From NCBI GenBank assembly GCA_944323575.1, contig CALUTB010000014.1, positions 1-37,123 on the forward strand: DNA of 37,123 bases. Reading direction: 5' to 3'. This DNA comes from an uncultured Mailhella sp. Lineage in GTDB: Bacteria; Desulfobacterota; Desulfovibrionia; Desulfovibrionales; Desulfovibrionaceae. Made by a program: the position numbers and the translations under genes. The first letter of the stretch is position 1; every line of letters begins with the position of its first letter. The notes below the pieces were generated by a model. It was not told the DNA's origin and ran no database searches. It saw only the letters and a program-made list of their open reading frames with translations. Positions 1 through 37,123 of this stretch are shown piece by piece.

Positions 1-1007
1 GTTTCGCGGCTGAACATGCCTTCCGGCTGCATGGCGCGCATGTCGTCCAGACGCTGCGCCGCCAGCGATCCCGCCGCTATGCCGGCCAGATTGCCGATCT
101 GCACGGCCAGCATGGACAGATCCGCCGCCGTCTGCGCCGTGGACCATGCCAGCATGTCGCGCGCCACAAAGTCCACGTCGCCGCTCTTGCCGCAGGCATA
201 GGCAAAATTCTTCAGCGCGGTCAGCGAGCCTTCGGACACGGAACGATACAGCGTCTGCGGGTCAAACATCGTGCCCTTCTCCGCGGCGACCCCCGCCTCG
301 TGCGAAAGCGCCATGCCCACCAGACGGCGGAATTCATGCTTCTGCGCGCCGTCCAGACCAAGACGGGAGGCACAGTCGTCGATGGCGGCATCCGCGCCGT
401 GCACGGGATCGTTCATGAACGCCTCCACCTGCACGTCGTTCCAGGCCTTCTTCATGGCGGGCAGAGACGCCGTGCGAACCATCTCGGTCATGTCCGCATA
501 GCTGAAAATCTTCTGACCTTCCCGTCCGACCGACCGGAGCAGCGCCTCGCCGAAGCGGTTCTTCAGCTGATTCCGGGCGGCGGGAGACACGTTCTTTCCC
601 TCGCAGAAGGCATCCATGGCCGCGTCCAGATTGCGGGTGTCGCCCGGACCGGCATTGCCCAGCACGAAATGGCGCGCCATGTCTTCATTGATGCGGGGAA
701 TGCCGGCGGACATGGCCGCCGCGTCGGCCAGAACGTCGCGCACCACCCGGGCGCTGAGGGGCTTGCCTTCTTCACGAGAGGCGCGCATCTGCGGGGCGAG
801 GGCATTGGCCACTGCATCGCCGTACTGCTGACGCACGGCCGCAAACAGCACGTTGCCCGCATGACGATTGGTACTCTTGAGCGTAAAAAAGGAACCGACC
901 TTGCCTCTGCTCTCAAAACCGCCGTTCTTGACGACGATGCTTGCATCGTCTCCCAGCGAGTTGGCCAGTTGAGTCAGATTGCCGAATGTAAGACTGACGT
1001 GTGCCAT
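1..1007 (-). CDS. Unrecognised protein, C-terminus cut by window edge
   Basis: The frame is open on the minus strand from an ATG at 1007 to the window edge, so at least 335 residues are present and the C-terminus is missing. A GGAGG lies 7 nt before this ATG. Another in-frame ATG at 1013 is too close to that site. The protein starts MAHVSLTFGNL, is soluble, rich in Ala and Arg, and has no signal peptide or membrane segment. A motif near residues 47-65 (NRHAGNVLFAAVRQQYGDA) followed by GKPLSARVVRDVLADA suggests a folded helical domain. I do not recognise the family. A long, helical, Ala-rich protein with no close partner could be a secreted effector or a phage-borne protein, but nothing visible here proves either. 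Confidence is for the gene being real. Confidence 0.8.
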   Translation of the reverse strand, partial: MAHVSLTFGNLTQLANSLGDDASIVVKNGGFESRGKVGSFFTLKSTNRHAGNVLFAAVRQQYGDAVANALAPQMRASREEGKPLSARVVRDVLADAAAMSAGIPRINEDMARHFVLGNAGPGDTRNLDAAMDAFCEGKNVSPAARNQLKNRFGEALLRSVGREGQKIFSYADMTEMVRTASLPAMKKAWNDVQVEAFMNDPVHGADAAIDDCASRLGLDGAQKHEFRRLVGMALSHEAGVAAEKGTMFDPQTLYRSVSEGSLTALKNFAYACGKSGDVDFVARDMLAWSTAQTAADLSMLAVQIGNLAGIAAGSLAAQRLDDMRAMQPEGMFSRE

Positions 1008-1996
1008 AGTCATGCCTCCGGAAAGTCTTTCTTGCAGGATTGCACGGAATGAACCGATATGCAAGGCGGCAAAGACGCCGCAATGCAACGCTGTCATCTT
1101 TTCCATGCAAGAATCATGCCTGCCATGACCTCTCCGCAGACGCGCCTTCCGTCGCCCCGCCTTCTGCGCCGTCCGTTCCATGCAGGATCGGTCGGCAATC
1201 AGCTGAGAATCCACCTCTTTTTCCCGCTTCAGCCGGAGCAGACGCCGGATGCGGAAAACGCATCGACCCATGTTTTCCCCGGCTTCCCCACAAGTCCGCC
1301 CGGCCCTGTCACCCGGCCCCGGACAAAACGCTCCCCCAAAAACGCCAACTATTCTTGCATCGCCCATCACAATTGCCCAAAAATGGTTTATTGCAAAAAT
1401 ATCGGCATATTTTGTGAAACAAGCGCTTCCTCAGCGCGGGGAAAACGCTTGCTGTCGGCATTGCTCCGCCGTCCGCTCCCGATACCCTCATGACACAACT
1501 CCGATCAACCGATCCGGTGTACTGCGTCTCCTTGACAGCGCGCGGCCCGGTACAACCGGCCGGGGCCATCATGTCCGGCACATTTCAATATAGATATAGC
1601 GTCTGGGAAGGGCAGGTAAAACCGCCGTCAACTTCTGCGGGCGCTTTTTCTCTTTCCGCACGCTTGCGGTCGTTGCCTCGCGTAATTTCACCGACAGCGG
1701 CATCATCGGCAGACGCTCTCCGACCAGATTACCGCATGGGACGCCCCACGGTTCTTTTCGGAACAAGGCGCGACGCCGCCCCTCAGAGGCGGATCGTCTT
1801 TGACCGCATGATGAAAGCGGTCTTTGACCTCCTTCAAAGCTCCGGCAAGAGGCGGCATGCATCATTGCTCCGGCAACGCAGAAGCCCGGGAGGCCCTGAT
1901 CCCATGGCAGTCAAACCGAGTGGAAGAACTGTATCGCAGAAATTGTCGAGTTTTTCCCAGCAGCTCCGCACGGTGAAGTTCACCAAGGAGAAAAAC
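1008..1996. other. Intergenic stretch without a convincing gene
   Basis: About 990 bases. All six frames give only Arg/Pro/Ser-rich translations typical of antisense or non-coding GC-rich DNA. A short AT-rich patch around 1380-1425 could hold a promoter for the minus-strand gene ending at 1, but no good -35/-10 pair was found. A run of GC-rich frame upstream of 1997 is open but does not look like protein. Confidence 0.5.
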
Positions 1997-2200
1997 ATGC
2001 ATGAAAAGACTTCCGGCGGCATGGGCTTTTTCGGTGCTCTCACGCTGTTTTTCATCGGCCTGAAACTTATGGACTACATCACACGGCGCTGGTGGCGGAT
2101 TCCGGCTCCAACGTGGATACCGATTGCTCCGATACTGCTGTTTGTCGCTTTCGTGGTGACGATTGAGAACACCTGCAGGCGGGCTGAAGTTCCGGCGTGA
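1997..2200 (+). CDS. Small two-helix inner-membrane protein
   Basis: This encodes 67 residues starting MHEKTSGGMGFFGALTL. The ATG at 1997 has AAGGAG 6 nt upstream, and the frame upstream of it looks non-coding, so the short form is chosen. Two hydrophobic stretches (residues about 10-27 and 45-62) are joined by a basic Arg/Trp-rich loop with the pattern YITRRWWRIPAPTWIPI. Short proteins of this kind, often with an ITWSWWWV-like loop, recur in bacteria and phages as unnamed transmembrane proteins. The function is unknown. The short tail after the second helix is polar. The next gene, 85 bp on, is on the same strand, so co-transcription is possible. Confidence 0.65.
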   Translation: MHEKTSGGMGFFGALTLFFIGLKLMDYITRRWWRIPAPTWIPIAPILLFVAFVVTIENTCRRAEVPA

Positions 2201-2285
2201 CTTAACCCCGAATCGTGGTTATCGTGGAGGTGAACACAGGGGTGCACATTCCGGTCATTGCCAGAGACATGATACGAGGACCATT

Positions 2286-2675
2286 ATGCAAAAAATACTT
2301 GTTATGACCGCTCTGCTCTGTTTTCCAAGTCTCGCCATCGCCTCGGAATCTTTTTCAGAAAACTGCCAACGCAAGGCGCATGCCATCGAGCAAAAGCTTG
2401 CGTTTGCCCGGGCACAGGGGAATGAAGGGCAAATCAGCGGCCTGGAAAAAGCCTTGGGGCAGGTTCAGAGATGGTGTTCGGATGAAAGTCTGCATTCCAA
2501 AGCGGAATTACGCATTATGGAAAAGCAAGATGAAGTTCAGGAAAGGCGTGAAGCACTGGACGAAGCTCTCGCCAAAGGAAAAGACCGAGACAAGATAAAA
2601 AAGCTGCAGCGCAAACTGAACGAGGCGGAAGAAGAACTCCGCGAAGCCATTACCGAGCGGGATGCTTTACTTTGA
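2286..2675 (+). CDS. YqjC/DUF1090-like periplasmic protein
   Basis: 129 residues. The ATG at 2286 follows a GAGGA-type site. Residues 1-20 (MQKILVMTALLCFPSLAIAS) form a Sec signal peptide. The mature part has two cysteines (CQRKA near residue 27 and the RWCSDES motif near 60). From about residue 70 there is a strongly charged Lys/Glu helix likely to form a coiled coil (KIKKLQRKLNEAEEELREA). This layout, signal peptide plus NCQRKA-type start plus long charged helix, matches the DUF1090 family (E. coli YqjC), whose function is not established. The gene is followed at once by a strong terminator. Confidence 0.8.
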   Translation: MQKILVMTALLCFPSLAIASESFSENCQRKAHAIEQKLAFARAQGNEGQISGLEKALGQVQRWCSDESLHSKAELRIMEKQDEVQERREALDEALAKGKDRDKIKKLQRKLNEAEEELREAITERDALL

Positions 2676-2682
2676 CTCATAC

Positions 2683-2713
2683 GGCGGATTCGAACGGATC
2701 CGCCTTTTCTTTT
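2683..2713 (+). terminator. Rho-independent terminator of the YqjC-like gene
   Basis: A perfect 7-bp stem (GGCGGAT/ATCCGCC) with an 8-nt loop is followed by TTTTCTTTT. It begins 8 nt after the stop codon at 2675. Confidence 0.85.
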
Positions 2714-3059
2714 GCCTTCATGGACGAGGTATCGTGCCCTGCTCCAAACGACGTTCAAGCACGAGAGGGTTGCATACCCCGTTTCTTCCCCCGTTCACAG
2801 AGGCGGCGTGTGCGGCTGCACCTGTATGGCGTTGTCCGGTGCGGGTTCGCAGAGGCTGATTTTCAAGAGCGGCTGAGTTTTGCCTGGCTGCTACGCAGCT
2901 CCGGCTTCAAACGTGCTCAGCCGGATTATCTGTTCCGATGAGAGCTTGGTATCCTGATAGAACGCGTACAAAGCGCTTACCAATCTCTTACCAAGCGCCT
3001 TTGCCTCTGTGCCGAAACTCCGGTGGTGATCCTTGCGCGAAAGGCAAAGTCTATCCCCT
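2714..3059. other. Gene-free stretch before an IS scar
   Basis: About 345 bases with no recognisable gene. A minus-strand frame around 2900-3030 reads as a plausible soluble segment (GKRLVSALYAFYQDTKLSSE) but has no convincing start or ribosome site. It may be the tail of a lost gene cut by the adjacent IS fragment. Confidence 0.4.
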
Positions 3060-3165
3060 AAAGGCGGCGTGGAATTGCACCCCGTCATGCAAAAAGAAGC
3101 AATTCTTTTCCTGCTGCCGTCCAAATCAGAGGCATGTCGTTATGGACTGCAATAATTTGACGACA
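3060..3165 (+). mobile_element. Truncated 3' end of an IS5-family element
   Basis: This stretch is about 90% identical to the 3' end of the element at 15064-15895 (positions 15786-15890), in the same orientation. Translation gives the end of the transposase: RGIAPRHAKRSNSFPAAVQI followed by RGMSLWTAII and a stop, matching RWGEIATCYAKRSDLF and its continuation in the other copy. The similarity stops abruptly at 3060. At 3165 it ends just short of the full terminal repeat, after ATAATTTGACGACA. It is therefore a scar rather than an active element. Confidence 0.85.
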
Positions 3166-3207
3166 GTTGGTTAAGAACCTTTCATTCTCTTTCTTCCAAA
3201 AGGACAT

Positions 3208-4074
3208 TCAAAAGCTGGCCGGCACAGCGAGAAAGCTGTATTTTTTCCGCGTGCATATCAAAATTTCTTCCGGCTGAAAAAGATGATCGAGAGGCAAAAA
3301 ATCCAGCTCGTCTCGAAACAATGGTATTCCTCCCGAAAGCGATGTTACCAAGCTTATGCCGAAACCTCGCCGAACGTATTCTCCCATGAGATAAATATTC
3401 CTGGCTTCCAGAAAAACATCCATCTTCAGTCCATGTTCCGCAAAAGCCTGTTCCAGCTTCGTCCCCGATGCAAAGCGCACATGGGAGGCCAGTTTGATGA
3501 TGGGATAGCGGGCCACGTCCTCCAGATGAATGTTTCTGCATTTCGTAAGCTCGTGACCTTTGGGAACCATGAGCACAAAATGAGCAGTCTTCCAGTGATA
3601 GGTGGTCAGATAAGTCGGAACCTGCGACTGCAGAGCCAGAGTAAGGTCTATCTTGCCACGGCACAGCATTTCAAGGGCGAGATCAGGGGAGCGTTCCAGA
3701 AGCGTCAGCTTAGCAGACGGATATCGACGTCTGAATCGGTCGATGGCATCTGGCAGCATGAGACTCAGCGTTGCTGTGCCCGCAGCCAACGTTACTCTGC
3801 CGTGGATTCCCTCATGAAGGCTCTCCAGTTCCCGAGTCAGGGCAAGACGTCGTTGAAAAACGTCCTCCGTAAACTGCAGGACCCTGCGCCCCTCTTCCGT
3901 AAGCACCATGTTCCGGCTGTTCAGCCGTGTGAACAGCTGGCACCCCAGCGACTCTTCCAGAGCCTTGATCTGCTTGGATACGGCAGGCTGTGACCGGTGC
4001 ATGACGGCAGCCGCCTTGCCGAGACTTTTCAACGTCGCAGCATAATAAAATGTTTTAAGATGCATCCAGTCCAT
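3208..4074 (-). CDS. LysR-family transcriptional regulator
   Basis: 288 residues from the ATG at 4074 (MDWMHLKTFYYAA). The frame extends further upstream, but that extension (VGDADGTF...) is not LysR-like, so it is left out. Residues 1-62 are the winged helix-turn-helix with the usual SLGKAAAVMHRSQPAVSKQI recognition region. From about residue 90 there is a LysR substrate-binding domain (IHGRVTLAAGTATLSLMLPD). It is divergent from the CE4/ABC-transport run starting at 4243, the classical arrangement for a LysR activator of the neighbouring operon responding to the imported or processed compound. The C-terminus stops early at VPASF. The next frame carries LLNVLLEERE, the usual end of the family, so a one-base frameshift seems to have removed about 10 residues. 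The inducer is unknown. Confidence 0.88.
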   Translation of the reverse strand: MDWMHLKTFYYAATLKSLGKAAAVMHRSQPAVSKQIKALEESLGCQLFTRLNSRNMVLTEEGRRVLQFTEDVFQRRLALTRELESLHEGIHGRVTLAAGTATLSLMLPDAIDRFRRRYPSAKLTLLERSPDLALEMLCRGKIDLTLALQSQVPTYLTTYHWKTAHFVLMVPKGHELTKCRNIHLEDVARYPIIKLASHVRFASGTKLEQAFAEHGLKMDVFLEARNIYLMGEYVRRGFGISLVTSLSGGIPLFRDELDFLPLDHLFQPEEILICTRKKYSFLAVPASF

Positions 4075-4196
4075 AAAAGTTCCGTCGGCGTCGCCGACTC
4101 CCCCACCCAAGGTTATAGACGGAATAAAAAAAACGAAATGGACAGGTAATCGGCTGAACGTTATATTTTTATTCATAATCCACCATGTTCAATATG

Positions 4197-4210
4197 GGGA
4201 ATTTGTTCCC
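4197..4210. promoter_or_regulatory. Candidate LysR operator between divergent genes
   Basis: The inverted repeat GGGAA-TTTG-TTCCC lies in the AT-rich divergent intergenic region, 33 bp upstream of the CE4 gene start. LysR regulators usually bind short dyads (T-N11-A type) in such positions. The arms are only 5 bp long, so the assignment is weak. Confidence 0.3.
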
Positions 4211-4242
4211 TTTTGGCAATCATAATTTAAGAAGGTGAGGTT

Positions 4243-5112
4243 ATGAAACAGCCGTATGTCTGGCCGGAATCCGTCCGCGCCGCCTTCTGCTTCACCATTG
4301 ACGTGGACGCCGAAAGTCCGCAGCTGTGGCGCAAACGCAAACAGCCCTCTCTGAGCATGAACGAACTGGAGCAGCGCTTCTACGGACTGCGTGAGGGAAT
4401 ATGGCATCTGCTGGACCTGCTGGCCCGTTACGAAGTCAGTGCCACCTGCTTTGTTCCCATCCATGAGGCCGTCACCCGCCCGTGGCTGCTGGAAACGCTC
4501 GTCGAAGCCGGTCATGAAATCGGCCTGCACGGCGTTCTGCATGAAATCGTCAGCGAGCTGACTCGGGACCAGTTTGCCGAAATCGTGGAGAAGGGACTGG
4601 AAACCGTCGTCCGATATACAGGAAAAAAGCCCTCGGGATTCCGCTCTCCGGCCTGGGAAATGACTCCCTGGGCATTCGACGTTCTGCATGAGGCCGGCAT
4701 TGCCTACGACAGCTCTCTCTCCGGAAACGACCATCCCTACTCTCTCGGCGACACGACAGAAATTCCCATTCAGTGGCCTCTGGATGATGCGGTTTTCTTC
4801 CGGTATGCCGGCACGGGGGCCGACCGCTGGCCACCCTGCTCCACTTCCGACGCCGCCGCCAGCTGGCTGGACATCTGTGAATCCATGGAACGTTTCGGAG
4901 GCTCGGTAGTAACCACCGTCCATCCCTGGATCACCGGCCGCAGCTATCGCACGGGCCTTGCGGAAGCTCTTTTGAAACACGCCCGGAATACTTCGGGATT
5001 ATGGATTTGTACGGCAGGAGAACTGGCAGCTTATCACGCTTCTTCCCAAAACCATGAAGTCTTCATGGAAGAGCTGAATCCGCCCTTCCTGTCTCAAGGC
5101 AGACCTACATAG
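4243..5112 (+). CDS. CE4 polysaccharide deacetylase / cyclic imidase-like hydrolase
   Basis: 289 residues; AAGGTGAGG precedes the ATG. NodB/CE4 motifs are in order: FTIDVDAES (D20, D22), GLHGVLH (H96-x3-H100, metal ligands), GFRSPAWEM (R134, P136) and TVHPWITGR (H227). There is no signal peptide, so the enzyme is cytoplasmic. The WPES start, the SMNELEQRFYGLREG region and the late WICTAGELAAYH resemble the HpPgdA/PuuE-like branch of CE4. That branch includes cytoplasmic enzymes acting on small cyclic amides or imides and ureides rather than on cell-wall sugars. As the first gene of an oligopeptide-type import run, it likely hydrolyses an imported amide. The substrate is inferred only from family and context. 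Confidence 0.85.
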   Translation: MKQPYVWPESVRAAFCFTIDVDAESPQLWRKRKQPSLSMNELEQRFYGLREGIWHLLDLLARYEVSATCFVPIHEAVTRPWLLETLVEAGHEIGLHGVLHEIVSELTRDQFAEIVEKGLETVVRYTGKKPSGFRSPAWEMTPWAFDVLHEAGIAYDSSLSGNDHPYSLGDTTEIPIQWPLDDAVFFRYAGTGADRWPPCSTSDAAASWLDICESMERFGGSVVTTVHPWITGRSYRTGLAEALLKHARNTSGLWICTAGELAAYHASSQNHEVFMEELNPPFLSQGRPT

Positions 5113-5128
5113 CCCAAGGAGGACTCGC

Positions 5129-6628
5129 ATGCCTAAACGACTAGGAACACATCTTACAGGGATGCTCTGTGCCCTTCTGCTTGCCTCCGCACCCGCGTGG
5201 GCAGCCAAGGACACCGTCATCATCGACCTGAGCAACGAAACGGCCACCTGCGACCCGCACATACAGTGGAACCAGAACAGCTACGGCGTGTACCGCAACA
5301 TTTTCGACAACCTCATCACCCGCGACAATCACGGCACCATCATTCCGGCAGTGGCCTCCTCCTGGAAGTATCTGAACGACACGCAGATCGAGTTCACCAT
5401 CCGCAAGGACATCACCTTCCATGACGGCACGCCTCTCACCCCGGAAGACGTGGTGTACAGCATCACCCGCATTACCGACAAGGATACCGCCAGTCCCCAG
5501 CGCAGCCAGTTCGAAGCCGTTTCCAAGGCGGAAGTCACCGGTCCCGATCGCGTAGTCTTCACCACCAGCAAGCCCTATCCTCCCCTGCTGGCTCAGCTCG
5601 TCAAGCTGAGCATAGTGCCCAAGGCCTATGTGGAAAGGGTGGGCAAGGAAGAATTCAACAAGAATCCCATCGGCAGCGGCCCCTACAAGTTCGTCGAATG
5701 GCAGCGCGGCGTCCATATTCTTCTTCAGCGCAACGACAACTACTGGGGCAACAAGGGCTTCTTCGAAAAGGCCGAATTTCGCTTCGTGCCCGATCCCAGC
5801 ACCCGCGTAGCCGACCTGCGCACGGGCAAGGCCGATCTGGCCGTCGATCTGAACCCCGACCTGTCCGCCACCATTAAAAACGACAAGGTGTGCGAACCCC
5901 GGGTCACACTCACCGAACGCGTGGCCTTCCTGCGCACCAACAACGGCCGCACTCCCACCAGCAACAAACTCGTCCGCCAGGCCATAGCCTACGGCATAGA
6001 CAAGCAGGGCATCATCGACGGACTGATGAACGGTCAGGACCGCATAGCCGACACCATGCTCACCAAGGAAATGGCGGGCTACAGCGAAATGGCCGGTTAT
6101 CCCTATGATCCCGACAAGGCCAGAAAGCTGATTGCCGAAGCCGGAGACGCGGCCAGGGAAGAGCTCATTTTCGCCACGGCCCCGTCCTACGATCAGCGCA
6201 TCGTGCAGGCCGTTCAGCAGATGCTCACCGACATCGGCCTCAAGGTACGCATTGAAATGATGGATCAGGCATCCTTCCTCAAGGCCGTTCAGCAGGGCGA
6301 TCTTTCCGAACGTCCTCACATCTCCTTCGGTCGCTGGTCCTGCGCCTGCATGGACGCCGACGGCGTGGTCTATCCTCTCCTGCACTCCAGCAGCGCCTGG
6401 TCCCAGACCCGCAACGCCACGCTCGACGGGCTGCTCGACGAAGCCCGCATCTGCCTCGATCCGGCCAAGCGCGTGGAACTCTACGCCGGAGCCGACAAGA
6501 TCATTCTGGACGAGGCATACATTCTGCCTCTTTATCAGGTCGCCTACATCTACGGAGCCAACAAGAACCTGATCTGGTCCCCGACGCCCGATGAAAGCCT
6601 CTTCCTCAACAGGATGAGCTGGAAGTAA
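5129..6628 (+). CDS. Peptide-type ABC transporter substrate-binding protein (SBP family 5)
   Basis: 499 residues with AAGGAGG ahead of the ATG. Residues 1-25 are a Sec signal peptide ending ASAPAWA. The mature part has the hallmarks of DppA/OppA-like proteins: SNETATCDPHIQWNQNSYGV near the N-terminus, the EDVVYSITRITD segment, NPIGSGPYKFVEW at about residue 180 and NDNYWG soon after. It captures the solute in the periplasm for the two permeases and two ATPases downstream. Family 5 proteins bind di- and oligopeptides, glutathione, nickel chelates and opines, so the ligand cannot be read off. The gamma-glutamyltransferase and CE4 neighbours point to a modified or gamma-linked peptide. A GC hairpin follows the gene. 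Confidence 0.93.
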   Translation: MPKRLGTHLTGMLCALLLASAPAWAAKDTVIIDLSNETATCDPHIQWNQNSYGVYRNIFDNLITRDNHGTIIPAVASSWKYLNDTQIEFTIRKDITFHDGTPLTPEDVVYSITRITDKDTASPQRSQFEAVSKAEVTGPDRVVFTTSKPYPPLLAQLVKLSIVPKAYVERVGKEEFNKNPIGSGPYKFVEWQRGVHILLQRNDNYWGNKGFFEKAEFRFVPDPSTRVADLRTGKADLAVDLNPDLSATIKNDKVCEPRVTLTERVAFLRTNNGRTPTSNKLVRQAIAYGIDKQGIIDGLMNGQDRIADTMLTKEMAGYSEMAGYPYDPDKARKLIAEAGDAAREELIFATAPSYDQRIVQAVQQMLTDIGLKVRIEMMDQASFLKAVQQGDLSERPHISFGRWSCACMDADGVVYPLLHSSSAWSQTRNATLDGLLDEARICLDPAKRVELYAGADKIILDEAYILPLYQVAYIYGANKNLIWSPTPDESLFLNRMSWK

Positions 6629-6644
6629 GCGATATGTTCATTCC

Positions 6645-6666
6645 GGGACGCCCTGCGGGGCGTCCC
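6645..6666 (+). promoter_or_regulatory. mRNA hairpin downstream of the binding-protein gene
   Basis: A perfect 9-bp stem GGGACGCCC/GGGCGTCCC with a 4-nt loop sits 16 nt after the stop codon. It is followed by C-rich sequence rather than a U-run. Such hairpins usually stabilise the binding-protein mRNA or attenuate read-through, giving more SBP than permease. The second ABC operon has the same arrangement at 20773. Confidence 0.6.
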
Positions 6667-6713
6667 CCCCCTTTCCCGCTCCTGTTTTTCCGCCGGCATG
6701 TCCAGGAGGATCC

Positions 6714-7643
6714 ATGAGCCGATTTATTCTGAAACGCCTCTGGCAGGCCTTCCTTGCCGCGCTCGGCGCTCTGACCATTCTTTTCTTTGTACAACGTCTT
6801 ACCGGCGACCCGACGCTGCTGCTGGTTCCCGAAGGGGCCACGGCCGAAGACATCGCCACGTTGCGGGCAAGCCTCGGATTCGATCAGCCTCTCTACATAC
6901 AGTACCTGCAGTACATCAAGGGGCTGGGCACCTTCGACCTCGGCATGTCCTATGTGCAGGGCGTACCGGTATGGGACATCCTCATGTCGAGGCTTCCGTA
7001 CACCCTGTGGCTCACGGCCGGTGCCATGCTGCTTTCCATAGGCGCCGGACTGCCCATAGGCGTGCTCATGGCGCTCAAGCGCGGCACGATTCTTGAGCGT
7101 CTGCTTCAGGGCGTCGTGTTCACGGGTCAGAGCATGCCGACCTTTTTCAGCGGCATTCTTATGATTCTGCTTTTTGCCGTGCATCTCCAGTGGCTGCCCT
7201 CGTCCGGTTCCGACTCGGTGACCTCGATGCTCATGCCCTCCGTGGCTCTGGGCCTGCTTACCCTTGCCACGTTCGCCCGAGTGGCGCGCACCGCCGTTCT
7301 CGACGAACTGGGCAAGGACTATGTGCGCACGGCGAGAGCCAAGGGCGTTCCCATGAAAAGAATCATATGGCGGCATCTGGCCCGCAACAGTGCCATTCCC
7401 GTCATCACCGTGGCGGCACTGGAAATCAGTCATCTTCTCGCCGGCGCCGTCATCGTGGAAACGCTGTTCGCATGGCCGGGCCTGGGTCAGGTGGCCGTGC
7501 AGGCCATTGAAGCCAGAGATTTTCCCATCGTACAGGCCGTGGTGCTGTTCGGCGCCGTGGCATCGGTAGCGTGCAATCTCATTGCCGATCTTCTGTACGG
7601 ACTGGTCGATCCCAGGATACGACACACGGGAGGTGCGCAATGA
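6714..7643 (+). CDS. Peptide-type ABC permease, DppB-like
   Basis: 309 residues; GGAGG precedes the ATG at 6714. The protein is hydrophobic with about six membrane spans, starting with an N-terminal helix (FLAALGALTILFFVQRLTGDP). The RLTGDPTLLLVPEGATAE segment and the periplasmic loop before the second helix are typical of DppB/OppB. The cytoplasmic coupling loop with the EAA-type motif (DYVRTARAKGVPMKRIIWRH) contacts the ATPases. It pairs with the permease that overlaps its stop codon by 4 nt (ATGA), which implies translational coupling and a 1:1 heterodimer. Confidence 0.93.
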   Translation: MSRFILKRLWQAFLAALGALTILFFVQRLTGDPTLLLVPEGATAEDIATLRASLGFDQPLYIQYLQYIKGLGTFDLGMSYVQGVPVWDILMSRLPYTLWLTAGAMLLSIGAGLPIGVLMALKRGTILERLLQGVVFTGQSMPTFFSGILMILLFAVHLQWLPSSGSDSVTSMLMPSVALGLLTLATFARVARTAVLDELGKDYVRTARAKGVPMKRIIWRHLARNSAIPVITVAALEISHLLAGAVIVETLFAWPGLGQVAVQAIEARDFPIVQAVVLFGAVASVACNLIADLLYGLVDPRIRHTGGAQ

Positions 7644-8545
7644 GTTCATCCATGTCACGGAGCGGCGGGCAGGAGAGTCTCCGCCCCCGCCCGACCCTTG
7701 CCTCGGCGATGCGAAAGACCGTCGGCTCCATTCCCGGCTATCTGTGGATATTCATCGCCATTCTTCTGGGGTTCACCGTCATGGCCCTGTTCGCTCCGCT
7801 GTTCGCGCCCAACGACCCCGCTACCCAGAATCTTCTCGGACGCATGAAGGCACCGGGCAGCGTCATCCGCGGCGTCACCTATCTGCTCGGCTCCGACGAG
7901 CTGGGCCGCGACGTTCTGAGCCGCATCATCTACGGTGCACGCGCCTCCATGTGCGTGGCCGTTCTGTCCGTCTGTCTCTCCGGCGTCATCGGCATTCTGG
8001 CCGGTCTTCTGGCCGCCTACTACCGCGGATGGGTGGAAACCGTCGTCATGCGTCTCGTCGATATGATGCTTTCCATTCCGGCGCTGCTCTTTGCCGTCAT
8101 CACCGTGGCCGTGATCGGCCCGGGCTTCATCAACGTCATTCTGGTGCTCGGTCTGACACGCTGGACACGCTATGCCCGTGTGGTGTACGGGCAGGCGCTC
8201 AGCCTCATGCCGCAGCCCTATGTGCGCTATGCCCGATTCGTGGGCACCCCCGCGCTCACCATCATGTGTCGCCATCTGCTGCCCAACGTCTTCGGACAGG
8301 TCGTCGTAGTGGCCACGCTGGAATTCGGCTCCATGGTGCTTTTCGAGGCCGGCCTTTCCTTCCTCGGACTCGGCGTTCAGCCCCCGACTCCCAGCTGGGG
8401 CGCCATGATGAACGTCGGCAGACACTACCTCGACACGGCATGGTGGATCGCCGGTTTCCCCGGACTCTGCCTCTTTCTGCTGGTTCTTTCCGTCAACATC
8501 ATAGGAGACCATCTGCGCGACAGGCTTGATCCCCGTCTGCGCTGA
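7640..8545 (+). CDS. Peptide-type ABC permease, DppC-like
   Basis: 301 residues. The start at 7640 overlaps the preceding stop (ATGA). The frame opens further upstream, but that part shadows the DppB-like gene. The N-terminal tail is polar, then comes a signal-anchor helix (YLWIFIAILLGFTVMALFAPLFAPND) and the DppC hallmark LLGSDELGRDVLSRIIYGAR at about residues 73-92. The EAA-type loop is YVRYARFVGTPALTIMCRH. Near the C-terminus, FLGLGVQPPTPSWGAMM is another signature of this family. It forms the translocation pore with the DppB-like partner. Confidence 0.93.
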   Translation: MSSSMSRSGGQESLRPRPTLASAMRKTVGSIPGYLWIFIAILLGFTVMALFAPLFAPNDPATQNLLGRMKAPGSVIRGVTYLLGSDELGRDVLSRIIYGARASMCVAVLSVCLSGVIGILAGLLAAYYRGWVETVVMRLVDMMLSIPALLFAVITVAVIGPGFINVILVLGLTRWTRYARVVYGQALSLMPQPYVRYARFVGTPALTIMCRHLLPNVFGQVVVVATLEFGSMVLFEAGLSFLGLGVQPPTPSWGAMMNVGRHYLDTAWWIAGFPGLCLFLLVLSVNIIGDHLRDRLDPRLR

Positions 8546-8609
8546 GCGGACGCTTCCTTTTCAACCGTTCAATTCGGCAGCGCCGTGCTGCCGCAGCAAG
8601 GAGCACGAT

Positions 8610-9401
8610 ATGATCGACCTGACCTGCCTCAAGGGGAAAAAAGTGGTTCTCACCGGAGCCTACGGCGTTTTCGGCGTATGGATCGCTCAAGCCTTCAACA
8701 GCGTGGGAGCCGAACTCTGCCTGACCGGCAGCAGAATGAACAAGCTTGAGGAACTTGCGGACAAGCTCCAATGTTCCGTGCCTCCGCTGCTTGTCGCCGC
8801 GGACCTCACCTCAGACGGCGATCTGCAACGTCTGGCCGACACCGTGCGCGACGCCTGGGGCGCTCCCGACATTCTCATCAACAACGCCGGCGTGTATCCT
8901 TCAAGCTTCCTGCTCGATCTGTCCAACAGCGAGTGGGACCGCATCATGAACGTCAACCTCCGCGCTCCCTTCGTGCTCTCCCGCGACATGGCAAAGCTCA
9001 TGATAAAAAAGGGCGTGAAGGGCGTCATCATCAACATCTCTTCCGGCGCCGCGCGTAAAATGCGCTCCACCGCGGTTCCCTACTGCGTGTCCAAGACGGC
9101 TCTCGACCGCCTGAATCTGGGTCTTGCGCTGGAACTGGCCGAATTCGGCATACGCGTCAACGCCGTCGAACCCGGCTTTGCCGCAGGCAGTGAAACCACG
9201 CATCTGACCGAGGAACACATCCGCAAGGTCGAAGCCAACATTCCTCTCGGCCGTTCTTCCGGCCCCGAAGATGCGCCTTCCGCCATTCTCTACCTGTGCT
9301 CCGATTCCGCCTCCTTCATCACCGGCGCCAACCTCGCCGTGGACGGCGGCAACTCCGCCGGCGTGCGCGTCGTCTATCAGGACAAGAAAAAGCCCCTGTA
9401 A
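8610..9401 (+). CDS. Short-chain dehydrogenase/reductase (SDR)
   Basis: 263 residues; AAGGAG precedes the ATG at 8610. It is a classical SDR: cofactor loop TGAYGVFG (15-22), DLT near residue 65, NNAG (91-94), catalytic Ser in INISSG (144-145), Tyr158 and Lys162 in YCVSK, and a C-terminal ITGANLAVDGG that closes the fold. Residues after the second beta strand (GSRMNK) are compatible with NADP(H) binding but not conclusive. It lies between the permease and gamma-glutamyltransferase genes of the import run. It probably oxidises or reduces a hydroxyl/keto group on the imported compound or its breakdown product. The substrate is unknown. Confidence 0.9.
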   Translation: MIDLTCLKGKKVVLTGAYGVFGVWIAQAFNSVGAELCLTGSRMNKLEELADKLQCSVPPLLVAADLTSDGDLQRLADTVRDAWGAPDILINNAGVYPSSFLLDLSNSEWDRIMNVNLRAPFVLSRDMAKLMIKKGVKGVIINISSGAARKMRSTAVPYCVSKTALDRLNLGLALELAEFGIRVNAVEPGFAAGSETTHLTEEHIRKVEANIPLGRSSGPEDAPSAILYLCSDSASFITGANLAVDGGNSAGVRVVYQDKKKPL

Positions 9402-9447
9402 CCCTGCTCCCTTCCCCTTATAAGGATCTCCTTTTCCGGAGGACCCC

Positions 9448-11022
9448 ATGCATACGACTCCATGGAACATCACAAAATCGCAGTTGACGACTTCCGACGG
9501 CATCGTGGTCTGCCAGCACTGGAAAGCCGCCGAAGCCGGTGCCGCCATGCTGTCCGCCGGCGGCAATGCCGTTGACGCAGCCGTGGCTGCGGTTCTTGTT
9601 CTGAGCGTTGTTGAACCATGGCTCAGCGGAATAGGCGGCGGCGGCTTCATGATAGCCATGGACGGCAGGACCTCGGCCAGATACGCACTCGACTTCGGCA
9701 TATGCTCCTCATGCAGACTCAAGCCCGAGGATTATCCTCTCGAACAGGGAGCCGACGGCGACTGGTTCAGCTGGCCGAAGGTAAGGGACGGACGCAACAT
9801 CCACGGCTACGGCTCCATAGGTGTGCCCGGAACCGTTGCCGGTCTGGCCGAGGCACTTGCCAAACTGGGCACGCTGCCCTGGGAACAGGTGATGGAACCC
9901 GCCATTGCGGAGGCAAAGGCAGGGTTGGAACTGGACTGGATGGCGGCACTCGCCCTTGCCATGGACACCGACATGCTCCTGCGCTACCCGGAATCCGCGG
10001 CCGTGTGGCTGCCCGAAGGCCGCGCTCCCCGCGTTTCCTCCGCCGCAAAAAGCAATCGTCTGCCCCTCACTGCCAAGGTCGCCACGCTGGAACGCCTCCG
10101 CAAGGCCGGTCCGCAGGATTTCTATACCGGCGAACTTGCCCATGCTCTGGTGGAAGATCTGCAGAAGGGAGGCTCCCCCATCTGCCTCGAAGATCTGGCC
10201 TCCTACCGCCCCGAATGGAAAACTCCGCTCTACGGCACCTACCGGCAGTGGGATCTTGCGCTCATGCCCGGCAACTCCGCCGGCCCCAGTCTGCTGCGTG
10301 CACTCAATTCCCTGGAACGTCTGCTGGTTCCTTCCTCCCCCCGCCCCGGAGCTGAAGAGGCGCAGCTCTACAGTCGTGTCTGCCGTGAAGAGTACGCCTA
10401 CCGTCTTACTCATATGGGTCAGTCCTCCATTCCCGGCAATGCGCTGGATCCGTCGTGCACCAGCAATCTCTGCGTCGTGGACAAGAACGGCTCCGTCGTT
10501 GCGCTCACCAACACGCTTCTGTCAAGGTTCGGCTCCAAGGTTACCTCTCCGTCTCTCGGAATGCTGCTCAACAACGGCATCATGTGGTTCGACCCGACTC
10601 CCGGACACCCGAACAGCATCATGCCCGGCGTACGCCCGCTGGCCAACATGTGCCCGCTCGTCGTGAGCCGTTCCGGCGGCGAACGCTATGCGTTCGGCGC
10701 CGCAGGCGGGCGCACCATCTTCCCCACGCTGCTGCAGATACTTTCCTATGTCTTCGACTTCGGCATGACGCTGGAACAGGCTTTTCTCGAACCCCGCGTG
10801 GATGCAAGCACCGGCACCATCCGCGTGAGTTCCCGGGCGAATCCCTCTGTGGCGGAAAAGATAGCCGAAGTCTTTCCGGTGGAAACGGTGGACGATACCA
10901 TCTATCCCACCCGCTTTTCCCTTCCCTCTGCGGTGCGGCATGATCCCGCCGCAAAACTGAATACAGGCATGGCCCATCACAACAGTCCGTGGGCTGCCGC
11001 CGTGGCTGAGGTACGACCATGA
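9448..11022 (+). CDS. Gamma-glutamyltransferase-like Ntn hydrolase
   Basis: 524 residues; GGAGG precedes the ATG. The N-terminal motifs are GAAMLSAGGNAVDAAVAAVLVLSVVEP and SGIGGGGFMI (about residues 31-70), typical of GGT. The self-cleavage site and nucleophile is Thr338 in PSCTSNLCVVD, aligned with the PTTHYSVVD region of E. coli Ggt, followed by ALTNTLLSRFGSKV and GMLLNNGIMWFDP. Secreted GGTs have a signal peptide; this one does not, so it should act in the cytoplasm after import. It would remove or transfer a gamma-glutamyl (or related amide-linked) group from the compound brought in by the flanking ABC system. The usual TTH motif is altered to TSN, so substrate preference may differ from glutathione. 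Confidence 0.87.
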   Translation: MHTTPWNITKSQLTTSDGIVVCQHWKAAEAGAAMLSAGGNAVDAAVAAVLVLSVVEPWLSGIGGGGFMIAMDGRTSARYALDFGICSSCRLKPEDYPLEQGADGDWFSWPKVRDGRNIHGYGSIGVPGTVAGLAEALAKLGTLPWEQVMEPAIAEAKAGLELDWMAALALAMDTDMLLRYPESAAVWLPEGRAPRVSSAAKSNRLPLTAKVATLERLRKAGPQDFYTGELAHALVEDLQKGGSPICLEDLASYRPEWKTPLYGTYRQWDLALMPGNSAGPSLLRALNSLERLLVPSSPRPGAEEAQLYSRVCREEYAYRLTHMGQSSIPGNALDPSCTSNLCVVDKNGSVVALTNTLLSRFGSKVTSPSLGMLLNNGIMWFDPTPGHPNSIMPGVRPLANMCPLVVSRSGGERYAFGAAGGRTIFPTLLQILSYVFDFGMTLEQAFLEPRVDASTGTIRVSSRANPSVAEKIAEVFPVETVDDTIYPTRFSLPSAVRHDPAAKLNTGMAHHNSPWAAAVAEVRP

Positions 11023-12017
11023 ACGCTTCTTCCGAAACACATACTCCCGTTCTTGAAGTGCGCGGCCTGGGAGTCCGCCTGCGCGACATTGCCGCCGTGG
11101 ACGACATCGACCTCACGCTGTACGCAGGCGAGGCTCTGGCGCTGGTCGGAGAATCCGGCTGCGGCAAGAGCCTGTCTTCTCTGGCCATCATGGGACTGCT
11201 TCCCCATGTGGCCTCTCTGTCCGAGGGGACGAGCATCCTGCTTCAGGGGCAGCAGCTCGCCGGACTTGACGAAGATTCCTACAACCGGCTGCGCGGCAAC
11301 CGCATGAGCATGATCTTTCAGGAACCGTTCACCTCGCTCAATCCGCTCATGCCCGTCGGCGCGCAGATTACGGAAGTGCTCACCGTGCACGGCGTGCCGG
11401 AGGCGGAAGCCAGAGCCAGAGCCCTGGACATGCTGAACAAGGTCGGCATTCCCGATCCCGCCGTCCGGTTCAATCAGTTTCCTTTCGAACTCTCGGGAGG
11501 CATCTGTCAGCGCGTGATGATCGCTCTTGCGCTGGTGGGCAACCCGACGCTTCTCATAGCGGATGAACCCACCACGGCCCTCGACGTCACCATTCAGGCT
11601 CAGATCCTCGACCTCATGCGCGATCTCATGAGAGAAAGAGACACAGCGCTTCTGCTCATAACCCACGACATGGGCGTCGTAGCCGAAACGGCGGACAGAG
11701 TGGCCGTCATGTACGCGGGACGCATCGTGGAACTGGCCGACGCCCGCACGCTGTTCACATCTCCGAGACATCCCTATACAAGGCTGCTTCTGGAGAGCAT
11801 CCCCGGCATATCCACGCCCCCAAAAACGGTTCTGCGCACCATTGCGGGAACGGTTCCCGACATCCGGGACTGGGCGGAAGGATGCCGCTTTCATCCACGC
11901 TGTCCTTTTGCCTCCGACGACTGCCGAAAGGCTGCCCCTCCGCTGGAGGATCTGCCCCTTGACGGCCGTTCCCACAAGGTTGCCTGTCGGCATGTGAACA
12001 AAACGGAGCTGTTATGA
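11019..12017 (+). CDS. Peptide-type ABC ATPase, DppD-like
   Basis: 332 residues. The ATG overlaps the GGT stop by 4 nt. Walker A is GESGCGKS (44-51), followed by the Q-loop (MIFQEPFTSLNP). The ABC signature reads LSGGICQR (158-165), where the family usually has LSGGMRQR. Walker B is LLIADEP (178-184), with ITHDMG as the H-loop. The C-terminal oligopeptide-transport extension includes CRFHPRCPFASDDC, a cysteine cluster common in Dpp/Opp ATPases. It works with the next gene as an ATPase heterodimer. Confidence 0.94.
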   Translation: MNASSETHTPVLEVRGLGVRLRDIAAVDDIDLTLYAGEALALVGESGCGKSLSSLAIMGLLPHVASLSEGTSILLQGQQLAGLDEDSYNRLRGNRMSMIFQEPFTSLNPLMPVGAQITEVLTVHGVPEAEARARALDMLNKVGIPDPAVRFNQFPFELSGGICQRVMIALALVGNPTLLIADEPTTALDVTIQAQILDLMRDLMRERDTALLLITHDMGVVAETADRVAVMYAGRIVELADARTLFTSPRHPYTRLLLESIPGISTPPKTVLRTIAGTVPDIRDWAEGCRFHPRCPFASDDCRKAAPPLEDLPLDGRSHKVACRHVNKTELL

Positions 12018-13054
12018 TCGTTCAATCCCCTACTGTGCTCGAAAGCCAGCCGCTGATAGAAGTACGTCACCTTAAGGTTCATTTTCCCGTCAACAGAAGC
12101 CTCACCGGCCGTCCTCGCGCCTGGGTCAAGGCCGTGGACGACATCAGCTTTTCCATCTGCAAGGGGGAAACCTTCTCCATTGTGGGTGAATCCGGCTGCG
12201 GCAAGTCAACGACGGGATATGCCCTTCTGGGCATGCTGAAACCTACGGCCGGAGAGCTGTATTTTGAAGGACGCCCTCTGGAATCCGACGATGAGGAAGG
12301 CCGCCGCATGGTTAGGCGGCAAATGCAAATCGTGTTTCAGGATCCCTTTGCCTCCCTCAATCCCAAAATGTGCATCGGAGAAAGCATAGCCGAGCCGCTT
12401 CGCGCCGCAGGAACGCCACAGGAAAAGATTCCCGGCCTCGTGGCCGACCTGCTGGACATGGTGGGACTGCACAGATCCTATGCCGACAGGCTGCCCAATC
12501 AATTTTCCGGCGGCCAGCGGCAGCGCATCGTCATTGCACGAGCGCTGGCCATGCAGCCCAAGCTCATCGTCTGCGACGAACCCGTTTCTGCGCTGGACGT
12601 TTCCATCCGTTCCCAGATTCTGAATCTTCTTCTCAAGCTTCAGCAGGAACTCGGCATCTCCTATCTGTTCATATCACATGATCTGTCTGTGGTGCGGCAC
12701 CTCAGCGACAGAGTCGCCGTCATGTATCTCGGACACATCGTAGAGCTAGCAACGGCAGAGGAACTCTTCACCAACACCTTCCATCCATACACAAAGGCCC
12801 TTTTCAGCGCCATTCCCCGAATTGAACCTGAACGAAAAAAAGCTCACAGGTTTATCCTGCAGGGGGATCTGCCGACTCCGCTCAATCCTCCAAGAGGTTG
12901 CCCTCTCATCACTCGTTGTCCTTTCCGTCAATCCATCTGCGACCAGAGCATGCCCGAACTGCAAGAAATCCACCCCGGGCACAGCGTCGCATGCTTCCGA
13001 GCAAAGGAGTTTGGTCCCTTCACAAGTTTTTCTGAAAGTTTCAGTGAAAAATAG
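12014..13054 (+). CDS. Peptide-type ABC ATPase, DppF-like
   Basis: 346 residues, overlapping the preceding stop by 4 nt (ATGA). Walker A is GESGCGKST (58-66), the signature FSGGQRQR (164-171) and Walker B LIVCDEP (184-190). The HDLSVVRHLSDRVAVMYLG segment that follows is typical of DppF/OppF. The C-terminal region has GCPLITRCPFRQSIC. It is the last gene of the tightly packed run starting at 4243. No strong terminator is visible after it; an IS remnant begins within 20 bp. Confidence 0.94.
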   Translation: MIVQSPTVLESQPLIEVRHLKVHFPVNRSLTGRPRAWVKAVDDISFSICKGETFSIVGESGCGKSTTGYALLGMLKPTAGELYFEGRPLESDDEEGRRMVRRQMQIVFQDPFASLNPKMCIGESIAEPLRAAGTPQEKIPGLVADLLDMVGLHRSYADRLPNQFSGGQRQRIVIARALAMQPKLIVCDEPVSALDVSIRSQILNLLLKLQQELGISYLFISHDLSVVRHLSDRVAVMYLGHIVELATAEELFTNTFHPYTKALFSAIPRIEPERKKAHRFILQGDLPTPLNPPRGCPLITRCPFRQSICDQSMPELQEIHPGHSVACFRAKEFGPFTSFSESFSEK

Positions 13055-13069
13055 GCTCTGTATGCCCCG

Positions 13070-13321
13070 TTATCGAAGGCAAGTAAATGAAACTCACACG
13101 TAGGCGAAGGCAGCAAAACATTTTGCCGGTTTGTCATAATGTGTTGCTCTTTTTCGACATTCTTTAATCGTCATGAAGAAAAAAACTCGATAAGGTGTCT
13201 TTCGGGAGCTGTCAATGGCTCGGGGATGACAGTTTGTTCTTCGACTGGAAATGCGGGCCTCACATCCCTGATTGCGTAACTCGTTGATTATTTTTCTGCT
13301 GCTGTAAACAGCATCAGCCAT
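13070..13321 (-). pseudogene. C-terminal remnant of an IS5-type transposase
   Basis: The minus-strand translation gives the last third of a DDE transposase: ADAVYSSRKIINELRNQGCE (second catalytic Asp region), then CHPRAID, then IKECRKRATHYDKPAKCFAA, ending AYV-stop-VSFTCLR-stop. The usual segment between CHPRAID and IKEC (including RHLVENFF with the catalytic Glu) is scrambled, and the N-terminal two thirds are absent. It belongs to a different IS from the element at 15064. It occupies most of the gap between the DppF-like ATPase and the M20 gene and marks a junction where base composition changes. Confidence 0.75.
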
Positions 13322-13360
13322 AATGATTGCAATGATACGATATTAGAAGGATGATATATC

Positions 13361-14614
13361 ATGCGTCTGTCATCCCATGTCCAGAAAACATTTGAAAAGC
13401 TTCTGGGAACATATGCCATTCAGCAAGCTCTTGACTTCATCAAAAATGATCATTCCAACATGATTTCAGAACAAAAAGAGATTGCAGTGATTCCCGGTGC
13501 TCCGCATACAGAGCCTGAAATCCGCTCTCCCTTTTTTCTGGATCGTCTGAAAAAATACGGACTGGATGATTGCTCCATTGATGAAGTAGGCAATGTTTTT
13601 GGATATGTACACGGAACAACAAAAAATCCGCTCGTTTTAATGGAAGGCCATCTTGATACCGTCTTTCCTCTTGAAACGCCTTTGGCTATTACAGAAAAGG
13701 ATGGACGCATCTACTGTCCCGGCATTGGCGACGATACAGCGGCCTTGGCAGCTCTGCTGTGCGTTATCCGTGCTGTCCGACACGTCGGCCTCAAACCATG
13801 CGGCACGCTGATGATTGGAGGAACTGTCGGCGAGGAAGGCCCTGGTCTTTCCCGAGGGGTACGCCATCTGATGAGTACAAGGAAAAAAAATATTGACGCG
13901 TATGTTGCAGTTGAAACCTGCTGGACATATCGTGTCACCCGCGGTGCTGTGGCCTGCAAACGCTTTGAGCTAACATTCAAAGGGGCTGGAGGACATGCCT
14001 GGAATGACTTCGGTTCACCTTCTCCCGTCAACGCTGCCGGTCGCGCCATGTCGGCCATTGCTGACATTACCCCTCCCTCTGCTCCCAAGACCATCTATAA
14101 CATAGGTCTGATGAGCGGCGGCACCTCCGTAAACTCTATCCCCGGCGAAGCCGTCCTCCATATCGACATACGCTCCGTCGACATGGAGGCTCGCGACATG
14201 CTCGGCACACAAATTCTGGAAACGGCAAAAGCCGCAGTTGCGGCAGAAAACACGACACATCCCAAAGGGGAACGTATCACGCTTGACGTGCATACCTATG
14301 GTGAAAAGCCCGGCGGAGACCAGCCGGAAGACTCGCTGATCGTTCAAATTGCCTGCGGCGCTACTTCAGCTGTCGGCGTGGAACCGCGTCTTATGGGGCC
14401 TGCAAGCACAAACATCAATTTCCCTCTGGCTCTCGGAATTCCTTCTGTTTGTATCGGCGCCGGTGGTGATGCAGGCAATCAGCACTCACTCGATGAATGG
14501 TTTGATCCAAAGGGCAGCTATACAGGTCCGCAAAAAGCATTGCTGATGCTGTTTGCCATGGCTGGTCTGGAAGGCGTGACACCTGCGCTGTTCAATACGC
14601 GCAAGACCTATTAA
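13361..14614 (+). CDS. M20-family metallopeptidase (first copy)
   Basis: 417 residues. AGAAGGATG precedes the ATG at 13361. M20/PepT-like motifs: EGHLDTVF (H97, D99), GIGDDTA (D124, bridging metal ligand), GTVGEEGPG (E158 general base, E159 ligand), the dimerisation-domain GGHAWNDFG and GGTSVNSIPG, and a late GNQHSLDEWFD containing the last metal ligand. It cleaves an amide or peptide bond using two zinc ions in the cytoplasm. It is clearly paralogous to the M20 protein at 26507; both carry GAPHTE-EIRSP near residue 46. Its codons are more AT-rich than those of the upstream operon, and IS scars lie on both sides, so it was probably acquired separately. The start region aligns with the paralog. 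Confidence 0.92.
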   Translation: MRLSSHVQKTFEKLLGTYAIQQALDFIKNDHSNMISEQKEIAVIPGAPHTEPEIRSPFFLDRLKKYGLDDCSIDEVGNVFGYVHGTTKNPLVLMEGHLDTVFPLETPLAITEKDGRIYCPGIGDDTAALAALLCVIRAVRHVGLKPCGTLMIGGTVGEEGPGLSRGVRHLMSTRKKNIDAYVAVETCWTYRVTRGAVACKRFELTFKGAGGHAWNDFGSPSPVNAAGRAMSAIADITPPSAPKTIYNIGLMSGGTSVNSIPGEAVLHIDIRSVDMEARDMLGTQILETAKAAVAAENTTHPKGERITLDVHTYGEKPGGDQPEDSLIVQIACGATSAVGVEPRLMGPASTNINFPLALGIPSVCIGAGGDAGNQHSLDEWFDPKGSYTGPQKALLMLFAMAGLEGVTPALFNTRKTY

Positions 14615-14655
14615 CCTCAAATATTCATAATTAGTCAGATCAAGAGAGACTCTTC

Positions 14656-15063
14656 ATGATAGGAGCCATCACGGCAACCGTTGTTACGGTTATCACGGCG
14701 AAATCCGTCCTGATGCGTTTACGCCCGCAACCGCTCCTGAACCTGTAGAAAAGTATTCTCCCACAAAAGTGGCCAGTACAGGTTTCTGGCGGCTTGCTCC
14801 TTTCAAGTGCATGTCAAGCTTTTTTCATCGCGAACAGCCGGACTTGCCTTATCATTATGTCTGCTGCAGGACATGCCAAGCATATGGACGCCACCGGCGA
14901 TAGCAAAGTGATGTCCAACATCGTGACGAGTCCATTAAAAATGCTTAAATCTCCTTATCTGGTTGTTGGACTCAGCTATATAACCGGTCAGATCATGAAC
15001 GTCTTTATTCCCAGCGCTGCTGTTTTTGAAACACTGCTCATGGCAACAATGTATCCTGTGCTG
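14656..15063 (+). pseudogene. DcuC-like dicarboxylate carrier, broken and cut by an IS
   Basis: It starts MIGAITATVVTVITAKSVLM, then a stop, then PTKVASTGFWRLAPFKCMSS in one frame. A shift follows, then LIIMSAAGHAKHMDATGDSK, PLKMLKSPYLVVGLSYITGQ and FIPSAAVFETLLMATMYPVLN in another. The second block aligns by eye with E. coli DcuC (MIMMLCGFAAYMTHIGANDM, PLQYINSPYLL, LLMATLFPVM). The gene therefore encoded an anaerobic C4-dicarboxylate-type (DcuC/YfcC-like) membrane carrier directly downstream of the M20 gene. It carries at least one nonsense and one frameshift change and ends where the IS5-family element is inserted at 15064. No recognisable continuation exists on the far side of the IS. Confidence 0.8.
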
Positions 15064-15082
15064 AATAGTGTCGTCAAATTAT
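15064..15082 (+). repeat. Left terminal inverted repeat of the IS
   Basis: AATAGTGTCGTCAAATTAT, an exact reverse complement of 15877-15895. Symmetry breaks at the next base outside (G at both 15063 and 15896 rather than a complementary pair). Confidence 0.9.
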
Positions 15083-15092
15083 AAAAATTTGC

Positions 15093-15127
15093 CATAGTCC
15101 CTTCACGTCATCCGAAGAGGGACTATG
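15093..15127. repeat. Subterminal inverted repeat inside the IS
   Basis: The 10-bp arms CATAGTCCCT and AGGGACTATG are separated by 15 nt. The pair lies between the left terminal repeat and the start of transposase coding similarity. It could shield the transposase from read-through transcription, as subterminal hairpins do in some IS elements. No U-run follows on the plus strand. Confidence 0.6.
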
Positions 15128-15146
15128 CAGGCTTCATCGTAGGCAC

Positions 15147-15885
15147 GATATTTCTGATCGGGTTCGGAAAAACATGCAAGCTCACCTGTCGGGGAGCAAA
15201 GAGCTTGTTGGTCGCCCCGCAAGCGATAACAGACTATTTATTAACGCTGTTTTTTTGGACATCAAGAACCGGTACTCCGTGGCGGAATCTGCCTCCGGAT
15301 GATGAGGATTGGAAAAAATACCCATCGTCGGCTTTGTCGCTGAAGGAATCGCGGGGTTCGGGAGCAGCTTCCGGAAGCGGTCATCGTTGAACCTGATTTT
15401 AATGGCTCATGATAGATGCAAGCCACTGCAAGGTTCATCCGCATGCCGCCGGAGCGGTGGGAGGCAATCAGGACAAGAGCCGTACCAAGGGAAGCTCAAC
15501 ACAAAGATACATTTGGCCGTGGATGCTCATGGCATGCCGCTCAGAACTGTTATCACAGAAGATACCAGAGCTGATTGCAAAGAACCTTGCGCAGTGATTG
15601 ACGGATTTGCCGCGGAAGCTCTTTCGGCAGATCAAGGTTTCGACACAGACGCTGTGATTGAAGAGGCTACCCGACGAGATGTGAAAGTTGTAATTCCCCC
15701 GAAAAAAGTCGCAAAAAGAAACGAGACTACGACTGATGTTTGTATAAAGTACGCCACCTTGTTGAGAATGCCTTTTCACATCTCAAAAGGTGGGGTGAAA
15801 TTGCAACCTGTTATGCAAAAAGAAGCGATCTTTTCCTGCTGCCGTCCAAATCAGATGCATGTCGTTATGAGCGGCAATAATTTGA
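15147..15885 (+). pseudogene. Frameshifted IS5-family transposase
   Basis: The pieces, in order across different frames, are ISDRVRKNMQAH, VGRPASDNRLFINAVF, RTGTPWRNLPP, MIDASHCKVHPHAAGAVGGN (first catalytic Asp), TKIHLAVDAHGMPLRTVI, ALSADQGFDTDAVIEEATRR (second Asp), VKVVIPPKK and RHLVENAFSHLKRW (catalytic Glu). The last frame ends inside the right terminal repeat at 15885. At least three frameshifts plus internal stops (two just after the VAESASG segment) mean it cannot make transposase. All three catalytic positions are still readable, so the decay is recent enough to align by eye. Confidence 0.88.
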
Positions 15886-15895
15886 CGACACTATT
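15877..15895 (-). repeat. Right terminal inverted repeat of the IS
   Basis: ATAATTTGACGACACTATT, the exact complement of 15064-15082. It includes the transposase stop codon at 15883-15885. Confidence 0.9.
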
Positions 15896-16990
15896 GAGGA
15901 GACGATGGTCATGTCTTCCGTCTGAACATTCGGAGACCGTACGGGCAGGAACCGTGCTGCCCTGTTGCAAAAGACGGAACCAACGCCTCCGCAACCAGCC
16001 CTCTGCCGTGGAAACCGGAACTTCCCGCCGTTCTGGCGGAAAGTGATCCTGATGCCTTTATTTCAGCGCAGGACGCGGGCGATATCATAAACGCACCGAA
16101 TGCAGGATCGGCTCATGTCCGACCGTATGAAACTGCCACGGCACGTCTTCTGTCCTCCCCTTTTTATGGCGGCTCTGAACAACGATGAAACAGGTCGAAC
16201 AGAGGCAGCGAAGTATCCGACCATGTTCCCGGACTGCTGTGTGAATATGCCGCCGGACGGGAAAGACCCACGGAAGCACGACCGACCGGGGCGGATCTGC
16301 GGACTTGGCCGGTAAACTTGATTCCCGAGTCGTTGAAAAGTCGCATTTGCGATATGCGAACGACGGCAAGAGTGCCCAACAATCCGATATGACGCCGGAA
16401 TCGATAAAAGATGTGCCTCCTCCGCAAAGAAGGAAAAAGACGATCCCGACGGCGTTGATGAGGTTGTTCCCGCAGGATGGGGAACAAAACCGCCGAGGCG
16501 TCGGAAGTCACGCCGAGGCGCGGGTGCAGTTCCATGCGCCGACGATGAACCGGCGAGGGTTCCCCGCCTTCCCCACGTTCTGTGCCGGGTACGGGAAGGA
16601 CTGCGGGCAATGTCGGTTCCTTCATCAGGACAAGGGCCGTTCCGCCTTGCATGGACGGAGGCATGCCCGGACTTCCAGAAAGTGCTTCCGACAAAGGGCG
16701 GCATCACCTCATGCCGGGAGAAAAGACGCTCAGTCGGGCTGAACGCGGAGGTAGCCGCGGTGAGGACGCGGCTCAAACGGCCGCCTCTCCAATGCCCCGA
16801 TAGTCCCGTTCGTTTTGCCTTCCGTGAGGACTGCCCCGAAAGGAGCGAAACTGCCTGTACTATCGTCTTTTTAAGAAAATTCGTATGCCGTCCGATGCAG
16901 TTCGGCGTGGCTTACAAGAAAAATAATTATATTATCGTGTGATTACATGATGTACAGGCTTATGGGAGAATCCGTTGCAGCATGAACGCG
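15896..16990. other. Decayed region between IS and LacI gene
   Basis: About 1.1 kb with no intact gene. One plus-strand frame is open from 15898 to 16188 and, after a single TGA, again to 16392. It reads like real protein in places (ELPAVLAESDPDAFISAQDA, SDHVPGLLCEYAAG, NLIPESLKSRICDM) but has no start, no ribosome site and no recognised family, so it may be a pseudogene. The rest (16400-16880) gives only Arg/Pro-rich frames. Positions 16905-16980 are AT-rich. Confidence 0.5.
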
Positions 16991-18076
16991 TCAGGCGGAG
17001 CGATCCTCACGAAAAGTTTTTTCCTGTGCGCGGGGCGGGATGCAGGTTTTTCTTTTGCAGACGGACGAGCGGAGGTGACAGGATATGCTGAGCGGCTTTT
17101 CCGAAGAAATGCCGTCCACAAACCGATGTACCATATCCAAAAGCTTTTCCTTCTGTGAGGTGACGGCGCACAGCGGAGGGTAATAGACCGATGCAATGTC
17201 GTCATCGCTCAGACATACAAGAGACATGTCTTCCGGACAGGACAGGCCGCATTCCCTGAGATAGGAAATGCTGCCGATAGCCATGTTGCCCGTGGGAGAA
17301 AGAATGGCCGTCGGAGGATGCTTTTTTTCCAGGAACTGTTTCATGATCTGGCGACCGTGATCAAAGGATGATCTCGTCAGTCTGGGCATCTGATTGAGAA
17401 GTACGAGGGAGTTCTCATCAAAGGGCAGTTTCAGCCTTGTCAGGGTTTCCTCAAAAGCACTGAGTCTTCTGTGGGCTCTGCGTATGTTGCTGTAATAGCT
17501 CATGCCCAACCCTATGCGACGATGCCCGGCCTTGACGAGGGTCATCACTGCCTGTTCGATAATGTTCTCATCGACTGGACCGATGAAGTTGATGCGGCTG
17601 TTCGCATCATAGGTATCCCAGAGAACGAGATGGGGAATGTCCCTGCCGAGCACTGTTCTTATGTGCTCATGGCAGTGAAGCCCCGGGCCGATGACTATGA
17701 CGGCTGCCGTTTTATATTGTCGAAATGTAAGAAGAATTTTTTTTTCGTTGTGATCGTCAAAGCCTGAGTTGGCTACAAGCACATTATAGTTGTGCCTTAG
17801 CGCGTAGTCGTGAATGTCTTCCAGGGTAAGCAGGGAGAGATTCTCTCGAAGGTTGCCGATCATGATGCCTATGAGCTTGCTGGAGCTGCTCGACATGGCG
17901 GCTGCCAGGGGATTGTACTGATAGCCCAGAGTATGAAAGGCATTCTGGACTTTTTTCAGCGTGTTGGGACTGAGTTTTTCCGGAGAGTTGATCGCCCGGG
18001 AAACCGTGGCCGTTGAAACTCCGATGAACTCGGCTACGTCTTTCATGGTGATGTCGCAGGCTATGGGATTGGTCAT
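16991..18076 (-). CDS. LacI-family transcriptional regulator
   Basis: 361 residues from the ATG at 18076, which has GAGGA 5-6 nt upstream. Upstream in-frame sequence is not LacI-like. Residues 11-31 form the LacI helix-turn-helix (MKDVAEFIGVSTATVSRAIN). It is followed by the hinge region and a periplasmic-binding-protein-like effector domain (KLIGIMIGNLRENLSLLTLE through PTAILSPTGNMAIGS and SLVCLSDDDIASVYYPP). It is divergent from the DUF917/ABC/AroM operon beginning at 18583, and a LacI-type dyad lies in that operon's promoter, so it is probably its repressor with an imported or derived compound as inducer. The C-terminal tail (HLRSSVCKRKTCIPP) is slightly longer and more basic than usual. 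Confidence 0.93.
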   Translation of the reverse strand: MTNPIACDITMKDVAEFIGVSTATVSRAINSPEKLSPNTLKKVQNAFHTLGYQYNPLAAAMSSSSSKLIGIMIGNLRENLSLLTLEDIHDYALRHNYNVLVANSGFDDHNEKKILLTFRQYKTAAVIVIGPGLHCHEHIRTVLGRDIPHLVLWDTYDANSRINFIGPVDENIIEQAVMTLVKAGHRRIGLGMSYYSNIRRAHRRLSAFEETLTRLKLPFDENSLVLLNQMPRLTRSSFDHGRQIMKQFLEKKHPPTAILSPTGNMAIGSISYLRECGLSCPEDMSLVCLSDDDIASVYYPPLCAVTSQKEKLLDMVHRFVDGISSEKPLSISCHLRSSVCKRKTCIPPRAQEKTFREDRSA

Positions 18077-18127
18077 GGTTTCCTCATGTTCGAATGTGCG
18101 GTCTCGCCGGAAAAGCGGATGGAAAGC

Positions 18128-18156
18128 AGTATGCTGCACAAGTACACTTTAGTCAA
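18128..18156 (-). promoter_or_regulatory. Sigma-70-type promoter of the LacI gene
   Basis: On the minus strand TTGACT (18156-18151) is followed by exactly 17 nt and CATACT (18133-18128). The -10 is about 50 nt upstream of the LacI start codon. Confidence 0.6.
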
Positions 18157-18179
18157 ATTTGTAAAATAGAGGAAACTGC

Positions 18180-18500
18180 GAGACTGATTCTTTGAAGTCA
18201 AACGGCATGTTGCAACGCATGTCATACCTCACGACGCATGCCAGGATGAATGAAATCATGAAGAGTTATATAAAAATTAATGTAAAAAAAGCACATGATG
18301 CATATTGGAAAAATGATGTTGTAAAAATGAACGAGGCTGAGGGAAAAATCAATTTTTTTTGGGAATAAACAGTATTTTAACAAAATTGAGATAAAAATCA
18401 GCAAACATGTAAGAGCAAAGAAAAAATTTTTAAAGGCTCATTTTTTTAATATAACATATTCATATAAAACATATTTTCAATAAAAAAATCGACAAATCGC
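18180..18500. other. AT-rich divergent regulatory region
   Basis: A stretch of about 320 bases with many A- and T-tracts, in sharp contrast to the GC-rich genes on both sides. It holds no convincing gene. The only small frame (18246-18368) would encode 40 residues with no clear ribosome site. The A-tracts suggest curved DNA upstream of the operon promoter at 18503. Confidence 0.6.
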
Positions 18501-18502
18501 TA

Positions 18503-18530
18503 TTGACGTTGAAATGTAACCGTTTACAAA
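18503..18530 (+). promoter_or_regulatory. Promoter of the DUF917/ABC/AroM operon
   Basis: TTGACG at 18503-18508 and TACAAA at 18525-18530 with a 16-nt spacer. The spacer contains the LacI-type operator, which fits repression by occlusion of RNA polymerase. The first gene starts 53 nt downstream. Confidence 0.55.
18515..18528. promoter_or_regulatory. LacI/GalR-type operator
   Basis: TGTAACCGTTTACA is a near-perfect 14-bp palindrome with a central CG, the hallmark of LacI/GalR operators. It lies between the -35 and -10 elements of the operon divergent from the LacI gene. Confidence 0.7.
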
Positions 18531-18582
18531 GAAGGAAAAGAGTTCTTAACGCTCAACCGGTTCACGCATGACAGGAGAACGT

Positions 18583-19710
18583 ATGGCCGACCTTACGATC
18601 AGTACGGAACAGGATGTCGAAGATCTGGCATGGGGTGCTTGCTTTCAGGGAATAGGAGGAGGCGGCGTGGTCGCCGAGGGATTGCGGCTTCTCAAGAAGG
18701 CCATTGCGGCTCACGGTCCCGTGACCGCCATAGATGCCGATTCCTTCCCTGACGACGCGTATGTCGTAACCACGAGCTTCATGGGAAACAGAGCTCCGCT
18801 CACCCCCGAACAGGAAGCACAGAAGAAAAGACTCGGCATGGTGGAGTGGAAGTATGAGAACAACCTTTTGGAAGCCCTGCGTTTCATGGAGAAGATTTCC
18901 GGAAAGAAGATCTCCGGAATAGTGCCTTCCGAACTTGGAGGCGCCAATACTCCCGGCCCCATGGCTACGGCGCTCAGTCTCGGCATTGCTCCCATCAATG
19001 GGGACTATACCGGAAAGGCCAAGCCTGAGACCAAGCAGGGCATGCCCTGCATTGAAGGCGTGCCGCTGACGCCCATGACATCTGTGGACAAATGGGGCAA
19101 CAAAGCCGTTGTGTACGAAACGGTGAACAACGCCCTTGCCGAACGCGAGGGAAAAATGCTGGCCACGGCGGCATTCGGCAATACGGCCATGGCCTTTTTC
19201 CTCATGACCGGACGGGAAATGAAGAAATATGTTTTCCGCAACACCCTTACGGAATGTTTTGAAATCGGTCGCCATATGCGTCTGACGCGCGAGGCCGGCG
19301 GGGACGTTCGAAAGGCCCTGCTGGAATTCACGGGAGCCCGCATGCTTTTTGAGGGCACCGTGATCAAAAAGGAATGGGGCATTCCCGACGGTTATTATTC
19401 CGGATACCACTGGCTGGAAGGTACGGGAGCCTGGGCCGGACATAAGTTCAAGGTATGGTTTAAAAACGAAAATCACATCACCTGGCTTGATGATAGGCCC
19501 TATGTGACCACGCCGGATCGGGTGGCCGAGGTGGAAACCTCCAGCGGGCGTCCCATCATGACGCAGGAAATCGAAGAAGGAATGAACATCAGTTTCATGG
19601 CCGTTCCTTCAAGGGCCAGACACCGGGAACCCAAGGCATTGTCGTTTATGGAGCCCCGGCATTACGGCTTTGACATAGATTATGTGTCCATGGAAAAAAT
19701 TCTCAAATAA
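18583..19710 (+). CDS. DUF917 family protein (S-methyl-thiohydantoin desulfurase-like), first copy
   Basis: 375 residues. The ATG at 18583 is chosen because AGGAG lies 5 nt upstream; an ATG at 18568 lacks a site. Conserved features are VEDLAWGACFQGIGGGG (glycine loop, residues 12-28), SFMGNRAPLTPEQEAQKK, the SELGGANTPGPMATALSLG segment and VDKWGNKAVVYE. It ends with EPRHYGFDIDY. The family is named after a methyl-thiohydantoin desulfurase and is related to hydantoinase-like proteins; most members are uncharacterised. It is the promoter-proximal gene of the operon, and a paralog closes the same operon at 27924. It probably acts on the imported cyclic compound, which is inference from family and context. 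Confidence 0.87.
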   Translation: MADLTISTEQDVEDLAWGACFQGIGGGGVVAEGLRLLKKAIAAHGPVTAIDADSFPDDAYVVTTSFMGNRAPLTPEQEAQKKRLGMVEWKYENNLLEALRFMEKISGKKISGIVPSELGGANTPGPMATALSLGIAPINGDYTGKAKPETKQGMPCIEGVPLTPMTSVDKWGNKAVVYETVNNALAEREGKMLATAAFGNTAMAFFLMTGREMKKYVFRNTLTECFEIGRHMRLTREAGGDVRKALLEFTGARMLFEGTVIKKEWGIPDGYYSGYHWLEGTGAWAGHKFKVWFKNENHITWLDDRPYVTTPDRVAEVETSSGRPIMTQEIEEGMNISFMAVPSRARHREPKALSFMEPRHYGFDIDYVSMEKILK

Positions 19711-19726
19711 TTCAAAGGAGATGTAT

Positions 19727-20755
19727 ATGAAAGCAAAACTTGCCTCACTCCTTCTCGCCGCAACTCTCGTTGTTCCCAGTCTGGCGCAAGCCCGGGAAAC
19801 CTTGATCATGACCTGCTACGGCGGGGCATATCAGAGCTTCTTCGAATCGGAAATCATTCCCGAGTTCAGCAAAAAGTACGACTGCGACATCAAGCTTGCC
19901 ATTGGTCTTGCCAAGGACTGGCTGGCGGAGATGCGTGCCAGCGGCAAGGACAATGCTCCCTACGACGTAGTCATGATGAATGAAATCTGGGCCAACCAGA
20001 TGCGTCTGGAAGGATATTTTGCACCGCTTGATGAAGGCAAGATTCCTTATATGAAGGATGCTTTCGTTGTTTTCAAGGATAAAAGCGGCGCCAACTCCGG
20101 CATCATCGGCGTCATTCAGCCCGCAGGCATTGCTTATCTGACCGACAAGGTGAGCAATCCTCCCAAGAGCTGGAAGGATTTGTGGAAGCCCGAGTACAAG
20201 AACAAGCTCGGCCTGTACACGGTTACGAACTCCATGGGCGGTGAGTTTCTGCTGACGGTGGGCGATGTATGGTTCGGCGATCAGAAGCAGACCTCCAAGT
20301 CCATTGACAAGATCAGGGAACTCAAGCCGTTCAAGCTGTCCGAATTTTCCGGTGACATGGAAAAGCAGCTCACGCTCGGCGAAGTGGAAATCGGCGTTCT
20401 GGACACTCCCGCCATTGCGCGCTTGAAGAAGGCCGGCGTGAACATAGGCTGGTCGGAACCTGCCGAACACATGATCATGTTTGAACAGGTCTTTTCCGTG
20501 CATACCGGTTCCAAGCACAAGGATCTTGCCCAGGCCTGGATCAATTATCTGCTGAGTCCCGAGATCCAGACCAAATTCGTCCGTCGTTTCTATACGACCC
20601 CCTGCACGCAGGGCGTGGAAGTACCTGACGACCTCAAGGAATACATCCCTGTCGGTCCTGACGGCGTGAGCCGCATCAAGGTGTTTGACTGGGAATTCTT
20701 CAATGCCAACAAGAGCCGCATCATCAGAGAATGGAATCAGAAGATAGCCCGTTGA
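19727..20755 (+). CDS. Spermidine/putrescine-type ABC substrate-binding protein
   Basis: 342 residues. The ATG at 19727 is 6 nt after AAAGGAG; an ATG at 19721 abuts that site. Residues 1-22 are a Sec signal peptide (LLLAATLVVPSLAQA). The mature protein begins RETLIMTCYGGAYQSFFESE, the typical opening of PotD/PotF-like and related family 1/8 binding proteins, and contains YDVVMMNEIWANQM, QPAGIAYLTDKV and PKSWKDLWKPEYKNKLGLY. It delivers the solute to the permeases downstream. The C-terminal SRIKVFDWEFFNANKSRIIREWNQKI matches the family end. The actual ligand is unknown, and polyamine use is not implied by family membership alone. It is followed by a GC hairpin. Confidence 0.92.
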   Translation: MKAKLASLLLAATLVVPSLAQARETLIMTCYGGAYQSFFESEIIPEFSKKYDCDIKLAIGLAKDWLAEMRASGKDNAPYDVVMMNEIWANQMRLEGYFAPLDEGKIPYMKDAFVVFKDKSGANSGIIGVIQPAGIAYLTDKVSNPPKSWKDLWKPEYKNKLGLYTVTNSMGGEFLLTVGDVWFGDQKQTSKSIDKIRELKPFKLSEFSGDMEKQLTLGEVEIGVLDTPAIARLKKAGVNIGWSEPAEHMIMFEQVFSVHTGSKHKDLAQAWINYLLSPEIQTKFVRRFYTTPCTQGVEVPDDLKEYIPVGPDGVSRIKVFDWEFFNANKSRIIREWNQKIAR

Positions 20756-20772
20756 TGCAGGTGTAACGACAT

Positions 20773-20794
20773 GGGGGCCGGACGATCGGCCCCC
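20773..20794 (+). promoter_or_regulatory. mRNA hairpin after the binding-protein gene
   Basis: Perfect 8-bp stem GGGGGCCG/CGGCCCCC with a 6-nt loop, 17 nt after the stop codon. It has a weak TGTTCT tail. It probably attenuates or stabilises the message so that binding protein exceeds permease, as in the other ABC operon at 6645. Confidence 0.6.
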
Positions 20795-20815
20795 TGTTCT
20801 AACCGGCGGCCTTTT

Positions 20816-20845
20816 CCTTACATACAATCACCTTACATACAATCA
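20816..20845 (+). repeat. Exact tandem 15-bp duplication before the ATPase gene
   Basis: CCTTACATACAATCA occurs twice in a row (20816-20830 and 20831-20845), 22 nt before the ATPase start. It is either a recent slippage duplication or a small regulatory direct repeat. Confidence 0.8.
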
Positions 20846-20867
20846 ACGGTAAACGACTGGAGCTGAC

Positions 20868-21956
20868 ATGGCTAGGGTTATACTCGATTCCCTCAAAAAG
20901 ACGTATGGCGGAAATCTTATCCTCAACAACATTTCCACAGTGATCGAGAACGGGGAACTCGTTTCCCTGCTTGGCCCCAGCGGATGCGGAAAGACGACGA
21001 CGTTAAGGTGCATTGCCGGCTTTGAGATTCCCGACAGCGGAACCATTACCATAGGCGATACCGACATTACCACCATGCTGCCGGAACAGCGGGATATCGG
21101 CATGGTTTTTCAGAACTATGCGCTTTTCCCGCACATGACGGTGTTCGACAACGTTGCCTTCGGGTTGCGCATGAGAAAGGTGTCCCGCGAGGAGATCTCG
21201 CAGAGAGTGCATCATATCATGAAGGTCGTCGGACTGGAAGGATACGACGCAAGGTATCCCCGCATGCTTTCCGGCGGTCAGCAGCAGCGCGTCGCCATCG
21301 CCCGTGCCCTGGTCATCCGTCCCCGGCTGCTTCTTCTGGACGAACCTCTTGCCAACCTGGATGCAAAACTCCGGGAAGAGATGCGCTTTTATCTGAAAAA
21401 GCTGCAGCGGGAAGTCGGCATCACCATGATCTACGTCACCCATGACCAGTCTGAAGCGCTTGTTCTTTCCGACCGCATCATCGTCATGTTCAACGGGCGC
21501 ATTCATCAGTGCGCGGCGCCGGAGGAGCTGTACCGTCATCCCGCAACGCTCAGCGTGGCCAACTTCATAGGTCTCATCAATCCCTTCGATGCCCGATTCC
21601 GGGGACTGGAGAACGGATGCGCTCTGGCGGAAGCATCCTGCGGAGTGCTCCGGTGCGAGAATTTCATTTCGGAACAGTTCAAGGACATGGCTCCCGGTAC
21701 GCCGGTCAAGGTGGGCATACGTCCGGAAAGCCTCACCATTTCTTCCTACTCTCCGGAAAAGCTTCCCGGTCTGAACATCATCGGCGGCACTGTGCAGGAA
21801 AAGGTTTACATCGGCAATATGTTCGACTACCGGGTGGCAACGCCCGGCGGGGAAGTCGTCCGCGTTCAGGCCAGCCCCTCGGTGGATATTCCCATGGGCA
21901 ACGCCTGCTGGATAAGCGCGGCTTCTGTCGATACCCTTCTTCTGCCTCTGGAATAG
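20868..21956 (+). CDS. Spermidine/putrescine-type ABC ATPase (PotA-like)
   Basis: 362 residues. GGAG lies 6 nt before the ATG. Walker A is GPSGCGKTT (36-44), Q-loop MVFQNYALFPHMTV, signature LSGGQQQR (134-141), Walker B LLLLDEP (154-160) and H-loop VTHDQSEAL. A C-terminal TOBE domain (about residues 270-360, GIRPESL and VYIGNMFDYRV) is typical of PotA and MalK-like ATPases, where it serves regulation. It energises the PotB/PotC-like permeases encoded next. Confidence 0.95.
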   Translation: MARVILDSLKKTYGGNLILNNISTVIENGELVSLLGPSGCGKTTTLRCIAGFEIPDSGTITIGDTDITTMLPEQRDIGMVFQNYALFPHMTVFDNVAFGLRMRKVSREEISQRVHHIMKVVGLEGYDARYPRMLSGGQQQRVAIARALVIRPRLLLLDEPLANLDAKLREEMRFYLKKLQREVGITMIYVTHDQSEALVLSDRIIVMFNGRIHQCAAPEELYRHPATLSVANFIGLINPFDARFRGLENGCALAEASCGVLRCENFISEQFKDMAPGTPVKVGIRPESLTISSYSPEKLPGLNIIGGTVQEKVYIGNMFDYRVATPGGEVVRVQASPSVDIPMGNACWISAASVDTLLLPLE

Positions 21957-21965
21957 GAGGTCTCC

Positions 21966-22832
21966 ATGGCTGTCACCAAAGCGCAGCAGGCGGGGTCACG
22001 TCTTCTTCTCTTTCTTCCCGCCGCTTTGTGGATCATGATTTTTTTCGTGCTCCCGTACACTTTTCTCGGTTACGTCAGCTTCAAGCCGACAAGTTCATCC
22101 AGCGCCTATCTGCCCGGCTTTACGCTGGACAACTATGTCTTCAATCTTACGGATTCTTTTTTTTGGGTCATTCTGGCTGAAACGCTGCTCGAAGGCGTGG
22201 CCACGGTGCTGATCTGTCTGCTCTTCAGCTATCCGCTGGCCTATCGTCTGGCCAGAAGTCGTTCCCGGCACCGCAGTCTCCTGTACATGGTGGTCATTTC
22301 TCCCCTGCTCGTGGGCGTGGTCATACGCTGCTACGGCTGGATGGTGCTGCTTGCCGACAAGGGCCTCATCAATGATCTTCTGCTCAAAACCGGCATCATC
22401 GATGCTCCCCTGCCGCTTATGTACAATATGTTCGGCGTCATGGTGGGGCTGGTTCAGGTATATATGCCCTATATGGTGATTTCCCTTACCGGCGCCATCC
22501 AGCGCATCAATCCGGAACTGGAATACACGGCGCGCAGTTTGGGTGCCAGCCGGTTTACGGCATTTCGCAAGATAACGTTGCCCATGTCTCTTCCCGGCAT
22601 CATGTCTGGTTCCATTCTGGTGTTCGTGCTGACCATCAGCTCCTATGCCATTCCGCTGCTCTTGGGCGGCAATAAAACGCTGACCACGCCTCTGCTTATC
22701 GTGCAGACGGCGCTGGATGCCTTTGACTGGCCGGGCGGAGCTTCCATGGCCGTTATTATGTTTGTCATCGTCGTTACCTTGCTGAGCCTTTACATCAAGG
22801 TGCTCATGCACGCCATGAGGGGGATGAAGTAA
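21966..22832 (+). CDS. ABC permease, PotB-like
   Basis: 288 residues; AGGAGG precedes the ATG 10 nt after the ATPase stop. It has about six transmembrane helices, starting LLLFLPAALWIMIFFVLPYTFLGYVSF. The EAA coupling motif is ELEYTARSLGASRFTAFRKITLP at about residues 180-203. The insert after helix 1 (SSSSAYLPGFTLDNYVFNL) is typical of PotB/PotH. It forms a heterodimeric pore with the next gene, which starts on the final base of its stop codon. Confidence 0.93.
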   Translation: MAVTKAQQAGSRLLLFLPAALWIMIFFVLPYTFLGYVSFKPTSSSSAYLPGFTLDNYVFNLTDSFFWVILAETLLEGVATVLICLLFSYPLAYRLARSRSRHRSLLYMVVISPLLVGVVIRCYGWMVLLADKGLINDLLLKTGIIDAPLPLMYNMFGVMVGLVQVYMPYMVISLTGAIQRINPELEYTARSLGASRFTAFRKITLPMSLPGIMSGSILVFVLTISSYAIPLLLGGNKTLTTPLLIVQTALDAFDWPGGASMAVIMFVIVVTLLSLYIKVLMHAMRGMK

Positions 22833-23644
22833 TGAGGGAACAGAAAAAAAATCTTACGGACCGATTCATCGATCTGATGGTGTTTTTGGCCTACGTATTT
22901 CTGCTTCTGCCTACCGTCATCGTCGTGCTTGCGGCGTTCAACGGCGGCGAGTACCTTCATTTCCCGCCTGACGGCTTCTCCCTGAAGTGGTTTTCCAAGC
23001 TTTTTGCCACGGAACAGATGATGGAGTCATTTTTCTTCAGCATCCGTCTTGCGCTGGCGGCATCGGTGACATCCACGCTCATAGGACTGGGAGCCGCGCT
23101 TTATGTGGTGCGCTATGCAGGCAGGCTTGCTTCCGTGCTTCGCCCCTACATACTCTCTCCCCTCATGCTGCCGTCCATTCTTACCGGTCTTGCGCTCATG
23201 ATTTCATTTTACAGCACAGGCATAGGAGGAAAGAGCTTTCTCGGTCTTTATGCCGGTCATACTCTTATCACCACTCCATACGTGTTTCTGGTGGTAAGCA
23301 GCGTGCTGTACAACTTTGATTACTCCATGGAAGAGGCTGCGCGCAATCTGGGGGCAACCAGACTCCAGACCTTCTTCTACGTCACGCTTCCCCACATCAA
23401 GAACGGCATCATAGGATCGGGAGTTTTTGCCTTCATCACCTCCTTCGATCAGTTCCCTCTGTCGCTGCTTCTGACCGGCCCCGGATATTCCACGCTGCCC
23501 GTGCAGATGTTCGACTATCTCCGCTTTGAATTCGATCCCGTGGCGGCTGCCATCGCCACGATCAATATCGTGCTCGCCTACGGCATGATGTTCCTCATGG
23601 AGCATTCCGTGGGGCTGAAAGTGCTGTACGGCGGAAAGAAATAG
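22832..23644 (+). CDS. ABC permease, PotC-like
   Basis: 270 residues. The start overlaps the PotB-like stop by one base (TAATG). Six-helix topology, with the start FIDLMVFLAYVFLLLPTVIVVLAAFNGGEY and the FSLKWFSKLFATEQMM loop typical of PotC/PotI. The EAA motif is MEEAARNLGATRLQTFFYVTLPHIKNG. It completes the importer and is followed 9 nt later by the first AroM-family gene. Confidence 0.93.
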   Translation: MREQKKNLTDRFIDLMVFLAYVFLLLPTVIVVLAAFNGGEYLHFPPDGFSLKWFSKLFATEQMMESFFFSIRLALAASVTSTLIGLGAALYVVRYAGRLASVLRPYILSPLMLPSILTGLALMISFYSTGIGGKSFLGLYAGHTLITTPYVFLVVSSVLYNFDYSMEEAARNLGATRLQTFFYVTLPHIKNGIIGSGVFAFITSFDQFPLSLLLTGPGYSTLPVQMFDYLRFEFDPVAAAIATINIVLAYGMMFLMEHSVGLKVLYGGKK

Positions 23645-23653
23645 AGGCGTTGC

Positions 23654-24325
23654 ATGAAGAAGCTGGGACTTGTGAGCATCGGACAGGCGACGGATCGGGA
23701 TTTCGTTCCCATCATCCGTGAGATCGTGGGCAATGACGTGGAGCTTGTCGTGCGCGGAGCGCTTGACGGGCTGACGGATGTTCAGCTTGCAGAAGCAGCT
23801 GCGGGAGAAGCGGAACATCCCGTGGTGACGGAACTTGCGGACGGACGGTCCGTAAGAGTTTCCAAGCCGAAGCTGGTACCGCTCATCAACAGCGTGCTGA
23901 GCGGCATGGCTGCCGACGGCGTGAGGCTGGCGTGTCTCATGTGCACCGGCAGCTTTGAGGGGCTTGAAATTCCGGAAGGGCTTGCGCTGCTGGAAGGGCG
24001 CAGAGTCATAGATCATGCGGTTCTTGCCGTGTGCCCGCCGGGAGCCAGACTTGGAGTTCTGGTTCCTCTCAAGGAGCAGGAAGCTCTTTCCGGCGGAAAA
24101 TACCGCGCTATGGGCTACGAGGTCGTCTGCGGACATGCCAATCCCTACGGAAGCAGAGAGGAGCTTTCGGCCTGCGCGGAAACATTCCGTGGCTGTGCCG
24201 CAGTCGTTCTGCATTGCATGGGATATCTTCGTGAGCACAGGGACATCGTGGCCAGAGCCGGCAATGTTCCTGTATTGGAAGCCAATGCCGTTATGGGACA
24301 TCTGGCCTGCGAACTTCTTTTCTGA
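23654..24325 (+). CDS. AroM family protein, copy 1
   Basis: 223 residues. It starts MKKLGLVSIGQATDRDFVPI, the typical opening of the AroM family. Two cysteine motifs stand out: CTGSF (C97) and HCMGY (C188). HPVVTELADGRSV and SGGKYRAMGYEV are also shared with copies 2 and 3. AroM is of unknown biochemistry despite its historic name next to aroL. Paired cysteines in a protein of this size recall the two-cysteine mechanism of aspartate/glutamate/hydantoin racemases. A racemase-like role on the imported compound is my inference, not an established function. It is the first of three tandem paralogs in the operon. Confidence 0.87.
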   Translation: MKKLGLVSIGQATDRDFVPIIREIVGNDVELVVRGALDGLTDVQLAEAAAGEAEHPVVTELADGRSVRVSKPKLVPLINSVLSGMAADGVRLACLMCTGSFEGLEIPEGLALLEGRRVIDHAVLAVCPPGARLGVLVPLKEQEALSGGKYRAMGYEVVCGHANPYGSREELSACAETFRGCAAVVLHCMGYLREHRDIVARAGNVPVLEANAVMGHLACELLF

Positions 24326-24335
24326 GGGAGAATCC

Positions 24336-25013
24336 ATGAAAACTCTGGGCCTGCTGGCCGTGGGGCAGAGTCCCCGCACGGATTACGTGCCCGTCATCTC
24401 CTCTTTTACGGGGCCTTCCGTGCGCATTGTGGAAAAAGGCGTTCTGGATGGGCTCGACCGGGCGCAGATGTCGGCGCTTGCACCTCTTTCGCCACAGGAA
24501 CATCCTGTGGTGACGAGACTTGCCGACGGCAGTTCCGTGACCATGTCGAAGGCGGAGATGTCCGGTATCGTCAACGATAAGCTGCGCGAGTTTGCCCGAA
24601 GCGGCGTGGATCTTGCCGTGCTCATGTGCACCGGCGATTTTCAGGGCATTGTCTGTCCGGAAGGGCTGCATATGCTGTACGGCAAAGACATCATAGACGG
24701 TTGCGTGCGCGCCGCCGTGCCTGCCGGTTCCAGACTCGGCGTGCTGGTTCCTCTGGCGTCGCAGGAGGCATTTTCGGGCCGCAAGTTTTTCGACATGGGC
24801 TATGATGCGGTTACGGCTCATGCCAGCCCTTACGGTTCCATGGAAGAGATTGAGAAGGCGGCTTCTGCCTTTCGCGGATGCTTTGCCGTGATTCTGCACT
24901 GCATGGGATATGTGCGCAGGCATCGGAAAGCCGTTGCCGAAATAAGCGGTGCCATGGTTCTGGAAGCCAATGCCCTGGTAGGACATGTGTGCTCGGAACT
25001 GCTTTCGTCGTAG
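24336..25013 (+). CDS. AroM family protein, copy 2
   Basis: 225 residues; GAGGGAG precedes the ATG, 10 nt after copy 1. It starts MKTLGLLAVGQSPRTDYVPV, with CTGDF (C98) and HCMGY (C189), HPVVTRLADGSSV and SGRKFFDMGYDAV. It is the closest relative of copy 1 by eye. The C-terminus ELLSS lines up with copy 1 ELLF. It presumably acts in the same step or on a stereo- or side-chain variant. No missing catalytic-looking residue was seen. Confidence 0.87.
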   Translation: MKTLGLLAVGQSPRTDYVPVISSFTGPSVRIVEKGVLDGLDRAQMSALAPLSPQEHPVVTRLADGSSVTMSKAEMSGIVNDKLREFARSGVDLAVLMCTGDFQGIVCPEGLHMLYGKDIIDGCVRAAVPAGSRLGVLVPLASQEAFSGRKFFDMGYDAVTAHASPYGSMEEIEKAASAFRGCFAVILHCMGYVRRHRKAVAEISGAMVLEANALVGHVCSELLSS

Positions 25014-25025
25014 ACGGAGTATGCG

Positions 25026-25694
25026 ATGAAGAGACTCGGTCTTTTGTCCATAGGCGAAACGCCTCGTCCGGATATTCTGTCCGTCATGCATCGGGAGCTT
25101 CCCGATACGGAACTTGTGGAATACGGCATTCTGGATGCTCTTGATGAAAAGCAGCGGCAGGCGCTGAAGCCCTTGCCGGGGGATTTTCCTCTGGTGTCCC
25201 GGAAACGGGACGGCTCGCAGTTCAGCCTGGGGAAAAGGCAGGCTGCCACGCTCATGGAACAAGGGCTTCGCCGTCTGTACGAGCAGGGAATAACGGTCGT
25301 TGTGCTGCTGTGCACTTGCCGTTTTTCGCTGAACATTCCGGATGGCATGCTGGTGGTGGAGGCAGGAAGAGTCATCGATGCTGCCCTTGAAGCGCTGGCT
25401 CGCGACGGCGTAACGGCGGGACTGCTTACCCCTCTTCCCGCTCAGGCCGACGAACTTGCCGAATACTATGCACATCTGCCCGGCCGCATGGTAACGGCCT
25501 CTGCATCTCCCTACGAAGACGTGCACCTTGCCGAAGCGGCTGCGGAGCGCCTTAAAGATGCGGATTTCGTCTTTCTGCACTGCATGGGATACACGGAGCC
25601 TTACAGAGCCGCTGTGCATCGCGTATGTGGGTGTCCCGTCATGCGTGCAGGCAGTCTTGTAGCACGCTTTACGGCTGAGTTGATGAACTTCTAG
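25026..25694 (+). CDS. AroM family protein, copy 3 (divergent)
   Basis: 222 residues, 12 nt after copy 2. It starts MKRLGLLSIGETPRPDILSV. Both cysteines are retained, C96 in CTCRF (where copies 1 and 2 have CTG) and C186 in HCMGY. The middle is diverged: FPLVSRKRDGSQF replaces HPVVTRLADGSSV, and the SGGKY/SGRKF loop is lost. The changes suggest a different substrate or a heteromeric partner rather than simple redundancy. Confidence 0.86.
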   Translation: MKRLGLLSIGETPRPDILSVMHRELPDTELVEYGILDALDEKQRQALKPLPGDFPLVSRKRDGSQFSLGKRQAATLMEQGLRRLYEQGITVVVLLCTCRFSLNIPDGMLVVEAGRVIDAALEALARDGVTAGLLTPLPAQADELAEYYAHLPGRMVTASASPYEDVHLAEAAAERLKDADFVFLHCMGYTEPYRAAVHRVCGCPVMRAGSLVARFTAELMNF

Positions 25695-25702
25695 GAGCAG
25701 GC

Positions 25703-26497
25703 ATGTTTTATCCCCGTATTGATGCAGACAAATGTGTCGGTTGTTCCGCATGTGTCAAGGTATGCCCTTCCTCTCAGCTTTGCCTGCGGGAAGGAAAGGC
25801 CGCCGTTTGTGCAGCGGTGCCTCGTCCCTGCCACGGATGCGGGCACTGCAGCGCTGTTTGTCCGCAGGATGCCGTCGGCATTTGGCAGGACGATCATGAA
25901 CTGGAAAAGCCTTCCGTGGAGTGCGGCAACTGGAGAATCCCTGCCGACAGACTTGCCGTTTTTCTCCAGATGCGTCGCTCCGTTCGCTTTTTCAGTCCGC
26001 GTCCGGTGGACAAGTCGTTGCTCCTTGAGCTGTTCGACAAGGTGCGTTGGGCACCTACGGCCTGCAACCGTCAGGATGTCGGCTGGCTGGTGCTGACGGA
26101 GCCTGATCTTAGGAAGCGACTGGGAGAGGCTATTGCCGAGTGGGCTTTGACATCGGAAAATTATCGGAGCATCGGAGAAGAGTATCGCCGCGGACATGAC
26201 ACGGCACTGCGCAATGCTCCGTGCGTCATTCTGGCTCATGGTCCGGCCGAGGTGCCGACCAGCGTTCAGGATTGTGCCGTTGCTCTGGAGGACATGGAAC
26301 TTTTGCTGGCCTCGGCCGGCCTCGGAAGCTGCTGGTCCGGTCTTGTCGCCCACATGGCTGCGGAACGCCCCGATCTGACGACGTTCCTCGGCATTGACGA
26401 GGAACGTCAAATTTTCGGCGGACTCATGGTGGGCTGGCCGGATGTGACATTCCGACGGGTACCGCCCCGCAAGGCTCCCGCCGTTGTATGGAAATAG
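25703..26497 (+). CDS. Ferredoxin-nitroreductase fusion protein
   Basis: 264 residues; AGGAG precedes the ATG, 8 nt after the third AroM. Two [4Fe-4S] binding motifs occupy the N-terminus: C11-x2-C14-x2-C17-x3-C21-P and C43-x2-C46-x2-C49-x3-C53-P. From about residue 75 follows a nitroreductase (FMN) domain with MRRSVRFFSPRPVDKSLL and RWAPTACNRQDVGWLVL. The later SAGLGSCWSGL is typical of the family. The protein would pass electrons from the clusters to FMN to reduce (or dehydrogenate) an electrophilic group. In an anaerobe this may feed on ferredoxin. Its place in the operon suggests a redox step on the imported compound. Confidence 0.9.
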   Translation: MFYPRIDADKCVGCSACVKVCPSSQLCLREGKAAVCAAVPRPCHGCGHCSAVCPQDAVGIWQDDHELEKPSVECGNWRIPADRLAVFLQMRRSVRFFSPRPVDKSLLLELFDKVRWAPTACNRQDVGWLVLTEPDLRKRLGEAIAEWALTSENYRSIGEEYRRGHDTALRNAPCVILAHGPAEVPTSVQDCAVALEDMELLLASAGLGSCWSGLVAHMAAERPDLTTFLGIDEERQIFGGLMVGWPDVTFRRVPPRKAPAVVWK

Positions 26498-26540
26498 GAA
26501 GAAGTTATGTCCGTGCGGAATGTGGAAGAAGTTATGTCCG
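26497..26540 (+). repeat. Direct 17-bp duplication carrying two ribosome-site/start units
   Basis: GGAAGAAGTTATGTCCG occurs at 26497-26513 and 26524-26540, separated by 10 nt. The 27-nt offset keeps the frame, so both copies can start the M20 protein, at residue 1 or 10. Confidence 0.85.
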
Positions 26541-27742
26541 CCCTGCTGGCGGATGAGAGGGTGCGGAAGGCGCTTGCTTTTCTGAAGGACGATCAGGAAA
26601 GAAAGATTCAGGAGCTGAAGGAAATGGTGGTCGTTTCCGGCGCTCCGCATACGGAGTCGGAAATCCGGTCTCCCATGTTTCTTTCCCGTCTGAAGCAGAA
26701 TGGTCTCAAGGACTGCTTTACGGATGCCGTGGGCAATGTTTTCGGCTTCATACACGGCAGGGATCAGGCACGCGTTCTGGTGGAGGCCCATTTGGACACC
26801 GTGTTCGGACCGGAAGTTCCTCTCAATCTTATTGAGGACGATGACGGTACGTTGCGCTGCCCCGGCATTTGCGACAATACGGCCTCCATGGCCACGGAAC
26901 TTTCCCTCATACGCGCGATTCTCGCCTGCGGCCTGAAGCCCGTGAAAACACTCATGCCGGGCGGGACGGTAGGTGAGGAGGCGCCGGGCGAGGCCCGAGG
27001 CGTGAGACATATTATGAAGACGCAGAAGAATCTTGCCGCATACGTCTGCCTTGACAGCGGTCATGATTTCGACGTCATCAGTTCGGCCGTTTCCTGCAAG
27101 CGTCACGAGATCACGCTGAAAGGCCCCGGCGGGCACAGCTGGAACAACTGGGGAAGAGTGAATCCCGTGCACGCCATAGGCCGGGCCATCTCCATGATGG
27201 CCGACATCGAACCCGTACGGTCTCCGAAGACGACATACAATGTCGGCGTGCTTCATGGCGGAACATCCGTCAATGCCATTGCGGCGCAGGCTTCCATGCA
27301 CATTGACATACGTTCTCTGGACGACAGCGAAAAAGCAGCCCTGGAGAAGCAGATTCTCGACTGCATCCGGCAGGCCGTCGATGAGGAAAACCGCCGACAT
27401 CCGGATTCCGCGCCGCTTATTCTGGAGGACCGTCCCTACGGCGACAAACCCGGCGGCAGCATTCCCGATGACGCCGTCATCGTTCAGGCGGCTCTAGCCT
27501 CGGCCAGAGCCGTGAACATCGAACGCAAGGTTTGCGCTCCGGCGAGCACCAATGCCAACTTTCCCATAAGCGCGGGAATCCCTGCGTTGTGCGTGAACAG
27601 CAACGGAGCATGCGGCAATCTTCACGCTCCGGACGAATGGTATGATCCTGAAAATGCCTGGAAGGGCGCTCAGGCGCTTTTGCTGCTCCTGTTTGCGCTG
27701 GCAGGTCTGGAGGGCGTGACGGAGCCTCTGCTGCAGGCATGA
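26507..27742 (+). CDS. M20-family metallopeptidase (second copy)
   Basis: 411 residues. Motifs: EAHLDTVF (H95, D97), GICDNTA (D123), GTVGEEAPG (E157, E158), GGHSWNNWG and GGTSVNAIAAQ, and a C-terminal CGNLHAPDEWYDPE. Metal and base residues are all present. M20 enzymes cleave amino-acid amides, including N-carbamoyl-amino acids, acyl amino acids and peptides. Next to DUF917 and AroM proteins, an N-carbamoyl or ring-opened product is plausible. The start is ambiguous: an exact 17-bp duplication (26497-26513 and 26524-26540) gives two GGAAGAA-ATG units 27 nt apart in frame. The first ATG is used here. It is a paralog of the protein at 13361. Confidence 0.92.
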   Translation: MSVRNVEEVMSALLADERVRKALAFLKDDQERKIQELKEMVVVSGAPHTESEIRSPMFLSRLKQNGLKDCFTDAVGNVFGFIHGRDQARVLVEAHLDTVFGPEVPLNLIEDDDGTLRCPGICDNTASMATELSLIRAILACGLKPVKTLMPGGTVGEEAPGEARGVRHIMKTQKNLAAYVCLDSGHDFDVISSAVSCKRHEITLKGPGGHSWNNWGRVNPVHAIGRAISMMADIEPVRSPKTTYNVGVLHGGTSVNAIAAQASMHIDIRSLDDSEKAALEKQILDCIRQAVDEENRRHPDSAPLILEDRPYGDKPGGSIPDDAVIVQAALASARAVNIERKVCAPASTNANFPISAGIPALCVNSNGACGNLHAPDEWYDPENAWKGAQALLLLLFALAGLEGVTEPLLQA

Positions 27743-27923
27743 CGGGAAGATGATGCAGGCATATGGTCGGCTGTGATTTTTGGAACGGCCCTGCCCGTCC
27801 GGAACCCGTCCGACTGCAATGGAACATGGCCCCGGAAAGATGTCCGGGACATTCCGGATGAGAAGAGTTTTTGTACTTTCCGTCCCTCCGGAATGAAGTC
27901 AACCCTTTCAAAGCGAGGTTGTT

Positions 27924-29048
27924 ATGAGCGGCATTATTCTCAAGTCCCAGCTTGATGTTGAAGATCTTACCTGGGGTGCCACGCTTCTCGGTGTAGGCGG
28001 GGGCGGAACCCCTGCGGAAGGACACAAGCTTCTGAGTCGTGAGATTGCGGCCAAGGGAAGCATTGAGTGTGTAGATCCCATGTCTCTTCCCGACGACGCG
28101 CTTACGGTCTGCGTGACCTTCATGGGCAACCGTGCGCCGCTCACCCCCGAACAGGAAGCACAGAAAAAGACCTTGGGGCTTACGGAATGGAAATATGAAA
28201 ACAACATGGTCGAGGCCGTGCGCTTTTTCGAGAAGATCATGAACCGGAAGGTTGAGGCCCTCATCATTCCCGAGCTCGGCGGTGCCAACACTCCCTCCCC
28301 CATCGCCACGGCTTCCATTCTCGGCATCAAGGCCGTGGATGCCGACTACTGCGGCCGTGCTCTGCCCGAAGTGGCCCAGTCCGGTTCCTGTCTCATGGGT
28401 GAGAGCATGACGCCCATCGTATCCGTGGATAAGTGGGGCAACAAGGCCGTTGTTTATGAAATCGTGAACGAGGCTCTGGGCGAACGTCTCGGCAAGATGC
28501 TGGCCGTTGCAGCATTCGGCAACACCGCTCTTGCTCTTTCTCCGGTTCCTGCTTCCGTCATGAAGAAGGCCACCGTGCACGGAACGGTCAGCGAATGCGT
28601 CGGCATCGGCCGCTGTGCTCGCGAAGCCAGGGAGGCGGGCAGGAACATGGTGGAAGCCGTCATGGCGCATACCGGTGCCAAAAAGCTTTTCCAGGGCCGT
28701 CTCGTTCGTGCGGAATGGAGCGTCAAGGACGGGTATCTGGACGGCTACAACACGTTTGAAGGCGAGGCCGAATTCAGCGGACACACGCTGCGTACCTGGT
28801 TCAAGAATGAGAACCACATAGCGTGGCTGGATGACAAGCCCTATGCCACGAGCCCCGACATGATCTGCCAGATCGAGTACAATCTCGGCCGTCCTCTCCT
28901 GAACAACGAGTGCAAGGAAGGACAGAGCTTCGTCATTCTGGGGCTGCCGGCCAGAGATCTGCATCTGCAGGACGGCCATCTGTCCATGCTCGATCCCCGT
29001 CATTACGGATTCGATATTGACTATCTGCCTTTGAAGGGACGGCTGTAG
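27924..29048 (+). CDS. DUF917 family protein, second copy
   Basis: 374 residues; AGGTTGTT precedes the ATG. It shares with the first copy VEDLTWGATLLGVGGGG, TFMGNRAPLTPEQEAQKK, PELGGANTPSPIATASILG, VDKWGNKAVVYE and the ending DPRHYGFDIDY, so these are clear paralogs. Unlike the first, it lies 181 nt after the preceding gene, and that gap could allow separate expression, though no strong promoter was found. It is followed by two hairpins that end the cluster. The two copies may form a heteromer or handle two related substrates. Confidence 0.87.
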   Translation: MSGIILKSQLDVEDLTWGATLLGVGGGGTPAEGHKLLSREIAAKGSIECVDPMSLPDDALTVCVTFMGNRAPLTPEQEAQKKTLGLTEWKYENNMVEAVRFFEKIMNRKVEALIIPELGGANTPSPIATASILGIKAVDADYCGRALPEVAQSGSCLMGESMTPIVSVDKWGNKAVVYEIVNEALGERLGKMLAVAAFGNTALALSPVPASVMKKATVHGTVSECVGIGRCAREAREAGRNMVEAVMAHTGAKKLFQGRLVRAEWSVKDGYLDGYNTFEGEAEFSGHTLRTWFKNENHIAWLDDKPYATSPDMICQIEYNLGRPLLNNECKEGQSFVILGLPARDLHLQDGHLSMLDPRHYGFDIDYLPLKGRL

Positions 29049-29061
29049 TCGGCGTTCAGCC

Positions 29062-29086
29062 CCGCGTTTTTCACGCGGCCGTTTTT
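29062..29086 (+). terminator. First of two terminators after the DUF917 gene
   Basis: Stem CCGCG/CGCGG with a short T-rich loop, then CCG and a run of six T. It begins 14 nt after the stop codon. Confidence 0.6.
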
Positions 29087-29094
29087 TCGGATCA

Positions 29095-29130
29095 GGGACG
29101 GCTCCTTGGGAGGAGCCGTCCCTTTTTTCT
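29095..29130 (+). terminator. Strong Rho-independent terminator closing island 2
   Basis: Perfect 11-bp stem GGGACGGCTCC/GGAGCCGTCCC with a 6-nt loop, followed by TTTTTTCT. It ends the LacI-regulated cluster and separates it from the oppositely oriented phage genes. Confidence 0.9.
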
Positions 29131-29204
29131 GTTTCCGGCATACTCCATGCCGAGCGTCGCGGCGTTTCTGTCGGCACGACCGGCCGAAGCCGGAGGGACC
29201 AGCG

Positions 29205-29273
29205 TCAACGGAGCGCGGAACGTTTCCCCGCCTCCGGATACGGATCCTTCATGTCGGCAATGAAATGCTGCAT
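29205..29273 (-). CDS. Tiny phage-frame peptide, coupled to the one before
   Basis: 22 residues, MQHFIADMKDPYPEAGKRSALR. The ATG at 29273 overlaps the stop of the 28-residue frame upstream (TGATG), which suggests translational coupling. It is too short to assign and could be a leftover of a truncated larger gene. Confidence 0.3.
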   Translation of the reverse strand: MQHFIADMKDPYPEAGKRSALR

Positions 29274-29359
29274 CAGGCATTTTCCGGCCGTCGTCCGTCC
29301 TCTTCCGTGCACTTCACGTCCATGTCGAGATATTTCTTCAGGTCCGGAGCCTGCCGCAT
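29273..29359 (-). CDS. 28-residue phage-frame peptide or truncated gene start
   Basis: It starts at 29359 (MRQAPDLKKYLDMDVKC), 8 nt after the stop of the gp15-like gene, then stops at 29273. It reads like the start of a soluble protein. In this phage type a large internal virion or transglycosylase-like gene often comes next, so this may be its truncated beginning or a genuine small late gene. Confidence 0.35.
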   Translation of the reverse strand: MRQAPDLKKYLDMDVKCTEEDGRRPENA

Positions 29360-29367
29360 GAGCTTTC

Positions 29368-30978
29368 TTATGCTTTCAGGCGCGGAGCGACGGGCCGGAT
29401 GCCGCTCTCCGGCTCCTGCCGGACCATGGGGGAAAGTTCCGGAGACGGATCGGAGCGCAGAAGCTCTTCCGCATGCTGCCCGAAGTCCATGCCCGCCTTC
29501 AGCGCGAGCACCTTGTCCTTCAGTTCATTGTCGTCCGGCTCTCTTCCCGAACGGACATCAGGATCGTTCTGAAGACCGCTGAAAATCCGCGCGCGCATGA
29601 CTTCCGGCGTCTGTCTGCCGAAAACGGCGTCAATGACCGCATCCGTGCGACTCTGCAGACAGGAGCGGCCGGACATGTAGGCAAGCACGCTCCGCCTGTC
29701 CCGGCCGTTCAGATCTAAATCCAGCATGAGCTTGGCGACCTGCCTGCCGTCCATCGTTCCCCCCGAGCGGTCGATGAGGGCACGTATTCTGCGTGCACCC
29801 AGCATGCTTGCCGGCGCATTGTTCCCTCCCTCGATGCCGTTCAGAACCTCGGCTTCCGCCCTGTCCTTCGTCTCCTTGTGAAAACCACCCGTGCGTATCA
29901 TGTTCAACCGGTCCGTCACGGTCATGCCGGGATTTTCCCGGAACGCCCGGTCCAAAAACGCCAGTTCCTCCGTCACGGAAACACAGCGCAGAAGCTCGCG
30001 CTCCTCCAGATCGCCGCGCACCAGAAGACGAACGGCGTCTCTCTGCTCACCGTCCATGTTCTCCGTCAGCTTGTACATACCCGCCATCCGCTCTTCGAGC
30101 GTCGCCTCTTCCGGCAGATCGTCGAGCTGCGTCAGCACCCGACGTCCGGCATCCTCCACGGCCTGTTTCCTGCGGTCCGCTTCGAGCCGCGCCGCCTCGG
30201 CCCGCCGTCTGGCATCAAGCGCGGCGGCATGATGGCGTATGCGTTCGTTCACGCTGCCTGCGCTTTCGCCGAGCACGGGAGCGAATCTTTCGGCAGCGCG
30301 GGAGGCTCCGGCGATGTCGTCATGATTGAGATGGCCGTCGATCACGCCGAAAGCCGCGCTTTTGCGCACGTCGTTCAGCACGGCGGTATTGTCGAGTCCC
30401 GGACGCATGGCGTTCACCATGCCTTCCAGATTGCCGAAGCTGTACTCCAGCCACTCGTCGTTGTCGTAGTTCTGCGACACCTGATTCCGAAAGTCGGAAA
30501 GCGCGCCCTCGAACACCGAGGCATTCCACGCCTCGCGCTGCTCGTTGCCGTATCTTCTGCCCTGTTCGGCAAAGTGCAGCACGCTTCCTGCGGCCTGCCG
30601 CTCGAACTCTTCGGCAAAGGCGCCCTGAAAGCCGCCCTCCTCCAGATACTTCTGCGCCCGCTCCCCGGCAAACGAGGCAAAGTGCCGTTCCGCATCCACG
30701 GCCGCTTCGCCCCGGTTTTCCTGCATATAGCGGTCGCGCTCCGCGGAAAGATCGGCGTTCAGCTTCTGGAGCGACTGCGACACGCGGGCCGTCTCGTCGG
30801 AAACGTACCGTTTCACGGCAAGGTCGGTCAACTCTCCCCCGACATCGAGCAGCGAGGAAAGAACCCGTGTTTCGGCAAAATCCGCCGCATGGCCCACGGA
30901 AGGAAGCGCATTGCCGCTCTGCACGCCGGGAACCTGCACGGCGCGGGGTACGTTGTCATAGGTACGCACGCGGATCAT
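29368..30978 (-). CDS. Phage internal virion protein (T7 gp15-like position)
   Basis: 536 residues from the ATG at 30978, with AAAGGAGG upstream. Long helical, highly charged protein: MIRVRTYDNVPRAVQVPG, then a coiled-coil-like block (SQSLQKLNADLSAERDRYMQ) and repeated Ala/Arg/Glu helices. The C-terminal half (about residues 350-480) has globular segments such as MTVTDRLNMIRTGGFHKETK. No signal peptide or membrane span. The order tail-tubular A, tail-tubular B, small Ala-rich virion protein, then this one matches the late operon of podoviruses. The protein is probably an internal or ejected virion protein. The identification rests on order and architecture more than on motifs. Confidence 0.7.
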   Translation of the reverse strand: MIRVRTYDNVPRAVQVPGVQSGNALPSVGHAADFAETRVLSSLLDVGGELTDLAVKRYVSDETARVSQSLQKLNADLSAERDRYMQENRGEAAVDAERHFASFAGERAQKYLEEGGFQGAFAEEFERQAAGSVLHFAEQGRRYGNEQREAWNASVFEGALSDFRNQVSQNYDNDEWLEYSFGNLEGMVNAMRPGLDNTAVLNDVRKSAAFGVIDGHLNHDDIAGASRAAERFAPVLGESAGSVNERIRHHAAALDARRRAEAARLEADRRKQAVEDAGRRVLTQLDDLPEEATLEERMAGMYKLTENMDGEQRDAVRLLVRGDLEERELLRCVSVTEELAFLDRAFRENPGMTVTDRLNMIRTGGFHKETKDRAEAEVLNGIEGGNNAPASMLGARRIRALIDRSGGTMDGRQVAKLMLDLDLNGRDRRSVLAYMSGRSCLQSRTDAVIDAVFGRQTPEVMRARIFSGLQNDPDVRSGREPDDNELKDKVLALKAGMDFGQHAEELLRSDPSPELSPMVRQEPESGIRPVAPRLKA

Positions 30979-31003
30979 CGGAACAACCTCCTTTGTTCGG
31001 GCA

Positions 31004-31642
31004 TCAGTGTCTGACGGCCGTGGACGTCCAGCGGCCGAGGGCGCGGTCGAAGAAGGGATTTTCGGCCGTTTTTGCGGCGGAACCGGTTCTGAGCGCGCCG
31101 GAAGCACCGCCGAAACCGCCGGCCAGGGCATAGGTGCCGAGTCCGGAGGTCAGGCCGGAGAGACCGGCGGTGAGCAGCGTGGAACCGAGTCCCTGTACCG
31201 TGCTCTTGTAGTAGCTGGCCTGAGCGTCGTAGTTTTTTGCTCCGGTCAGGGCGGCGTTCACGTTCCGGCGGGCGGCCCACTCGCTCACCGCCTTCCGATA
31301 GCGGTTGTCTCCCACGTCCTGCGCGTAGCGGGAGGCATTGCCCTTCATGACGTCCATGGCGCTGCCGGAACTCATGTCCACGCCGAGCGCGCCGAACGAC
31401 GCCGCGTTGCCCGCCTGAAGATCGGCGTACTGCCGCGTCAGTGCGTTTCGTTCCCTGTCGAGGTTCTCAGACTCGATGCGTCCCTGTTCGGCCGCGATCT
31501 TCGCCTGATTGCGGGCCTGCTGCGCCTGCGCTTCGGCGATGCCTGCCCTATGCTTCGCCTGCTTGTTCCGTGCGTCGGCATCGGCAATGCCGGACAGGGC
31601 CGAAAGACCGCCTGCCGCAAGAGCCAGAGTCATGGCACCCAT
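31004..31642 (-). CDS. Phage internal virion protein (T7 gp14-like position)
   Basis: 212 residues. The ATG at 31642 follows GGGAGG and lies 1 nt after the stop of the tail-tubular B-like gene. It begins MGAMTLALAAGGLSALSGIA (hydrophobic) followed by a Gln/Ala/Arg coiled coil (HRAGIAEAQAQQARNQAK). It then continues GVDMSSGSAMDVMKGNASRY, and near the end come Gly-rich hydrophobic stretches (LTAGLSGLTSGLGTYALAGG). This amphipathic, Ala-rich layout is typical of ejected virion proteins of podoviruses. Confidence 0.75.
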   Translation of the reverse strand: MGAMTLALAAGGLSALSGIADADARNKQAKHRAGIAEAQAQQARNQAKIAAEQGRIESENLDRERNALTRQYADLQAGNAASFGALGVDMSSGSAMDVMKGNASRYAQDVGDNRYRKAVSEWAARRNVNAALTGAKNYDAQASYYKSTVQGLGSTLLTAGLSGLTSGLGTYALAGGFGGASGALRTGSAAKTAENPFFDRALGRWTSTAVRH

Positions 31643-31643
31643 A

Positions 31644-34196
31644 CTAGAAACCTCCCTTTCCGGAATAGGGTGAAACATCCACGGCCGTGAGCAGCGCAAG
31701 GAGCGTGAGCGGCGTAGCGCTTCTCACTTCGATGACGAGAGGCGATTCATCCGCCCATCCTCCGCACACGTCGAGGGAAAGATCCGTGCCCTCGCTGAAG
31801 AACGGCCTGGTCGAGAACGCGCCGGAGCGGATATGCCTGTCGACCACGGGCACGAGGGCATCGTCCAGCCCGGCCATGAACGACATGCTGCGGTACACGC
31901 GCAGCCGAACGGCGCTTATTTTTCTGTTGTGCAGAAAGCTTGTGCCCTGCTGCCCCTCGATTTCCGGCAGATTGGGCACGAGACGCGAGACATAGGGAAG
32001 TCCGACGTGCACGGACGAGGCCGGAGCTTCAAGGGTGAGTTCTCCCTCTGCCGACACGACAAGGCCGTCGACGGTGCCGCCGTCGGCAAAGACCTGCACC
32101 CGTCGTCCGGCAAGATGGGAAAGACCGGAAAAATGCGTGACAGGCTCGCCCTGATAGTTGAGGGCGCTGTCGAGGAAATAGGCTTCCGCGAGGTCGTCGG
32201 CATCGAAGAAGCCGTCCATGCGCTCTACGAAGACGCCGCCTTCGCGCCGCACGAGGAACCAGAGCTGATCGTCGGGCACGCCGGGCATGGAGGCGGCATC
32301 AAGAAAGTTTCCGTCGGTTTCGTGCCTGTGCCAGCCGATGACCTCCTGTTCCTTCATGTAGGTGAGCGCGGCCATGGTCCCGTCGGAAAGCACGCACCAG
32401 AGAACACTGTAGGGCTCCTGCTGGAATGCCCAGGAAACGATGTCCACGTCCCTGACCACATGACGGGCCAGAATCGTGAGGTCCTGACTAAGGTACTTGT
32501 CTGCGGAATAGTTGTAGGCAAATTCCCGCACCGCGCCGGAGCCCCGCTGCACGTAGACGATGCTGCCGTTCAGCGACACCGCGGGGACGGCATCGCTGCC
32601 GCCGCTCGTGGTCTGGAGCTGGAAGGACACGGTGGAGGGCGTAAGCGCCACGCCTTCGGAGGGCGTGAGTATCCATTCGCTGCCTTCGGTGCCGAAGGAA
32701 AGCGAGGTGCGGTCGGGCTGAAGCCAGACGATGCGGTTGGCCTGCGTGGCGGCGAGCGTGACTTCGATGGCATCGTCGTCCTTGGGAGGCGTGGAGCTTG
32801 CAAAGCTTTCGAACTCACCGGAGCGCGACAGCCATACGGTGATGGGTCTGTTTCTGGTGGCGGCGTAGCCCAGACGCTGCTGATGGAAGAAGACCTGCGC
32901 GGGATAGTTGCCTTCGCCCTCGAAGGGATTGCGGTATTCGGGGGGCGTGTCCTCGATGTCGGCGCCTATGTTCTTGTCGTCGTAGTAGAGCGAGGCTCCG
33001 CTGTATACCATTTCGATCCGGTACGGGCCTACGGAACCCGAAGGCGCTCTGGAGTCCGTTCCAAGGTTTCCGGTTTCATAGGCGGCATACGATCCGACAG
33101 GATTGCCTGAGCCGCAGTCGGCCATCGCCCAGAAAGATTCCGTCGTTGTGGCGGTTCTGGACTCCCACTTCCCCGGATGGTCGGGATCGTTGTCGTTGAA
33201 GATCCAGGAGGTGGTGTTCGTGGTTTTCGTCACCCGGACGAAAAGCTTTCCGCCGAGAAGAAAGGCGTTCTGCTCCGCCGCGTACACGGACAGGGCGGAA
33301 GTGACGTCCGAGGACGGCCGGGAATCGCCTTTGTCGGGATATGATTCGTCATGACCGGTGTCGACGTTTCTTGTGATGCTTCCGGCGTAGCGCAGAACGC
33401 CGGAAGTCAGCGCACCCATGCGTATGCCGCTGACGGAACCGCCCACGGTACTGCCGTTCTCCGTGCGGCCGACAAAACCGAACACACCCTGCTTTTTCTT
33501 GTAGATGCGGTAGCTTACCGCGCCTTCCACGGCGATCCATGCGATACGGATATGATAGTCCACGGAGTTCAGATCCTCGGCCTCGATGGTGGCCGAGGCG
33601 GAAGGAGGAGACTCCATGCCGTTTTCGTCCACGGCGGTGACAAGATAGGAATAGTCGGTTTTCGAGGGCGTGGAGGGCTTGTTCGAGCGCTTGTCGAGCA
33701 CGGAGAGCGACGGCGTGCCCGGCGCGTCGACGGGAGGCATGAAGGTGAGCGTGGAAAAGCGCCAATCGTCGTCGGCGTAGCGCGAGACCTTGCAGGGAGC
33801 GTGGGAGGGATGGGCGAAGTAGATGACGTCCGCCGACTGGGCGAAGCGCAGGTCGGCGAGATCCTCCACGGCGAAGGGAGCTTCCACCGTCATGATCTTT
33901 CCGTCCTTCGTGACGAGCGAACCGTCCGGCAGCCAGACGCGCATGACGTGATCGCCGAATTCCAGCATGCGGCCCTGCGTCGCGGAAAACACGAACGGAA
34001 CGAGTCTGGCCTTTTCATGACAGGCCGCGCCGAGATAGCGGGTACCGGGACGCCGCGTCACGCCGCCCTGAGGCATGGGCACGAAGTTGAGCATCTCTCT
34101 TGCGCCCGTGGAGTAGCGCGGCTGATCCACGCGACCACGCATGAACGGCGATATTTCGCCGCCGTTCAGGACGTTCTGGACATGGAAGGAAGGCAT
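31644..34196 (-). CDS. Phage tail-tubular protein B-like / stabilisation protein
   Basis: 850 residues from the ATG at 34196, overlapping the previous stop (TGATG). It opens MPSFHVQNVLNGGEISPFMR, then QPRYSTGAREMLNFVPMPQG and GVTRRPGTRYLG, then LVPFVFSATQGRMLEFGDHV. This opening is very characteristic of the large podovirus tail/nozzle protein (T7 gp12-like). The middle contains fibronectin-like segments (TDYSYLVTAVDENGMESPPS). Later come QVFFHQQRLGYAATRNRPIT and VWLSRSGEFESF, further typical features of this family. It forms the tail nozzle beneath the portal and adaptor. Confidence 0.88.
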   Translation of the reverse strand: MPSFHVQNVLNGGEISPFMRGRVDQPRYSTGAREMLNFVPMPQGGVTRRPGTRYLGAACHEKARLVPFVFSATQGRMLEFGDHVMRVWLPDGSLVTKDGKIMTVEAPFAVEDLADLRFAQSADVIYFAHPSHAPCKVSRYADDDWRFSTLTFMPPVDAPGTPSLSVLDKRSNKPSTPSKTDYSYLVTAVDENGMESPPSASATIEAEDLNSVDYHIRIAWIAVEGAVSYRIYKKKQGVFGFVGRTENGSTVGGSVSGIRMGALTSGVLRYAGSITRNVDTGHDESYPDKGDSRPSSDVTSALSVYAAEQNAFLLGGKLFVRVTKTTNTTSWIFNDNDPDHPGKWESRTATTTESFWAMADCGSGNPVGSYAAYETGNLGTDSRAPSGSVGPYRIEMVYSGASLYYDDKNIGADIEDTPPEYRNPFEGEGNYPAQVFFHQQRLGYAATRNRPITVWLSRSGEFESFASSTPPKDDDAIEVTLAATQANRIVWLQPDRTSLSFGTEGSEWILTPSEGVALTPSTVSFQLQTTSGGSDAVPAVSLNGSIVYVQRGSGAVREFAYNYSADKYLSQDLTILARHVVRDVDIVSWAFQQEPYSVLWCVLSDGTMAALTYMKEQEVIGWHRHETDGNFLDAASMPGVPDDQLWFLVRREGGVFVERMDGFFDADDLAEAYFLDSALNYQGEPVTHFSGLSHLAGRRVQVFADGGTVDGLVVSAEGELTLEAPASSVHVGLPYVSRLVPNLPEIEGQQGTSFLHNRKISAVRLRVYRSMSFMAGLDDALVPVVDRHIRSGAFSTRPFFSEGTDLSLDVCGGWADESPLVIEVRSATPLTLLALLTAVDVSPYSGKGGF

Positions 34197-34792
34197 CAGT
34201 CCACCATCCTTTCCGAAAGTATGCGGGAACGCCATGCGGCCGGTTCGGGAGACTGCTGCGCGTCGACCTCGACTCTGGCTCTGTCGAGGGCCTGTTCGAA
34301 AAGCTCGTACCAGGTTTTCGCACTGCCGCCCTGCTCAAGATAGGCCGAGATCTCGAAGGCCAGACGCCAGGCCAGGGCGTCGGCAAAGGCGTCGGGGAAG
34401 GACTGGGCGTTGTCGTTGCTCACGTAGCTCAGTCCGACGGCGTCGGCGTCGGTGAGTATGTCCTGACCGGCGATCTCGTAGCTGACGGGTTCGAGTCCGT
34501 CGGGGAAAGGCTGATCCGGGGAAGGCGGCCGGCAGACGTCCACGACGCGCAGGCAGTCCGCAGGCAGGCGAAAGGCCCGTCTGTATCCGAAGGCGGGAGG
34601 ATCGGCGTTCGGGGCGAGTCGCACGAGGCGGAGGGCGAAGGGCCACGGGTACAGCGACAGACAAAGATCAAGGCAGCGCTGATACGCAGCGTTTGCGGTC
34701 TGCGCGGCGGGCGTGTCCTGGAAGGACACGTTCACGCCCTTGGCTCCGGTGCGCATGAGCGCGGTGTTGATCACGGATGTTTTGTTCTGCAT
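34196..34792 (-). CDS. Phage tail-tubular protein A-like adaptor
   Basis: 198 residues from the ATG at 34792, with AGGAG 8 nt upstream; sequence further upstream is not protein-like. It begins MQNKTSVINTALMRTGAKGV and contains AYQRCLDLCLSLYPWPFALR, the RAFRLPADCLRVVDV segment and FADALAWRLAFEISAYLEQG. The helical start, central PWxFA and ADALAWRLA pattern are typical of the podovirus gp11-like head-tail adaptor. Its stop overlaps the next late gene, so the two are coupled. Confidence 0.85.
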   Translation of the reverse strand: MQNKTSVINTALMRTGAKGVNVSFQDTPAAQTANAAYQRCLDLCLSLYPWPFALRLVRLAPNADPPAFGYRRAFRLPADCLRVVDVCRPPSPDQPFPDGLEPVSYEIAGQDILTDADAVGLSYVSNDNAQSFPDAFADALAWRLAFEISAYLEQGGSAKTWYELFEQALDRARVEVDAQQSPEPAAWRSRILSERMVD

Positions 34793-34939
34793 GACATATG
34801 CTCCTTTTCCTGCGAGTCTAGCAGGCGGGAGCAATGCGGCACACGGCGGACACTGGCGTTCCGGCCGATTTTGTGTCATGCTCGGCGGATGCCGCTCCGT
34901 TCTCCGGCGGAAGGCGGCGATCAGGAAAGGATGGATCGC

Positions 34940-35146
34940 ATGGACGAAGAAAAGAAGAAAAAGCATCCCTGCCCCCACGGGAAGCGCGCCAATCTTGTGA
35001 TTCTGTGCCGCAAGCCCTGCGAGGAGACCGGATGCAGACCCACTGATCTGACGTACGAGAAGGACGCCTTCATCGTGACCGACTACTGGTGCAGCCACTC
35101 CTGCCTGTGGTGGAAGGAGCACGGCGGGGAATTCGAAGTCAAATAA
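34940..35146 (+). CDS. Small cysteine-rich phage moron-like protein
   Basis: 68 residues on the strand opposite the phage late genes. AAAGGA lies 8 nt before the ATG at 34940; an in-frame ATG at 34931 would add three residues. It is rich in Lys at the start (MDEEKKKKHPCPHGKRAN). Six cysteines form pairs such as CPHG, CRKPC, GC and WCSHSC, consistent with a zinc-ribbon or metal-binding fold. The gene stands alone between two minus-strand phage blocks and is followed by its own terminator at 35580, the arrangement of a moron. Function unknown. Confidence 0.7.
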   Translation: MDEEKKKKHPCPHGKRANLVILCRKPCEETGCRPTDLTYEKDAFIVTDYWCSHSCLWWKEHGGEFEVK

Positions 35147-35640
35147 CGGAGGCGGAGCCTTCCCGAAGAGGGCAGGTCCCGCTCTTTCGCCCGGCCCGGC
35201 TCCGGCGGGCGCACAAGCTTCCTGAACGCGGTCTCCCGCAAGGCCGGCTCCGCCGAACGCGCGCCCGGCAGGCAACCGTCCGCGGCCCTGCAACCTTCAA
35301 GCATCCCTTCTTCTTTTCGCGCGTCATGTCCGCGCGGCAGAACGAACGGCAAAAAAACGAAACTCGGGAAGAACCGGGGCATGCAGACAAGAAAAGGCCG
35401 TGTGCACGGCAGGCGCGACCGGACTCCCGCAACGAAGGATGCGCCATGAGAAAGGCGGCCTGCTCCGACTGCCGGAACCTCTCGTGCGGCTTTGGTCCTT
35501 TGCCATATGGATCCCCTGGAGGAGCCGCGGCTTCTCCAGGGGACGAAACCCGGATCACCCGGGAGACGACCCGCATTCCGGGGAGGAAGGTGCTGTCGGC
35601 ACTTTCCTCCCCTTCTTAATGCGCGCCTTCTCCCATTTCG
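35147..35640. other. Intergenic stretch with hairpins, no certain gene
   Basis: About 490 bases after the moron-like gene. A short frame at 35447-35619 (MRKAACSDCRNLSCGFGPLP) follows AAGGA but runs through both hairpins and becomes low-complexity, so it is not counted. A perfect 9-bp stem CCCCTGGAG/CTCCAGGGG at 35513-35541 lacks a U-run. The terminator at 35580 follows. Confidence 0.5.
35580..35624 (+). terminator. Rho-independent terminator of the moron-like unit
   Basis: Stem of about 14 bp (GGGGAGGAAGGTGC with GCACTTTCCTCCCC, one G-U pair) with a 5-nt loop, followed by TTCTT. It acts on plus-strand transcription, opposite to the phage late genes. Confidence 0.75.
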
Positions 35641-35880
35641 TTAATCCCGTCGCCTCAGCTCCGGCGGCATCTGCATCCGAAGTCGTTCGCTTTCATGGCT
35701 CTCGCGGCAGTGGTCTTTTTCCCGGAAGAACAGAGCGTTCACCAGCCTGCGCGGCCAGTGCCGCACGCCGTCTCTGTGCCAGCGCCAGCAGCGGGAAGAG
35801 AGCGGTTGCTGAGGCCGGCCGCAGCATAGCGTATTCAGAAGCTGGTCCACGCCGATCAGTACGTTTTTGAGGTATGCCAT
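35641..35880 (-). CDS. Small conserved phage protein
   Basis: 79 residues; AAAGGAGGGG precedes the ATG at 35880. It begins MAYLKNVLIGVDQLLNTLCC and contains RRLVNALFFREKDHCRESHE and SERLRMQMPPELR. This pattern (YLKN-x-LI-x-DQL-x-N near the start, ALFF-x-x-x-DHC-x-x-x-x-ESER near the end) is a widespread small phage/prophage protein of unknown function. Its 5' end overlaps the membrane-protein gene by 25 nt. Confidence 0.8.
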   Translation of the reverse strand: MAYLKNVLIGVDQLLNTLCCGRPQQPLSSRCWRWHRDGVRHWPRRLVNALFFREKDHCRESHESERLRMQMPPELRRRD

Positions 35881-36803
35881 GCCGTCCCCTCCTTTTTCAC
35901 GACCGAAACAGCCATACCGAGAATCAGCAGCGCGAACGCCACGCGGAACACGCCCGCCCTGCTCCACAGCTCGATGATGCCGACATGGGCGAACACGCCC
36001 CAGAAGGAGCAGATCAGAAGCGCGACAACGGTTCCGACCTTCCTGTCGCTGATTTCGTGCATGGCCACGGCAATGGAATCTATGGTGGAGCTTGTCACGC
36101 AGAGCACCGCAAGAAGCAGAACGATGTTCATGTCCGTGGTGAACTGAAAATGTGCCATGACCAGAACAAGCAGCATGTACAGCCCGAAGAAGAAGCTCCC
36201 CCAGTAGAACGCCGTGCCGCGTCCCGTGACCTCCGCCCGCTGCCAGTGCTGCACGTCGCCTATCGGCCCCGAAAGCAGGATGCACGCACTCCATATGCCC
36301 CAGAGAATGTCACCGGAGGAACTTTCGGGAAACGCGATGCGCGGAACATCCTGCCACAGCCCCATGCCGATGATGACGACAATGGCCAGCATGGTCATGC
36401 CCCACTGCCAGCAGTCCGTCCATATGGATGTGGAAAGCCCGTGCCGGTACATGGCAAGGGTGAACACCCAGCCCACGGCCACGGCGGAAAGATAGGCGCC
36501 GGTTTCCGAAACACCCATGTCCTTGAGCACCACGAAGATGATGTTCATCTGCATGACAAGGCAGAAGCACTGGATGAGAAGGGCCATGACCTTTATCCGG
36601 GGACGGTCGAAGACATGGCGTCCAAGGAGTCCGCGGCGGGCAAGCAGGCCGAAGAAGGCCAGCGTCAGCGTGTTGGCCAGCGCCCAGATGCACCATGCGC
36701 CGAGTCCCTTCTGCTGCGCTGTCTGCATTCCTACGATGAGCGAGGTTCCCCACGCCCACGACGCGGCGACGGAAGCTCCCGTCCTCACATCATTTTGCTT
36801 CAT
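35856..36803 (-). CDS. Phage-located multi-spanning membrane protein, symporter-like
   Basis: 315 residues from the ATG at 36803; the upstream extension is not coding. About nine hydrophobic segments are visible: SWAWGTSLIVGMQTAQQKG, IWALANTLTLAFFGLLA, VMALLIQCFCLVMQMNIIFV, LSAVAVGWVFTLAMY, GMTMLAIVVIIGMGLW, ILWGIWSACILLSGPIG, FYWGSFFFGLYMLLVLVMAH, MNIVLLLAVLCVTSSTIDSI, VVALLICSFWGVFAHVGI and a final VAFALLILGMAVSVV. The opening ASWAWGTSL and the TSSTIDSIAVA segment recall sodium:solute symporter (SSS) family proteins, though it is shorter than usual. The start codon overlaps the preceding stop (ATGA). Such transporter-like genes are unusual among phage late genes; function is uncertain. Confidence 0.75.
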   Translation of the reverse strand: MKQNDVRTGASVAASWAWGTSLIVGMQTAQQKGLGAWCIWALANTLTLAFFGLLARRGLLGRHVFDRPRIKVMALLIQCFCLVMQMNIIFVVLKDMGVSETGAYLSAVAVGWVFTLAMYRHGLSTSIWTDCWQWGMTMLAIVVIIGMGLWQDVPRIAFPESSSGDILWGIWSACILLSGPIGDVQHWQRAEVTGRGTAFYWGSFFFGLYMLLVLVMAHFQFTTDMNIVLLLAVLCVTSSTIDSIAVAMHEISDRKVGTVVALLICSFWGVFAHVGIIELWSRAGVFRVAFALLILGMAVSVVKKEGTAWHTSKTY

Positions 36804-37123
36804 GCCCTTTTCCTGTAGCTGCGCAGAAGGTTGCGCGTCATGACGCCGGAAAGAGAAAGCGCGTCGAAAAGAGGCCTGCGCACGGCTTCCTTGCGGAACA
36901 CGATGTGCTCCGGCGTTTCCAGAAGCGCCGCGCGGGGGAAGTACCTTTTCTCTTCGTGATAGCCCGCCCGCACCCATGAACGGATCTTTCCCTTGCCTCT
37001 TCTGTAGGCGGCGTCGTGATTGAAGGCGAAGATGTAGTCCTTCAGGGGAATCTTGTAATGCTGCGCATCCTGCTGCTCGTAGCGGTGAAGCACGTCGAAG
37101 TTAGACACGCTCCAGTCGTTGAA
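36800..37123 (-). CDS. Phage-region protein, N-terminus cut by window edge
   Basis: The frame is open to the right edge, so the start lies outside; at least 107 residues are present (a GTG at 37108 is not needed as start). It reads SNFDVLHRYEQQDAQHYKIP, then DYIFAFNHDAAYRRGKGKIR and RYFPRAALLETPEHIVF, a soluble basic protein. I do not recognise the family. Its stop overlaps the ATG of the membrane-protein gene by 4 nt, so they are co-translated. Confidence 0.75.
   Translation of the reverse strand, partial: FNDWSVSNFDVLHRYEQQDAQHYKIPLKDYIFAFNHDAAYRRGKGKIRSWVRAGYHEEKRYFPRAALLETPEHIVFRKEAVRRPLFDALSLSGVMTRNLLRSYRKRA

Follow-up and report, generated by a model that had tools for sequence, protein, structure and literature searches.

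Three tandem AroM paralogs with a predicted racemase-like fold in a probable uptake and degradation operon of Mailhella

Three AroM genes in one operon

What would a bacterium of the genus Mailhella, a gut sulfidogen, do with three diverged AroM proteins encoded side by side, and are these proteins racemases? The genes lie in a 37,123-nucleotide stretch of DNA (the window), a contig of a 2.77-Mb Mailhella genome (Desulfovibrionaceae). The original prediction placed three tandem AroM paralogs within 2 kb, and its coordinates proved exact. Copy 1 (23654..24325, 223 amino acids), copy 2 (24336..25013, 225 amino acids) and copy 3 (25026..25694, 222 amino acids) are complete genes on the plus strand, the listed 332-residue reading frame of copy 2 beginning too early. 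Their products match the Pfam family PF07302 over the full length with E values of 3.2e-51, 5e-52 and 7.9e-47 and scores of 174.4, 177 and 160 bits, respectively (gathering cut-off, 23.8 bits), and they are the only AroM proteins encoded in the whole genome. Over their alignment copies 1 and 2 are 52% identical, copies 1 and 3 33%, and copies 2 and 3 35%. Both cysteines on which the prediction had focused are present in every copy at the residues given, namely C97 and C188 in copy 1, C98 and C189 in copy 2, and C96 and C186 in copy 3, which has an extra cysteine (C98) in a CTC motif.

The AroM name traces to a 1986 E. coli sequence paper, as cited in PMC11055893. In the open-access literature we found no experimental paper on AroM and no assayed AroM protein, and the sole functional statement found there is a prediction (PMC11055893), which already reports the likeness of predicted AroM structures to hydantoin and Asp/Glu racemases and the clustering of AroM genes with DUF917. 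E. coli AroM, encoded in the aroL-yaiA-aroM transcription unit, belongs to the same PF07302 family as the trio; however, E. coli-type proteins have serine at the first cysteine position and another loop in place of PRxD, whereas the Mailhella copies have a different gene context and, at 156.5, 149.9 and 144.3 bits, fall below the 198-bit cut-off of the E. coli-type equivalog NF007788 (PRK10481).

All genes of the operon (18568-29048) lie on the plus strand. The operon begins with a DUF917 (S-Me-THD-like) enzyme, DUF917a (18568..19710; PF06032, 3.4e-34; PF20906, 3.6e-43), followed by the genes of an ABC importer: a PotD/PotF-like solute-binding protein (19724..20755), whose PDB relatives include polyamine-binding proteins, a PotA-like ATPase (20868..21956), and permeases A (21966..22832; PF00528, 4.7e-12) and B (22832..23644; PF00528, 1.3e-16). 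The AroM trio comes next, then a protein in which a two-[4Fe-4S] ferredoxin is fused to a nitroreductase-like flavin domain (25703..26497; PF00881, 4.6e-30, and Fer4 families), an M20 metallohydrolase related to poly(aspartic acid) hydrolase (26507..27742; PF01546, 1.3e-14; PDB 7ljh, 1.8e-59) and a second DUF917 enzyme, DUF917b (27924..29048; PF06032, 2.7e-39). From permease B through the three AroM genes to the ferredoxin-nitroreductase gene the gaps are 9, 10, 12 and 8 bases, with a GAGG/GGAG-like motif ahead of each start codon in the AroM stretch.

A LacI-family regulator is encoded divergently from the operon (16991..18139, minus strand; Pfam LacI, 2.1e-13; Peripla_BP_3, 4.8e-18) and is 77-92% identical in the other operon carriers. 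Pattern matching and alignment predict that the palindrome TGTAACCGTTTACA (18515..18528, plus strand), ahead of the operon, is a LacI-type operator. The pattern matches once in the window, against 0.01 matches expected, and among 111 loci it recurs exactly only in the orthologous promoters of the three other carriers, at the same place.

The two DUF917 enzymes are 52% identical and represent a second duplication within the operon. Neither reaches the cut-offs (440 and 450 bits) of the thiohydantoin desulfurase and S-methyl thiohydantoin desulfurase equivalogs NF058529 and NF058532, DUF917b scoring 73.9 bits and DUF917a 45.1 bits, and by sequence comparison they appear to be distant relatives of these desulfurases, related to them but not the same enzymes. 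DUF1177 and hydantoinase/oxoprolinase A (PF05378), the usual partners of AroM, were not found in the Mailhella genome. An ergothioneine or thiohydantoin pathway, which the presence of DUF917 had brought to mind, is not claimed, since neither DUF917 protein attains a curated cut-off and PF05378 was not found in the genome.

In many lineages AroM genes neighbour those for DUF917, DUF1177, hydantoinase/oxoprolinase, Dpp or OPT transporters, PepE or M20 peptidases, and PF01177-type racemases. The clusters with cyclodipeptide-oxidase-like genes described in PMC11055893 combine AroM, DUF917 and transport genes, as in Mailhella; in Mailhella, however, AroM is triplicated, DUF917 is duplicated, the importer is PotABCD-like, and a nitroreductase with a ferredoxin domain stands in contrast to the CDOA/CDOB pair of those clusters.

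Upstream of the operon the window holds a second uptake and degradation cluster (4243-14614), which may serve the same substrates. It encodes a polysaccharide-deacetylase-like protein, an oligopeptide-type solute-binding protein, a permease, an SDR protein, a gamma-glutamyltranspeptidase, two Opp/Dpp ATPases and an M20 enzyme that is 51% identical to that of the AroM operon. A gene with a transposase DDE domain (15309-16046) separates the two catabolic clusters, and a few hundred bases past the operon probable prophage genes occupy the minus strand (29368-37123), including a match to a nozzle protein at 31644-34235.

Predicted fold and equivalence of the cysteine columns

No solved AroM structure was detectable by sequence, and the trio does not match PF01177 (Asp_Glu_race) at an E value of 0.001, PF07302 being its only Pfam match. 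The relation to racemases becomes visible only at the level of profile-profile and structure comparison. AlphaFold2 models of copies 2 and 3, built from 39-sequence alignments, have pLDDT values of 95.4 and 95.3, respectively. Among solved structures the copy 2 model matches hydantoin racemase (2eq5; Z 16.5, 3.3 Å over 195 residues), maleate isomerase (4fq7) and arylmalonate decarboxylase (3dg9), the latter two both at Z 16.2, and allantoin racemase KpAllR (3qvj; Z 14.7), as well as glutamate and aspartate racemases, while the copy 3 model matches the glutamate racemase MurI (5hj7; Z 16.5) and 2eq5 (Z 15.9). Comparison with Asp/Glu/hydantoin racemase folds, which the original prediction had put forward as a check, thus comes out in its favour for both copies: they are predicted to adopt the two-domain, pseudo-symmetric alpha/beta fold of the superfamily, with Z scores of 14-16.5 over ~190 residues.

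In the Asp/Glu racemase fold the catalytic cysteines sit at strand ends, and the copy 2 model places its cysteines likewise, C98 immediately after strand 93-97 and C189 after strand 184-187. Comparison by hhalign of 78 AroM sequences with an Asp/Glu-racemase set (probability 97, P 5.9e-11) aligned C98 and C189 with the cysteine pair of a hydantoin-racemase relative, and a smaller comparison gave the same pairing. These column comparisons covered the racemase side of the superfamily only. The relative itself aligns to 2eq5 and to KpAllR, whose catalytic cysteines are reported to be Cys79 and Cys184 (PMC12661438). One cysteine per domain in equivalent columns, the mark of the Asp/Glu racemase superfamily, is therefore found in AroM by hhalign. 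As judged from models and alignments, the trio would share its fold and both catalytic cysteine columns with hydantoin and allantoin racemases, although identity to 2eq5 and KpAllR is 19% or lower and the substrate-side loops differ.

A racemase-like reading of the trio is accordingly well supported at the level of predicted fold and aligned residues. The likeness to cofactor-independent racemases in the original prediction holds to this extent, and racemisation itself is what we infer from it. We propose that the three proteins are probably cofactor-independent racemases or epimerases of the Asp/Glu racemase superfamily, acting in a LacI-regulated uptake and degradation operon.

Divergence of the copies and cysteine states of the family

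Among 19 Mailhella genomes searched, four carry AroM, each with exactly three copies, only one of these four genomes being more than 90% complete. The whole operon is syntenic in the three further carriers, which have the same genus classification; one of these assemblies has it divided between two contigs, with copy 3 truncated at a contig end. In an uncultured Mailhella genome the operon proteins are 87-99% identical to those described here. The AroM copies evolve faster than the DUF917 enzymes, with between-species identities of 70-89% versus 91-97%. Orthologs of every AroM copy have dN/dS ratios of 0.09-0.21 by a simple counting method, with pS reaching 0.65 and dS hence approximate for distant pairs, and these sequence comparisons indicate that each copy is under purifying selection.

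The eleven full-length Mailhella sequences form one group in a tree of 75 AroM proteins (support 95/91, or 93/87 without long rows), with the branching order ((copy 1, copy 2), copy 3). Orthologs cluster by copy, and the duplications therefore predate the split of these Mailhella species. Duplication with divergence, as originally described, is thus old and maintained. The pairing of copies 1 and 2 (support 100/99) is firm and is the sole duplication that we take as secure on the sequence tree; a placement of copy 3 with two other Desulfobacterota AroM sequences was not rejected (p-AU 0.16), and the trio is not taken as a proven single expansion.

Each copy carries its own marks. Copy 2 has the family-typical loop GQSPRTD (GQSPRxD), together with CTG and ASPY. 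Copy 1 has GQATDRD, the PR being replaced by Thr followed by Asp or Glu in all four species, so that position 14 is acidic (Asp or Glu), in contrast to the basic Arg found in 61 of 76 sequences; it also has NPY instead of SPY. The change of CTG to CTC in copy 3 (Gly100 to Cys) is real, fixed in 4/4 carrier species and found in none of 74 other sampled AroM sequences. However, the loss by copy 3 of an HPVVT-LADG and SG-K loop pattern, asserted alongside it, falls away: copy 3 has lost no family trait at these loops because both patterns belong to copies 1 and 2 only. In its DG loop copy 3 reads SRKRDGSQ, close to sequences of the wider family such as SRLRDGTQ in Cupriavidus.

The cysteines are not invariant across the family, a point on which the original prediction had made the racemase comparison depend. 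Counts in an uneven sample of 78 AroM sequences, not to be read as frequencies, are 56 Cys/Cys, 8 Ser/Cys, 6 Cys/Asp, 6 Ser/Ser, 1 Thr/Ser and 1 Tyr/Cys; several lineages have thus lost one or both cysteines, while the trio and most relatives keep the pair. The Ser/Cys proteins form the E. coli clade and the Cys/Asp proteins are the single-copy AroM of other Desulfovibrionaceae. At six such Desulfovibrionaceae loci DDMGF replaces xCMGY, which removes the second cysteine, and the AroM gene adjoins that of an ABC-transporter ATPase. An unbalanced pair has a precedent in the superfamily, Thr83/Cys197 of EcL-DER, as cited in PMC12661438.

Of the seven Ser/Ser or Thr/Ser proteins, six come from alphaproteobacteria or a proteobacterial MAG and have genes next or close to those of DUF917 and a Cys/Cys AroM, as does a further, frame-split copy in Mesorhizobium; for the remaining one, a Ser/Ser protein of Shinella, no AroM partner is encoded within 8 kb. 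All seven tandem or near-adjacent pairs identified consist of a Cys/Cys copy and a Ser/Ser or Thr/Ser copy. The alphaproteobacterial pairs resemble the Mailhella trio in being adjacent or near-adjacent paralogs beside DUF917, but one copy of each pair has lost both cysteines, as none has in Mailhella, and they accompany Dpp importers and hydantoinase/oxoprolinase, unlike the trio. In Mesorhizobium sediminum the Ser/Ser gene (locus L051, 8938-9596) is split over two frames, owing to a pseudogene or a sequencing error.

These pairs bear on whether the Mailhella copies form a heteromer or a set of specific enzymes, both of which the original prediction had suggested. It is unlikely, though possible, that the three assemble into a single hetero-oligomer in which the family-typical copy 2 is joined by copies 1 and 3 in the role of divergent or regulatory subunits. 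The all-or-none occurrence of the trio in the genus and the spacers of 10 and 12 bases between copies would suit it, as would the uniform composition of the seven alphaproteobacterial or MAG pairs, which fits an active subunit with an inactive or modified one; against it, the Shinella Ser/Ser protein is encoded with no other AroM inside 8 kb, and a set of specific enzymes is favoured over a heteromer because all three Mailhella copies keep both cysteines. We regard as doubtful the broader proposal that AroM sets are obligate multi-subunit isomerases, in which paralogs of different cysteine states would form a hetero-oligomer and only some sites would be canonical racemase sites. Its members would be the Cys/Cys and Ser/Ser copies in alphaproteobacteria and, in Mailhella, the family-typical Cys/Cys copy with the copies bearing Arg14-to-Asp/Glu and CxC. 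We know of no heteromeric arrangement of this kind in the Asp/Glu racemase superfamily.

Proposed function of the trio

For the preferred reading of the copies as separate racemases, a mechanism can be outlined. Each AroM subunit would consist of two pseudo-symmetric domains with one cysteine at a strand end in each; one cysteine would deprotonate an activated C-H and the other would reprotonate it from the opposite face, a two-base 1,1-proton transfer. The partners in the LacI-regulated operon would be the two ring-acting DUF917 enzymes, the M20 hydrolase and the ferredoxin-nitroreductase. The transporter of the operon may import a small ring or peptide-like compound, or a few of them, on which DUF917 would carry out ring opening or desulfuration, M20 hydrolysis and AroM the equilibration of stereoisomers. 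AroM would probably interconvert D and L stereoisomers of an intermediate resembling a hydantoin, a cyclic imide or a peptide, allowing stereospecific hydrolases to use all of it.

Decarboxylases and a maleate cis-trans isomerase of the superfamily share this fold, and for this reason the fold and cysteines do not fix the reaction. The copies could be non-racemase isomerases or lyases, resembling maleate isomerase or arylmalonate decarboxylase, that take an unsaturated ring intermediate as substrate in concert with the ferredoxin-nitroreductase. This is a rather improbable alternative: 4fq7 and 3dg9 fit the copy 2 model as well as racemases do and the operon encodes a ferredoxin-linked flavin reductase, but arylmalonate decarboxylase has Gly at the first cysteine position (PMC4996985), where all three copies have Cys, and both cysteines pair with hydantoin-racemase columns in profiles compared with the racemase side only. 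Neutral or dosage duplication yielding redundant copies is very improbable, despite the adjacency and 52% identity of copies 1 and 2, given paralog-specific active-site residues fixed across four species and purifying selection on each copy.

Separate specificities of the three racemase-like copies are most likely. They would handle related compounds that differ in side chains, since variation among the copies affects loops predicted to border the active site. The operon also duplicates DUF917 in parallel with AroM, which favours several related substrates rather than simple dosage.

The AroM family need not consist entirely of racemases, because other lineages lack one or both cysteines. A map of the Cys/Cys, Ser/Cys, Cys/Asp and Ser/Ser states separates the AroM proteins that would be able to use a two-cysteine mechanism from those that would not, and E. 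coli AroM, being of the Ser/Cys kind, is a poor first test case. The Mailhella locus presents three diverged natural versions of AroM side by side in one regulated operon, together with their predicted partner enzymes.
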